Positions 1 through 64,000 of a stretch of 64,000 nt of DNA are shown here, in pieces. The notes beneath the pieces were generated by a model that made no database searches, was not told where the DNA came from, and was given only the letters and a program-made list of their open reading frames with translations. The DNA is from Candidatus Endonucleibacter sp. (ex Gigantidas childressi) (GTDB lineage: Bacteria > Pseudomonadota > Gammaproteobacteria > Pseudomonadales > Endozoicomonadaceae). The translations under genes were made by a program, and so were the position numbers. How positions within the stretch are numbered: position 1 is the stretch's first letter; the number at the start of each line of letters is the position of its first letter. The DNA lies in the NCBI GenBank assembly GCA_030674875.1, contig JASXSU010000001.1:944001-1008000 (forward strand), written 5' to 3'.

Positions 1-3000
1 GCTACCCGCTGAATCCGTAATTGCCAATAGTGCGTTGTTGTAAACCTCTCCAGCATCATATGTTGTTGAGAAAGTTGTTTCAAATAAAATTTGATTTGAG
101 TTTGTAGCAACAATTTCATCCATCATGCTATCAACATCAATATAGTTAGTAGAGCCATCCATATCGATTGTTTGATTAGTTACAAATTCAACTGTTCCGT
201 GAGTGTCCTCTGTCGCTTCAACACCTGTTATTGTTAATGTATCGCCCTCAACATCAGTATCATTTGAAAGTAATGTTTCGCTATCAATAATAAGTGTTTT
301 AACTGCGTCTGCGTCTTGAGCAAACGTGCCATCATCAATTGCAATTGGATTGTCATTCATTGGGTTTACAGTAATTGAAGATGTTCTTGTTACTGCCAAA
401 CCATCATCATCCGTTGCTGTAATTGTAACGGTATCTGTTCCGTTATAATTTTCATCTGGTGTATAAGTCGCCGCTCCATCCGTATTTAACACAACCGTTC
501 CGTGTAGTGCTGTTGCCGTTGTTTCCACTGTTCCATCAACATCACCCATTAATACAGAGATGTCAATTGAGTTATCTTCGTCAACTATTTTCGAGGCTTC
601 CACTGTTAATGTTGGCGCATCATTAATGTCATTCACCGTGATTGCAGAAGTCGTAATCACAACAGTTCCATCATTATCGGTTGATGTGATTCTTACAGTA
701 TCTGATCCAAAATAATTTTCATTTGGCTCATAGGTTATTGTTCCATCATTATTAATGGTTACAGTTCCGTTATCAGCAGTTGCCACATTTATTACCGTTC
801 CATCAACATCACTTGCCGTAAAGTTAATATTTACAGCGCCATCTTCATCAACAGTTTTGGTTGATTCAAGATTGATCGTTGGTGCATCATTTATATCATT
901 CACTATGATTGATGAGGTTTGGATTACCGTTGCACCATCGTCATCTGTTGTCGTTACTGTGATTGTGTCAGTGCCATTGTAATTTTCATTTGGCGTATAA
1001 GAGATAGTTCCGTCATTATTTACAACAACCGTTCCGTTTGGAGCAGTCGCAACTGTTGAAACAATCGTTCCATCTATATCTGAATTTTCAAATGTGATTG
1101 TTGTTGTACCATCTTCATCAATTGTCTTCGTAGGTTGAAGCGTTAATACAGGCGCATCATTAATATCATTCACTGTAATTGCAGAAGTTGCAATCGTGAC
1201 TGCACCATCATCATCTGTTGAAGTCACAGTAATGGTATCTGTGCCGTTGTAATTATTATTCGGTGTGTAAGAAATTGTTCCGTCAGTATTAACAACTACT
1301 TCACCGTTAAGTGCTGTTGCTGTTGTTGATACGATTGTTCCATCTATATCCGCTGGGGCGTAAGTTATTGTAGTCGCGCCATCTTCATCAACAGATTTAG
1401 TTGATTCTAAATCTAATGTTGGAGCGTCATTAATATCATTTACTGTGATCGTAGATGTTTTAATATCTGTCACGCCATCTTCATCTGTCGCTGTAACTGT
1501 TATTGTGTCCGTTCCATTATAGTTTTCGTTTGGCGTGTAAGTGATTGTTCCGTCAGTATTTACAACAACAATTCCATTTTCCGCAGTCGCCGTTGTGGTG
1601 ACTAAGTTATCAATATCGGTTGCTTCAAATGTAATACTTGTAGTGCCATCTTCATTAACTGTTTTTGTTGATTCAACAGTCAGTTCAGGCGCATCATTAA
1701 TTTCATTAACACGCAGGTTAAATCGAGTGGTTGCTATTGCACCATCATCATCAATCACTACCAGCTGAACTGTATCTGCACCTGAAAACTCTGGGTTGGG
1801 TGTATAGGTAATATTACCTTCAGCATCCATCGCAAGTGTTCCGAATTCTGCCGAACTACCTGTCAATGTGATTGTGCCGTCTATATCTGCCGCCGTTGCG
1901 ATTATAGTTGCGGCATCTTCATCCATTTCAACAACATTTCGAACACCTTCTTCAATAATACCTGGGCTGCCGACCACTGTGAAAGGCATATCTGTTCCAG
2001 CCAAGTTTTCAAAAGGTTCATCACCTTCAAAATCAAGATGGAATACAAGGCTATCAGATTGTGTTACTTCACCGTTGTAAACCGCGCTGACTTCTTCAGG
2101 CGTTAATGCTGAATTGTAAATCTGGACATTATCAATTGAACCTGCAAAGTTATTATCAACACCACCAACATTGAAATTATCATTAACATAAACAACATCA
2201 GGGGCATTATTTGAAACATAAACTGGCTCGCTATCACCGTTTATATGGATTCTGTATTGATTGCCATCTTTCACCCAAGTAATTTGAACTGCCGTTCCAT
2301 TTTCAAAAACATCAGGGATTGTTGCAACGTGTGAAACATTTGTAACCGAATCGTAAGAGTCAATGGTTAATGCATTATTTGCAGGGTTTACCCACATTGA
2401 AGGTGAGCGGAATGACTCTCCTTGTGCCCCAATAAACCCTTGCCATTCTCCATTATTTATATCATTTGGATTAATAGAAAGACTCATTGTAAAGTTATTT
2501 GCATCAATCACAGGGTCGTCAAAGGTAAGTTTGTCAGAAACGCCATCAAACAATAATGAATGGTTTGGGCTCTCAACCGTGTCAACTGTATTTATGGTTG
2601 GCGCATCGTTGATATCATTAACCGTTAAATCAATTGAACTTGAAACCGTCGCACTGCCATCTGTAACATCAAATGTTAAGTCTAATTCTCCAAAAAAGTT
2701 TTTCGAAGGTGTTACAGAGAACGTGCCATCACCATTATCAACAACTGTTGCATTGCCACCATTCACTTGCACATTTCCCGCAACTAATGAATCACCATCA
2801 ACATCAGAAACATTAGCAATCAAATCTGCTTGCGTAAGTATTAACGTATTATCCTCATCAACTGTTGCAGTAAGTGACGATGAAATGACAGGGGAATCAT
2901 TAACTGCATTAACAGTTATTGTAGAAGTTTCTGTCGTTGTCGCGCCATCATTATCAGTACTAATTACGGTGATCGTGTCTGCGCCATGGTAATTTTCATT

Positions 3001-6000
3001 TGGCGTATAAGAGATCGTTCCATCGGCATTTACAACGACTACTCCGTTAAGCGCAGTTGCGGTTGTGGATACGATTGTTCCATCAACATCTGCAGGGGCG
3101 TAAGTGATTGTAGTCGTGCCATCTTCATCAACCATTTTCGTGCTTTCAACAGTTAGCACTGGAGCATCATTAACATCATTTACTGTGATTACAGATGTTT
3201 GAATAATTACTGCTCCATCATCATCTATTGCAGTTACTGTTATAGTATCTGTTCCATGGTAATTTGTATCTGGTTCGTAAGAGATAGTTCCACCGTTGTT
3301 TACTACAACTGTTCCGTGTTCAACTGTTGCAGTTGTTGTTACTGTCCCATCGATATCTGCTGATGCAAATGTAATTGTCGTTGAACCATCTTCATCAACT
3401 GTTTTAGTGGATTCAAGATTAATAATGGGTGCATCATTAATGTCATTCACTGTAATTGAAGATGTTTGGATTGCTGTTAAACCATCAGGGTCTGTGGTTG
3501 TTACAGTAATTGTATCTGTACCATTATAATTAGCATTTGGCGAGTAAGAGATAGTACCGTCATTATTAACAGTTACTATCCCATGATCAGCAACTGCTGT
3601 TGTCGTTACAATATCTCCATCTATATCACTTGCCACAAAGGTGATTGTTGTATTTCCATCTTCATCTACTGTTTTAGTTGATTGAACGATAAGATCTGGA
3701 GCATCATTTATGTTAGAGATAACAAATTCAGTTGATGCCGTTGATATAGCTGTTGTTCCATTCGCATCTGTTGATGTTGCAGTTACATTTACATCAAATG
3801 TCCCAAAGAAATCTTCATTTGGCGTAATTGTTAAATTGTTAAAATCCCAACCTAAAATATCAACTTCCCCACCATCTTCAGTAACTGTTACAGAGTTCAC
3901 TCCATCACTTACCACTGTTCCTGCAAGCACACCGTCCATAACAACAGAGGTGATGTTTTCTGAGCCATCTGTATCTACTAAGTCTGTGCTTAATCGAACC
4001 GCTAATACTGAGCCTTCAAGTAATTCTGAAACTACTTCTTGGACAGTAATAACGTCAAGAACTGCGCCTATCCCATCACTACCAGGTGCATTAAGTTCTA
4101 ATCTTGGGTTATCTGTTGTTGCTGTAAAGGTATAAGTGTAGCTTTTCCATGACACCTCATTGGGTACAATAGTGTCAACTACAACCCCCTCCCACATAAC
4201 ATCAACCGCCTGCCCTTGACCTGTTGCCGTACCTGTTCGAGCACTTAAGTCAAATGTTAATTTAACTGTATCACCTGCTTGAACATCTACATTTTGATAA
4301 ATATTTGATTCATCACCAACTTTTCTTTCAAGCTCAAGAACTGTTCCACGATTATCGCCTGCGCCATAAATAGTATCAGGATTAGCTTCCATCATTCCGC
4401 CATCATTATCGGTTAGCCAACCACTTAATTGTGCATTAACGCCGGAGCCTGTAATGTTATTATCACCAAGAGATGTAATGGTTTCGCCCGCTTCCCCCAT
4501 TGTCGAAGCAAGAGAAATATTAACTGCATCAGCAACCGCATCAACATGAATAGAGCTTGTTGCCTCAGTTATATCTATTCCATCTGAAATATTATAATTA
4601 ATAGCTACGTCACCATTGAAATTCTCAGAAGGTGTAAGTGTCCAGGTATTATCTCCATTATCAACCAATGTTCCGCTATCAGCTGTTAAGCTTTCAACCG
4701 ATAGGTTTGCACCCTCAGCATCAGTTGCGTTTGCTAAAAGCTCTGCTTTAGTAATGATAATACTTGTGTCTTCTGCTGTATTGCTTAAAGAAACATCTGA
4801 AGAGATAATTGGCGCATCATTAGTGCCCGTAATGATAACTGTTACCTCTTCATCTGCCGACTCAGCATTGGTCGCTCCAGAGTTGTCTGTGGCTATAACA
4901 TTATACTTCAGGACGATGGTTTGATCTTTACCCAAAAAGTCAAGGTTAACGTTTGTGTTGTAACTCCAACCTTCATTCGAAACAACAAAACCGTTCAAAA
5001 GGTTGGTGCTAATACTACTAGTAAGATCTCCTCCATTCCACGTAATACTAGTATCAGATTTACTAATCGTAACAGTATCTCCGCTATCTAACTCTGTGAA
5101 GCTAAGTGCGCCGGTAGTACTGAGGATGTTGGCACCATCACCCTCAACTAGGGCTCCAGTGGTAGTAATCGAATCAATTACCGGCTGGTCGTTAGTGCCT
5201 GTAATCGTAACTGTTACTTCCTCTTCAGCCGACGCAGCATTTCCCGCTCCAGAGTCGTCAGTAGCGGTAACATTATATTTCAAGACGATGGTTTGATCTT
5301 TACCCAAAAAGTCAAGATTAGCGCTTGTACTGTAACTCCAACCTGAATTAGAAATAACGAAGCCGCTCATAAGGATGGCGCTAAGACTGCTAGTAAGATC
5401 TCCACCATTCCACGTGATACTGGTATCAGATTTACTTACCGTTACAATATCTCCGCTATCCAACTCCGTGAAGCTAAGTGTACCGTCAACACTGAGGCTG
5501 GCAGTACTATCACCCTCTGTTAGAGCTCCCGTGCTAGTAATCGAATCAATTACCGGCTGGTCATTAGTGCCTGTAATGGTAACTATTACCTCCTTTGCAG
5601 CCGATGCAGCATTGGCCGCTCCAGAGTCGTCAGTAGCGATAACATTATATTTTAAGACGATGGTTTGATCTTTACCCAAAAAGTCAAGATTAGCGCTTGT
5701 ACTGTAACTCCAACCTCCATTAGAAGTAACGAAGCCGCTCATAAGGCTGGCGCTAAGGCTGCTAGTAAGATCTCCACCACTCCACGTAATACTGGTATCA
5801 GATTTACTTACCGTTACAACATCTCCGCTATCCAACTCAGTGAAGCTAAGTGTACCGTCAACACTGAGACTGGCAGTACTATCACCTTCTGTTAGAGCTC
5901 CAGTGGTAGTAATCGAATCAATTACCGGCTGGTCGTTAGTGCCAGTAATCGTAACTATTACCTCCTTTTCAGCCGATGCAGCATTGGCCGCTCCAGAGTC

Positions 6001-9000
6001 GTCAGTAGCGATAACATTATATTTCAAGACGATGGTTTGATCTTTACCCAAAAAGTCAAGATTAGCGCTTGTACTGTAACTCCAACCTCCATTAGAAATA
6101 ACGAAGCCGCTCATAAGGCTGGTGCTAAGACTGCTAGTAAGGTCTCCACCATTCCACGTGATACTGGTATCAGATTTACTTACCGTTACAATATCTCCGC
6201 TATCCAACTCCGTGAAGGAAAGTGTACCGTCAACACTGAGACTGGCAGTACTATCACTTTCTGTCAGAGCTCCAGTGCTAGTAATCGAATCAATTACCGG
6301 CTGGTCATTAGTGCCTGTAATGGTAACTATTACCTCCTTTGCAGCTGATACAGCATTGGCCGCTCCAGAGTCGTCAGTAGCGATAACATTATATTTCAAG
6401 ACGATGGTTTGATCTTTACCCAAAAAGTCAAGATTAGCGCTTGTACTGTAACTCCAACCTGAATTAGAAGTAACGAAGCCGCTCATAAGGCTGGCGCTAA
6501 GACTGCTAGTAAGATCTCCACCACTCCACGTGATACTGGTATCAGATTTACTTACCGTTACAACATCTCCGCTATCCAACTCCGTGAAGCTAAGTGTACC
6601 ATCAACACTGAGACTGGCAGTACTATCACCTTCTGTTAGAGCTCCAGTGCTAGTAGTTGAATCAATTACCGGCTGGTCATTAGTACCAGTAATGGTAACT
6701 ATTACCTCCTTTGCAGCTGATGCAGCATTGGCCGCTCCAGAGTCGTCAGTAGCGATAACATTATATTTCAAGACGATGGTTTGATCTTTACCCAAAAAGT
6801 CAAGATTAGCGCTTGTACTGTAACTCCAACCTGAATTAGAAATAACGAATCCGCTCATAAGGCTGGTGCTAAGACTGTTAGTAAGATCTCCACCATCCCA
6901 CGTGATACTGGTATCAGATTTACTTACCGTTACAATATCTCCGCTATCTAACTCTGTGAAGCTAAGTGCGCCGGTAGTACTGAGGATGTTGGCACCATCA
7001 CCCTCAACTAGGGCTCCAGTGCTAGTAATTGAATCAATTACCGGCTGGTCATTAGTACCAGTAATGGTAACTATTACCTCCTTTGCAGCTGATACAGCAT
7101 TGGCCGATCCAGAGTTGTCAGTAGCGATAACATTATATTTCAAGACGATGGTTTGATCTTTACCCAAAAAGTCAAGATTAGCGCTTGTATTGTAACTCCA
7201 ACCTCCATTAGAAATAACGAAACCGCTCATAAGGCTGGCGCTAAGACTGCTAGTAAGATCTCCACCATTCCACGTGATACTGGTATCAGATTTACTTACC
7301 GTTACAATATCTCCGCTATCCAACTCCGTGAAGCTAAGTGCACCGTCAACACTGAGACTGGCAGTACTATCACCTTCTGTTAGAGCTCCAGTGCTAGTAA
7401 TTGAATCAATTACCGGCTGGTCATTAGTACCAGTAATGGTAACTATTACCTCCTTTGCAGCCGATGAAGCATTGGCAGATCCAGAGTCGTCAGTAGCGAT
7501 AACATTATATTTCAAGACGATGGTTTGATCTTTACCCAAAAAATCAAGATTAGCGCTTGTATTGTAACTCCAACCTGAATTAGAAATAACGAAGCCGCTC
7601 ATAAGGCTGGTGCTAAGACTGCTAGTAAGATCTCCACCACTCCACGTGATACTGGTATCAGATTTACTTACCGTTACAATATCTCCGCTATCCAACTCCG
7701 TGAAGCTAAGTGTACCGTCAACACTGAGACTGGCAGTACTATCACCTTCTGTCATAGCTCCAGTGCTAGTAATTGAATCAATTACCGGCTGGTCATTAGT
7801 ACCAGTAATGGTAACTATTACCTCCTTTGCAGCCGATGCAGCATTGGCCGCTCCAGAGTCGTCAGTAGCGATAACATTATATTTCAAGACGATGGTTTGA
7901 TCTTTACCCAAAAAATCAAGATTAGCGCTTGTACTGTAACTCCAACCTGAATTAGAAATAACGAATCCGCTCATAAGGCTGGTGCTAAGACTGTTAGTAA
8001 GGTCTCCACCATTCCACGTGATACTGGTATCAGATTTACTTACCGTTACAATATCTCCGCTATCCAACTCCGTGAAGAAAAGTGTACCGTCAACACTGAG
8101 ACTGGCAGTACTATCACCTTCTATCAGAGCTCCAGTGCTAGTAATCGAATCAATTACCGGCTGGTCATTAGTGCCGGTAATGGTAACTATTACCTCCTTT
8201 GCAGCCGATGCAGCATTGGCCGCTCCAGAGTTGTCAGTAGCGATAACATTATATTTCAAGACGATGGTTTGGTCTTTACCCAAAAAGTCAAGATTAGCGC
8301 TTGTACTGTAACTCCAGCCTGAATTAGAAATAACGAATCCGCTCATAAGGCTGGCGCTAAGACTGCTAGTAAGGCCTCCACCACTCCACGTGATACTGGT
8401 ATCAGATTTACTTACCGTTACAACATCTCCGCTATCCAACTCCGTGAAGCTAAGTGTACCGTCAACACTGAGACTAGCAGTACTATCACCTTCTGTTAGA
8501 GCTCCAGTGCTAGTAATCGAATCAATTACCGGCTGGTCATTAGTACCAGTAATGGTAACTATTACCTCCTTTGCAGCTGATGCAGCATTGGCCGCTCCAG
8601 AGTCGTCAGTAGCGATAACATTATATTTCAAGACGATGGTTTGATCTTTACCCAAAAAGTCAAGATTAGCGCTTGTACTGTAACTCCAACCTGAATTAGA
8701 AATAACGAAGCCGCTCATAAGGCTGGTGCTAAGACTGCTAGTAAGATCTCCACCATCCCACGTGATACTGGCATCAGATTTACTTACCGTTACAATATCT
8801 CCGCTATCCAACTCCGTGAAGGAAAGTGTACCGTCAACACTGAGACTGGCAGTACTATCACCTTCTGTCAGAGCTCCAGTGCTAGTAATCGAATCAATTA
8901 CCGGCTGGTCATTAGTACCAGTAATGGTAACTATTACCTCCTTTGCAGCTGATGCAGCATTGGCCGCTCCAGAGTCGTCAGTAGCGATAACATTATATTT

Positions 9001-10407
9001 CAAGACGATGGTTTGATCTTTACCCAAAAAGTCAAGATTAGCGCTTGTATTGTAACTCCAACCTCCATTAGAAATAACGAAGCCGCCCATAAGGCTGGTG
9101 CTAAGATTGCTAGTAAGGTCTCCACCATTCCACGTGATACTGGTATCAGATTTACTTACCGTTACAATATCTCCGCTATCCAACTCCGTGAAGCTAAGTG
9201 TACCAGTAGTGCTGAGACCGGTAGTGCTATTACTCTCTTCAAGAGTGCCGGATGCGTTAATCAAGTCAATTACTGGCTGATCGTTAGTTCCCGTGATAGT
9301 AATCGATAAAAAACTATTAGATGTTAACCCCCCGCTATCAGACATCTGATAACGAATTAATAAATCCATCACTTCGCCATCACCGAGATAATCAAAATCA
9401 GAGCCAAGAGCAAATAACACCTGATTATTACTAATACTTACCTCTCCCATTCCAACAAGAATATCGCCATTAGTATCAACAATATCAGTAGATAACAGAA
9501 TAGAAGAAGAAGGGTTGTAATTGACATCAACATCAGTATCATTAGCCAAAACATTTATTGTTAATGAACCATTTTCATCACTCGTGGCGACATCAGGGTT
9601 AGCAACAGGAGCTTCATTAGCATTTTCAATATCTATAGTTATTGTTTTAAACGTAGTTAAAGGAGGGATACCATTATCTGTTACTTTAATGCTTAAGTCG
9701 TAACTGTCTATATTTTCGTAATCTATTTCCCCCACCACAGTGATATCACCAGTTGCAGGGTTAATAGCAAAACGGCCATCGCTATTACCTCCGACTATCG
9801 CATAAACGTGTGACTGAGCTTCGTCTAGATCTATTACCTTAACAGCACCTATACTGAATGAACCATCACTTGGTACGTTCTCGTTTAGAGTGAAGCTTTG
9901 ACTTTGAATAATTGGAGGGTTGTTAACTGGTATAGCAGGGATATCATCTCTTACATGTTCTTTAGTAAACTGACGTTCATCAGCACCAATTCTACTTATT
10001 TCATGAAAATATTCATCCACTTTGTTATCTGATCTCTCAATCTGGCCTTGGCTTATCAGTCTACCTCCTTCAGCTAACACTTTATCCTTATTAGACGAGT
10101 CATTATTTGATGAACCATCAACTAACTCATCAATACTACTATCACTCTCTTCTAGCGCAATGACGCTCGCATCATCTAGATCAGACATTTCCATTAAGAG
10201 TTCTTGCTGTAGACCAACAAGGATAGATTTATTGTTAATAAGAATTATTTTTATCGGCAAATCATTGCTATTTAAAACAGTCTCACCAACAAACACTGGT
10301 TCTCCTGCATTAACCATTCTAATCGAGCCATCAACACTGATAACCTTAACAGGTTCAGAGTCTTCTGAGATATGACCAATTACAACATAATTACCATTTG
10401 GATTCAT
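1..10407 (-). CDS. Gene A: giant VCBS/cadherin-like type I secreted adhesin, C-terminus beyond window
   Basis: About 3,469 codons are visible and the frame is still open at base 1. The start is the ATG at 10407-10405, preceded by a GAAGAGG ribosome site (10412-10418). Residues 1-80 form the locus-wide N-terminal module (GNYVVIGHIS, INNKSILVGLQQE), followed by a polar linker, a cadherin domain (about 170-280) and a 'VLANDTD' domain. Twelve 124-aa VCBS repeats span residues 376-1864. Next come a cadherin-like repeat, a jelly-roll-like carbohydrate-binding-type region (near 4100-4500), more cadherin-like repeats, a LamG domain (near 2100-2600) and six or so cadherin-like 'TVDEDG..YTPNENYNGTDT' repeats. 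The left edge enters a second LamG domain resembling one in F, so the missing end probably resembles F with a type I secretion signal. Likely role: surface or biofilm adhesion. Family assignment is firm; ligand unknown. Confidence 0.9.
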   Translation of the reverse strand, partial: MNPNGNYVVIGHISEDSEPVKVISVDGSIRMVNAGEPVFVGETVLNSNDLPIKIILINNKSILVGLQQELLMEMSDLDDASVIALEESDSSIDELVDGSSNNDSSNKDKVLAEGGRLISQGQIERSDNKVDEYFHEISRIGADERQFTKEHVRDDIPAIPVNNPPIIQSQSFTLNENVPSDGSFSIGAVKVIDLDEAQSHVYAIVGGNSDGRFAINPATGDITVVGEIDYENIDSYDLSIKVTDNGIPPLTTFKTITIDIENANEAPVANPDVATSDENGSLTINVLANDTDVDVNYNPSSSILLSTDIVDTNGDILVGMGEVSISNNQVLFALGSDFDYLGDGEVMDLLIRYQMSDSGGLTSNSFLSITITGTNDQPVIDLINASGTLEESNSTTGLSTTGTLSFTELDSGDIVTVSKSDTSITWNGGDLTSNLSTSLMGGFVISNGGWSYNTSANLDFLGKDQTIVLKYNVIATDDSGAANAASAAKEVIVTITGTNDQPVIDSITSTGALTEGDSTASLSVDGTLSFTELDSGDIVTVSKSDASITWDGGDLTSSLSTSLMSGFVISNSGWSYSTSANLDFLGKDQTIVLKYNVIATDDSGAANAASAAKEVIVTITGTNDQPVIDSITSTGALTEGDSTASLSVDGTLSFTELDSGDVVTVSKSDTSITWSGGGLTSSLSASLMSGFVISNSGWSYSTSANLDFLGKDQTIVLKYNVIATDNSGAANAASAAKEVIVTITGTNDQPVIDSITSTGALIEGDSTASLSVDGTLFFTELDSGDIVTVSKSDTSITWNGGDLTNSLSTSLMSGFVISNSGWSYSTSANLDFLGKDQTIVLKYNVIATDDSGAANAASAAKEVIVTITGTNDQPVIDSITSTGAMTEGDSTASLSVDGTLSFTELDSGDIVTVSKSDTSITWSGGDLTSSLSTSLMSGFVISNSGWSYNTSANLDFLGKDQTIVLKYNVIATDDSGSANASSAAKEVIVTITGTNDQPVIDSITSTGALTEGDSTASLSVDGALSFTELDSGDIVTVSKSDTSITWNGGDLTSSLSASLMSGFVISNGGWSYNTSANLDFLGKDQTIVLKYNVIATDNSGSANAVSAAKEVIVTITGTNDQPVIDSITSTGALVEGDGANILSTTGALSFTELDSGDIVTVSKSDTSITWDGGDLTNSLSTSLMSGFVISNSGWSYSTSANLDFLGKDQTIVLKYNVIATDDSGAANAASAAKEVIVTITGTNDQPVIDSTTSTGALTEGDSTASLSVDGTLSFTELDSGDVVTVSKSDTSITWSGGDLTSSLSASLMSGFVTSNSGWSYSTSANLDFLGKDQTIVLKYNVIATDDSGAANAVSAAKEVIVTITGTNDQPVIDSITSTGALTESDSTASLSVDGTLSFTELDSGDIVTVSKSDTSITWNGGDLTSSLSTSLMSGFVISNGGWSYSTSANLDFLGKDQTIVLKYNVIATDDSGAANAASAEKEVIVTITGTNDQPVIDSITTTGALTEGDSTASLSVDGTLSFTELDSGDVVTVSKSDTSITWSGGDLTSSLSASLMSGFVTSNGGWSYSTSANLDFLGKDQTIVLKYNVIATDDSGAANAASAAKEVIVTITGTNDQPVIDSITSTGALTEGDSTASLSVDGTLSFTELDSGDIVTVSKSDTSITWNGGDLTSSLSAILMSGFVISNSGWSYSTSANLDFLGKDQTIVLKYNVTATDDSGAGNAASAEEEVTVTITGTNDQPVIDSITTTGALVEGDGANILSTTGALSFTELDSGDTVTISKSDTSITWNGGDLTSSISTNLLNGFVVSNEGWSYNTNVNLDFLGKDQTIVLKYNVIATDNSGATNAESADEEVTVIITGTNDAPIISSDVSLSNTAEDTSIIITKAELLANATDAEGANLSVESLTADSGTLVDNGDNTWTLTPSENFNGDVAINYNISDGIDITEATSSIHVDAVADAVNISLASTMGEAGETITSLGDNNITGSGVNAQLSGWLTDNDGGMMEANPDTIYGAGDNRGTVLELERKVGDESNIYQNVDVQAGDTVKLTFDLSARTGTATGQGQAVDVMWEGVVVDTIVPNEVSWKSYTYTFTATTDNPRLELNAPGSDGIGAVLDVITVQEVVSELLEGSVLAVRLSTDLVDTDGSENITSVVMDGVLAGTVVSDGVNSVTVTEDGGEVDILGWDFNNLTITPNEDFFGTFDVNVTATSTDANGTTAISTASTEFVISNINDAPDLIVQSTKTVDEDGNTTITFVASDIDGDIVTTTAVADHGIVTVNNDGTISYSPNANYNGTDTITVTTTDPDGLTAIQTSSITVNDINDAPIINLESTKTVDEDGSTTITFASADIDGTVTTTATVEHGTVVVNNGGTISYEPDTNYHGTDTITVTAIDDDGAVIIQTSVITVNDVNDAPVLTVESTKMVDEDGTTTITYAPADVDGTIVSTTATALNGVVVVNADGTISYTPNENYHGADTITVISTDNDGATTTETSTITVNAVNDSPVISSSLTATVDEDNTLILTQADLIANVSDVDGDSLVAGNVQVNGGNATVVDNGDGTFSVTPSKNFFGELDLTFDVTDGSATVSSSIDLTVNDINDAPTINTVDTVESPNHSLLFDGVSDKLTFDDPVIDANNFTMSLSINPNDINNGEWQGFIGAQGESFRSPSMWVNPANNALTIDSYDSVTNVSHVATIPDVFENGTAVQITWVKDGNQYRIHINGDSEPVYVSNNAPDVVYVNDNFNVGGVDNNFAGSIDNVQIYNSALTPEEVSAVYNGEVTQSDSLVFHLDFEGDEPFENLAGTDMPFTVVGSPGIIEEGVRNVVEMDEDAATIIATAADIDGTITLTGSSAEFGTLAMDAEGNITYTPNPEFSGADTVQLVVIDDDGAIATTRFNLRVNEINDAPELTVESTKTVNEDGTTSITFEATDIDNLVTTTATAENGIVVVNTDGTITYTPNENYNGTDTITVTATDEDGVTDIKTSTITVNDINDAPTLDLESTKSVDEDGATTITYAPADIDGTIVSTTATALNGEVVVNTDGTISYTPNNNYNGTDTITVTSTDDDGAVTIATSAITVNDINDAPVLTLQPTKTIDEDGTTTITFENSDIDGTIVSTVATAPNGTVVVNNDGTISYTPNENYNGTDTITVTTTDDDGATVIQTSSIIVNDINDAPTINLESTKTVDEDGAVNINFTASDVDGTVINVATADNGTVTINNDGTITYEPNENYFGSDTVRITSTDNDGTVVITTSAITVNDINDAPTLTVEASKIVDEDNSIDISVLMGDVDGTVETTATALHGTVVLNTDGAATYTPDENYNGTDTVTITATDDDGLAVTRTSSITVNPMNDNPIAIDDGTFAQDADAVKTLIIDSETLLSNDTDVEGDTLTITGVEATEDTHGTVEFVTNQTIDMDGSTNYIDVDSMMDEIVATNSNQILFETTFSTTYDAGEVYNNALLAITDSAGS
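4815..9279 (-). repeat. VCBS array of gene A: 12 tandem units of 372 bp
   Basis: Twelve in-frame units of exactly 372 bp (124 aa) fill this span; 12 x 372 = 4,464. Each contains FTELDSGD, SDTSITW, GWSY, NLDFLGKDQTI, LKYNVIATD and ITGTNDQPVID. Units are very similar to each other and to those of B, but a few near 5000-5160 and 6950-7020 carry a divergent stretch ('ALTTGA..VEGD'-like), which suggests patchy gene conversion. Confidence 0.95.
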
Positions 10408-11524
10408 GGAGCCTCTTCCCAATAATAACAATAATAATTTTTATTTAGCTACCCTTAACAGCATGATGATTATTAGCTGCTCTCACCTTCAGTAGCAATG
10501 TGTATATATGTTTTTTTCACAATAGCCTATTAAAGAGTATCGACAAAATAGTTATTTTATTATAGCTTTAGTATTAAATAATGAATCTCTGTAAATAAAA
10601 ATTGAACTTTGTTTCTCACCAGGTGTTCTCAAACACGAAAATTATGATTGTAATCAGGGAGTTGCAGATCCAGAACAGATTGTGCTGTCATTACTGCGTA
10701 GCCGACCCACTAACCTATATCCTGTGGCCGAATAGTTTCAAGCGAAGGCAGGCATCGAGTCCAAATATAGCCGTATAAAGCAACAATGTGGAGCAACATC
10801 TAGGCAGAAAGATTGCCATTGCTCAGCGCCACAGGAACGCAGCCTCAATCAAACAGTAACGAGCATAAAAATAGAAAGTATCTGGAGGACAACTCTATAT
10901 TGCAGACCGTAAAACACTGGAGGGACTTTTAATCGACGTAGCCATTGAACAGCCAAACAGTATTATAGATAACTACGGTAAGCGCTGGAGTAATGAAACT
11001 TTGTTTGGCAGCCTAAAAGGTGTGGGCTTTGATTTAGTCTCCACATATATGGCGACACTTTAATCGGGTGGACAAACTGATGATACTACTAACGGTTGCT
11101 GTTGTGTGATGCCTGCTAGCGGGCGCTAGTGTTATGGGTGCAAATTAATTACCACTGAACAAAAATTACCGCCCATCCTATTGGGCTATCACAGTATGAG
11201 TTGAGCACTCAAAAACAACTGTGGAAAAAACTATCAAACCCATTTTTTAGATCTGCTAAACACCTTGTCTCGTACATAGAATTTGATGAGTAACTGGTTG
11301 GGGTGAGTGAATACAGTCAATAAACACACACCTTCAATGGGGATAGTAAATCATCAACCATACACTCCTATAATTTGAGACAATAAAAATATTGAATCTA
11401 GCTCAATAATAACTACTTATTCATAATTATTTATAGATAGTCACTTGGCTTGCCGAGAGCCCTCTGTAGCCTGCTCTCAATTGATTATCAACTACTCTCC
11501 AGCTATCTTAGTTATTGTGGGAAT
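10408..11524. other. A/B spacer: leader of A, decayed transposase, conserved tail downstream of B
   Basis: This 1.1 kb holds no intact gene. The part nearest A (10408-10510) resembles the leaders of D and E and then diverges. The middle is the transposase remnant listed separately. The right part (about 11285-11524) is homologous to the spacers between D and E and between E and F (the 'ggggtgagtga' region and the last 15 bases before the stop of B). A GAGAGC/GCTCTC hairpin near 11455-11480 lacks a T-run, so I do not call it a terminator. Confidence 0.7.
10640..11279 (+). pseudogene. Decayed IS4-family-like transposase
   Basis: In the plus strand, about 10874-11063 reads as a transposase-like segment with DNYGKRWSNETLFGSLKGVGFDL, typical of the C-terminal catalytic part of IS4-family transposases (usually YxKRWxIETLFGCLKxxGF). 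It then hits a stop. The similarity continues in a second frame (NRVDKLMILLTVAVV) and again after another shift (CLLAGASVMGAN). The last fragment, FLDLLNTLSRT followed by a stop at 11277-11279, matches the usual 'LLSCT' type ending. At least two frameshifts and several stops show it is dead. The upstream part (10640-10870) is too eroded for me to align, and I cannot define the element's ends. Confidence 0.6.
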
Positions 11525-14500
11525 CTAAGAATCTATTTGTAAATTTCCGTCATCTAGCAATTTATTAATAATTTCAGCGTCTGTATTACCATAAACTGAA
11601 AGATCAACATTATCTAACGTAACCTGCCTAGTTACATCACCACCTGCAACATCTCTAACATTAACGACAGTATTATTGGCACTTACAGAAAAATCTAGCA
11701 ACTGATCAAGACTGTTGTCTTCATTAATAATAAGATCATCCAGCAAGAGCACATCTCCTTCATCAATGTTAAAATCAGATACAGAAAAGTTAGCGATACT
11801 CCCGGAAGATACACTTGTATTAAAATCAAAGGTATCTGCGCCATCACCACCAAATATCGAAACATCATTATGATTAATGCTAAATAAATCGGAGCCGACA
11901 CTACCGTTTAATACTTCTGAATCTTCTGTTGTGTTATAATTGTAACCAACAACAAAGCCATTAATCATTCCAGTTAAATGTCCAATGCTATCCGGCAAAG
12001 CATCATTATATCCCAACCTAATATCCTCATCACCTACCATCACGTTACCATCAAACATAATAAATATTTTCGAATTATCCGCTATAGCACTTGTTACTGT
12101 ACGGCTCTCGCCGTCTACCTCAACAGTGAACTCATTTGGATTAAGAGGAGTACTGATAATCTCTCTAGAGTAATTCAATGTAATCAAATTTCCTGCAAAC
12201 TCTTTTCCAAAAACTTCAATCTCACGGAAGTTTTGATCATCTCCACTAAAGGTAAGTTTAACTTGGTCAAACACAATATTGTCTGCTGGAGTAAATTCAA
12301 CAATATCATCAGCATTATTTTCTGCGCCAGAGATAGTGTGACTTACAACTACTTCACCGTCTTTTAAAAACTCTATAATTGAGCCATTAATTCTACTATT
12401 TACAACGTCCTCATCACGATTATACAGTTTAAAAACACCTTGACTATAATTCAGATCTTTAAAATCAATGAGAAAATATTTACCGTCAGCATTTGTTGGA
12501 TGGACTTGATAATTATCAAATGAAGTTGTATTGATATTAGCGTCAAAAGCTCTACTTATATCCAGCTGATTGTTACTACTATCAACAGTATAAGTCATAC
12601 CAGGAGCAGAATAAGTTGCCAAATTATTACTTGCTAAGGCAATATTTACCAATTCTCCAGATACACCCTCATACACAGCGGACTCCAACGCAGTGGTTCC
12701 AACAAAATGATTAGTAATACCCCCCGCCAAGTTACCAATATCATCCTGTACAGTAGATCCATTATGACCCACCCTAAGATCCTCACCTCCTTTTATAACT
12801 GAACCATCAAACTTAACAATTACTTTAGAGTTTTCCACTTCAACGCTTGTTACTGTGCGACTATAGCCATCTACTTCAATAGTGAACTCACTTATATCAA
12901 GCGGAATATTAGCTAGCTCTTTAGAGTAATTAAGTATCACCTTGTTTTCGTGATACTCTTTTCCAAAAACTTCAATCTCACGGAAGTTTTGATCATCTCC
13001 ACTAAAGGTAAGTTTAATTTGGTCAAACACAATATTGTCTGCTGGAGTAAATTCAACAATATCATCAGCATTATTTTCTGCGCCAGAGATAGTGTGACTT
13101 ACAACTACTTCACCGTCTTTTAAAAACTCTATAATTGAGCCATTAATTCTACTATTTACAACGTCCTCATCACGATTATACAGTTTAAAAACACCTTGAC
13201 TATAATTCAGACCTTTAAAATCAATGAGAAAATATTTACCGTCAGAATTTGTTGGATGGACTTGATAATTATCAAATGAAGTTGTATTGATATTAGCGTC
13301 AAAAGCTCTACTTATATCCAGCTGATTGTTACTACTATCAACATAATAAGTCATGCCAGGAGCAGAATAAGTTGCCAAATTATTACTTGCTAAGGCAATA
13401 TTTACAAATTCTCCAGATACACCCTCATATACAGCGGACTCCAACGCAGGGGCTCTTCCAACAAAATGATTAGTAATATTCCCCGCCAAGTTACCAATAT
13501 CATCCTGTACAGTAGATCCATTATAACCCAGCCTAACATCCTCACCTCCTTCTATAACTGAACCATCAAACTTAACAATTACTTTAGAGTTTTCCACTTC
13601 AACGCTTGTTACTGTACGACTATAGCCATCTACTTTAATAGTGAACTCGCTTATATCAAGCGGAATATTAGCTAGCTCTTTAGAGTAATTAAGTATCACC
13701 TTGTTTTCGTGATACTCTTTGCCAAAAACCTCAATCTCACGGAAGTTTTGATTATCTCCACTAAAGGTAAGTTTAACTTGGTCAAACACAATATTGTTTG
13801 CTGGAGTATATTCATAAATATCATCATTATCATTTTCTGCGCCAGCGATAGTGTGACTTACAACCACTTCACCGTCTTTTAAAAACTCCATGACTGAGCC
13901 ATTAATTCTGTCTTCTAGCCCACCATTTACACGATTATGTATTCTAAAAACACCCTGACTATAATCCACATTCTTAAAATCTATAAGAAAATATTTACCA
14001 TCAGCACTTATTGGATGGACTTGATAATCATCAACTAAAGTTGTATTTATATTAGCGTCAAAAGCTCTACTTATATCCAGCTTACTACCATCAACATGAT
14101 AAGTCATACCAGGAGCAGAGTAAGTTGCTAAATCATTACTTGCTAAGGCAATATTTATCAACGGCCCTTGTATATCAACCAAATGTGACTCCAATACAGG
14201 TGAAGCTTCGTCATTTGTCAATAAATCAACAGCATCAGGCGCTATTGTATCAACAGCAAAAGTATTTTTACTTACGAAATGCACACCCTCAGCTTTAGCA
14301 CCTGAAGAAAGAAAGGCTCCGTCTATAAATAGTTCACTTGTAGCGCTTACGCCTGTTTTAGTGAAGAATAATGTGACAGCACCCGTAGATCTACTAGTGT
14401 GATAATAGTTAATATTCGTTCCATCACGCTCCACTTTGTACGTATCACCACTTACATTAATCAAGTCTGGGTATTCCGCAACAAAGTTGTCATATTTCCC

Positions 14501-14857
14501 ATCCCAGCTACCTGATTGGTATACGTGAATACCGGTACCATTCACGTACAGAGCATAATCAATAGTATTATAACTATCGCTTGAATCATCTACAGAAAAA
14601 CCCAACATAAATGCCGTTGTTGTATCCGTTGATTTAAAGCTTAGATAACCATCACCAACGAATCCTTCATCTGAAAACACACCAGCATTACCCCAAACAC
14701 TGGTTGCCGTCTTTTCAAAAGTCTTGCCTTCTACACCATCTGAGACACTTATACCAGCGTAGTCGCTATATGTCATATCCCTAATACTAAATAAATCCGG
14801 TGTTTCATTATTAAATACCACTGCATTTCCGTTAGCGCTACTACTGACATTAGTCAA
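11525..14857 (-). pseudogene. Gene B, C-terminal part, cut off from B by a frameshift
   Basis: This 1,110-codon stretch continues gene B after a one-base insertion at 14894-14895. Its apparent first codon is a TTG inside a conserved sequence (DVSLTNVSSSANG) that is internal in the other copies, and no ribosome site precedes it, so it is unlikely to be translated alone. It encodes one SPRY-like beta-sandwich module (LFSIRDMTYSDY..., about 14200-14840). Three coagulation-factor 5/8 type C-like domains follow (VNIALASNNLATYSAPGMTY to FREIEVFG), each with a SWM-type Ig-like repeat (LNYSKELANIPLD..FTI). It ends with a VCA0849-subclass type I secretion target domain containing one RTX-like nonapeptide (GGDGADTFDF), DFNIDEGDVLLLDDL and the conserved NTDAEIINKLLDDGNLQIDS end. 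Separated from the rest, this secretion signal is lost to B. Confidence 0.85.
12200..14170 (-). repeat. Triplicated F5/8C-like plus SWM-type Ig-like domain pair
   Basis: Three tandem copies of a ~245-aa pair lie at about 14170-13440, 13430-12690 and 12680-11950. Each has a discoidin-like galactose-binding fold (start INIALAS/VNIALAS, end FREIEVFGKE) followed by an Ig-like segment (LNYSKELANIPLD or LNYSREIISTPLN). Copies 2 and 3 are closer to each other than to copy 1, which has NGGLEDRINGSV where they have EDVVNSRINGSI. Gene C has only one pair (about 35930-35215), of the copy-1 type, so copies 2 and 3 look like an expansion in B. Confidence 0.8.
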
Positions 14858-16980
14858 ACTTACATCCTTGTTTGGGTTGTCTATTTTAAAGCTCCTCTTC
14901 TCTAATTACATCCCCATCTGCCACCGTGTAGGTAAACACTAGCTTATTATTACCTGCTGCGGTTGAAGCACTTGCATCCAGGGCAAATGCTTTCCCTGCA
15001 ATCATCACCGTTCCGTCAGCAGCACCACCTAGGGTTAATGCCTGCCCCACAGTTAAAGTAAGAGTAATGATATCTCCTTCGATAAATGCTTTTTGCCCGT
15101 CAGGAATATTACTAACAACCACATCAATAATGCCAGGGCCAACCATAATAGTTGCTATTGCTGAGACGCTTTCATTACCTCCCCCATCAAGGTAACTAAT
15201 CTCTACTGTTCTCTCGCCTTCATTAGCATCTGAATGTGTATTTTTCAGTTCAATTGATTCAACAATGGTTTCAATATCACTTCCAGAAATAACCGTTCCA
15301 TCGGTTTTTGTAATGATCAAAGTTTTGGTACCAGCATCATAACTGTAACTCAAACCCGCCACCGCAAAGGAGTTATCAACACTAGTTGTAGCAATTGTAG
15401 CGTTTAAAGAAATATCCGCACCCAATACAACTTTATCATTACTAGTATCTAAACTATCTCCTGCGAACACTATTTTAATTTGAGTTATGTCATTTGATTC
15501 CGGTATAGCAATATCTGAATTAAATTTCACACCTTCTGCCAGCAAAGCCCTGTCTCCACCATTTAAACTCGTAGCTTGGACACCGTCAGATACAGATAAA
15601 TCAACAGCATCAGGCGCCACTGCATCAACAGCAAAAGTATTTTTACTTACGAAATGCACACCCTCAGCTTTAGCACCTGAAGAAAGAAAGGCTCCGTCTA
15701 TAAATAGTTCACTTGTAGCGCTTACGCCTGTTTTAGTGAAGAATAATGTGACAGCACCCGTAGATCTACTAGTGTGATAATAGTTAATATTCGTTCCATC
15801 ACGCTCCACTTTGTACGTATCACCACTTACATTAATCAAGTCTGGGTATTCCGCAACAAAGTTGTCATATTTCCCATCCCAGCTACCTGATTGGTATACG
15901 TGAATACCGGTACCATTCACGTACAGAGCATAATCAATAGTATTATAACTATCGCTTGAATCATCTACAGAAAAACCCAACATAAATGCCGTTGTTGTAT
16001 TCGTTGATTTAAAGCTTAGATAACCATCACCAACGAATCCTTCATCTGAAAACACACCAGCATTACCCCAAACACTGGTTGCTGTCTTTTCAAAAGTCTT
16101 GCCTCCTACACCATCTGAAACATTTATACCAGCGTAGTCGCTATATGTCATATCCCTAATACTTAATAAGTCCGGTGTTTCATTATTAAATACCACTGCA
16201 TTTCCGTTAGCGCTACTACTGACATTAGTCAAACTTACATCCTTGTTTGGGTTGTCTATTTTAAAGCTCTCTTCTCTAATTACATCCCCATCTGCCACCG
16301 TGTAGGTAAACACTAGCTTATTATTACCTGCTGCGGTTGAAGCACTTGCATCCAAGGCAAATGCTTTTCCTGCAATCATCACCGTTCCGTCAGCAGCACC
16401 ACCTAGGGTTAATGCCTGCCCCACAGTTAAAGTAAGAGTAATGATATCTCCTTCAATAAATGCTTTTTGCCCGTCAGGAATATTACTAACAACCACATCA
16501 ATAATGCCAGGGCCAACCATAATAGTTGCTATTGCTGAGACGCTTTCATTACCTGCCCCATCAAGGTAACTAATCTCTACTGTTCTCTCGCCTTCATTAG
16601 CATCTGAATGTGTATTTTTCAGTTCAATTGATTCAACAGTGGTTTCAATATCACTTCCAGAAATAACCGTTCCATCGGTTTTTGTAATGATCAAAGTTTT
16701 GGTACCAGCATCATAACTGTAACTCAAACCCGCCACCGCAAAGGAGTTATCAACACTAGTTGTAGCAATCGTAGCGTTTAAAGAAATACCCACACCCAAT
16801 ACAACTTTATCATTACTAGTATCTAAACTATCTCCTGCGAACACTATTTTAATTTGAGTTATGTCATTTGATTCCGGCATAGCAATATCTGAATTAAATT
16901 TCACACCTTCTGCCAGCAAAGCCCTGTCTCCACCATTTAAGCTCGTAGCTTGAACACCGTCAGATGCAGATAAATCAACA
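14225..16980 (-). repeat. Tandem duplication of a ~1,374-bp SPRY-like module plus Ig-like block in gene B
   Basis: 14225-15604 and 15605-16980 are two nearly identical direct copies. Matching points left of 14894 are 1,375 bp apart, while points right of it are 1,374 bp apart (3 x 458). The left copy therefore carries one extra base. This shift in period is what locates the gene B frameshift. Confidence 0.85.
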
Positions 16981-19900
16981 GCTTCAGGTACTATTGTATC
17001 AACAGCAACCTTAGATGCCACTACTAAATTTACATCAACTACTTTAGAACCATTTGCATGAAAGGCCGAGTCCGCAAATAATCTGGTTGTAATATCCACG
17101 TTACTTGTAGTGTGTATTAGGGTTACAGCACCTGTAGCACTACTAATGTGATAATAATTAATATCCGTTCCATGACGCTCAACTATGAACTCATCACCAG
17201 CTTCAGCAACGATTGAGCTAGCAGCATCATGGGAACCATCAGTGTATATTTGTATACCCGTATGGCTTATATATAGAGCATACTCGATGGTATCATAGTC
17301 ATGGTTTGGATTATCACTAGAAAAACCTGACATAAATCTAGAGGTAACATCAGCCAGCTTAAAACTAAGCCTGGCATCACCAATAAATCCTTCATCTGCA
17401 AACACACCAGAATTACCCCAACCATCTGACCCTGTGCTTTCAAGAGTCTTACCGTTTGTACCATCTGTAACCGTTACAGCAAGGTTGCTGCCAAATACCA
17501 TCTCTTTGGAAACGAATGCGGCAGAATCAGATTCCGCTACTAAATTAACATCTACTACTTTAGAGCCATTTGAATGAAAGGCCGAGTCCATAAATAATCT
17601 GGTTGTAATATCCACGTTACTTGTAGTGTGTATTAGGGTTACAGCACCTGTAGCACTACTAATGTGATAATAATTAATATCCGTTCCATGACGCTCAACT
17701 ATAAACTCATCACCAGCTTCAGCAACGACTGAGCTCTGAGCATCATTGGAATTATCAGTGTATATTTGTATACTCGTATTGCTTATATATATAGCATACT
17801 CCATGGTAGTATAGCTATGGTTTGGATTATCACTAGAAAAGCCCAACATAAATCTAGAGGTAACATCAGCCAGCTTAAAACTAAGCCTGCCATCACCAAT
17901 AAACCCTTCATCTGAAAACACACCAGAATTACCCCAAGCATCTGACCCTGTGCTTTCAAGAGTCTTACCGTTTGTACCATCTGTAACCGTTACAGCAAGG
18001 TTGCTGCCAAATACCATTTCTCTGTGAAGAAATAATTTCGGTGTTTCATTATTAGATACCACTGCATTTCCGTTTGCGCTACTAATATCGATCAAACTTA
18101 CATCCGTACTTGGGTTGTCTATTTTAAAGTTTTCTTCACTAATTATATCCCCATCTGCCACCGTGTAGGTAAACACTAGTTTATTATTACCTGCTGCGGC
18201 TGAAGCACTTGAATCCAAGGCAAATGTTTTTCCTCCAATCATCACCGTTCCTTCAGCACCACCACCCAGGGTTAATACCTTATCCACAGTTAAAGTAAGA
18301 GTAATGACATCTCCTTCAATGAATGCTTTTCGCCCGTCAGGGATATTACTAACAACCATATTAATAATGCTTGGGCCAACCATAATAGTTGCTATTGCTG
18401 AGACGCTCTCATTGCCTCCCCCATCAAGGTAACTAATCTCTACTGTTCTCTCTCCTTCATTAGCATCTGAATGTGTATTTTTTAGTTCAATTGATTCAAC
18501 AATGGTTTCAATATCACTTCCATAAATGACCTTTCCATCGGTTTTTGTAATTATTAAAGTTTTGGTGCCCTCATCATAACTGTAACTCAAACCCGCCACC
18601 GCAAAAGAGTTATCAACACTAGTTGTAGCAATTGTAGCGTTTAAAGAAATATCCGCACCCAATACAACTTTATCATTACTAGTATCTAAACTATCTCCTG
18701 CGAACACTATTTTAATTTGAGTTATGTCATTTGATTCCGGTATAGCAATATCTGAATTAAATTTCACACCTTCTGCCAACAAAGTCCTGCCTGCACCATT
18801 TAAACTCGTAGATTGAACACCGTTAGATGCAGATAGATCAACAGCTTCAGGTGCTATTGTATCAACAATAACCTTAGATGCCACTACTAAATTTACATCA
18901 ACTACTTTAGAACCATTTGAATGAAAGGCCGAGTCCACAAATAATCTGGTTGTCATATCCACATTACTTGTAGTGTGTATTAGGGTTACAGCACCTGTGG
19001 CACTACTAATGTGATAATAGTTAATATCCGTTCCATGACGCTCAACTATGAACTCATCACCAGCTTCAGCAACGACTGAGCTAGCAGCATCATTGGAACC
19101 ATCAGTGTATATTTGTATACCAGCATTGCTTATATATAGAGCATACTCGACGGTAGCATAGTCATGGTTTGGATTATCACTAGAAAAACCTAACATAAAT
19201 CTAGAGGTAACATCAGCCAGCTTAAAACTAAGCCTGGCATCACCAATAAACCCTTCATCTGAAAACACACCAGAATTGCCCCAAGCAGTTGACCCTGTAC
19301 TTTCAAGGTTCTTACCGTTTGTACCATCTGTAACCGTTACAGCAAGGTTGCTGCCAAATACCATCTCTTTGGAAACGAATACAGCAAAATCAGATTCCAC
19401 TACTAAATTAACATCAACTACTTTCGAACCACTGTCACGCAAGGATGAGTCCACAAATAATCTGGTTGTAATATCCACATTACTTGTGGTGTATAATAAT
19501 GTTACAGCACCTGTAGCACTACCAATGTGATAATAGTTAATATCCGTTCCATTACGCTCAACAATGAACTCATCACCTGCTGCAACATCGTCTGGGTAAA
19601 TATAAAGAAGGGAACCACTATTATATATTTGGGCAGTAGTATTGCTGACATATAAAGCATAATCTATGCTATTATAATGATGGTTTGGATTATCACTAGA
19701 AAAACCTAGCATAAATGCAGAGGTCTCATCGGCCATTTTAAAACCAAGCCTGGCATCACCAACAAACCCTTCATCTGAAAACACACCAGAACTACCCCAA
19801 TTACTTGCCCCTGTGCTTTCAAGAGTCTTACCTTTTGTACCATCTGTAACCATTACAGCAAGGTTGCTGCCAAACACAATCTCTTTGGAAAGAAAGAATT

Positions 19901-22900
19901 TCGGTGTTTCATTACTAAATACCACTGCAGTTCCGTTTGCGCTACTAATATCGATCAAACTTACATCCGTACTTGGGTTGTCTATTTTAAAGTTTTCTTC
20001 ACTAATTACATCCCCATCTGCCACCGTGTAGGTAAACACTAATTTATTATTACCTGCGGAGGCTGAAGCACTTGAATCCAAGGCAAATGCTTTTCCTGCA
20101 ATCATCACAGTTCCTCCAGCACCACCACCCAGGGTTAATACCTGATCCACAGTTAAAGTAAGAGTAATGACATCTCCTTCACCAAAGACGCCCTCCCCAT
20201 CAGGTAGACCACTCACACGTATACCAACAATGCCAAGTCCTGACACCGTAATTATTGCAGTTGCGGATACGCCTTCATTACCTGCCTCATCAATGTAACT
20301 AATAGTTATTGCTCTCTCGCCTTCATTAGCCTCTGAATCTGTATTTTTCAGCCTTATTGATTCAATAATAGTTTCGATATCGCTTCCAGAAATAGCCGCT
20401 CCATCGCTTTTGGTAATTATCAAAGTTTTGGTGCCAGAATCATAACTGTAACTCAAACCAGCCACTGCAAACGAACTGTCAACACTAGTTGTAGCAATTG
20501 TAGAACTTAAAGAAATATCCGCACCCAATACAACCTTGTCATTACTAGTATTTAAACCATCGCCTGAAAATACCATTTTAATTTGGGTGATATCTTCGCT
20601 TACGGGTGCATCAATATCACCATCAAAAAGCGATCCTGCTGCCAACTCACTTTTAGAAATAATTTTCCTGAATTGCTTCACGGTAATAACTATCGTAGAA
20701 ATATCGCTAGCTCCGCTATCGTCCAAAACTTTATAGCGAATAGTTACCTGTTCCGTTTCATTTATTCCCAAATGTGAAAAATCATTTCCAGGATTAAATA
20801 TCAACCTATTATCAACTATATTAACCACACCTGACCCCATAACACTGTTGCCATCACCATCAACAATTGTCGCTGAATCAATAGTAAGATCTTCTTTATT
20901 ATCATCCACATCATAAACCGTGGCTAATGCGTCTATAACCGCCCTAGTAGAAGTAGATATAGTATCATTCACTGACGCAACTGGTGCATCATTGGTGCCA
21001 GTAATGACAATTGTCACCTCTTTTTCCACCGACTCGGCATTGGCAGCTCCAGAGTTATCCGTAGCCACAACCTTATATTTCAGAGTAATAGTCTGATCTT
21101 TCCCCAGAAAATCAAGGTTCGCATCAGTGCTGTAGCTCCAGCCGTCATTGGTTACAGAGAAGCCGTCAATGAGAGCAGTTTTAAGGCTGGTATCTAGATT
21201 CGCAAAGATTCCGTCACTCAAGACAGTATCGGTATTAACTTCACTGATCGTAACAACGTCTCCACTATCCAGTTCTGTGAAGGAAAGTAGTCCGGTGGTC
21301 GCAAGACTAGCTGCGCCATCACCCTCAGTAAGAGCTCCAGTCGGAGTAATAGAATCAATTACCGGCTGGTCATTGGTGCCGGTAATAACAATTGTTACCT
21401 CTTTTTCCACCGACTCGGCATTGGCAGCTTCAGAGTTATCCGTAGCCAAAACCTCATATTTCAGAGTGATGGTCTGACCTGCTCTCAAAAAATCAAGGTT
21501 AGCATCAGTGCTGTAGCTCCAGCCGTCATTGGTTACAGAGAAGCCGTCAATGAGAGCAGTTTTAAGGCTGGTATCTAGATTCGCAAAGGTTCCGTCACTC
21601 AAGACAGTATCGGTATTAACTTCACTGATCGTAACAACGTCTCCACTATCCAGTTCTGTGAAGGAAAGTAGGCCGGTGGTCGCAAGACTAGCTGCGCCAT
21701 CACCCTCAGTAAGAGCTCCAGTCGGAGTAATAGAATCAATTACCGGCTGGTCATTGGTGCCGGTAATGACAATTGTTACCTCTTTTTCCGCCGACTCGGC
21801 ATTGGCCGCTCCAGAGTTGTCAGTAGCGGTAACATTATATTTCAGAGTGATGGTCTGACCTGCTCTCAAAAAATCAAGGTTAGCATCAGTGCTGTAGCTC
21901 CAGCCTCCACTGGTTACAGAGAAGCCGTCAATTAGGGCTGTTTTAAGGCTGGTATCTAGATTCGCAAAGGTTCCGTCACTCAAGACAGTATCGGTATTAA
22001 CTTCACTGATCGTAACAACGTCTCCACTATCCAGTTCTGTGAAGGAAAGTAGGCCGGTGGTCGCAAGACTAGCTGCGCCATCACCCTCAGTAAGAGCTCC
22101 AGTCGGAGTAATAGAATCAATTACCGGCTGGCCATTGGTGCCGGTAATGACAATTGTTACCTCTTTTTCAACCGACTCGGCATTGGCAGCTTCAGAGTTA
22201 TCCGTAGCCAAAACCTTATATTTCAGAGTGATGGTCTGACCTGCTCTCAAAAAATCAAGGTTCGCATCAGTGCTGTAGCTCCAGCCTCCACTGGTTACAG
22301 AGAAGCCGTCAATTAGGGCTGTTTTAAGGCTGGTATCTAGATTCGCAAAGGTGCCGTCACTCAAGACAGTATCGGTATTAACTTCACTGATCGTAACAAC
22401 GTCTCCACTATCCAGTTCTGTGAAGGAAAGTAGGCCGGTGGTCGCAATACTAGCTGCGCCATCACCCACAGTAAGAGCTCCAGTCGGAGTAATAGAATCA
22501 ATTACCGGCTGGTCATTGGTTCCGGTAATGACAATTGTTACCTCTTTTTCCACCGACTCTGCATTGGCAGCTTCAGAGTTATCCGTAGCCAAAACCTTAT
22601 ATTTCAGGGTGATGGTCTGACCTCCTCTCAAAAAATCAAGGTTCGCATCAGTGCTGTAGCTCCAGCCATCATTGGTTACAGAGAAGCCGTCAATGAGAGC
22701 AGTTTTAAGGCTGGTATCTAGATTCGCAAAGATTCCGTCACTCAAGACAGTATCGGTATTAACTTCACTGATCGTAACAACGTCTCCACTATCCAGTTCT
22801 GTGAAGGAAAGTAGGCCGGTGGTCGCAAGACTAACTGCGCCATCACCCTCAGTAAGAGCTCCAGTCGGAGTAATAGAATCAATTACCGTCTGGTCATTAG

Positions 22901-25900
22901 TGCCGGTAATGACAATTGTTACCTCTTTTTCCACCGACTCGGCATTGGCCGCTCCAGAGTTGTCAGTCGCGGTAACATTATATTTCAGAGTGATGGTCTG
23001 ACCTGCTCTCAAAAAATCAAGGTTAGCATCAGTGCTGTAGCTCCAGCCTCCACTGGTTACAGAGAAGCCGTCAATTAGGGCTGTTTTAAGGCTGGCCTCT
23101 AGATTCGCAAAGGTTCCGTCACTCAAGACAGTATCGGTATTAACTTCACTGATCGTAACAACGTCTCCACTATCCAGTTCTGTGAAGGAAAGTAGGCCGG
23201 TGGTCGCAAGACTAACTGCGCCATCACCCTCAGTAAGAGCTCCAGTCTGAGTAATAGAATCAATTACCGGTTGGTCATTGGTGCCGGTAATGACAATTGT
23301 TACCTCTTTTTCCACCGACTCGGCATTGGCCGCTCCAGAGTTGTCAGTCGCGGTAACATTATATTTCAAGACGATGGTTTGATCTTTACCCAAAAAGTCA
23401 AGATTAGCGCTTGTACTGTAACTCCAGCCTGAATTAGAAATAACGAAGCCGCTCATAAGGCTGGTGCTAAGACTGCTAGTAAGATCTCCACCATTCCACG
23501 TGATACTGGTATCAGATTTACTTACCGTTACAATATCTCCGCTATCCAACTCCGTGAAGCTAAGTGTACCGTCAACACTGAGACTGGCAGTACTATCACC
23601 TTCTGTCAGAGCTCCAGTGCTAGTAATCGAATCAATTACCGGCTGGTCATTAGTGCCTGTAATGGTAACTATTACCTCCTTTGCAGCCGATGCAGCATTG
23701 GCCGCTCCAGAGTCGTCAGTAGCGATAACATTATATTTCAAGACGATGGTTTGGTCTTTACCCAAAAAGTCAAGATTAGCGCTTGTACTGTAACTCCAAC
23801 CTCCATTAGAAGTAACGAAGCCGCTCATAAGGCTGGTGCCAAAACTGCTAGTAAGATCTCCACCACTCCACGTGATACTGGTATCAGATTTACTTACCGT
23901 TACAACATCTCCGCTATCCAACTCCGTGAAGCTAAGTGTACCGTCAACACTGAGACTGGCAGTACTATCACCCTCTGTTAGAGCTCCAGTGCTAGTAATC
24001 GAATCAATTACCGGCTGGTCATTAGTGCCTGTAATGGTAACTATTACCTCCTTTGCAGCCGATGCAGCATTGGCCGATCCAGAGTCGTCAGTAGCGATAA
24101 CATTATATTTCAAGACGATGGTTTGATCTTTACCCAAAAAGTCAAGATTAGCGCTTGTACTGTAACTCCAACCTGAATTAGAAATAACGAAGCCGCTCAT
24201 AAGGCTGGTGCTAAGACTGCTAGTAAGATCTCCACCACTCCACGTGATACTGGCATCAGATTTACTTACCGTTACAATATCTTCGCTATCCAACTCCGTG
24301 AAGAAAAGTGTACCGTCAACACTGAGACTGGCAGTACTATCACCTTCTGTTAGAGCTCCAGTGCTAGTAATCGAATCAATTACCGGCTGGTCATTAGTAC
24401 CAGTAATGGTAACTATTACCTCCTTTGCAGCTGATACAGCATTGCCCGCCCCAGAGTCGTCAGTAGCGATAACATTATATTTCAAGACGATGGTTTGATC
24501 TTTACCCAAAAAGTCAAGATTAGCGCTTGTACTGTAACTCCAACCTCCATTAGAAGTAACGAAGCCGCTCATAAGGCTGGTGCTAAGACTGCTAGTAAGA
24601 TCTCCACCACTCCACGTGATACTGGTATCAGATTTACTTACCGTTACAACATCTCCGCTATCCAACTCCGTGAAGCTAAGTGTACCGTCAACACTGAGAC
24701 TGGCAGTACTATCACCCTCTGTTAGAGCTCCAGTGCTAGTAATCGAATCAATTACCGGCTGGTCATTAGTGCCTGTAATGGTAACTATTACCTCCTTTGC
24801 AGCCGATGCAGCATTGGCCGATCCAGAGTCGTCAGTAGCGATAACATTATATTTCAAGACGATGGTTTGATCTTTACCCAAAAAGTCAAGATTAGCGCTT
24901 GTACTGTAACTCCAACCTGAATTAGAAATAACGAAGCCGCTCATAAGGCTGGTGCTAAGACTGCTAGTAAGATCTCCACCACTCCACGTGATATTGGCAT
25001 CAGATTTACTTACCGTTACAATATCTCCGCTATCCAACTCCGTGAAGCTAAGTGTACCGTCAACACTGAGACTGGCAGTACTATCACCTTCTGTTAGAGC
25101 TCCCGTGCTAGTAATCGAATCAATTACCGGCTGGTCATTAGTGCCTGTAATGGTAACTATTACCTCCTTTGCAGCTGATACAGCATTGGCCGATCCAGAG
25201 TTGTCAGTAGCGATAACATTATATTTCAAGACGATGGTTTGATCTTTACCCAAAAAGTCAAGATTAGCGCTTGTACTGTAACTCCAACCTCCATTAGAAG
25301 TAACGAAGCCGCTCATAAGGCTGGTGCTAAGACTGCTAGTAAGATCTCCATCACTCCACGTGATACTGGTATCAGATTTACTTACCGTTACAACATCTCC
25401 GCTATCCAACTCCGTGAAGCTAAGTGTACCGTCAACACTGAGACTGGCAGTACTATCACCCTCTGTTAGAGCTCCAGTGCTAGTAATCGAATCAATTACC
25501 GGCTGGTCATTAGTGCCTGTAATGGTAACTATTACCTCCTTTGCAGCCGATGCAGCATTGGCCGCTCCAGAGTCGTCAGTAGCGATAACATTATATTTCA
25601 AGACGATGGTTTGATCTTTACCCAAAAAGTCAAGATTAGCGCTTGTACTGTAACTCCAACCTCCATTAGAAATAACGAAACCGCTCATAAGGCTGGTGCT
25701 AAGACTGCTAGTAAGATCTCCACCATTCCACGTGATACTGGAATCAGATTTACTTACCGTTACAATATCTCCGCTATCCAACTCCGTGAAGAAAAGTGTA
25801 CCGTCAACACTGAGACTGGCAGTACTATCACCTTCTGTTAGAGCTCCAGCGCTAGTAATCGAATCAATTACCGGCTGGTCATTAGTGCCTGTAATGGTAA

Positions 25901-28900
25901 CTATTACCTCCTTTGCAGCTGATGCAGCATTGGCATCTCCAGAGTTGTCAGTAGCGATAACATTATATTTCAGGACGATGGTTTGATCTTTACCCAAAAA
26001 GTCAAGATTAGCGCTTGTACTGTAACTCCAACCTGAATTAGAAATAACGAAGCCGCTCATAAGGCTGGCGCTAAGACTGCTAGTAAGATCTCCACCATTC
26101 CACGTGATACTGGTATCAGATTTACTTAGCGTTACAATATCTCCGCTATCCAACTCCGTGAAGAAAAGTGTACCGTCAACACTGAGACTGACAGTACTAT
26201 CACCTTCTGCCAGAGCTCCAGTGCTAGTAATCGAATCAATTACCGGCTGGTCATTAGTGCCTGTAATGGTAACCATTACCTCCTCTATAGCCGACGCAGC
26301 ATTTTCCGATGCAGAGTTATCAGTAGCGATAACATGATATTGCAAGACGATGGTTTGATCTTTACCCAAAAAGTCAAGATTAGCGTTTGTACTGTAACTC
26401 CAACCTGAATTAGAAATAACGAAACCGCTCATAAGGCTGGTGCTAAGACCGCTAGTAAGGCCTCCACCACTCCACGCGATACTGACATCAGACTTACTTA
26501 CCGTTACAGTATCTCCGCTATCCAACTCCGTGAAGCTAAGTATACCGTCAACACTGAGACTGGCAGTACTATCACCTTCTGTCAGAGCTCCAGTGCTAGT
26601 AATCGAATCAATTACCTGCTGGTCATTAGTGCCTGTAATGGTAATTATTACCTCCTTTGCAGCCGATGCAGCATTGGCCGCTCCAGAGTCGTCAGTAGCG
26701 ATAACATTATATTTCAGGACGATGGTTTCATCTTTACTCAAAAAGTCAAGATTAGCGCTTGTATTGTAACTCCAACCTCCATTAGAAATAACGAAGCCGC
26801 TCATAAGGCTGGTGCTAAGACTGCTAGTAAGATCTCCACCATCCCACGTGATACTGGTATCAGATTTACTTACCGTTACAACATCTCCGCTATTCAACTC
26901 CGTGAAGCTAAGTGTACCGTCAACACTGAGACTGGCAGTACTATCACCTTCTGTTAGAGCTCCAGTGCTAGTAATCGAATCAATTACCGGCTGGTCATTA
27001 GTGCCTGTAATGGTAACTATTACCTCCTTTTCAGCCGATGCAGCATTGGCCGCTCCAGAGTTGTCAGTAGCGGTAACATTATATTTCAAGACGATGGTTT
27101 GATCTTTACCCAAAAAGTCAAGATTAGCGCTTGTACTGTAACTCCAACCTGAATTAGAAATAACGAAGCCGCTCATAAGGCTGGTGCTAAGACTGCTAGT
27201 AAGATTTCCACCATTCCACGTGATACTGGTATCAGATTTACTTACCGTTACAATATCTCCGCTATCCAACTCAGTGAAGCTAAGTGTACCGTCAACACTG
27301 AGACTGGCAGTACTATCACTTTCTGTCAGAGCTCCCGTGCTAGTAATCGAATCAATTACCGGCTGGTCATTAGTGCCTGTAATGGTAACTATTACCTCCT
27401 TTGCAGCCGATGCAGCATTGGCCGCTCCAGAGTTGTCAGTAGCGATAACATTATATTTCAAGACGATGGTTTGATCTTTACCCAAAAAGTCAAGATTAGC
27501 GCTTGTACTGTAACTCCAACCTCCATTAGAAATAACGAAGCCGCTCATAAGGCTGGTGCTAAGACTGCTAGTAAGATCTCCACCATTCCACGTGATACTG
27601 GTATCAGATTTACTTACCGTTACAATATCCCCGCTATCCAACTCAGTGAAGCTAAGTGTACCGTCAACACTGAGACTGGCAGTACTATCACCTTCTGTCA
27701 GGGCTCCAGTGCTAGTAATCGAATCAATTACCGGCTGGTCATTAGTGCCTGTAATGGTAACTATTACCTCCTTTGCAGCCGATGCAGCATTGGCCGATCC
27801 AGAGTTGTCAGTAGCGGTAACATTATATTTCAAGACGATGGTTTGATCTTTACCCAAAAAGTCAAGATTAGCGCTTGTACTGTAACTCCAACCTCCATTA
27901 GAAATAACGAAGCCGCTCATAAGGCTGGCGCTAAGACTGCTAGTAAGATCTCCACCACTCCACGTGATACTGGCATCAGATTTACTTACCGTTACAATAT
28001 CTCCGCTATCCAACTCCGTGAAGCTAAGTGTACCGTCAACACTGAGACTCGCAGTACTATCACCTTCTGTTAGAGCTCCCGTGCTAGTAATCGAATCAAT
28101 TACCGGCTGGTCATTAGTGCCTGTAATGGTAACTATTACCTCCTTTGCAGCTGATACAGCATTGGCCGATCCAGAGTTGTCAGTAGCGATAACATTATAT
28201 TTCAAGACGATGGTTTGATCTTTACCCAAAAAGTCAAGATTAGCGCTTGTACTGTAACTCCAACCTCCATTAGAAGTAACGAAGCCGCTCATAAGGCTGG
28301 TGCTAAGACTGCTAGTAAGATCTCCACCACTCCACGTGATACTGGTATCAGATTTACTTACCGTTACAACATCTCCGCTATCCAACTCCGTGAAGCTAAG
28401 TGCACCGTCAACACTGAGACTGGCAGTACTATCACCCTCTGTTATAGCTCCAGTGCTAGTAATCGAATCAATTACCGGCTGGTCATTAGTGCCTGTAATG
28501 GTAACTATTACCTCCTTTGCAGCCGATGCAGCATTGGCCGATCCAGAGTTGTCAGTAGCGATAACATTATATTTCAAGACGATGGTTTGATCTTTACCCA
28601 AAAAGTCAAGATTAGCGCTTGTACTGTAACTCCAACCTCCATTAGAAATAACGAAACCGCTCATAAGGCTGGTGCTAAGACTGCTAGTAAGATCTCCACC
28701 ACTCCACGTGATACTGGCATCAGATTTACTTACCGTTACAATATCTCCGCTATCCAACTCCGTGAAGCTAAGTGTACCGTCAACACTGAGACTGGCAGTA
28801 CTATCACCTTCTGTTAGAGCTCCCGTGCTAGTAATAGAATCAATTACCGGCTGGTCATTAGTGCCTGTAATGGTAACTATTACCTCCTTTGCAGCTGATA

Positions 28901-31900
28901 CAGCATTGGCCGATCCAGAGTTGTCAGTAGCGATAACATTATATTTCAAGACGATGGTTTGATCTTTGCCCAAAAAGTCAAGATTAGCGCTTGTACTGTA
29001 ACTCCAACCTCCATTAGAAGTAACGAAGCCGCTCATAAGGCTGGTGCTAAGACTGCTAGTAAGATCTCCACCACTCCACGTGATACTGGTATCAGATTTA
29101 CTTACCGTTACAACATCTCCGCTATCCAACTCCGTGAAGCTAAGTGTACCGTCAACACTGAGACTGGCAGTACTATCACCTTCTGCCAGAGCTCCAGTGC
29201 TAGTAATCGAATCAATTACCGGCTGGTCATTAGTGCCTGTAATGGTAACTATTACCTCCTTTGCAGCCGATGCAGCATTGGCCGATCCAGAGTTGTCAGT
29301 AGCGATAACATTATATTTCAAGACGATGGTTTGATCTTTACCCAAAAAATCAAGATTAGCGCTTGTACTGTAACTCCAACCTCCATTAGAAATAACGAAG
29401 CCGCTCATAAGGCTGGTGCTAAGACTGCTAGTAAGGTCTCCACCACTCCACGTGATACTGGCATCAGATTTACTTACCGTTACAATATCTCCGCTATCCA
29501 ACTCCGTGAAGGAAAGTGTACCGTCAACACTAAGACTGGCAGTACTATCACCTTCTGTTAGAGCTCCAGTGTTAGTAATCGAATCAATTACCGGCTGGTC
29601 ATTAGTGCCTGTAATGGTAACTATTACCTCCTTTGCAGCTGATACAGCATTGGCCGATCCAGAGTTGTCAGTAGCGATAACATTATATTTCAAGACGATG
29701 GTTTGATCTTTACCCAAAAAGTCAAGATTAGCGCTTGTACTGTAACTCCAACCTCCATTAGAAATAACGAAACCGCTCATAAGGCTGGCGCTAAGACTGC
29801 TAGTAAGATCTCCACCATTCCACGTGATACTGGTATCAGATTTACTTACCGTTACAATATCTCCCCTATCCAACTCCGTGAAGAAAAGTGTACCGTCAAC
29901 ACTGAGACTGGCAGTACTATCACCTTCTGCCAGAGCTCCAGTGCTAGTAATCGAATCAATTACCGGCTGGTCATTAGTGCCTGTAATGGTAACTATTACC
30001 TCCTTTTCAGCCGATGCAGCATTGGCCGCTCCAGAGTTGTCAGTAGCGGTAACATTATATTTCAAGACAATGGTTTGATCTTTACCCAAAAAGTCAAGAT
30101 TAGCGCTTGTACTGTAACTCCAACCTGAATTAGAAATAACGAAGCCGCTCATAAGGCTGGCGCTAAGACTGCTAGTAAGATCTCCACCATGCCACGTGAT
30201 ACTGGTATCAGATTTACTTACCGTTACAATATCTCCGCTATCCAACTCCGTGAAGGAAAGTATACCGTCAACACTGAGACTGGCAGTACTATCACCTTCT
30301 GTTAGAGCTCCAGTGCTAGTAATCGAATCAATTACCGGCTGGTCATTAGTGCCTGTAATGGTAACTATTACCTCCTTTGCAGCCGATGCAGCATTGGCCG
30401 CTCCAGAGTCGTCAGTAGCGATAACATTATATTTCAAGACGATGGTTTGATCTTTACCCAAAAAGTCAAGATTAGCGCTTGTACTGTAACTCCAACCTCC
30501 ATTAGAAGTAACGAAGCCGCTCATAAGGCTGGCGCTAAGACTACTAGTAAGATCTCCACCATTCCACGTGATACTGGTATCAGATTTACTTACCGTTACA
30601 ATATCTCCGCTATCCAACTCCGTGAAGAAAAGTGTACCGTCAACACGGAGACTGGCAGTACTATCACCTTCTGCCAGAGCTCCAGTGCTAGTAATCGAAT
30701 CAATTACCGGCTGGTCATTAGTGCCTGTAATGGTAACTATTACCTCCTTTGCAGCCGATGCAGCATTGGCCGCTCCAGAGTCGTCAGTAGCGATAACATT
30801 ATATTTCAAGACGATGGTTTGGTCTTTACCCAAAAAGTCAAGATTAGCGCTTGTACTGTAACTCCAACCTGAATTAGAAATAACGAAGCCGCTCATAAGG
30901 CTGGCGCTAAGACTGCTAGCAAGATCTCCACCACTCCACGTGATATTGGCATCAGATTTACTTACCGTTACAATATCTCCGCTATCCAACTCCGTGAAGC
31001 TAAGTGTACCGTCAACACTGAGACTGGCAGTACTATCACCTTCTGTTAGAGCTCCAGTGCTAGTAATCGAATCAATTATCGGCTGGTCATTAGTGCCTGT
31101 AATGGTAACTATTACCTCCTTTGCAGCCGATGCCACATTGGCCGCTCCAGAGTCGTCAGTAGCGATAACATTATATTTCAAGACGATGGTTTGATCTTTA
31201 CCCAAAAAGTCAAGATTAGCGCTTGTACTGTAACTCCAACCTGAATTAGAAATAACGAAGCCGCTCATAAGGCTGGTGCTAAGACTGTTAGTAAGATCTC
31301 CACCATTCCACGTGATACTGGTATCAGATTTACTTACCGTTACAATATCTCCGCTATCCAACTCCGTGAAGCTAAGTGTACCGTCAACACTGAGACTGGC
31401 AGTACTATCACCTTCTGTCAGAGCTACAGTGCTAGTAATCGAATCAATTACCGGCTGGTCATTAGTGCCTGTAATGGTAACTATTACCTCTTTTGCAGCC
31501 GATGCAGCATTGGCCGCTCCAGAGTTGTCAGTAGCGATAACATTATATTTCAAGACGATGGTTTGGTCTTTACCCAAAAAATCAAGATTAGCGCTTGTAC
31601 TGTAACTCCAACCTCCATTAGAAATAACGAAGCCGCTCATAAGGCTGGCGCTAAGACTGCTAGTAAGATCTCCACCACTCCACGTGATACTGGTATCAGA
31701 TTTACTTACCGTTACAACATCTCCGCTATCCAACTCAGTGAAGCTAAGTGTACCGTCAACACTGAGACTGGCAGTACTATCACCTTCTGTTAGAGCTCCA
31801 GTGCTAGTAATCGAATCAATTACCGGCTGGTCATTAGTGCCTGTAATGGTAACTATTACTTCCTTTGCAGCTGATACAGCATTGGCCGATCCAGAGTTGT

Positions 31901-33329
31901 CAGTAGCGATAACATTATATTTCAAGACGATGGTTTGATCTTTACCCAAAAAGTCAAGATTAGCGCTTGTACTGTAACTCCAACCTCCATTAGAAATAAC
32001 GAAACCGCTCATAAGGCTAGCGCTAAGACTGCTAGTAAGGTCTCCACCATTCCACGTGATACTGGTATCAGATTTACTTACCGTTACAATATCTCCGCTA
32101 TCCAACTCCGTGAAGCTAAGTGTACCAGTAGTGCTGAGACCTGCAGTGCTATTACTCTCTGCAAGAGTGCCGGATGTGTTAATCAAGTTAATTACTGGCT
32201 GATCGTTAGTTCCCGTGATAGTAATCGATAAAAAACTATTAGATGTTAACCCACCGCTATCAGACATCTGATAACGAATTAATAAATCCATCACTTCGCC
32301 ATCACCGAGATAATCAAAATCAGAGCCAAGAGCAAATAACACCTGATTATTACTAATACTTACCTCTCCCATTCCAACAAGAATATCGCCATTAGTATCA
32401 ACAATATCAGTAGATAACAGAATAGAAGAAGAAGGGTTGTCATTGGAATCAACATCAGTATCATTAGCCAAAACATTTATTATTAATGAACCATTTTCAC
32501 CACTCGTGGCGACATCAGGGTTGGCCACAGGAGCTTCATTAACATCTTCAATATCTATAGTTATTGTTTTAAACGTAGTTAAAGGAGGGATACCATTATC
32601 TGTTACTTTAATGCTTAAGTCGTAACTGGCTATATTTTCGTAATCTATTTCCCCCACCACAGTGATATCACCAGTTGCAGGGTTAATAGCAAAACAGCCA
32701 TCGTTATTACCTCCGACTATCTCATAAATGTGTGACTGAGATTCGTCTAGATCTATTACCTCAACAGACCCTACAGTGAATGAGCCATCACTTAGTACGC
32801 CATCCCTTACAGCGAAGCCTTGACTTTGAATAATTGGAGGGTTGTTAACTGGTATAGCAGGGGAATTATCTATTACATGTTCTTTAGTAAACTGACGTTC
32901 ATCAGCACCCATTCTACTGATTTCATGAAATTCTTCATCCACTTTGTTATCTGATCTCTCAATCAGGCCTTGGCTTATCAGTCGACCTTCTTCAGCTAAC
33001 ACTTTATCCTTATTAGACGAGTCATTATTTGATGAACCATCAACTAACTCATCAATACTACTATCACTCTTTTCTAGCGCAATGACGCTCGCATCATCTA
33101 GATCAGACATTTCCATTAAGAGCTCTTGCTGTAGACCAACAAGGATAGATTTATTGTTAATAAGAATTATTTTTATCGGAAAATCATAGCTATTTAAAAC
33201 AGTATCACCAACAAACACTGGTTCTCCTGCATTAACCATTCTAATCGAGCCATCAACACTGATAACCTTAACAGGTTCAGAGTCTTCTGAGATATGACCA
33301 ATTACGACATAATTACCATTTGGATTCAT
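14886..33329 (-). CDS. Gene B: giant VCBS adhesin, N-terminal 6,147 aa up to a frameshift
   Basis: Starts at ATG 33329-33327 (MNPNGNYVV), with a G-rich GGGGG ribosome-like site 5 bases upstream. Order: N-terminal module (1-80), polar linker, cadherin domain (about 165-275), 'VLANDTD' domain (275-375), 24 type-1 VCBS repeats (376-3352), 6 type-2 VCBS repeats (3352-4114). Then come a cadherin-like domain and Ig-like blocks (AEGVKFNSDIAIPESNDITQI, VSNIPDGxKAFxEGD) alternating with five SPRY-like modules (VFGSNLAVTVTDG, GFIGDxRLSFK, FMLGFSSDNP, NYYH). It ends abruptly at VIREEEL where the second tandem copy reads VIREESFKIDN. The predicted product lacks any type I secretion signal and should not be exported unless the frameshift is corrected, bypassed or a sequencing error. 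The read-through protein would be about 7,267 aa. Only one cysteine is apparent, in the first cadherin domain. Confidence 0.9.
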   Translation of the reverse strand: MNPNGNYVVIGHISEDSEPVKVISVDGSIRMVNAGEPVFVGDTVLNSYDFPIKIILINNKSILVGLQQELLMEMSDLDDASVIALEKSDSSIDELVDGSSNNDSSNKDKVLAEEGRLISQGLIERSDNKVDEEFHEISRMGADERQFTKEHVIDNSPAIPVNNPPIIQSQGFAVRDGVLSDGSFTVGSVEVIDLDESQSHIYEIVGGNNDGCFAINPATGDITVVGEIDYENIASYDLSIKVTDNGIPPLTTFKTITIDIEDVNEAPVANPDVATSGENGSLIINVLANDTDVDSNDNPSSSILLSTDIVDTNGDILVGMGEVSISNNQVLFALGSDFDYLGDGEVMDLLIRYQMSDSGGLTSNSFLSITITGTNDQPVINLINTSGTLAESNSTAGLSTTGTLSFTELDSGDIVTVSKSDTSITWNGGDLTSSLSASLMSGFVISNGGWSYSTSANLDFLGKDQTIVLKYNVIATDNSGSANAVSAAKEVIVTITGTNDQPVIDSITSTGALTEGDSTASLSVDGTLSFTELDSGDVVTVSKSDTSITWSGGDLTSSLSASLMSGFVISNGGWSYSTSANLDFLGKDQTIVLKYNVIATDNSGAANAASAAKEVIVTITGTNDQPVIDSITSTVALTEGDSTASLSVDGTLSFTELDSGDIVTVSKSDTSITWNGGDLTNSLSTSLMSGFVISNSGWSYSTSANLDFLGKDQTIVLKYNVIATDDSGAANVASAAKEVIVTITGTNDQPIIDSITSTGALTEGDSTASLSVDGTLSFTELDSGDIVTVSKSDANITWSGGDLASSLSASLMSGFVISNSGWSYSTSANLDFLGKDQTIVLKYNVIATDDSGAANAASAAKEVIVTITGTNDQPVIDSITSTGALAEGDSTASLRVDGTLFFTELDSGDIVTVSKSDTSITWNGGDLTSSLSASLMSGFVTSNGGWSYSTSANLDFLGKDQTIVLKYNVIATDDSGAANAASAAKEVIVTITGTNDQPVIDSITSTGALTEGDSTASLSVDGILSFTELDSGDIVTVSKSDTSITWHGGDLTSSLSASLMSGFVISNSGWSYSTSANLDFLGKDQTIVLKYNVTATDNSGAANAASAEKEVIVTITGTNDQPVIDSITSTGALAEGDSTASLSVDGTLFFTELDRGDIVTVSKSDTSITWNGGDLTSSLSASLMSGFVISNGGWSYSTSANLDFLGKDQTIVLKYNVIATDNSGSANAVSAAKEVIVTITGTNDQPVIDSITNTGALTEGDSTASLSVDGTLSFTELDSGDIVTVSKSDASITWSGGDLTSSLSTSLMSGFVISNGGWSYSTSANLDFLGKDQTIVLKYNVIATDNSGSANAASAAKEVIVTITGTNDQPVIDSITSTGALAEGDSTASLSVDGTLSFTELDSGDVVTVSKSDTSITWSGGDLTSSLSTSLMSGFVTSNGGWSYSTSANLDFLGKDQTIVLKYNVIATDNSGSANAVSAAKEVIVTITGTNDQPVIDSITSTGALTEGDSTASLSVDGTLSFTELDSGDIVTVSKSDASITWSGGDLTSSLSTSLMSGFVISNGGWSYSTSANLDFLGKDQTIVLKYNVIATDNSGSANAASAAKEVIVTITGTNDQPVIDSITSTGAITEGDSTASLSVDGALSFTELDSGDVVTVSKSDTSITWSGGDLTSSLSTSLMSGFVTSNGGWSYSTSANLDFLGKDQTIVLKYNVIATDNSGSANAVSAAKEVIVTITGTNDQPVIDSITSTGALTEGDSTASLSVDGTLSFTELDSGDIVTVSKSDASITWSGGDLTSSLSASLMSGFVISNGGWSYSTSANLDFLGKDQTIVLKYNVTATDNSGSANAASAAKEVIVTITGTNDQPVIDSITSTGALTEGDSTASLSVDGTLSFTELDSGDIVTVSKSDTSITWNGGDLTSSLSTSLMSGFVISNGGWSYSTSANLDFLGKDQTIVLKYNVIATDNSGAANAASAAKEVIVTITGTNDQPVIDSITSTGALTESDSTASLSVDGTLSFTELDSGDIVTVSKSDTSITWNGGNLTSSLSTSLMSGFVISNSGWSYSTSANLDFLGKDQTIVLKYNVTATDNSGAANAASAEKEVIVTITGTNDQPVIDSITSTGALTEGDSTASLSVDGTLSFTELNSGDVVTVSKSDTSITWDGGDLTSSLSTSLMSGFVISNGGWSYNTSANLDFLSKDETIVLKYNVIATDDSGAANAASAAKEVIITITGTNDQQVIDSITSTGALTEGDSTASLSVDGILSFTELDSGDTVTVSKSDVSIAWSGGGLTSGLSTSLMSGFVISNSGWSYSTNANLDFLGKDQTIVLQYHVIATDNSASENAASAIEEVMVTITGTNDQPVIDSITSTGALAEGDSTVSLSVDGTLFFTELDSGDIVTLSKSDTSITWNGGDLTSSLSASLMSGFVISNSGWSYSTSANLDFLGKDQTIVLKYNVIATDNSGDANAASAAKEVIVTITGTNDQPVIDSITSAGALTEGDSTASLSVDGTLFFTELDSGDIVTVSKSDSSITWNGGDLTSSLSTSLMSGFVISNGGWSYSTSANLDFLGKDQTIVLKYNVIATDDSGAANAASAAKEVIVTITGTNDQPVIDSITSTGALTEGDSTASLSVDGTLSFTELDSGDVVTVSKSDTSITWSDGDLTSSLSTSLMSGFVTSNGGWSYSTSANLDFLGKDQTIVLKYNVIATDNSGSANAVSAAKEVIVTITGTNDQPVIDSITSTGALTEGDSTASLSVDGTLSFTELDSGDIVTVSKSDANITWSGGDLTSSLSTSLMSGFVISNSGWSYSTSANLDFLGKDQTIVLKYNVIATDDSGSANAASAAKEVIVTITGTNDQPVIDSITSTGALTEGDSTASLSVDGTLSFTELDSGDVVTVSKSDTSITWSGGDLTSSLSTSLMSGFVTSNGGWSYSTSANLDFLGKDQTIVLKYNVIATDDSGAGNAVSAAKEVIVTITGTNDQPVIDSITSTGALTEGDSTASLSVDGTLFFTELDSEDIVTVSKSDASITWSGGDLTSSLSTSLMSGFVISNSGWSYSTSANLDFLGKDQTIVLKYNVIATDDSGSANAASAAKEVIVTITGTNDQPVIDSITSTGALTEGDSTASLSVDGTLSFTELDSGDVVTVSKSDTSITWSGGDLTSSFGTSLMSGFVTSNGGWSYSTSANLDFLGKDQTIVLKYNVIATDDSGAANAASAAKEVIVTITGTNDQPVIDSITSTGALTEGDSTASLSVDGTLSFTELDSGDIVTVSKSDTSITWNGGDLTSSLSTSLMSGFVISNSGWSYSTSANLDFLGKDQTIVLKYNVTATDNSGAANAESVEKEVTIVITGTNDQPVIDSITQTGALTEGDGAVSLATTGLLSFTELDSGDVVTISEVNTDTVLSDGTFANLEASLKTALIDGFSVTSGGWSYSTDANLDFLRAGQTITLKYNVTATDNSGAANAESVEKEVTIVITGTNDQTVIDSITPTGALTEGDGAVSLATTGLLSFTELDSGDVVTISEVNTDTVLSDGIFANLDTSLKTALIDGFSVTNDGWSYSTDANLDFLRGGQTITLKYKVLATDNSEAANAESVEKEVTIVITGTNDQPVIDSITPTGALTVGDGAASIATTGLLSFTELDSGDVVTISEVNTDTVLSDGTFANLDTSLKTALIDGFSVTSGGWSYSTDANLDFLRAGQTITLKYKVLATDNSEAANAESVEKEVTIVITGTNGQPVIDSITPTGALTEGDGAASLATTGLLSFTELDSGDVVTISEVNTDTVLSDGTFANLDTSLKTALIDGFSVTSGGWSYSTDANLDFLRAGQTITLKYNVTATDNSGAANAESAEKEVTIVITGTNDQPVIDSITPTGALTEGDGAASLATTGLLSFTELDSGDVVTISEVNTDTVLSDGTFANLDTSLKTALIDGFSVTNDGWSYSTDANLDFLRAGQTITLKYEVLATDNSEAANAESVEKEVTIVITGTNDQPVIDSITPTGALTEGDGAASLATTGLLSFTELDSGDVVTISEVNTDTVLSDGIFANLDTSLKTALIDGFSVTNDGWSYSTDANLDFLGKDQTITLKYKVVATDNSGAANAESVEKEVTIVITGTNDAPVASVNDTISTSTRAVIDALATVYDVDDNKEDLTIDSATIVDGDGNSVMGSGVVNIVDNRLIFNPGNDFSHLGINETEQVTIRYKVLDDSGASDISTIVITVKQFRKIISKSELAAGSLFDGDIDAPVSEDITQIKMVFSGDGLNTSNDKVVLGADISLSSTIATTSVDSSFAVAGLSYSYDSGTKTLIITKSDGAAISGSDIETIIESIRLKNTDSEANEGERAITISYIDEAGNEGVSATAIITVSGLGIVGIRVSGLPDGEGVFGEGDVITLTLTVDQVLTLGGGAGGTVMIAGKAFALDSSASASAGNNKLVFTYTVADGDVISEENFKIDNPSTDVSLIDISSANGTAVVFSNETPKFFLSKEIVFGSNLAVMVTDGTKGKTLESTGASNWGSSGVFSDEGFVGDARLGFKMADETSAFMLGFSSDNPNHHYNSIDYALYVSNTTAQIYNSGSLLYIYPDDVAAGDEFIVERNGTDINYYHIGSATGAVTLLYTTSNVDITTRLFVDSSLRDSGSKVVDVNLVVESDFAVFVSKEMVFGSNLAVTVTDGTNGKNLESTGSTAWGNSGVFSDEGFIGDARLSFKLADVTSRFMLGFSSDNPNHDYATVEYALYISNAGIQIYTDGSNDAASSVVAEAGDEFIVERHGTDINYYHISSATGAVTLIHTTSNVDMTTRLFVDSAFHSNGSKVVDVNLVVASKVIVDTIAPEAVDLSASNGVQSTSLNGAGRTLLAEGVKFNSDIAIPESNDITQIKIVFAGDSLDTSNDKVVLGADISLNATIATTSVDNSFAVAGLSYSYDEGTKTLIITKTDGKVIYGSDIETIVESIELKNTHSDANEGERTVEISYLDGGGNESVSAIATIMVGPSIINMVVSNIPDGRKAFIEGDVITLTLTVDKVLTLGGGAEGTVMIGGKTFALDSSASAAAGNNKLVFTYTVADGDIISEENFKIDNPSTDVSLIDISSANGNAVVSNNETPKLFLHREMVFGSNLAVTVTDGTNGKTLESTGSDAWGNSGVFSDEGFIGDGRLSFKLADVTSRFMLGFSSDNPNHSYTTMEYAIYISNTSIQIYTDNSNDAQSSVVAEAGDEFIVERHGTDINYYHISSATGAVTLIHTTSNVDITTRLFMDSAFHSNGSKVVDVNLVAESDSAAFVSKEMVFGSNLAVTVTDGTNGKTLESTGSDGWGNSGVFADEGFIGDARLSFKLADVTSRFMSGFSSDNPNHDYDTIEYALYISHTGIQIYTDGSHDAASSIVAEAGDEFIVERHGTDINYYHISSATGAVTLIHTTSNVDITTRLFADSAFHANGSKVVDVNLVVASKVAVDTIVPEAVDLSASDGVQATSLNGGDRALLAEGVKFNSDIAMPESNDITQIKIVFAGDSLDTSNDKVVLGVGISLNATIATTSVDNSFAVAGLSYSYDAGTKTLIITKTDGTVISGSDIETTVESIELKNTHSDANEGERTVEISYLDGAGNESVSAIATIMVGPGIIDVVVSNIPDGQKAFIEGDIITLTLTVGQALTLGGAADGTVMIAGKAFALDASASTAAGNNKLVFTYTVADGDVIREESFKIDNPNKDVSLTNVSSSANGNAVVFNNETPDLLSIRDMTYSDYAGINVSDGVGGKTFEKTATSVWGNAGVFSDEGFVGDGYLSFKSTNTTTAFMLGFSVDDSSDSYNTIDYALYVNGTGIHVYQSGSWDGKYDNFVAEYPDLINVSGDTYKVERDGTNINYYHTSRSTGAVTLFFTKTGVSATSELFIDGAFLSSGAKAEGVHFVSKNTFAVDAVAPDAVDLSVSDGVQATSLNGGDRALLAEGVKFNSDIAIPESNDITQIKIVFAGDSLDTSNDKVVLGADISLNATIATTSVDNSFAVAGLSYSYDAGTKTLIITKTDGTVISGSDIETIVESIELKNTHSDANEGERTVEISYLDGGGNESVSAIATIMVGPGIIDVVVSNIPDGQKAFIEGDIITLTLTVGQALTLGGAADGTVMIAGKAFALDASASTAAGNNKLVFTYTVADGDVIREEEL
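14894..14895 (-). other. One-base insertion that breaks gene B
   Basis: On the plus strand this position reads 'gctcctcttctc'; the otherwise matching tandem copy at 16266 reads 'gctctcttctc'. The extra C (G on the coding strand) changes REESF to REEEL-stop. The context is a purine-only tract on the coding strand, a plausible place for replication slippage or for an assembly or sequencing error. Confidence 0.88.
20989..23275 (-). repeat. Type-2 VCBS array of gene B: 6 units of 381 bp
   Basis: Six in-frame 127-aa units (6 x 381 = 2,286) differ from the type-1 repeats by the segment VVTISEVNTDTVLSDGTFANLDTSLKTAL in place of VTVSKSDTSITWNGGDL, and by FLRAGQTI or FLGKDQTI before LKY. They share the FTELDSGD and ITGTNDQPVIDSIT ends with type 1. 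Confidence 0.95.
23273..32201 (-). repeat. Type-1 VCBS array of gene B: 24 units of 372 bp
   Basis: The span of 8,928 bp equals 24 x 372 exactly and the translated repeat motif counts to 24. Units differ at a few diagnostic sites (SGG/NGG, DIV/DVV, FVIS/FVTS, NSGSANA/DSGAANA). Those states recur in pairs over part of the array, giving a 744-bp higher-order period, clearest around 26800-30100 and in units 19-23. Confidence 0.95.
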
Positions 33330-33569
33330 GGAGCCCCCACTATATAAAAAATTTATTTATAACCACCCCTAGCAGCGTGAGGTTATTGGTCACTATCACC
33401 TTCAACGACAATAGGTACAGATGTGTGTTTTTTGTATTTTCAGAACAGCCTCTTGATAATGTCGGCCGAACCAGTGATTTTATTACAATGCGGATTCAAA
33501 TCTGTATTTCGTCTACTACGCTAACAAAGGACACAGTATTCACAGTATTTAATTTATTCGAGTACGACT
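33330..33569. promoter_or_regulatory. Leader region of gene B
   Basis: This sequence upstream of B is nearly the same as 46251-46489 upstream of C and homologous to the leaders of D and E. It contains two copies of the 9-bp unit 'cacagtatt' (33531-33548). I see no pair of -35/-10 boxes with good spacing, so the region is called only by position and conservation among the paralogues. Confidence 0.4.
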
Positions 33570-34767
33570 GGATAATATAATAAGTGCAATTGACTGAAAT
33601 TTTATAGGTGAGCCAGCTGCCGTATATTTGTAGCTCTCACACTAAAAATGGAAGCCAAGAATGAGCACTCAAACTAGGCAATACAAGCAGCGGACTCAAG
33701 GGCAACGGTATCAGATTGAGGCTCTTCTTAGAACAAACTACATGCAGAAAGAAATCGCAGTGTCAGTAGGTATCAGTGAGAGTGCTTTATCACGAGAATT
33801 GAGTCGTAATGCCAATGATGATGGCTACGGTGCTGAAAGCGCCCACGTACTAGCCAGTCAGCGTAGAGTAAAAGCGACAAAGTTCAGCAAAACAGATAAA
33901 CGACACATGACCATAATAAAGAAAGGGCTATTGCTTGGTTGGTCTCCTGAAAATATCAGTTTCAGGATGTCGGGCACTTCCACCTTCATCGCACTCAGCC
34001 ACACCACTGCTTATAAACGTGTTGCTACTAACAAAGTGCTAGGAGGCTCTTTGTATAAGAATCTACCCAGCTTTGGCAAGAGGCGCTGCAAAGGTGGTAA
34101 GCGTAAGGCTGGGCGTATCACGATCCCAGACCGCGTCGATATATCCTATCTGCCCGCAGTTGTTGATCTGCGGTCTCGTCTAGGCGATAGGGAGGGTGAT
34201 ACGATTTATGGACAGGACGCCCATCTGGTGACCCTTGTAGACCGAAAGAGTCGGTTAACTTTAATAGGGAAAGTTGATACAAAACACGCCGAAGTTGTTG
34301 CTGAAAGTATGATAAAGCTTCTGAAGCGGGTGTCATCGGTCTGCACAGTCACCCTAGATAATGGTGGTGAGTTTGCAGCCCATGAGAAGGTAGCAAAAGC
34401 AATGAATGCAGATATCTACTTTGCCAAGCCTTATGCTAGTTATCAGCGGGGAACTAACGAAAATACCAATGGCATCATTCGGAGAACCTGGCCTAAAAAA
34501 ATGGCGTTGAGCCATCTGACAGAAGACGATATGAGGGCAATGGAAATATTGATCAATACCATGCCCAGGAAGGCCTTATACCCAAAGGATTTCAAGTTGC
34601 TACTAGCCGACAAGTAAGCGAAGCCCCATGAGCCTACCAGTAGTAGGTGATCGGGGTGTGAGCGAGCGCAGCCAACAACGTATCAGATTGAAAGGCGACA
34701 GGTATAGGAGGGTGGACACCACTCGAAGTCTACACAGGACAGCCGATTGCACTTATTGCTTGAATCC
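33570..34767 (+). mobile_element. IS30-family insertion sequence, copy 1
   Basis: A 1,198-bp element is bounded by imperfect terminal inverted repeats at 33570-33596 and 34740-34767. The shared core is 'aataagtgcaat' on the left, with its reverse complement on the right. It holds a single transposase gene. I see no clear target duplication next to the repeats. The right end lies 14 bp from the stop codon of gene C, so the transposase and C are convergent. Confidence 0.85.
33661..34617 (+). CDS. IS30-family transposase, copy 1 (carries a micro-inversion)
   Basis: 318 aa, full length for the family. An N-terminal helix-turn-helix region (about residues 10-55, QRYQIEALL, VGISESALSRELSRN) should bind the terminal repeats. 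The DDE catalytic residues are visible as D180 (GDREGDTIYG), D233 (VTLDNGGEF) and E267 (QRGTNENTNG). The start ATG has a GGAAG ribosome site about 9 bases upstream. Compared with copy 2, residues 104-109 read SGTSTF instead of KVEVPD, because 25 bp (33966-33990) are inverted. The family normally has an acidic/proline stretch before SHxTxY here, so copy 2 looks ancestral and copy 1 altered. The reading frame survives; activity is uncertain. Confidence 0.93.
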   Translation: MSTQTRQYKQRTQGQRYQIEALLRTNYMQKEIAVSVGISESALSRELSRNANDDGYGAESAHVLASQRRVKATKFSKTDKRHMTIIKKGLLLGWSPENISFRMSGTSTFIALSHTTAYKRVATNKVLGGSLYKNLPSFGKRRCKGGKRKAGRITIPDRVDISYLPAVVDLRSRLGDREGDTIYGQDAHLVTLVDRKSRLTLIGKVDTKHAEVVAESMIKLLKRVSSVCTVTLDNGGEFAAHEKVAKAMNADIYFAKPYASYQRGTNENTNGIIRRTWPKKMALSHLTEDDMRAMEILINTMPRKALYPKDFKLLLADK

Positions 34768-34781
34768 AGCATTGTGGGAAT

Positions 34782-37700
34782 CTAAGAATCTATTTGTAAA
34801 TTTCCGTCATCTAGCAATTTATTAATAATTTCAGCGTCTGTATTACCATAAGCTGAAAGATCAACATTATCTAACGTAACCTGCCTAGTTACATCACCAC
34901 CTGCAACATCTCTAACATTAACGACAGTATTATTGGCACTTACAGAAAAATCTAGCAACTGATCAAGACTGTTGTCTTCATTAATAATAAGATCATCCAG
35001 CAAGAGCACATCTCCTTCATCAATGTTAAAATCAGATATAGCAAAGTTAGCGATACTCCCGGAAGATACACTTGTATTAAAATCAAAGGTATCTGCGCCA
35101 TCACCACCAAATATCGAAACATCATTATGATTAATGCTAAATAAATCGGAGCCGACACTACCGTTTAATACTTCTGAATCTTCTGTTGTGTTATAATTGT
35201 AACCAACAACAAAATGATTAGTAATATTCCCCGCCAAGTTACCAATATCATCCTGTACAGTAGATCCATTATAACCCACCATAACATCCTCACCTCCTTC
35301 TATAACTGAACCATCAAACTTAACAATTACTTTAGAGTTTTCCACTTCAACGCTTGTTACTGTGCGACTATAGTCATCTACTTTAATAGTGAACTCACTT
35401 ATATCAAGCGGAATATTAGCTAGCTCTTTAGAGTAATTAAGTGTCACCTTGTTTTCGTGATACTCTTTGCCAAAAACCTCAATCTCACGGAAGTTTTGAT
35501 TATCTCCACTAAAGGTAAGTTTAACTTGGTCAAACACAATATTGTTTGCTGGAGTATATTCATAAATATCATCATTATCATTTTCTGCGCCAGCGATAGT
35601 GTGACTTACAACCACTTCACCGTCTTTTAAAAACTCCAGGACTGAGCCATTAATTCTGTCTTCTAGCCCACCATTTACACGATTATGTATTCTAAAAACA
35701 CCCTGACTATAATCCACATTCTTAAAATCTATAAGAAAATATTTACCATCAGCATTTGTTGGATGGACTTGATAATCATCAACTAAAGTTGTATTGATAT
35801 TAGCGTCAAAAGCTCTACTTATATCCAGCTTACTACCATCAACATGATAAGTCATACCAGGAGCAGAGTAAGTTGCTAAATCATTACTTGCTAAGGCAAT
35901 ATTTATCAACGGCCCTTGTATATCAACCAAATGTGACTCCAATACAGGTGAAGCTTCGTCATTTGTCAATAAATCAACAGCATCAGGCGCCACTGCATCA
36001 ACAGCAACCTTAGATGCCACTACTAAATTTACATCAACTACTTTAGCACCATTTGAATAAAAGGCCGAGTCCACAAATAATCTGGTTGTAATATCCACGT
36101 TACTTGTAGTGTGTATTAGGGTTACAGCACCTGTAGCACTACTAATGTGATAATAATTAATATCCGTTCCATGACGCTCAACTATGAACTCATCACCAGC
36201 TTCAGAAGCGACTGAGCCATGAGCATCATGGGAACCATCAATGAATATGCCTATACTAGTACCGCTTATATATAGAGCATACTCGACGGTAGTATAGTCA
36301 TGGTTTGGATTATCACTAGAAAAACCTAACAAAAATATAGAGGTAACATCAGCCAGCTTAAAACTAAGCCTGGCATCACCAATAAATCCTTCATCTGAAA
36401 ACACACCAGAATTATTCCAAGCAATTGACCCTGTACTTTCAAGGTTCTTACCGTTTGTACCATCTGAAACCGTTACAGCAAGGTTGCTGCCAAATACCAA
36501 CTCTTTGGAAACGAATACATCAAAATCAGATTCCACTACTAAATTAACATCAACTATTTTAGCACCATTTGAATAAAAGGCCGAGTCCACAAATAATCTG
36601 GTTGTAATATCCACGTTACTTGTAGTGTGTATTAGGGTTACAGCACCTGTGGCACTACTAATGTGATAATAGTTAATATCCGTTCCATTACGCTCAACTA
36701 TGAACTCATCACCAGCTTCAGAAACGACTGAGCTAACAGCATCCCTGGAACCATCAGTGTATATTTGTATACCAGTAGAGATTATATGTAGAGCATACTC
36801 GACGGTAGCATAGTTATGGTCTGGATTATCACTAGAAAAACCTAACATAAAGTTATAGGTAACATCAGTCAGCTTAAAACTAAGCCTGGCATCACCAATA
36901 AACCCTTCATCTGAAAACACACCAGAATTACCCCAAGCAGTTGACCCTGTACTTTCAAGGTTCTTACCGTTTGTACCATCTGTAACCGTTACAGCAAGGT
37001 TGCTGCCAAATACCATTTCTTTGGGAAGAAAGAATTTCGGTATTTCATTACCAAATACCACTGCATTTCCGTTTGCGCTACTAATATCGATCAAACTTAC
37101 ATCCGTACTTGGGTTGTCTATTTTAAAGTTTTCTTCACTAATTATATCCCCATCTGCCACCGTGTAGGTAAACACTAGTTTATTATCACCTGCTGCCGCT
37201 GAAGCACTTGAATCCAAGGCAAATGTTTTTCCTCCAATCATCACCGTTCCTTCAGCACCACCACCCAGGGTTAATGCCTGATCCACAGTTAAAGTAAGAG
37301 TAATGACATCTCCTTCAATGAATGCTTTTCGCCCGTCAGGGATATTACTAACAACCATATTAATAATGCTTGGGCCAACCATAATAGTTGCTATTGCTGA
37401 GACGCTTTCATTACCTACCCCATCAAGGTAACTAATCTCTACTGTTCTCTCTCCTTCATTAGCATCTGAATGTGTGTTTTTTAGTTCAATTGATTCAACA
37501 ATGGTTTCAATATCACTTCCAGAAATAACCGTTCCATCGGTTTTTGTAATTATTAAAGTTTTGGTGCCAGCATCATAACTGTAACTCAAACCCGCCACCG
37601 CAAAAGAGTTATCAACACTAGTTGTAGCAATTGTAGCGTTTAAAGAAATATCCGCACCCAATACAACTTTATCATTACTAGTATCTAAACTATCTCCTGC

Positions 37701-40700
37701 GAACACTATTTTAATTTGAGTTATGTCATTTGATTCCGGTATAGCAATATCTGAATTAAATTTCACACCTTCTGCCAGCAAAGTCCTGCCTGCACCATTT
37801 AAGCTCGTAGCTTGGACACCGTCAGATACAGATAAATCAACAGCATCAGGCGCCACTGCATCAACAGCAAAAGTATTTTTACTTACGACATGCACACCCT
37901 CAGGTTTAGCACCTAAAGAATAAAAGGATCCTTCTATAAATAGTTCACTTGTAGCGCTTACGCCTGTTTGAGTGAAGAATAATGTGACAACACCCGTAGA
38001 TCTACTAGTGTGATAATAGTTAATATTCGTTCCATCACGCTCCACTTTGTACGTATCACCAATTTCATTAATCAAGTCTGGATATTCCGCAATAAAGTCG
38101 CTATATTTCCCATCCCAGCTATCTGATTGGTATACGTGAATTGTGGTAGCATTCACGTACAGAGCATAATCAATAGTATTATCACTATCGCTTGAAGCAC
38201 CTACAGAAAAACCCAACATAAATGCCGATGTTGTATCCGTTGTTTTAAAGCTTAGATAACCATCACCAACGAATCCTTCATCTGAAAACACACCAGCATT
38301 ACCCCAACCATTGGCTGCCGTCTTTTCAAAAGTCTTGCCTCCTACACCATCTGAGACACTCATACCAGCGTAGTCGCTATATGTCATATCCCTAATACCT
38401 AATAAGTCTGGTGTTTCGTTATTAAATACCACTGCATTTCCGTTAGCGCTACTACTGACATTAGTCAAACTTACATCCGTACTTGGGTTGTCTATTTTAG
38501 AGTTTTCTTCACTAATTATATCCCCATCTGCCACCGTGTAGGTAAACACTAGTTTATTATCACCTGCTGCGGCTGAAGCACTTGAATCCAAGGCAAATGT
38601 TTTTCCTCCAATCATCACCGTTCCTTCAGCACCACCACCCAGGGTTAATGCCTGATCCACAGTTAAAGTAAGAGTAATGACATCTCCTTCAATGAATGCT
38701 TTTCGCCCGTCAGGGATATTACTAACAACCACATTAATAATGCTTGGGCCAACCATAATAGTTGCTATTGCTGAGACGCTCTCATTACCTACCCCATCAA
38801 GGTAACTAATCTCTACTGTTCTCTCTCCTTCATTAGCATCTGAATGTGTATTTTTTAGTTCAATTGATTCAACAATGGTTTCAATATCACTTCCAGAAAT
38901 AACCTTTCCATCGGTTTTTGTAATTATTAAAGTTTTGGTGCCAGCATCATAACTGTAACTCAAACCCGCCACCGCAAAAGAGTTATCAACACTAGTTGTA
39001 GCAATTGTAGCGTTTAAAGAAATATCCGCACCCAATACAACTTTATCATTACTAGTATCTAAACTATCTCCTGCGAACACTATTTTAATTTGAGTTATGT
39101 CATTTGATTCCGGTATAGCAATATCTGAATTAAATTTCACACCTTCTGCCAACAAAGTCCTGCCTGCACCATTTAAGCTCGTAGCTTGGACACCGTTAGA
39201 TACAGATAAATCAACAGCATCAGGCGCCACTGCATCAACAGCAACCTTAGATGCCACTACTAAATTTACATCAACTACTTTAGAACCATTTGAATAAAAG
39301 GCCGAGTCCACAAATAATCTGATTGTAATATCCACGTTACTTGTAGTGTGTATTAGGGTTACAGCACCTGTGGCACTACTAATGTGATAATAGTTAATAT
39401 CCATTCCATTACGCTCAACTATGAACTCATCACCTACTGCAAGATCGTCTGGGTAAGTATAAAGAATGGAACCACTATTATATATTCGGGCAGTAGTATG
39501 GCTGACATATACAGCATAATCTATGCTATCATAAGAATGGTTTGGATTATCACTAGAAAAACCTAACATAAAGTCATCGGTAACACCAGTCATCTTAAAA
39601 CTAAGCCTGCCATCACCAATAAACCCTTCATCTGAAAACACACCAGAATTACCCCAAGCAGTTGACCCTGTACTTTCAAGGTTCTTACCGTTTGTACCAT
39701 CTGTAACCGTTACAGCAAGGTTGCTGCCAAATACCATCTCTTTGGAAACGAATGCAGCAGAATCAGATTCAGCTACTAAATTAACATCTACTACTTTAGA
39801 GCCATTTGAATGAAAGGCCGAGTCCACAAATAATCTGGTTGTAATATCCACGTTACTTGTAGTGTGTATTAGGGTTACAGCACCTGTAGCACTACTAATG
39901 TGATAATAATTAATATCCGTTCCATGACGCTCAACTATGAACTCATCACCAGCTTCAGCAACGACTGAGCTCTGAGCATCATTGGAATTATCAGTGTATA
40001 TTTGTATACCCGTATTGCTTATATATATAGCATACTCCATGGTAGTATAGCTATGGTTTGGATTATCACTAGAAAAGCCCAACATAAATCTAGAGGTAAC
40101 ATCAGCCAGCTTAAAACTAAGCCTGCCATCACCAATAAACCCTTCATCTGAAAACACACCAGAATTACCCCAAGCATCTGACCCTGTGCTTTCAAGAGTC
40201 TTACCGTTTGTACCATCTGTAACCGTTACAGCAAGGTTGCTGCCAAATACCATTTCTCTGTGAAGAAATAATTTCGGTGTTTCATTATTAGATACCACTG
40301 CATTTCCGTTTGCGCTACTAATATCGATCAAACTTACATCCGTACCTGGGTTGTCTATTTTAAAGTTTTCTTCACTAATTATATCCCCATCTGCCACAGT
40401 GTAGGTAAACACTAATTTATTATTACCTGCTGCGGCTGAAGCACTTGAATCCAAGGCAAATGTTTTTCCTGCAATCATCACCGTTCCTTCAGCACCACCA
40501 CCCAGGGTTAATACCTGATCCACAGTTAAAGTAAGAGTAATGACATCTCCTTCAATGAATGCTTTTCGCCCGTCAGGGATATTACTAACAACCACATTAA
40601 TAATGCTTGGGCCAACCATAATAGTTGCTATTGCTGAGACGCTCTCATTGCCTCCCCCATCAAGGTAACTAATCTCTACTGTTCTCTCTCCTTCATTAGC

Positions 40701-43700
40701 ATCTGAATGTGTATTTTTTAGTTCAATTGATTCAACAATGGTTTCAATATCACTTCCATAAATGACCTTTCCATCGGTTTTTGTAATTATTAAAGTTTTG
40801 GTGCCCGCATCATAACTGTAACTCAAACCCGCCACCGCAAAAGAGTTATCAACACTAGTTGTAGCAATTGTAGCGTTTAAAGAAATATCCGCACCCAATA
40901 CAACTTTATCATTACTAGTATCTAAACTATCTCCTGCGAACACTATTTTAATTTGAGTTATGTCATTTGATTCCGGTATAGCAATATCTGAATTAAATTT
41001 CACACCTTCTGCCAACAAAGTCCTGCCTGCACCATTTAAGCTCGTAGCTTGGACACCGTCAGATACAGATAAATCAACAGCATCAGGCGCCACTGTATCA
41101 ACAGCAACCTTAGATGCCAATACTAAATTTACATCAACTACTTTAGAACCGTTTAAATAAAAGGCCGAGTCCACAAATAATCTGGTTGTCATATCCACGT
41201 TACTTGTAGTGTGTATTAGGGTTACAGCACCTGTGGCACTACTAATGTGATAATAGTTAATATCCGCTCCATGACGCTCAACTATGAACTCATCACCAGC
41301 TTCAGCAACGACTGAGCTAGCACCATCACTGGAACCATCATTGTATGCTTGTATACCACCAGTATCGCTTATATATATAGCATACTCGACGGTAGCATAG
41401 TCATGGTTTGGATTATCACTAGAAAAACCTAACATAAATGTAGAGGTAACATCAGTCAGCTTAAAACCAAGCCTGGCATCACCAATAAATCCTTCATCTG
41501 AAAACACACCAGAATTATCCCAACCATCTGACCCTGTGCTTTCAAGGTTCTTACCGTTTGTACCATCTGTAACCGTTACAGCAAGGTTGCTGCCAAATAC
41601 CATCTCTTTGGAAACGAATACAGCAAAATCAGATTCCACTACTAAATTAACATCAACTACTTTCGAACCACTGTCACGCAAGGATGAGTCCACAAATAAT
41701 CTGGTTGTAATATCCACATTACTTGTGGTGTATAATAATGTTAAAGCACCTGTAGCACTACTAATGTGATAATAGTTAATATCCGTTCCATTACGCTCAA
41801 CTATGAACTCATCACCTGCTGCAACATCGTCTGGGTAACTATAAAGAAGGGAACCACTATTATATATTTGGGCAGTAGTATTGCTGACATATAAAGCATA
41901 ATCTATGCTATTATAATGATGGTTTGTATTATCACTGGAAAAACCTAGCATAAATGCAGAGGTCTCATCGGCCATTTTAAAACCAAGCTTGGCATCACCA
42001 ACAAACCCTTCATCTGAAAACACACCAGAACTACCCCAATTACTTTCCCCTGTGCTTTCAAGAGTCTTACCTTTTGTACCATCTGTAACCGTTACAGCAA
42101 GGTTGCTGCCAAACACAATCTCTTTGGAAAGAAAGAATTTCGGTGTTTCATTACTAAATACCACTGCAGTTCCGTTTGCGCTACTAATATCGATCAAACT
42201 TACATCCGTACTTGGGTTGTCTATTTTAAAGTTTTCTTCACTAATTACATCCCCATCTGCCACCGTGTAGGTAAACACTAGTTTATTATTACCTGCTGCG
42301 GCTGAAGCACTTGAATCCAAGGCAAATGCTTTTCCTCCAATCATCACCGTTCCTTCAGCACCACCACCCAGGGTTAATACCTGATTCACAGTTAAAGTAA
42401 GAGTAACGACATCTCCTTCACCAAAGACGCCCTCCCCATCAGGTAGACCACTCACACGTATACCAACAATGCCAAGTCCTGACACCGTAATTATTGCAGT
42501 TGCGGATACGCCTTCATTACCTGCCTCATCAATGTAACTAATCGTTATTGCTCTCTCGCCTTCATTAGCCTCTGAATCTGTATTTTTCAGCCTTATTGAT
42601 TCAATAATAGTTTCAATATCGCTTCCAGAAATAGCCGCTCCATCGCTTTTGGTAATTATCAAAGTTTTGGTGCCAGAATCATAACTGTAACTCAAACCAG
42701 CCACTGAAAACGAACTGTCAACACTAGTTGTAGCAATTGTAGAACTTAAAGAAATATCCGCACCCAATACAACCTTGTCATTACTAGTATTTAAACCATC
42801 GCCTGCAAATACCATTTTAATTTGGGTGATATCTTCGCTTACGGGTGCATCAATATCACCATCAAAAAGCGATCCTGCTGCCAACTCACTTTTAGAAATA
42901 ATTTTCCTGAATTGCTTCACGGTAATAACTATCGTAGAAATATCGCTAGCTCCGCTATCGTCCAACACTTTATAGCGAATAGTTACCTGTTCCGTTCCAT
43001 TTATTCCCAAATGTGAAAAATCATTTCCAGGATTAAATATCAACCTATTATCAACTATATTAACCACACCTGACCCCATAACACTGTTGCCATCACCATC
43101 AACAATTGTCGCTGAATCAAGAGTAAGATCTTCTTTATTATCATCCACATCATAAACCGTGGCTAATGCGTCTATAACCACCCCAGTAAAAGTAGATATA
43201 GTATCATTCACTGACGCAACTGGTGCATCATTGGTGCCAGTAATGACAATTGTCACCTCTTTTTCCACCGACTCGGCATTGGCCGCTCCAGAGTTGTCGG
43301 TAGCGGTAACATTATATTTCAGAGTGATGGTCTGATCTTTCCCCAGAAAATCAAGGTTAGCATCAGTGCTGTAGCTCCAGCCTCCACTGGTTACAGAGAA
43401 GCCGTCAATTAGGGCTGTTTTAAGGCTGGTATCTAGATTCGCAAAGGTTCCGTCACTCAAGACAGTATCGGTATTAACTTCACTGATCGTAACAACGTCT
43501 CCACTATCCAGTTCTGTGAAGGAAAGTAGGCCGGTGGTCGCAAGACTAGCTGCGCCATCACCCTCAGTAAGAGCTCCAGTGCCAGTAATAGAATCAATTA
43601 CCGGCTGGTCATTAGTGCCTGTAATGGTAACTATTACCTCCTTTCCAGCCGACGCAGCATTGGCCGCTCCAGAGTCGTCAGTGGCGGTAACATTATATTT

Positions 43701-46250
43701 CAAAGTGATGGTCTGACCTGCTCTCAAAAAATCAAGGTTAGCATCAGTGCTGTAGCTCCAGCCGTCATTGGTTACAGAGAAGCCGTCAATGAGAGCAGTT
43801 TTAAGGCTGGTCTCTAGATTCGCAAAGGTTCCGTCACTCAAGACAGTATCGGTATTAACTTCACTGATCGTAACAACGTCTCCACTATCCAGTTCTGTGA
43901 AGGAAAGTAGGCCTGTGGTCGCAAGACTAGCTGCGCCATCACCCTCAGTAAGAGCTCCAGTGCCAGTAATAGAATCAATTACCGGCTGGTCATTGGTGCC
44001 GGTAATGACAATTGTTACCTCTTTTTCCGCCGACTCGGCATTGGCCGCTCCAGAGTTGTCAGTAGCGGTAACATTATATTTCAGAGTGATGGTCTGACCT
44101 GCTCTCAAAAAATCAAGGTTAGCATCAGTGCTGTAGCTCCAGCCTCCACTGGTTACAGAGAAGCCGTCAATTAGGGCTGTTTTAAGGCTGGTATCTAGAT
44201 TCGCAAAGGTTCCGTCACTCAAGACAGTATCGGTATTAACTTCACTGATCGTAACAACGTCTCCACTATCCAGTTCTGTGAAGGAAAGTAGGCCGGTGGT
44301 CGCAAGACTAGCTGCGCCATCACCCTCAGTAAGAGCTCCAGTGCCAGTAATAGAATCAATTACCGGCTGGTCATTGGTGCCGGTAATAACAATTGTTACC
44401 TCTTTTTCCACCGACTCGGCATTGGCCGCTCCAGAGTTGTCAGTAGCGGTAACATTATATTTCAGAGTGATGGTCTGATCTTTCCCCAGAAAATCAAGGT
44501 TCGCATCAGTGCTGTAGCTCCAGCCGTCATTGGTTACAGAGAAGCCGCCAATTAGGGCTGTTTTAAGGCTGGTCTCTAGATTCGCAAAGGTTCCGTCACT
44601 CAAGACAGTATCGGTATTAACTTCACTGATCGTAACAACGTCTCCACTATCCAGTTCTGTGAAGGAAAGTAGGCCGGTGGTCGCAAGACTAACTGCGCCA
44701 TCACCCTCAGTAAGAGCTCCAGTGCCAGTAATAGAATCAATTACCGGCTGGTCATTGGTGCCGGTAATGGTAACTATTACCTCCTTTCCAGCCGACGCAG
44801 CATTGGCCGTTCCAGAGTCGTCAGTGGCGGTAACATTATATTTCAGGACGATGGTTTGGTCTTTACCCAAAAAGTCAAGATTGGCACTTGTGCTGTAACT
44901 CCAGCCTGAATTAGAAATAACAAAACCTTCCATAAGGGTGGTGCTAAGACTGCTAGTAAGGTCTCCTCCATTCCAGGTGATACTGGTATCAGATTTACTT
45001 ACCGTTACAATCTCTCCGCTATCCAACTCCGTGAAGCTAAGTGTACCAGTAGTGCTGAGACCTGTAGTGCTATTACTCTCTGCAAGAGTGCCGGATGCGT
45101 TAATCAAGTCAATTACTGGCTGATCGTTAGTTCCCGTGATAGTAATCGATAAAAAACTATTAGATGTTAACCCACCGCTATCAGACATCTGATAACGAAT
45201 TAATAAATCCATCACTTCGCCATCACCGAGATAATCAAAATCAGAGCCAAGAGCAAATAACACCTGATTATTACTAATACTTACCTCTCCCATACCAACA
45301 AGAATATCGCCATTAGTATCAATAATATCAGTAGATAACAGAATATAAGAAGAAGGGTTGTCATTGGAATCAACATCAGTATCATTAGCCAAAACATTTA
45401 TTATTAATGAACCATTTTCACCACTCGTGGCGACATCAGGGTTGGCCACAGGAGCTTCATTAACATCTTCAATATCTATAGTTATTGTTTTAAACGTAGT
45501 TAAAGGAGGGATACCATTATCTGTTACTTTAATGCTTAAGTCGTAACTGTCTATATTTTCGTAATCTATTTCCCCCACCACAGTGATATCACCAGTTGCA
45601 GGGTTAATAGCAAAACAGCCATCGTTATTACCTCCGACTATCGCATAAATGTGTGACTGAGATTCGTCTAGATCTATTACCTTAACAGACCCTACAGTGA
45701 ATGAGCCATCACTTAGTACGCCATCCCTTACAGTGAAGCCTTGACTTTGAATAATTGGGGGGTTGTTAGCTGGTATAGCAGGGATATCATCTATTACATG
45801 TTCTTTAGTAAACTGACGTTCATCAATACCCACTACTCTATTGCTTTTATAAAAAACCTCATCCACATCCTTATCTGACCTCTCAATCATGCTCTGGCTT
45901 GCCAGTCGATCTTCTTCAGCTAACACTTTATCCTTGTCAGATGAGTCATTAGTTGAGAAATCATCAACTGGCTGATCAATACCATTACTATAATCTATCG
46001 AACTGATGCCCGCATCATCTAGATCAGACATTTCCATTAAGCGCTCTTGCTGTAGCCCAACAAGGATAGATTTATTGTTAATAAGACTTATTTTTATCGG
46101 GAAATCATAGCTATTTAAAACAGTCTCACCAACAAACACTGGTTCTCCTGCATTAACTATTCTAATCGAGCCATCAACACTGATAACCTCAACAGGTTCA
46201 GAGTCTTCTGAGATATGACCAATTACAACATAATTACCATTTGAATTCAT
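34782..46250 (-). CDS. Gene C: giant adhesin with VCBS, Ig-like, SPRY-like and F5/8C domains
   Basis: 3,822 aa from the ATG at 46250-46248 (MNSNGNYVV). An upstream TTG start (46331) would add 27 residues absent from the paralogues. Order: N-terminal module, linker of the D/E type (GISSIDYSNGIDQPVDD), cadherin and 'VLANDTD' domains of the B type, one type-1 and four type-2 VCBS repeats (376-1008), a cadherin-like domain, and Ig-like blocks alternating with seven SPRY-like modules. One F5/8C-like domain with its SWM-type repeat and the VCA0849-type secretion domain (35210-34782) with a GGDGADTFDF nonapeptide complete it. It is intact and is the best available model for unbroken B. Expected to be exported by a type I system encoded elsewhere and held at the cell surface. 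Confidence 0.92.
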   Translation of the reverse strand: MNSNGNYVVIGHISEDSEPVEVISVDGSIRIVNAGEPVFVGETVLNSYDFPIKISLINNKSILVGLQQERLMEMSDLDDAGISSIDYSNGIDQPVDDFSTNDSSDKDKVLAEEDRLASQSMIERSDKDVDEVFYKSNRVVGIDERQFTKEHVIDDIPAIPANNPPIIQSQGFTVRDGVLSDGSFTVGSVKVIDLDESQSHIYAIVGGNNDGCFAINPATGDITVVGEIDYENIDSYDLSIKVTDNGIPPLTTFKTITIDIEDVNEAPVANPDVATSGENGSLIINVLANDTDVDSNDNPSSYILLSTDIIDTNGDILVGMGEVSISNNQVLFALGSDFDYLGDGEVMDLLIRYQMSDSGGLTSNSFLSITITGTNDQPVIDLINASGTLAESNSTTGLSTTGTLSFTELDSGEIVTVSKSDTSITWNGGDLTSSLSTTLMEGFVISNSGWSYSTSANLDFLGKDQTIVLKYNVTATDDSGTANAASAGKEVIVTITGTNDQPVIDSITGTGALTEGDGAVSLATTGLLSFTELDSGDVVTISEVNTDTVLSDGTFANLETSLKTALIGGFSVTNDGWSYSTDANLDFLGKDQTITLKYNVTATDNSGAANAESVEKEVTIVITGTNDQPVIDSITGTGALTEGDGAASLATTGLLSFTELDSGDVVTISEVNTDTVLSDGTFANLDTSLKTALIDGFSVTSGGWSYSTDANLDFLRAGQTITLKYNVTATDNSGAANAESAEKEVTIVITGTNDQPVIDSITGTGALTEGDGAASLATTGLLSFTELDSGDVVTISEVNTDTVLSDGTFANLETSLKTALIDGFSVTNDGWSYSTDANLDFLRAGQTITLKYNVTATDDSGAANAASAGKEVIVTITGTNDQPVIDSITGTGALTEGDGAASLATTGLLSFTELDSGDVVTISEVNTDTVLSDGTFANLDTSLKTALIDGFSVTSGGWSYSTDANLDFLGKDQTITLKYNVTATDNSGAANAESVEKEVTIVITGTNDAPVASVNDTISTFTGVVIDALATVYDVDDNKEDLTLDSATIVDGDGNSVMGSGVVNIVDNRLIFNPGNDFSHLGINGTEQVTIRYKVLDDSGASDISTIVITVKQFRKIISKSELAAGSLFDGDIDAPVSEDITQIKMVFAGDGLNTSNDKVVLGADISLSSTIATTSVDSSFSVAGLSYSYDSGTKTLIITKSDGAAISGSDIETIIESIRLKNTDSEANEGERAITISYIDEAGNEGVSATAIITVSGLGIVGIRVSGLPDGEGVFGEGDVVTLTLTVNQVLTLGGGAEGTVMIGGKAFALDSSASAAAGNNKLVFTYTVADGDVISEENFKIDNPSTDVSLIDISSANGTAVVFSNETPKFFLSKEIVFGSNLAVTVTDGTKGKTLESTGESNWGSSGVFSDEGFVGDAKLGFKMADETSAFMLGFSSDNTNHHYNSIDYALYVSNTTAQIYNSGSLLYSYPDDVAAGDEFIVERNGTDINYYHISSATGALTLLYTTSNVDITTRLFVDSSLRDSGSKVVDVNLVVESDFAVFVSKEMVFGSNLAVTVTDGTNGKNLESTGSDGWDNSGVFSDEGFIGDARLGFKLTDVTSTFMLGFSSDNPNHDYATVEYAIYISDTGGIQAYNDGSSDGASSVVAEAGDEFIVERHGADINYYHISSATGAVTLIHTTSNVDMTTRLFVDSAFYLNGSKVVDVNLVLASKVAVDTVAPDAVDLSVSDGVQATSLNGAGRTLLAEGVKFNSDIAIPESNDITQIKIVFAGDSLDTSNDKVVLGADISLNATIATTSVDNSFAVAGLSYSYDAGTKTLIITKTDGKVIYGSDIETIVESIELKNTHSDANEGERTVEISYLDGGGNESVSAIATIMVGPSIINVVVSNIPDGRKAFIEGDVITLTLTVDQVLTLGGGAEGTVMIAGKTFALDSSASAAAGNNKLVFTYTVADGDIISEENFKIDNPGTDVSLIDISSANGNAVVSNNETPKLFLHREMVFGSNLAVTVTDGTNGKTLESTGSDAWGNSGVFSDEGFIGDGRLSFKLADVTSRFMLGFSSDNPNHSYTTMEYAIYISNTGIQIYTDNSNDAQSSVVAEAGDEFIVERHGTDINYYHISSATGAVTLIHTTSNVDITTRLFVDSAFHSNGSKVVDVNLVAESDSAAFVSKEMVFGSNLAVTVTDGTNGKNLESTGSTAWGNSGVFSDEGFIGDGRLSFKMTGVTDDFMLGFSSDNPNHSYDSIDYAVYVSHTTARIYNSGSILYTYPDDLAVGDEFIVERNGMDINYYHISSATGAVTLIHTTSNVDITIRLFVDSAFYSNGSKVVDVNLVVASKVAVDAVAPDAVDLSVSNGVQATSLNGAGRTLLAEGVKFNSDIAIPESNDITQIKIVFAGDSLDTSNDKVVLGADISLNATIATTSVDNSFAVAGLSYSYDAGTKTLIITKTDGKVISGSDIETIVESIELKNTHSDANEGERTVEISYLDGVGNESVSAIATIMVGPSIINVVVSNIPDGRKAFIEGDVITLTLTVDQALTLGGGAEGTVMIGGKTFALDSSASAAAGDNKLVFTYTVADGDIISEENSKIDNPSTDVSLTNVSSSANGNAVVFNNETPDLLGIRDMTYSDYAGMSVSDGVGGKTFEKTAANGWGNAGVFSDEGFVGDGYLSFKTTDTTSAFMLGFSVGASSDSDNTIDYALYVNATTIHVYQSDSWDGKYSDFIAEYPDLINEIGDTYKVERDGTNINYYHTSRSTGVVTLFFTQTGVSATSELFIEGSFYSLGAKPEGVHVVSKNTFAVDAVAPDAVDLSVSDGVQATSLNGAGRTLLAEGVKFNSDIAIPESNDITQIKIVFAGDSLDTSNDKVVLGADISLNATIATTSVDNSFAVAGLSYSYDAGTKTLIITKTDGTVISGSDIETIVESIELKNTHSDANEGERTVEISYLDGVGNESVSAIATIMVGPSIINMVVSNIPDGRKAFIEGDVITLTLTVDQALTLGGGAEGTVMIGGKTFALDSSASAAAGDNKLVFTYTVADGDIISEENFKIDNPSTDVSLIDISSANGNAVVFGNEIPKFFLPKEMVFGSNLAVTVTDGTNGKNLESTGSTAWGNSGVFSDEGFIGDARLSFKLTDVTYNFMLGFSSDNPDHNYATVEYALHIISTGIQIYTDGSRDAVSSVVSEAGDEFIVERNGTDINYYHISSATGAVTLIHTTSNVDITTRLFVDSAFYSNGAKIVDVNLVVESDFDVFVSKELVFGSNLAVTVSDGTNGKNLESTGSIAWNNSGVFSDEGFIGDARLSFKLADVTSIFLLGFSSDNPNHDYTTVEYALYISGTSIGIFIDGSHDAHGSVASEAGDEFIVERHGTDINYYHISSATGAVTLIHTTSNVDITTRLFVDSAFYSNGAKVVDVNLVVASKVAVDAVAPDAVDLLTNDEASPVLESHLVDIQGPLINIALASNDLATYSAPGMTYHVDGSKLDISRAFDANINTTLVDDYQVHPTNADGKYFLIDFKNVDYSQGVFRIHNRVNGGLEDRINGSVLEFLKDGEVVVSHTIAGAENDNDDIYEYTPANNIVFDQVKLTFSGDNQNFREIEVFGKEYHENKVTLNYSKELANIPLDISEFTIKVDDYSRTVTSVEVENSKVIVKFDGSVIEGGEDVMVGYNGSTVQDDIGNLAGNITNHFVVGYNYNTTEDSEVLNGSVGSDLFSINHNDVSIFGGDGADTFDFNTSVSSGSIANFAISDFNIDEGDVLLLDDLIINEDNSLDQLLDFSVSANNTVVNVRDVAGGDVTRQVTLDNVDLSAYGNTDAEIINKLLDDGNLQIDS
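43226..45122 (-). repeat. VCBS array of gene C: 1 type-1 plus 4 type-2 units
   Basis: One 372-bp unit (45122-44750) is followed by four 381-bp units. At least two of the type-2 units end in type-1 sequence (DDSGAANAASAGKEVIVTITG in place of NSGAANAESVEKEVTIVITG, near 43610-43690 and 44765-44840), which marks them as hybrids. Confidence 0.92.
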
Positions 46251-46489
46251 GGAGCCCCCACTATATAAAAATTTATTTATAACCACCCCTAGCAGCGTGA
46301 GGTTATTGGTCACTATCACCTTCAACGACAATAGGTACAGATGTGTGTTTTTTGTATTTTCAGAACAGCCTCTTTATAATGTCGGCCGAACCAGTGATTT
46401 TATTACAATGCGGATTCAAATCTGTATTTCGCCTACTACGCTAACAAAGGACACAGTATTCACAGTATTTAATTTATTCGAGTACGGCT
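46251..46489. promoter_or_regulatory. Leader region of gene C
   Basis: Almost identical to the leader of B (33330-33569), including two copies of the 9-bp 'cacagtatt' unit (46452-46469). It ends at the left inverted repeat of IS30 copy 2. No convincing promoter boxes. Confidence 0.4.
46255..46259 (-). promoter_or_regulatory. Ribosome site that sets the start of gene C
   Basis: On the coding strand, GGGGG lies 4 bases before the ATG at 46250. The same arrangement precedes B. It supports MNSNGNYVV as the N-terminus rather than the upstream TTG. Confidence 0.5.
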
Positions 46490-47689
46490 GGATTAATATA
46501 ATAAGTGCAATTGACTGAAATTTTATAGGTGAGCCAGCTGCCGGTATATTTGTAGCTCTCACACTAAAAATGGAAGCCAAGAATGAGCACTCAAACTAGG
46601 CAATACAAGCAGCTGACTCAAGGGCAACGGTATCAGATTGAGGCTCTTCTTAGAACAGACTACATACAGAAAGAAGTCGCAGTGTCAGTAGGTATCAGTG
46701 AGAGTGCTTTATCACGAGAGTTGAGTCGTAATGCCAATGATGATGGCTACGGTGCTGAAAGCGCCCACGTACTAGCCAGTCAGCGTAGAGTAAAAGCGAC
46801 AAAGTTCAGCAAAACAGATAAACGACACATGACCATAATAAAGAAAGGGCTATTGCTTGGTTGGTCTCCTGAAAATATCAGTTTCAGGATGAAGGTGGAA
46901 GTGCCCGACATCGCACTCAGCCACACCACTGCTTATAAACGTGTTGCTACTAACAAAGTGCTAGGAGGCTCTTTGTATAAGAATCTACCCCGCTTTGGCA
47001 AGAGGCGCTGCAAAGGTGGTAAGCGTAAGGCTGGGCGTATCACGATCCCAGACCGCGTCGATATATCCTATCTGCCCGCAGTTGTTGATCTGCGGTCTCG
47101 TCTAGGCGATAGGGAGGGTGATACGATTTATGGACAGGGCGCCTATCTGGTGACCCTTGTAGACCGAAAGAGTCTGTTAACTTTAATAGGGAAAGTTGAT
47201 ACAAAACACGCCGAAGTTGTTGCTGAAAGTATGATAAAGCTTCTGAAGCGGGTGTCATCGGTCTGCACAGTCACCCTAGATAATGGTGGTGAGTTTGCAG
47301 CCCATGAGAAGGTAGCAAAAGCAATGAATGCAGATATCTACTTTGCCAAGCCTTATGCTAGTTATCAGCGGGGAGCTAACGAAAATACCAATGGCATCAT
47401 TCGGAGAACCTGGCCTAAAAAAATGGCGTTGAGCCATCTGACAGAAGACGATATGAGGGCAATGAAAATATTGATCAATACCATGCCCAGGAAGGCCTTA
47501 TACCCAAAGGATTTCAAGTTGCTACTAGCCGACAAGTAAGCGAAGCCCCATGAGCCTACCAGTAGTAGGTGCTCGGGGTGTGAGCGAGCGCAGCCAACAA
47601 CGTAGCAGATTGAAAGGCGACAGGTATAGGAGGGTGGACACCACTCGAAGTCTACGCAGGGCAGCCGATTGCACTTATTACTTGAATCC
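46490..47689 (+). mobile_element. IS30-family insertion sequence, copy 2
   Basis: 1,200 bp with 28-bp imperfect terminal inverted repeats at 46490-46517 and 47662-47689 and one transposase gene. Its position relative to neighbours is the same as copy 1: it follows the same leader sequence and ends 14 bp from the stop of D. Both copies replace the same ~236 bp that is present between D and E (about 52678-52913). Confidence 0.87.
46583..47539 (+). CDS. IS30-family transposase, copy 2
   Basis: 318 aa and nearly identical to copy 1, with the same helix-turn-helix region and DDE residues (D180, D233, E267). Residues 104-109 read KVEVPD, the form closer to other IS30-family proteins (an acidic, proline-containing stretch ahead of SHTTAY). 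It differs from copy 1 by a small number of substitutions (for example D26 for N26, V32 for I32, G186/Y188 for D186/H188). It appears intact and is the more likely of the two to be active. Confidence 0.94.
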   Translation: MSTQTRQYKQLTQGQRYQIEALLRTDYIQKEVAVSVGISESALSRELSRNANDDGYGAESAHVLASQRRVKATKFSKTDKRHMTIIKKGLLLGWSPENISFRMKVEVPDIALSHTTAYKRVATNKVLGGSLYKNLPRFGKRRCKGGKRKAGRITIPDRVDISYLPAVVDLRSRLGDREGDTIYGQGAYLVTLVDRKSLLTLIGKVDTKHAEVVAESMIKLLKRVSSVCTVTLDNGGEFAAHEKVAKAMNADIYFAKPYASYQRGANENTNGIIRRTWPKKMALSHLTEDDMRAMKILINTMPRKALYPKDFKLLLADK

Positions 47690-47703
47690 AGCATTGTGGG
47701 AAT

Positions 47704-50700
47704 TTAAGAATCTATTTGTAAATTTCCGTCATCTAGCAATTTATTAATAATTTCAGCGTCTGTATTACCATAAACTGAAAGATCAACATTATCTAACGTA
47801 ACCTGCCTAGTTACATCACCACCTGCAACATCTCTAATATTAATGACTGTTTCACTACTACTAGTAGAAAAGTCTAGCAACTGTTCAAGACTATTGTCTT
47901 CATCAACCATAAGGTCACCTAGCAATAACACATCACCTTCATCAATATTAAAGTCAGATACAGAAAAACTAGTTTTATTTTCAGGAGTTACTGCCGCATT
48001 AAGATCAAAGGTATATATTGATGCGCCGCCAGATACCGAAATATTATCATGATTAGTACTAAATAAATCAGGGACTGTACCACTATCGGTGAGTAGGCTA
48101 TTTGCACCTGCATTATCAACATCGTCAATACTTGTTTGCGGAACAAGATTATTATCAGAAAACAGATCTGCGTCAGTAAAAATTACTTCTCTATCGTCGT
48201 TTGCTATAAACAAAGTGCCATCTTCATTTCCTTGAGTTTGCATATCTGGCGCGTGAGTTAATAGCTCTTGCATTGTAATGAGTTTATCACTACCAATATG
48301 TTCTGCTGCAATAGATGCTATTTCTTGCCCGTTAGCATTACTAAAGGTGATCTCATCACCAATATTAAAGCTAAATGAACCATCAGTATTTGTGATGCCT
48401 GTAATTCCTGAGCTGGTTGTGTAATTTACGCCTACCACTGGCAATGTACCCAGTCTTGCTGTTGTGAGCGAATCGTCGGTATGCGCGTCAAAGTCATCAC
48501 TTTGCATATCGGTGTATTTCTCTAGCATTTCTTGAACATGCTCCATAGCATCTTCTTCACTAACAAACTCTTTACCAATGCTTTCAACCAATGCTTTCAC
48601 TTCCTCTTCTGAAGCAGTGTGAAGATTAAGTTCTAAGTCTTCAAGTTTTGTATGTATTTCAGCGGTGATAACAATGTTATCACCCTCATCACTATCAAGT
48701 GATTGTAAGAATGTCGCCATGTTTTCAAGGTAGTGATCGTTCAAATTTCCTCGCTCAACGTTGGCAATATCTTGTAAGAATGTTTGACCGCTTTGAGCTT
48801 CTTCTGCGGTAATTGTCCCTAGTTCAATATTACCGATTGAGAAAGTGATTGTGTCGCCATTATTAAACAAGAATGCACCATCAGCATCAGTTAAGCCCGT
48901 TAGGCCTGATGAGGTAGTGTAAGCAACTCCGTCAATAACACCATCAATTAAAGTACCTACATTGTCAGGATTAACCATAATATTGAAATGAGTTTTTGCT
49001 GTTGCACCATCATCATCTGTGACTAAAATGGTGATAATATCACTGCCGTTATAGTTTGCATCAGGGGTAAACAGAATATTACCGTCAACATCCATTGATA
49101 GCGTTCCATTATTTGCTTTACTGTCAGTTAAGTTAACCGTGCCATCTATATCGTCAGCCGTTGCAACAATCGTTGTAGTATTTTCTTCAACACTAACAAT
49201 ATCTCTCTTATTTTCCACAATAATGTTCGGATTTCCTATAATAGTGAAAGAGATATCATTATCTGCTTTATTCTCTAGCGGAGAATCTCCTTCAAAATCT
49301 AAAAGGAATGTAATGTTATCCCACTGTGTGATCTCTCCGTGGTATGCTTTAGTAACATCCTCAGGCTCAAGTGCTTTATTATAGATTTGAATATCATCTA
49401 GCGTTCCATCAAAGTAGTTATCAACACCACCAACATTATAAGTGTTGTTAATATGTACTCTGTCTGGTGCAGGACCTGTATGGATTGGTTCAGGGTTTCC
49501 ATCTATATGGATTCTGAATTCATTACCATCTTTAATCCAAGTAATATGAACAGGTGTTCCTGCAGCTAAAAAAACATCTTGAATGATGTTATTAAATCGC
49601 TCACCTGTATCTTCATCATAAGCATCATAATGTAACCCTCCATTAGAGGGAGCCACCCACATAGAAGGTGATCTAAGATTTGCATCTTGAAAACCTAAGA
49701 ATCCATGAAAAAGACCATCGTTGATAGTTGCAGTATTTACCAAAACGCTAATTGTAAAATTGTCAGGATTTATTGTAGGATCATCAAAAGCAACTTTCTC
49801 TGTAATTCCATTCAAATTAAGTGAATGGTTGTCGACTTTTACCGTATCAGCAACATCAATTGTTGGGACATCATTTACATCATTTACTGTTATTACTGAT
49901 CTTGCTACAACTACTCCTCCATCATTATCTGTGGCAGTAACAGTAATAGTATCGGAACCATTATAGTTTTTATTTGGAGAGTAAGATATTGTTCCATTTC
50001 CATTTACAACTACTATTCCGTTTTCTGCTGTTGCTGTGGTTGTTACTGTTCCATCAATATCTGCTGATTCAAATGTAATAGTTATATTACCATCTTCATT
50101 AACTGTTTTTGTAGACTCAACATTTAAAGTAGGAGCATCATTGGTTCCCGTAATGGTAATTATTACCTCCTCTTCAGCCGACGCGGCATCGACCGCTCCA
50201 GAGTTGTCAGTGCCGATAATATTATATTTTAGAACAATGGTCTGATCTTTACCCAAAAAATCAAGGTTAGCGTTTGTGTTGTAACTCCAGCCTTCATTAG
50301 AAATAACAAATCCGCTCATAAGGGTGGCGCTAAGAATGCTAGTAAGTTCTCCTCCATTCCATGTGATACTAGTATCAGATTTGCTGACCGTAACAGTATC
50401 TTTACTATCCAAATCTGTGAAGCTAAGTATGCCATCAACGCTGAGACTGGCAGTGCTATCATCCTCGATCAGAGCTCCTGTGGTAGTAAGTGAAGCAATT
50501 ACTGGCTGGTCATTAGTGCCCGTAATCGTAATTATTACTTCCTCTTCAGCCGAAGCAGCATTGGCCGCTCCAGAGTTGTCTGTGGCTATAACATTATATT
50601 TCAGGATGATAGTCTGATCTTTGCCCAAAAAATCAAGGTTAACGTTTGTGTTGTAACTCCAGCCTTCATTAGAAAGAACAAAGCCGTTCATAAGGGTGGC

Positions 50701-52380
50701 GCTAAGACTGGTAGTAAGGTCTCCTCCACTCCACGTGATACTGGTGTCAGATTTGCTTACCGTAACAGTATCTCCACTATCCAACTCTGTGAAGCTAAGG
50801 GTGCCGTCAACAATGAGACTGGCAGTACTATCAGCTTCAACCAGGGCTCCAGTGCTAGTAATCGAATCAATTACTGGCTGGTCATTAGTGCCAGTAATGG
50901 TAACTATTACCTCCTTTTCAGCCGACGCAGCATTGGCCGTTCCTGAGTTGTCAGTAGCGATAACATTATATTTCAGGACGATGGTTTGATCTTTACCCAA
51001 AAAGTCAAGATTGGCACTTGTGCTGTAACTCCAGCCTGAATTAGAAATAACGAAGCCGCTCATAAGGCTGGTGCTAAGACTGCTAGCAAGGTCTCCTCCA
51101 TTCCACGTGATGCTGGTATCAGATTTGCTAATCGTAACAGTCTCTCCGCTATCCAACTCCGTGATGCTAAGTCTACCGGTAGTACTGAGACCGGTAGTGC
51201 TATTACTCTCTTCAAGAGTGCCAGATGCGTTAATCAAGTCAATTACTGGCTGATCGTTAGTTCCCGTGATAGTAATCGATAAAAAACTATTAGATGTTAA
51301 CCCCCCGCTATCAGACATCTGATAACGAATTAATAAATCCATCACTTCGCCATCACCGAGATAATCAAAATCAGAGCCAAGAGCAAATAACACCTGATTA
51401 TTACTAATACTTACCTCTCCCATTCCAACAAGAATATCGCCATTAGTATCAACAATATCAGTAGATAGCAGAATAGAAGAAGAAGGGTTGTCATTGACAT
51501 CAGCATCAGTATCATTAGCCAAAACATTTATTGTTAATGAACCATTTTCATCACTCGTGGCGACATCAGGGTTAGCAACGGGAGCTTCATTAAAATTTTC
51601 AATATCTATAGTTATTCTTTTCAACGTAGTTAAAGGAGGGATGCCATTATCTGTTACTTTAATGCTTAAGTCGTAACTGTCTATATTTTCGTAATCTATT
51701 TCCCCCACCACAGTTATATCACCAGTTGCAGGGTTAATAGCAAAACAGCCATCGCTATTATCTTCGACTATAGCATAAACGTGTGACTGAGCTTCGTCTA
51801 GATCTATTACCTTAACAGCCCCTATAGTGAATGAACCATCACTTGGTACGTTCTCGTTTACAGTGAAGCTTTGACTTTGAATAATTGGAAGGTTGTTAAC
51901 TGGTATAGCAGGGAGATCACCTCTTACATCTTCTTCAGTAAACTGACTCTCATCAATACCCACTACTCTATTGCTTTTATAAAAAACCTCATCCACATCC
52001 TTATCTGACCTCTCAATCAGGCTCTGGCTTGCCAGTCGATCTTGTTCAACTATCACTCCATCCTTGTCAGATGAGTCATTAGTTGAAAAATCATCAACTG
52101 GCTGATCAATACCATTACTATAATCTATCGAACTGATGCCAGCATCATCTAGATCAGACATTTCCATTAAGCGCTCTTGCTGTAGCCCAACAAGGATAGA
52201 TTTATTGTTAATAAGACTTATTTTTATCGGGAAATCATAGCTATTTAAAACAGTCTCACCAACAAACACTGCGCCTCCTGCATTAACTATTCTAATTGAG
52301 CCATCACCACTGATAACCTCAACAGGTTCAGAGTCTTCTGAAATATGACCAATTACAACATAATTACCATTTGAATTCAT
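47704..52380 (-). CDS. Gene D: VCBS/LamG type I secreted adhesin
   Basis: 1,558 aa from the ATG at 52380-52378; an upstream TTG run (52410) encoding MLLLLLGRGS is rejected because a GAAGGGG ribosome site lies directly before the ATG. Order: N-terminal module, linker, cadherin and 'VLANDTD' domains, three VCBS repeats (376-748), a cadherin-like repeat, a LamG domain (about 843-1003, from LNGITEKVAFDDP to LDDIQIYNKAL) and another cadherin-like repeat. A GTLIDG domain (from about 1140) contains a helical segment (HYLENMATFLQSLDSDEGD) and a second TTSSGITG motif. It ends in the secretion domain (about 1435-1558). The RTX nonapeptide is degenerate here (GGASIYTFDL). A surface adhesin role is inferred. 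Confidence 0.92.
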   Translation of the reverse strand: MNSNGNYVVIGHISEDSEPVEVISGDGSIRIVNAGGAVFVGETVLNSYDFPIKISLINNKSILVGLQQERLMEMSDLDDAGISSIDYSNGIDQPVDDFSTNDSSDKDGVIVEQDRLASQSLIERSDKDVDEVFYKSNRVVGIDESQFTEEDVRGDLPAIPVNNLPIIQSQSFTVNENVPSDGSFTIGAVKVIDLDEAQSHVYAIVEDNSDGCFAINPATGDITVVGEIDYENIDSYDLSIKVTDNGIPPLTTLKRITIDIENFNEAPVANPDVATSDENGSLTINVLANDTDADVNDNPSSSILLSTDIVDTNGDILVGMGEVSISNNQVLFALGSDFDYLGDGEVMDLLIRYQMSDSGGLTSNSFLSITITGTNDQPVIDLINASGTLEESNSTTGLSTTGRLSITELDSGETVTISKSDTSITWNGGDLASSLSTSLMSGFVISNSGWSYSTSANLDFLGKDQTIVLKYNVIATDNSGTANAASAEKEVIVTITGTNDQPVIDSITSTGALVEADSTASLIVDGTLSFTELDSGDTVTVSKSDTSITWSGGDLTTSLSATLMNGFVLSNEGWSYNTNVNLDFLGKDQTIILKYNVIATDNSGAANAASAEEEVIITITGTNDQPVIASLTTTGALIEDDSTASLSVDGILSFTDLDSKDTVTVSKSDTSITWNGGELTSILSATLMSGFVISNEGWSYNTNANLDFLGKDQTIVLKYNIIGTDNSGAVDAASAEEEVIITITGTNDAPTLNVESTKTVNEDGNITITFESADIDGTVTTTATAENGIVVVNGNGTISYSPNKNYNGSDTITVTATDNDGGVVVARSVITVNDVNDVPTIDVADTVKVDNHSLNLNGITEKVAFDDPTINPDNFTISVLVNTATINDGLFHGFLGFQDANLRSPSMWVAPSNGGLHYDAYDEDTGERFNNIIQDVFLAAGTPVHITWIKDGNEFRIHIDGNPEPIHTGPAPDRVHINNTYNVGGVDNYFDGTLDDIQIYNKALEPEDVTKAYHGEITQWDNITFLLDFEGDSPLENKADNDISFTIIGNPNIIVENKRDIVSVEENTTTIVATADDIDGTVNLTDSKANNGTLSMDVDGNILFTPDANYNGSDIITILVTDDDGATAKTHFNIMVNPDNVGTLIDGVIDGVAYTTSSGLTGLTDADGAFLFNNGDTITFSIGNIELGTITAEEAQSGQTFLQDIANVERGNLNDHYLENMATFLQSLDSDEGDNIVITAEIHTKLEDLELNLHTASEEEVKALVESIGKEFVSEEDAMEHVQEMLEKYTDMQSDDFDAHTDDSLTTARLGTLPVVGVNYTTSSGITGITNTDGSFSFNIGDEITFSNANGQEIASIAAEHIGSDKLITMQELLTHAPDMQTQGNEDGTLFIANDDREVIFTDADLFSDNNLVPQTSIDDVDNAGANSLLTDSGTVPDLFSTNHDNISVSGGASIYTFDLNAAVTPENKTSFSVSDFNIDEGDVLLLGDLMVDEDNSLEQLLDFSTSSSETVINIRDVAGGDVTRQVTLDNVDLSVYGNTDAEIINKLLDDGNLQIDS
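50136..51252 (-). repeat. VCBS array of gene D: 3 units of 372 bp
   Basis: 1,116 bp equals 3 x 372. The units are more diverged from one another (SITELDSGETVTIS, SFTELDSGDTVTVS, SFTDLDSKDTVTVS) than those of A and B, so this short array looks older or less homogenised. Confidence 0.93.
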
Positions 52381-52384
52381 AGAG

Positions 52385-52391
52385 CCCCTTC
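52385..52391 (-). promoter_or_regulatory. Ribosome site that sets the start of gene D
   Basis: GAAGGGG lies 4 bases before the ATG at 52380 on the coding strand. It makes the upstream TTG unlikely. Confidence 0.6.
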
Positions 52392-52597
52392 CCAATAATA
52401 ACAATAACAATTTTTATTTTTATTTATCTTCCCTTAACAGCATGATAATTATTAGCTGCTCTCACCTTCAACGACAATAGGTACAGATGTATGTTTTTTG
52501 TATTTTCAGAATATCCTCTTTATAATGTCGGCCGAACCAGTGATTTTATTACAATGCGGATTCAAATCTGTATTTCGTCTACTACGCTAACAAAGGA

Positions 52598-52660
52598 CAC
52601 AGTATTCACCGTATTCACAGTATTCACCGTATTCACAGTATTCACAGTATTCACAGTATT
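52598..52660. repeat. Seven tandem 9-bp repeats upstream of gene D
   Basis: Seven copies of 'cacagtatt', two of them 'caccgtatt'. The same locus has five copies upstream of E and two upstream of B and C. On the coding strand the tract lies about 220-280 bp before the start of D. Confidence 0.95.
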
Positions 52661-52924
52661 TAATTTATTCGAGTACGCAGTAGTCTGCTGGGGGTGAGTG
52701 AAGGCAATCAACAACTTAGCGCTTTTAAGATAGAATGGGGTATGCAAACATCAACCCTACGTTCCTAAAACTCAAGATCACAAAATAGTTTATCTTGGCA
52801 TCACTTAGCTAGAGCTAACTTTTTATAAAGATTACCAAGTAGTCACTTGATTCACAGTGAGAGCTACAACCTGCTAACAATTGGCTATCAACCCATCTCC
52901 AACTATCTTAGTTATTGTGGGAAT

Positions 52925-55900
52925 CTAAGAATCTATTTGTAAACTTCCGTCAACTAGCAATTTATTAATAATTTCAGCGTCTGTATTACCATAAACTGAA
53001 AGATCTACATTATCTAACGTAACCTGACTAGTTACATCACCACCTGCAAAATCTCTAATATTAATGACTGTTTCACTACTACTAGTAGAAAAGTCTAGCA
53101 ACTGTTCAAGACTATTGTCTTCATCAACCATAAGGTCACCTAGCAATAACACATCACCTTCATCAATATTAAAGTCAGATACAGAAAAACTAGTTTTATT
53201 TTCAGGAGTTACTGCCGCATTAAGATCAAAGGTATATATTGATGCGCCGCCAGATACCGAAATATTATCATGATTAGTACTAAATAAATCCGGGACTGTA
53301 CCACTATCGGTGAGTAGGCTATTTGCACCTGCATTATCAACATCGTCAATACTTGTTTGCGGAACAAGATTATTATCAGAAAACAGATCTGCGTCAGTAA
53401 AAATCACTTCTCTATCGTCGTTTGCTATAAACAAAGTGCCAGCTTCATTTCCTTGAGTTTGCATATCTGGCGCGTGAGTTAATAGCTCTTGCATTGTAAT
53501 GAGTTTATCACTACCAATATGTTCTGCTGCAATAGATGCTATTTCTTGCCCGTTAGCATTACTAAAGGTGATCTCATCACCAATATTAAAGCTAAATGAA
53601 CCATCAGTATTTGTGATACCTGTAATTCCTGAGCTGGTTGTGTAATTTACGCCTACCACTGGCAATGTACCAAGTCTTGCTGTTGTGAGCGAATCGTCGG
53701 TATGCGCGTCAAAGTCATCACTTTGCATATCGGTGTATTTCTCTAGCATTTCTTGAACATGCTCCATAGCATCTTCTTCACTAACAAACTCTTTACCAAT
53801 GCTTTCAACCAAGGCTTTCACTTCCTCTTCTGAAGCAGTGTGAAGGTCAAGTTTAGACTCTTCAAGTTTGGCATGCATTTCAGCGGTGATAACAATGTTA
53901 TCACCCTCATCACTATCAAGTGATTGTAAGAATGTCGCCATATTTTCAAGGTAGTGATCGTTCAAATCACCACGATCAACGTTGGCAATATCTTGTAAGA
54001 AGGTTTGACCGCTTTGAGCTTCTTCTGCAGTAATTGTCCCTAGTTCAATATTACCGATTGAGAAAGTTATTGTGTCGCCATTATTAAACAAGAATGCACC
54101 ATCAGCATCAGTTAAGCCCGTTATGCCTGATGAAGTAGTGTAAACAACTCCGTCAATAACACCATCAATTAAAGTACCTACATTATCATTTCCCTTTATT
54201 AAAAATTTAACTGTTGCTGTATCTGCTCCCCCATTACCATCTGAAAGAGTGTAAGTGAAACTTGCTTCAAGTTGCTCTCCATCATTAAGTCCAACTGTTG
54301 CTGCGTTTCCGATGAATTGAACTTGATCAACACCGTCAATATTTACAACAGTCACTGTTCCGATAACATTACCATTGGTATCAACAGCATCGGAAACGCC
54401 AGATATTGATAATGTATCACCATCTAGATCGCTATCATTCGCAAGAACATTGAAATTGCTAATCGCATTATCATCAAAGTTTGCCTGATGAGTAAACTGA
54501 TCTTCTGTATTTGGTGTTCCACTTTTAGTTACAGTTATTCCATTTGCATAATAAGGATTATCACCACTGAAATTCATTGCAAACTTAAGATTACTTGTCA
54601 TTGATGAAGGTATATCTCCATCCATTATAATTTTTGCTTCTGCTGCCGTTGCTCCTGTATCTTCAAAGACTTTAACATCTCTAATATCTCCAGTAACATC
54701 CCGACCAATAGTCATTGTATCAGACCAATCAAAGCCAGAACTACCTATATTACCTGTAACAGCTAACGAGCCATCAACATAGAGATGCATATCATTTCCA
54801 TCCAAACTATATACAAAATTATGCCATTCACCATCCGCTACATTAAGTCCTGTGGTGCTAAGTGTTTCAAAATTTGTACCACCATCCCAAGTATAAGTCG
54901 ATATATTACCATTTGAGGTAATAGTAATGCGTCTATCATGCCCTCCATCTCCAGTATACGAATCTATACCAAATAGTTGACCTTCTGCTCTATCTGTTTT
55001 AAACCACATTGATACCGTACTGAATCCTGTGCTATTTGAAAGCCCAGAGTCTATCTCAAGATTAGCGGCAGCAGTTAATTGTAATGTACCGACTAAATCA
55101 ATATCATCCATAGCAACTGGACCATCATTAATAGAATTAATGGTTAAATCCATTGTACCAGCCGTTGTAAGTTCACCATCAGAAACATCAAATGTTAAAT
55201 CTAATTCTCCACTAAAGTTAGCATCAGGAGTTACCGTAAATGTTCCATCTCCATTATCAACAACGGTTGCATTATCACCATTAACTTGAACATTTGAAGC
55301 AGTAAGTGCATCACCGTCTTCATCCGTCGCATTAGCCAACAAATCACCTTGTGTTAAAGTTATACTTGTATCTTCATCTGTATTTGCCGTGGCAGATCCA
55401 GAGAATTCAGGCCCATCATTTATATTAGAGATAACAAATTCAGTTGATGCCGTTGATGCAGCTGTTGTTCCGTTCGCATCTGTTGATGTTGCTGTTACAT
55501 TAACATCAAAAGTACCAAAGAAATTTTCATCTGGCGTAATTGTTAAATTGCTAAAATCCCAACCTAAAATATCAACTTCCCCACCATCTTCAGTAACTGT
55601 TACAGAGTTCACGCCATCACTCACAATTGTTCCAGCAAGTACGCCATCCATAACAACAGAGGTGATATTTTCTGAGCCATCTGTATCAACTAAGTCTGTG
55701 CTTAATCGAACCGTTAATGCTGAGCCCTCAAGTAATTCTGAAACTATTTCTTGGACAGTAATAACGTCAAGAACTGCGCCTATCCCATCACTACCAGGTG
55801 CATTAAGTTCTAATCTTGGGTTATCTGTTGTTGCTGTAAAGGTATAAGTGTAACTTTCCCATGACACCTCATTGGGTACAATAGTGTCAACTACAACCCC

Positions 55901-58396
55901 CTCCCACATAACATCAACCGCCTGCCCTTGACCTGTTGCCGTACCTGTTCGAGCACATAGGTCAAATGTTAATTTAACTGTATCACCTGCTTGAACATCT
56001 ACATTTTGATAAATATTTGATTCATCACCAACATTTCTTTCAAGCTCAAGAACTGTTCCACGATTATCGCCTGCGCCATACGTAGTATCAGGATTAGCTT
56101 CCATCATTCCGCCATTATTATCGGTTAGCCAACCACTTAATTGTGCATTAGCGCCGGAGCCTGTAATGTTATTATCACCAAGAGATGTAATGGTTTCGCC
56201 CACTTCCCCCATTGTCGAAGCAAGAGAAATATTAACTGCATCAGCAACCGCATCAACATGAATATATCTTGTTGCCTCAGTTATATCTATTCCATCTGAA
56301 ATATTATAATTAATAGCTACGTCACCATTGAAATTCTCAGAAGGTGTAAATGTCCAGGTATTATCTCCATTATCAACCAATATTCCGCTATCAACCGTTA
56401 AGTTTTCAACCGATAGGTTTGCACCCTCAGCATCAGTTGCGTTTGCTAAAATCTCTGCTTTAGTAATGATAATACTTGTGTCTTCTGCTGTATTGCTTAA
56501 AGAAACATCTGAAGAGATAATTGGCGCATCATTAGTGCCCGTAATGATAACTGTTATCTCTTCATCAGCTGACTCAGCATTGGTCGCTCCAGAGTTGTCT
56601 GTGGCTATAACATTATACTTCAGGACGATGGTTTGATCTTTACCCAAAAAGTCAAGGTTAACGTTTGTGTTGTAACTCCAACCTTCATTCGAAACAACAA
56701 AACCGTTCAAAAGGTTGGTGCTAATACTACTAGTAAGATCTCCTCCATTCCACGTGATACTAGTATCAGATTTACTAATCGTAACAGTATCTCCGCTATC
56801 TAACTCTGTGAAGCTAAGTGCGCCGGTAGTACTGAGAATGTCGGTGCCATCACCCTCAACTAGAGTTCCAGTGGTAGTAATCGAATCAATTACCGGCTGG
56901 TCGTTAGTGCCTGTAATCGTAACTGTTACTTCCTCTCCAGCCGACGCAGCATTTCCCGATCCAGAGTTATCAGTGCCTATAACATTATATTTCAGGATGA
57001 TGGTTTCATCTTCACCCAAAAAGTCAAGATTAGCGCTTGTGCTGTAACTCCAACCTGAATTAGAAATAACGAAGCCGCTCATAAGGCTGGCGCTAAGACT
57101 GCTAGTAAGGTCTCCACCATTCCACGTGATACTGGTATCAGATTTACTTACCGTTACAATATCTCCGCTATCCAACTCCGTGAAGCTAAGTGTACCAGTA
57201 GTGCTGAGACCGGTAGTGCTATTACTCTCTTCAAGAGTGCCGGATGCGTTAATCAAGTCAATTACTGGCTGATCGTTAGTTCCCGTGATAGTAATCGATA
57301 AAAAACTATTAGATGTTAACCCCCCGCTATCAGACATCTGATAACGAATTAATAAATCCATCACTTCGCCATCACCGAGATAATCAAAATCAGAGCCAAG
57401 AGCAAATAACACCTGATTATTACTAATACTTACCTCTCCCATTCCAACAAGAATATCGCCATTAGTATCAACAATATCAGTAGATAACAGAATAGAAGAA
57501 GAAGGGTTGTCATTGACATCAGCATCAGTATCATTAGCCAAAACATTTATTGTTAATGAACCATTTTCATCACTCGTGGCGACATCAGGATTAGCAACAG
57601 GAGCTTCATTAGCATTTTCAATATCTATAGTTATTGTTTTAAACGTAGTTAAAGGAGGGATACCATTATCTATTACTTTAATGCTTAAGTCGTAACTGTC
57701 TATATTTTCGTAATCTATTTCCCCCACCACAGTGATATCACCAGTTGCAGGGTTAATAGCAAAACGGCCATCGCTATTACCCCCGACTATAGCATAAACA
57801 TGTGACTGATCTTCGTCTAGATCTATTACCTTAACAGCACCTATAGTGAATGAACCATCACTTGGTACGTTCTCGTTTACAGTGAAGCTTTGACTTTGAA
57901 TAATTGGAAGGTTGTTAACTGGTATAGCAGGGAGATCACCTCTTAAATCGTCTTCAGTAAACTGACTCTCATCAATACCCACTACTCTATTGCTTTTATA
58001 AAAAACCTCATCCACATCCTTATCTGACCTCTCAATCAGGCTCTGGCTTGCCAGTCGATCTTTTTCAACTATCACTCCATCCTTTTCAGATGAGTCATTA
58101 GTTGAGAAATCATCAACTGGCTGATCAATACCATTACTATAATCTATCGAACTGATGCCAGCATCTAGATCAGACATTTCCAATAAGCGCTCTTGCTGTA
58201 GCCCAACAAGGATAGATTTATTGTTAATAAGACTTATTTTTATCGGGAAATCATAGCTATTTAAAACAGTCTCACCAACAAACACTGCGCCTCCTGCATT
58301 AACTATTCTAATTAAGCCATCACCACTGATAACCTCAACAGGTTCAGAGTCTTCTGAGATATGACCAATTACAAAATAATTACCATTTGAATTCAT
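52925..58396 (-). CDS. Gene E: VCBS/LamG type I secreted adhesin
   Basis: 1,823 aa from the ATG at 58396-58394, with a good GAAGGAG ribosome site; the upstream TTG (58426) is rejected. Order: N-terminal module (YFVIGHIS), linker, cadherin and 'VLANDTD' domains, two VCBS repeats (375-623), a cadherin-like repeat and a jelly-roll-like region (about 720-860, DVQAGDTVKLTFDL to GIGAVLDVITV). Further cadherin-like repeats, a LamG domain (about 1105-1265), the GTLIDG/helical domain (about 1405-1620) and the secretion domain (about 1700-1823) follow. Its middle third is almost the same as 3705-4915 of A, and its LamG part almost the same as F. The final residues (NKLLVDGSLQIDS) differ slightly from all other copies. 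The RTX nonapeptide is degenerate. Confidence 0.92.
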   Translation of the reverse strand: MNSNGNYFVIGHISEDSEPVEVISGDGLIRIVNAGGAVFVGETVLNSYDFPIKISLINNKSILVGLQQERLLEMSDLDAGISSIDYSNGIDQPVDDFSTNDSSEKDGVIVEKDRLASQSLIERSDKDVDEVFYKSNRVVGIDESQFTEDDLRGDLPAIPVNNLPIIQSQSFTVNENVPSDGSFTIGAVKVIDLDEDQSHVYAIVGGNSDGRFAINPATGDITVVGEIDYENIDSYDLSIKVIDNGIPPLTTFKTITIDIENANEAPVANPDVATSDENGSLTINVLANDTDADVNDNPSSSILLSTDIVDTNGDILVGMGEVSISNNQVLFALGSDFDYLGDGEVMDLLIRYQMSDSGGLTSNSFLSITITGTNDQPVIDLINASGTLEESNSTTGLSTTGTLSFTELDSGDIVTVSKSDTSITWNGGDLTSSLSASLMSGFVISNSGWSYSTSANLDFLGEDETIILKYNVIGTDNSGSGNAASAGEEVTVTITGTNDQPVIDSITTTGTLVEGDGTDILSTTGALSFTELDSGDTVTISKSDTSITWNGGDLTSSISTNLLNGFVVSNEGWSYNTNVNLDFLGKDQTIVLKYNVIATDNSGATNAESADEEITVIITGTNDAPIISSDVSLSNTAEDTSIIITKAEILANATDAEGANLSVENLTVDSGILVDNGDNTWTFTPSENFNGDVAINYNISDGIDITEATRYIHVDAVADAVNISLASTMGEVGETITSLGDNNITGSGANAQLSGWLTDNNGGMMEANPDTTYGAGDNRGTVLELERNVGDESNIYQNVDVQAGDTVKLTFDLCARTGTATGQGQAVDVMWEGVVVDTIVPNEVSWESYTYTFTATTDNPRLELNAPGSDGIGAVLDVITVQEIVSELLEGSALTVRLSTDLVDTDGSENITSVVMDGVLAGTIVSDGVNSVTVTEDGGEVDILGWDFSNLTITPDENFFGTFDVNVTATSTDANGTTAASTASTEFVISNINDGPEFSGSATANTDEDTSITLTQGDLLANATDEDGDALTASNVQVNGDNATVVDNGDGTFTVTPDANFSGELDLTFDVSDGELTTAGTMDLTINSINDGPVAMDDIDLVGTLQLTAAANLEIDSGLSNSTGFSTVSMWFKTDRAEGQLFGIDSYTGDGGHDRRITITSNGNISTYTWDGGTNFETLSTTGLNVADGEWHNFVYSLDGNDMHLYVDGSLAVTGNIGSSGFDWSDTMTIGRDVTGDIRDVKVFEDTGATAAEAKIIMDGDIPSSMTSNLKFAMNFSGDNPYYANGITVTKSGTPNTEDQFTHQANFDDNAISNFNVLANDSDLDGDTLSISGVSDAVDTNGNVIGTVTVVNIDGVDQVQFIGNAATVGLNDGEQLEASFTYTLSDGNGGADTATVKFLIKGNDNVGTLIDGVIDGVVYTTSSGITGLTDADGAFLFNNGDTITFSIGNIELGTITAEEAQSGQTFLQDIANVDRGDLNDHYLENMATFLQSLDSDEGDNIVITAEMHAKLEESKLDLHTASEEEVKALVESIGKEFVSEEDAMEHVQEMLEKYTDMQSDDFDAHTDDSLTTARLGTLPVVGVNYTTSSGITGITNTDGSFSFNIGDEITFSNANGQEIASIAAEHIGSDKLITMQELLTHAPDMQTQGNEAGTLFIANDDREVIFTDADLFSDNNLVPQTSIDDVDNAGANSLLTDSGTVPDLFSTNHDNISVSGGASIYTFDLNAAVTPENKTSFSVSDFNIDEGDVLLLGDLMVDEDNSLEQLLDFSTSSSETVINIRDFAGGDVTSQVTLDNVDLSVYGNTDAEIINKLLVDGSLQIDS
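56527..57271 (-). repeat. VCBS array of gene E: 2 units of 372 bp
   Basis: 744 bp equals 2 x 372. The first unit is close to A and B units; the second is diverged (DTVTISKSDTSITW, SISTNLLNGFVV) and resembles the last unit of A. Confidence 0.93.
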
Positions 58397-58400
58397 AGAG

Positions 58401-58407
58401 CTCCTTC
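58401..58407 (-). promoter_or_regulatory. Ribosome site that sets the start of gene E
   Basis: GAAGGAG, the best Shine-Dalgarno match in the locus, lies 4 bases before the ATG at 58396. Confidence 0.65.
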
Positions 58408-58613
58408 CCAGCAATAACAATAACAATTTTTATTTTTATTTATCTTCCCTTAACAGCATGATAATTATTAGCTGCTCTCACCTTCAACGACAATAGGTAC
58501 AAATGTATGTTTTTTGTATTTTCAGAATATCCTCTTTATAATGTCGGCCGAACCAGTGATTTTATTACAATGCGGATTCAAATCTGTATTTCGTCTACTA
58601 CGCTAACAAAGGA

Positions 58614-58658
58614 CACAGTATTCACAGTATTCACAGTATTCACAGTATTCACAGTATT
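58614..58658. repeat. Five tandem 9-bp repeats upstream of gene E
   Basis: Five perfect copies of 'cacagtatt' at the position homologous to the seven-copy tract at 52598-52660. Confidence 0.95.
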
Positions 58659-58924
58659 TAATTTATTCGAGTACGCAGTAGTCTGCTGGGGGTGAGTGAA
58701 GGCAATCAACAACTTAGCACTTTTAAGATAGAGTGGGGGGTATGCAAACATCAACCCTACGTTCCTAAAACTCAAGATCACAAAATAGTTTATCTTGGCA
58801 CCACTTAGCTAGAGCTAACTTTTTATAAAGATTACCAAGTAGTCACTTGATTCACAGTGAGAGCTACAACCTGCTAACAATTGGCTATCAACCCATCTCC
58901 AACTATCTTAGTTATTGTGGGAAT

Positions 58925-61900
58925 CTAAGAATCTATTTGTAAATTTCCGTCATCTAGCAATTTATTAATAATTTCAGCGTCTGTATTACCATAAACTGAA
59001 AGATCAACATTATCTAACGTAACCTGCCTAGTTACATCACCACCTGCAACATCTCTAATATTAATGACTGTTTCACTACTACTAATAGAAAAGTCTAGCA
59101 ACTGTTCAAGACTATTGTCTTCATCAACCATAAGGTCACCTAGCAATAACACATCACCTTCATCAATATTAAAGTCAGATACAGAAAAACTAGTTTTATT
59201 TTCAGGAGTTACTGCCGCATTAAGATCAAAGGTATATATTGATGCACCGCCAGATACCGAAATATTATCATGATTAGTACTAAATAAATCAGGGACTGTA
59301 CCACTATCGGCGAGTAGGCTATTTGCACCTGCATTATCAACATCGTCAATACTTGTTTGCGGAACAAGATTATTATCAGAAAACAGATCTGCGTCAGTAA
59401 AAATCACTTCTCTATCGTCATTTGCTATAAACAAAGTGCCAGCTTCATTTCCTTGAGTTTGCATATCTGGCGCGTGAGTTAATAGCTCTTGCATTGTAAT
59501 GAGTTTATCACTACCAATATGTTCTGCTGCAATAGATGCTATTTCTTGCCCGTTAGCATTACTAAAGGTGATCTCATCACCAATATTAAAGCTAAATGAA
59601 CCATCAGTATTTGTGATGCCTGTAATTCCTGAGCTGGTTGTGTAATTTACGCCTACCACTGGCAATGTACCCAGTACTGCTATTGTGAGCGAATCGTCGG
59701 TATGCGCGTCAAAGTCATCACTTTGCATATCGGTGTATTTCTCTAGCATTTCTTGAACATGCTCCATAGCATCTTCTTCACTAACAAACTCTTTACCAAT
59801 GCTTTCAACCAAGGCTTTCACTTCCTCTTCTGAAGCAGTGTGAAGATTAAGCTCTAAGTCTTCAAGTTTTGTATGTATTTCAGCGGTGATAACAATGTTA
59901 TCACCCTCATCACTATCAAGTGATTGTAAGAATGTCGCCATGTTTTCAAGGTAGTGATCGTTCAAATCACCACGGTCAACATCGGCAATATCTTGTAAGA
60001 ATGTTTGACCGCTTTGAGCTTCTTCTGCCGTAATACTACCTAGTTCAACATTACCGATTGAGAAGGTGATCGTATCGCCATCATTAAATTGGAATCCACC
60101 ATTTTCATCGGTCATTCCTGTTAATCCAGATGATGTCTCGTAGAAGATCCCTTCGATAACCCCATCAATTAAGGTACCGCTGTTTGGTGTGGTTGTCACA
60201 TTAAGATCAACCGTTGCTGTATCCGTTCCACCGTTTCCATCTGAAATAGTATATTCAAATGATGCATCACCGATATAACCATTGTCAGGTGTAAAGATAA
60301 CATCGGTGCTGGTTACTGTTGTATTTAAATCACCTACAATCGTGGCTGAGTTTCCGAATGTTGCCGTGTCTTTAAGAACATCATCTCCTTCAGTTTTAAG
60401 TTCAAGAAGCAGATTATTACCACTACTGATACTGATATCACTAATACTACCTGTAAAGTAATCTCCCATAACATCGTCGTCCCAGTCACCACCAATAATC
60501 GCACGATCGGAGGTGGTCATTGGCAGAGTTAAAGTCTCTGGTACAGTATGTTCAACACCGTCAATAATAACTATAGGACTTTGACCGTTTACAGCAGTAA
60601 CAGATATTGTATGTGGCTTTCCATCGTTAAGACCACCATCTCCAATCTTTATAGCATTTACATTATCATCCATTATACCAACTTCACCGTCTTCAGTGAT
60701 TGATATTCTTATCATATTTGCACTGCCATTTGGATCCGTGATCATAAACAATACATTCGTATGAATACCAGCAGAAACATCGGTCGTTGAGAATGTAGCT
60801 TCAAAAGTAATACCATCAGAAGCAGTGACATCGTTCATTACGCTACCTACATCAATGTAATCATTTCCGTCCAAATTAATGCTCTTATTATCAATCAACT
60901 CAACCGTTCCGTGTGTATTAGCTGTTGCTGTAACTTCTGTAATGCTTAGTGTATCTCCATCAGCATCAATATCATTCGCAAGTAAAGAAGCTGTAGTAAA
61001 TCTTACAGGTTCATCGCCATTTCCAACTATACTAGTATCTTCTACAAAAATAGGAATGTCATTTACAGAATCAATAGTTAAATTAATTTCTTGTGTAACA
61101 ACCACTCCATCAAGGTCAGTGACACTTAAATTTACAGTAGCAGCTCCATTGTAATTCGCATCTGGTGTATAAGTTACATTTCCATCAGCATCAAGACTCA
61201 ATATTCCGTGCTCTGCCGTACTTCCTGCTAACGAAACATCACCTTCAATATCAGAAACAACGGCAATAACATGTGAAATATCTTCTGTTCCTGTATTATC
61301 AACAGAGCTGATTACTGGCGCATCATTGACCGAAGCAACCGTTAAATCAACGCCACTTGGAAGGGTTGTTGTTCCATCGCTAACATCAAATGTCAACTCA
61401 ATTTTTCCGTGGAATGCTGCGTTAGGTGTAACCGTATAAGTCCCATTTCCATTATCAACAACTGTCGCATCTGTCCCATTAACTTGAATGTTGGACGCTA
61501 CTAATAAATCACCGTCCACATCACTTGAATTAACAATTAAATCTGCTTGTGTAAGAATTAATGTATTATCCTCGTCAACGGTTGCGTCAATTGGTGCTGA
61601 AATAACGAGTTTATCATCGACTGGATTAACCATTAAATTAATGGTGCTTACAGTAGTTAATGCACCATCTGAAACATCAAAGCTCAATGCTAGATCGCCG
61701 TTGAAATTTTCACTTGTTGTAACTGTGAATGTGCCATCAAGGTTATCAACAATAGTTACATCAGGATTATTTATTTGAACATTTGAAGCGGTTAAAGTAT
61801 CGCCATCAGCGTCTGTTGCATGGGCAAGTAGATCTGCTTGTGTCAGTGTAATACTTATATCTTCATCCGTGTTTGCTTCTACATTTTGTGTAACAACAGG

Positions 61901-64000
61901 CGTTCCTGTATTATCATTTCCCTTTATTAAAAATTTAACTGTTGCTGTATCTGCTCCCCCATTACCATCTGAAAGAGTGTAAGTGAAACTTGCTTCAAGT
62001 TGCTCTCCATCATTAAGTCCAACTGTTGCTGCGTTTCCGATGAATTGAACTTGATCAACACCGTCAACATTTACAACCGTTACCGTTCCGATTACATTCC
62101 CATTAGTATCAACAACATCTGAAACACTAGATATTGATAATGTATCACCATCTAGATCGCTATCATTCGCAAGAACATTGAAATTACTTGTGGCATTATC
62201 TTCAACAGTTCCCTGATGAGTAAACTGATCTTCTGTATTTGGTCCTCCAACTCTAACTACACTTATTCCACTTGCCTCATAAGGATCATTACCAGTAAAA
62301 TCCATTAGAAATTTAAGATCATTTGTCATTGATGAAGGTATATCTCCATCCATTATAATTTTTGCTTCTGCTGCCGTTGCTCCTGTATCTTCAAAGACTT
62401 TAACATCTCTAATATCTCCAGTAACATCCTGACCAATAGTCATTGTATCAGACCAATCAAAGCCAGAACTACCTATATTACCTGTAACAGCTAACGAGCC
62501 ATCAACATAGAGATGCATATAATTTCCATCCAAACTATATACAAAATTATGCCATTCACCATCCGCTACATTAAGTCCTGTGGTGCTAAGTGTTTCAAAA
62601 TTTGTACCACCATCCCAAGTATAAGCCGATATATTACCATTTGAGGTAATAGTAATGCGTCTATCATGCCCTCCATCTCCAGTATACGAATCTATACCAA
62701 ATAGTTGACCTTCTGCTCTATCTGTTTTAAACCACATTGATACCGTACTGAATCCTGTGCTATTTGAAAGCCCAGAGTCTATCTCAAGATTAGCGGCAGC
62801 AGTTAATTGTAATGTACCGACTAAATCAATATCATCCATAGCAACTGGACCATCATTAATAGAATTAATGGTTAAATCCATTGTACCAGCCGTTGTAAGT
62901 TCACCGTCAGAAACATCAAATGTTAAATCTAATTCTCCACTAAAGTTAGCATCAGGAGTTACCGTAAATGTTCCATCTCCATTATCAACAACGGTTGCAT
63001 TATCACCATTAACTTGAACATTTGAAGCAGTAAGTGCATCACCATCTAGATCCGTCGCTTTAGCCAACAAATCACCTTGTGTTAAAGTTATACTTGTATC
63101 TTCATCTGTATTTGCCGTGGCAGGTCCAGAGAATTCCGCAGCATCATTAGTAGGTGCAAAAAACACTTTAACTGTTTCAGAAGTTGTATTTGTATCGCCA
63201 TTGCTTGACTCTGTTGTTATTGTGTCAACGGTAAGCGTTACTAAGCCATTAAAATCTTCATTTGGAATAACCTTTAACGAAGTAACATCAGAATTGTCAA
63301 TTGACCAAGTTCCATCTCCATTATTTGTTCCGTGAGATAGGCTAACATCATCAGGCACATTTGAAATAGTGACTGACATAGTTTCACTTCCATCAGCATC
63401 TATTAAATTTACTGTTAAATTAAGTGAAACATCACCACCATCTTCTGTTGCTAAAATATCCATGTCATCTGCACTTGCAGAAATAGTTATATTATCAATA
63501 CCCCAAGATTCATCTAATACTCCGGCGTCAAGATTTGATTTAAAGCCCAAATTTATTGTTTTTGCACCATCTACTATTGGCACTGTTATTGTAAATTCGT
63601 GGGATTGACCGTATTCGCCCGCTCCTGCGTGTCCTGAGTTAGAAACTATACCGTCCGTTCCATGAACTACTTGACCAACAATATTTCCATCACCATCAAC
63701 TAATACTGCTGTGCCAACATCATCATTATCATTAGTTCCACCTTTACCTTTATGAGTAAGTGTTATAGATGTATATTCTTCACCATTAATTACAATAGTA
63801 AAGTCCTCACCATCCCAGGTGTTTATTTCATGCATTGTGAATGTAATGCTAACTTCATCAAGTCCCTGTGGAACATCATAATCTTTAGAAATTGTGCCTG
63901 CTCCATTAGCGAACTCCCCAAGCATATCTCCCGCGCCAAAGCTCCCACTATCACTTGTTGTTGAAGAACTCCAACCATTTGAACCCGCTTCAAAATTATC
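58925..64000 (-). CDS. Gene F: cadherin-like/LamG type I secreted adhesin, N-terminus beyond window
   Basis: 1,691 residues are visible and the frame is open to base 64000; the ATG at 63925 is internal (DNFEAGSNGWSS continues upstream). Visible order: a jelly-roll-like domain (DNFEAGSNGW to WGIDNITISA, with YEINTWDGEDF-like sequence), a cadherin-like repeat, a LamG domain (about 62815-62330), several cadherin-like repeats (TDEDxSITLTQADLLxxATDxDGD), a second LamG domain (about 60880-60420), the GTLIDG/helical domain (from about 60180) and the type I secretion domain (about 59300-58925). The RTX nonapeptide is degenerate, as in D and E. VCBS repeats and the N-terminal module, if present, lie outside the window. 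Confidence 0.9.
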   Translation of the reverse strand, partial: DNFEAGSNGWSSSTTSDSGSFGAGDMLGEFANGAGTISKDYDVPQGLDEVSITFTMHEINTWDGEDFTIVINGEEYTSITLTHKGKGGTNDNDDVGTAVLVDGDGNIVGQVVHGTDGIVSNSGHAGAGEYGQSHEFTITVPIVDGAKTINLGFKSNLDAGVLDESWGIDNITISASADDMDILATEDGGDVSLNLTVNLIDADGSETMSVTISNVPDDVSLSHGTNNGDGTWSIDNSDVTSLKVIPNEDFNGLVTLTVDTITTESSNGDTNTTSETVKVFFAPTNDAAEFSGPATANTDEDTSITLTQGDLLAKATDLDGDALTASNVQVNGDNATVVDNGDGTFTVTPDANFSGELDLTFDVSDGELTTAGTMDLTINSINDGPVAMDDIDLVGTLQLTAAANLEIDSGLSNSTGFSTVSMWFKTDRAEGQLFGIDSYTGDGGHDRRITITSNGNISAYTWDGGTNFETLSTTGLNVADGEWHNFVYSLDGNYMHLYVDGSLAVTGNIGSSGFDWSDTMTIGQDVTGDIRDVKVFEDTGATAAEAKIIMDGDIPSSMTNDLKFLMDFTGNDPYEASGISVVRVGGPNTEDQFTHQGTVEDNATSNFNVLANDSDLDGDTLSISSVSDVVDTNGNVIGTVTVVNVDGVDQVQFIGNAATVGLNDGEQLEASFTYTLSDGNGGADTATVKFLIKGNDNTGTPVVTQNVEANTDEDISITLTQADLLAHATDADGDTLTASNVQINNPDVTIVDNLDGTFTVTTSENFNGDLALSFDVSDGALTTVSTINLMVNPVDDKLVISAPIDATVDEDNTLILTQADLIVNSSDVDGDLLVASNIQVNGTDATVVDNGNGTYTVTPNAAFHGKIELTFDVSDGTTTLPSGVDLTVASVNDAPVISSVDNTGTEDISHVIAVVSDIEGDVSLAGSTAEHGILSLDADGNVTYTPDANYNGAATVNLSVTDLDGVVVTQEINLTIDSVNDIPIFVEDTSIVGNGDEPVRFTTASLLANDIDADGDTLSITEVTATANTHGTVELIDNKSINLDGNDYIDVGSVMNDVTASDGITFEATFSTTDVSAGIHTNVLFMITDPNGSANMIRISITEDGEVGIMDDNVNAIKIGDGGLNDGKPHTISVTAVNGQSPIVIIDGVEHTVPETLTLPMTTSDRAIIGGDWDDDVMGDYFTGSISDISISSGNNLLLELKTEGDDVLKDTATFGNSATIVGDLNTTVTSTDVIFTPDNGYIGDASFEYTISDGNGGTDTATVDLNVTTTPNSGTLIDGVIEGIFYETSSGLTGMTDENGGFQFNDGDTITFSIGNVELGSITAEEAQSGQTFLQDIADVDRGDLNDHYLENMATFLQSLDSDEGDNIVITAEIHTKLEDLELNLHTASEEEVKALVESIGKEFVSEEDAMEHVQEMLEKYTDMQSDDFDAHTDDSLTIAVLGTLPVVGVNYTTSSGITGITNTDGSFSFNIGDEITFSNANGQEIASIAAEHIGSDKLITMQELLTHAPDMQTQGNEAGTLFIANDDREVIFTDADLFSDNNLVPQTSIDDVDNAGANSLLADSGTVPDLFSTNHDNISVSGGASIYTFDLNAAVTPENKTSFSVSDFNIDEGDVLLLGDLMVDEDNSLEQLLDFSISSSETVINIRDVAGGDVTRQVTLDNVDLSVYGNTDAEIINKLLDDGNLQIDS

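Follow-up and report, generated by a model that had tools for sequence, protein, structure and literature searches.

One of two closely similar copies of an IS30-family transposase gene in Candidatus Endonucleibacter sp. (ex Gigantidas childressi) carries a microinversion, a short in-frame segment that reads as the exact reverse complement of the same segment in the other copy. Comparison with sibling copies and relatives identifies the copy-2 orientation as ancestral and the inversion in copy 1 as a single derived event, which is a known kind of mutation and is unique among the copies that we scored. We propose, with a probability of about 0.72, that copy 1 underwent one microinversion once the locus had been duplicated, most likely through a two-step template switch at a 4-bp inverted repeat. 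Coordinates refer to the window, the whole 64,000-nucleotide stretch of DNA that was analysed.

The genome comprises 3,679,278 bases in 12 contigs, in which a search for rRNA gave no match, and the window holds two copies of the element, both on the plus strand:

33567..34770, plus strand: IS copy 1, approximate extent, with imperfect terminal inverted repeats of ~30 bp
33661..34617, plus strand: IS30-family transposase gene of copy 1, 318 aa (NCBIfam NF033563, 232.2 bits, cut-off 80)
46487..47692, plus strand: IS copy 2, approximate extent, with imperfect terminal inverted repeats of ~30 bp
46583..47539, plus strand: IS30-family transposase gene of copy 2, 318 aa (NCBIfam NF033563, 229.6 bits, cut-off 80)

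Both transposases also match the Pfam families rve and HTH_38, below Pfam's own cut-offs. Residues D180, D233 and E267, which we take to be the DDE catalytic triad of this transposase, are invariant across 23 aligned transposase proteins. IS30-family elements are expected to be flanked by a short direct target repeat; inspection of the IS flanks by eye found no consistent one. An open frame of at least 295 codons from the expected start is present in seven of 40 aligned IS copies of this genome, both window copies included. Two 3′ forms were observed among these copies (L001 to L040): some match the whole 957-bp gene within an IS of ~1,203–1,205 bases, and many match only as far as about base 913 and resume close to the right end in an IS of ~1,076 bases, which looks like the outcome of an internal deletion of ~127 bp. 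Three copies (L006, L013 and L015) have identical flanking letters on both sides, suggesting that their insertion site was duplicated together with the IS and that they do not represent independent insertions.

Within the window, both IS copies occupy gaps between three consecutive, very large open reading frames of highly repeated units on the minus strand (14886–33329, 6147 aa; 34782–46331, 3849 aa; 47704–52410, 1568 aa). The 1568-aa frame has matches to bacterial Ig, cadherin-like, laminin-G-like and CshA-repeat domains.

The inverted segment and its parts are as follows:

33966..33990, plus strand: derived inverted 25-bp unit of copy 1 (4-bp arm, 17-bp core, 4-bp arm), the exact reverse complement of 46888–46912
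33966..33969, plus strand: left inverted-repeat arm of copy 1, GATG, 4 bp, read from the sequence
33970..33986, plus strand: minimal 17-bp inverted core of copy 1
33987..33990, plus strand: right inverted-repeat arm of copy 1, CATC, 4 bp, read from the sequence
46888..46912, plus strand: the same 25-bp unit of copy 2, in the ancestral orientation

The earlier note had described the two 25-bp units as exact reverse complements, and indeed they agree letter for letter (25/25). A minus-strand self-comparison of the whole window, with E values up to 10, returned six rows forming three reciprocal pairs; the top pair is this segment (25/25, E = 4.5e-5), and the next pair has an E value of 0.28. The arms form a perfect 4-bp inverted repeat directly at both edges of the core. 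Since they are complementary to each other, they read alike after a flip, and the minimal event is therefore 17 bp: the 25-bp extent and the gatg and catc bounds given in the earlier note hold as a description of the match, but the arms themselves are unchanged. The event also sits inside the gene, not 'between' the two transposase genes as had been worded there.

Compared directly, the cores at 33970–33986 and 46892–46908 are mismatched at 13 of 17 positions, and at none once one of them is reverse-complemented. The remaining IS sequence differs at 16 of 1178 aligned nucleotides, so the difference in the core is beyond chance. Length is preserved and the segment is in place, and the core matches the reverse complement of the ancestral core at every position (17/17, or 25/25 with the arms). 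Residues 104–109 read SGTSTF in copy 1 and KVEVPD in copy 2, with the frame kept, in agreement with the earlier reading, and no stop created. Trial 17-nt inversions along the gene produced a stop in 228 of 931 cases, so that a reading frame remaining open is not remarkable in itself. We also considered whether the six differing residues could stem from individual point mutations or from gene conversion with a different IS lineage as donor. We found no support for either and reject both as having a negligible chance of being correct: the core is a perfect reverse complement, and the exact inverted 17-mer, in the reading direction of copy 1, occurs in only one of the 40 aligned copies.

When the segment is masked, copies 1 and 2 group as sister copies (support 1.000). 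Their similarity extends past both ends of the IS, from 33077 to 34874, with 92–100 matches per 100 columns except in the block bearing the inversion, which has 89. This shows that the IS was in place before the stretch was duplicated, and that the flip came later, on the branch leading to copy 1.

The direction of the change was read from the other copies of the element. The 40-copy set derives from 43 genome matches, after two pieces of one copy had been merged and two matches dropped, namely an additional 3′ fragment and the inverted segment matching itself. The segment was readable in all 40, with copy 1 inverted and the other 39 not; in two non-inverted copies (L033 and L038) it is partly deleted. 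A genome-wide pattern scan allowing up to three mismatches found 44 sites, seven of them beyond the 40-copy set, and all seven have the ancestral orientation. Altogether, the inverted orientation was found in one of 47 own-genome copies with a readable segment and the non-inverted orientation in 46, a count that covers copies retaining the segment and lying within the divergence reached by the scan.

Loci in other genomes point the same way. In two scans, the segment was covered by 24 of 29 and 26 of 31 loci; the 31 were found by scanning genomes with a transposase from a relative of the same genus, and the most similar named loci among them lie in Endozoicomonas, Kistimonas and an uncultured Oceanospirillales, so that the host probably belongs to the Endozoicomonadaceae. 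Orientation was scored in relatives with at least 60% protein identity, because this stretch is too variable in the others, and all eight such loci covering the segment (L042, L043, L044, L045, L046, L049, L083 and L098) have copy-2-like residues. Three further loci (L078, L079 and L080) appear to be repeats of L042, L044 and L046 and were counted once. A scan of genome contigs with copy 2 as query confirmed no relative, the matches listed in a plasmid search were all below 60% identity, and exact-pattern scans of viral contigs gave no match in either orientation, which is uninformative on orientation elsewhere. Scoring the orientation in other copies, the check proposed in the earlier note, thus bore its reading out: with 46 of 47 own-genome copies and 8 of 8 close relatives non-inverted, copy 2 is ancestral and copy 1 represents one derived event. 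All 13 core differences are derived in copy 1. Elsewhere in the IS the two copies show 18 differences, including two single-base gaps; six are derived in copy 1, ten are derived in copy 2 and two are left unassigned.

Apart from the segment, 11 positions distinguish the two 957-bp genes. Of these 11 coding differences, 10 are nonsynonymous, against 8.0 expected in the absence of selection (P = 0.15 for a count at least this high). Constraint is therefore not detectable, with 11 differences being few. Residues 104–109 lie in a region of the protein alignment that varies in length and has no invariant column. Redundancy among the copies, together with the lack of detectable constraint, probably explains why the inversion persists: the element is among dozens of IS copies, most of which have decayed.

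We noticed a further feature of the two window proteins beside the invariant D180. In the GDWEGD stretch, both have R (AGG) at position 177 (34189–34191 and 47111–47113), a position occupied by W in the remaining 21 of the 23 aligned proteins. Among the own-genome copies readable at this position, R177 is found in 5 of 23, three of them outside the window, and two of these three (L005 and L008) have a long open frame. R177 as a mark of decay is weakened by this sharing, and it is no clear sign of it.

An in-frame inversion inside a bacterial gene resembles the intragenic members of the bacterial invertons, which have recombinase-sized inverted sites. An active switch of this kind, in which a recombinase would alternate two forms of the transposase, would be in keeping with a segment that is in frame, free of stops and formally reversible. 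Unlike invertons, however, the segment has no recombinase-sized inverted sites, its arms being merely 4 bp, and the 47 scored copies give no sign of two states, with 46 in a single orientation. The gene pair is also without detectable constraint. It has moreover been argued that segments shorter than 33 bp are unable to form the loop required for site-specific recombination (PMC8755829). An active switch is thus unsupported, and we regard it as very improbable.

To place the event among the other repeats, in-place inversions were scanned for in two sets of sequences. Among the window repeats, including the repeat-rich 14886–52410, two settings recovered only the known event, as three and two nested rows depending on the threshold, and reverse-only and complement-only controls gave no rows. 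Among the 40 aligned IS copies, the scan returned three nested reverse-complement column ranges, all at the known segment and with copy 1 in each pair; the controls gave three reverse rows and one complement row, all weak, of 8–16 nt. No second in-place inversion was found in the 40 aligned copies or in 14886–52410. These results also bear on whether the inversion is an artefact of assembly, polishing or library preparation, such as a fold-back chimera in the copy-1 consensus. A genome in 12 contigs with dozens of similar copies is the kind in which such errors could arise, but the inversion is base-exact, confined to one copy and surrounded by ordinary sequence on both sides, and nothing like it recurs in either set. 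We conclude that the inversion is real in the assembled sequence and that an artefact is unlikely.

Branch lengths in the tree of the 40 copies sum to 2.15 substitutions per site, or ~2,600 substitutions over ~1,200 sites, probably an overestimate owing to fragmentary rows. At rates of ~2e-13 microinversions and 1e-8 substitutions per nucleotide per generation, as given in PMC8755829, ~0.05 microinversions would be expected over this tree. We claim no excess, since the window was chosen because the event had been seen in it.

Two template switches would account for a product that is exact, keeps its length and has matching 4-nt inverted repeats on either side. In this model, a growing strand ending in GATG would leave its template and pair with CATC on either the sister strand or the opposite parental one, copying there in the wrong direction through 17 nt and the other arm. 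The new CATC end would then re-pair with the original template, so that the spacer of the inverted repeat ends up exactly inverted in place. The earlier note had offered a template switch at a short hairpin, or else a local flip of the strand; the exactness of the product and the 4-nt repeats at its edges support that suggestion at the level of a proposed mechanism. Against this route, 4 nt is short for two polymerase jumps, a point made for arms of 3–4 nt in PMC8755829. Break repair would yield the identical product while tolerating arms of 3–4 nt: if both strands broke inside the 17-bp segment, one arm, once resected, would invade the wrong arm of the sister copy, copy across and re-anneal (microhomology-mediated break-induced synthesis). 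Such repair has been proposed for short-arm microinversions, and is preferred where arms are 3–4 nt, in the same paper. The product fits both routes equally, and the hairpin described below leans mildly towards replication stalling; we consider break repair a lesser possibility, and template switching the likelier source of the inversion.

Comparable events have been described in other organisms. As reported in PMC8755829 (2022), 59 human/chimpanzee microinversions of 17–33 nt are all flanked by inverted repeats of 3–75 nt, at or near their edges; the repeats are 4–7 nt long in 28 cases, and 45 of the 59 inversions are exact. The 17-nt core and 4-nt arms seen here fall within that pattern, although those cases are from mammalian genomes, whereas ours lies in a bacterial IS gene and is polarised by 46 sibling copies. 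In yeast, too, spacers of inverted repeats within coding sequence have been found inverted, with a change of residues, and a two-switch intermolecular model explains them. As described in PMC8604942, they were seen only with arms longer than 9 bp, which also weighs against the template-switch route for our short arms, and comprise spacer changes of 2–5 bp affecting up to two residues, as against 4-bp arms, a 17-bp spacer and six residues here. Small hairpin-associated inversions in chloroplasts share a short length (5–50 bp) and inverted-repeat boundaries with our case, but have arms of 11–24 bp and flip-flop orientations (PMC12928735, citing Kim and Lee 2005), a recurrence that was not seen among our scored copies. 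Among the matches listed from the open-licence literature, none dealt specifically with microinversions in bacterial genomes, which is no proof of absence.

A hairpin abuts the left edge of the unit and may stall the polymerase, a role that we assign to it tentatively:

46868..46888, plus strand: perfect hairpin with a 7-bp stem and 7-nt loop, whose last base is the first of the unit in copy 2; the same letters occur in copy 1 at 33946–33966

This CCTGAAA-loop-TTTCAGG structure is the sole perfect hairpin with a stem of at least 7 and a loop of 3–8 within the copy-2 IS. Such a hairpin abuts 134 of 63920 25-mers in the window (0.2%), and 4-bp inverted repeats surround a 17-nt spacer at 310 of 63920 positions (0.5%). 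Folding of 65 nt of single strand gave z scores of −2.79 (bottom strand) and −1.47 (top strand) for the ancestral sequence, and of −0.22 and −0.37 after the inversion. Both the adjacency and the folding are post hoc observations of modest weight. The half motif TTTCAGG is present in 7 of 47 copies, and the complete stem in three of those seven; one of the three copies with a perfect hairpin is inverted, compared with none of the 44 without (P = 0.064). With only three perfect hairpins among 47 copies, and one of them inverted, an effect of the hairpin on inversion is not demonstrated. As a long shot, the one-base change completing CCTGAAA/TTTCAGG might make the site a mutational hotspot, and microinversions at 4-nt homology might recur at such sites and recode proteins in repeat families of bacteria more commonly than has been appreciated.

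The inversion in this transposase gene indicates no new system. It provides a clean, polarised case of an in-frame microinversion in a bacterium, whose direction and uniqueness are plain because 46 sibling copies in one genome act as outgroups. It also carries a caution for reading such sequences, in that amino-acid changes packed closely together can reflect one mutation and not selection.
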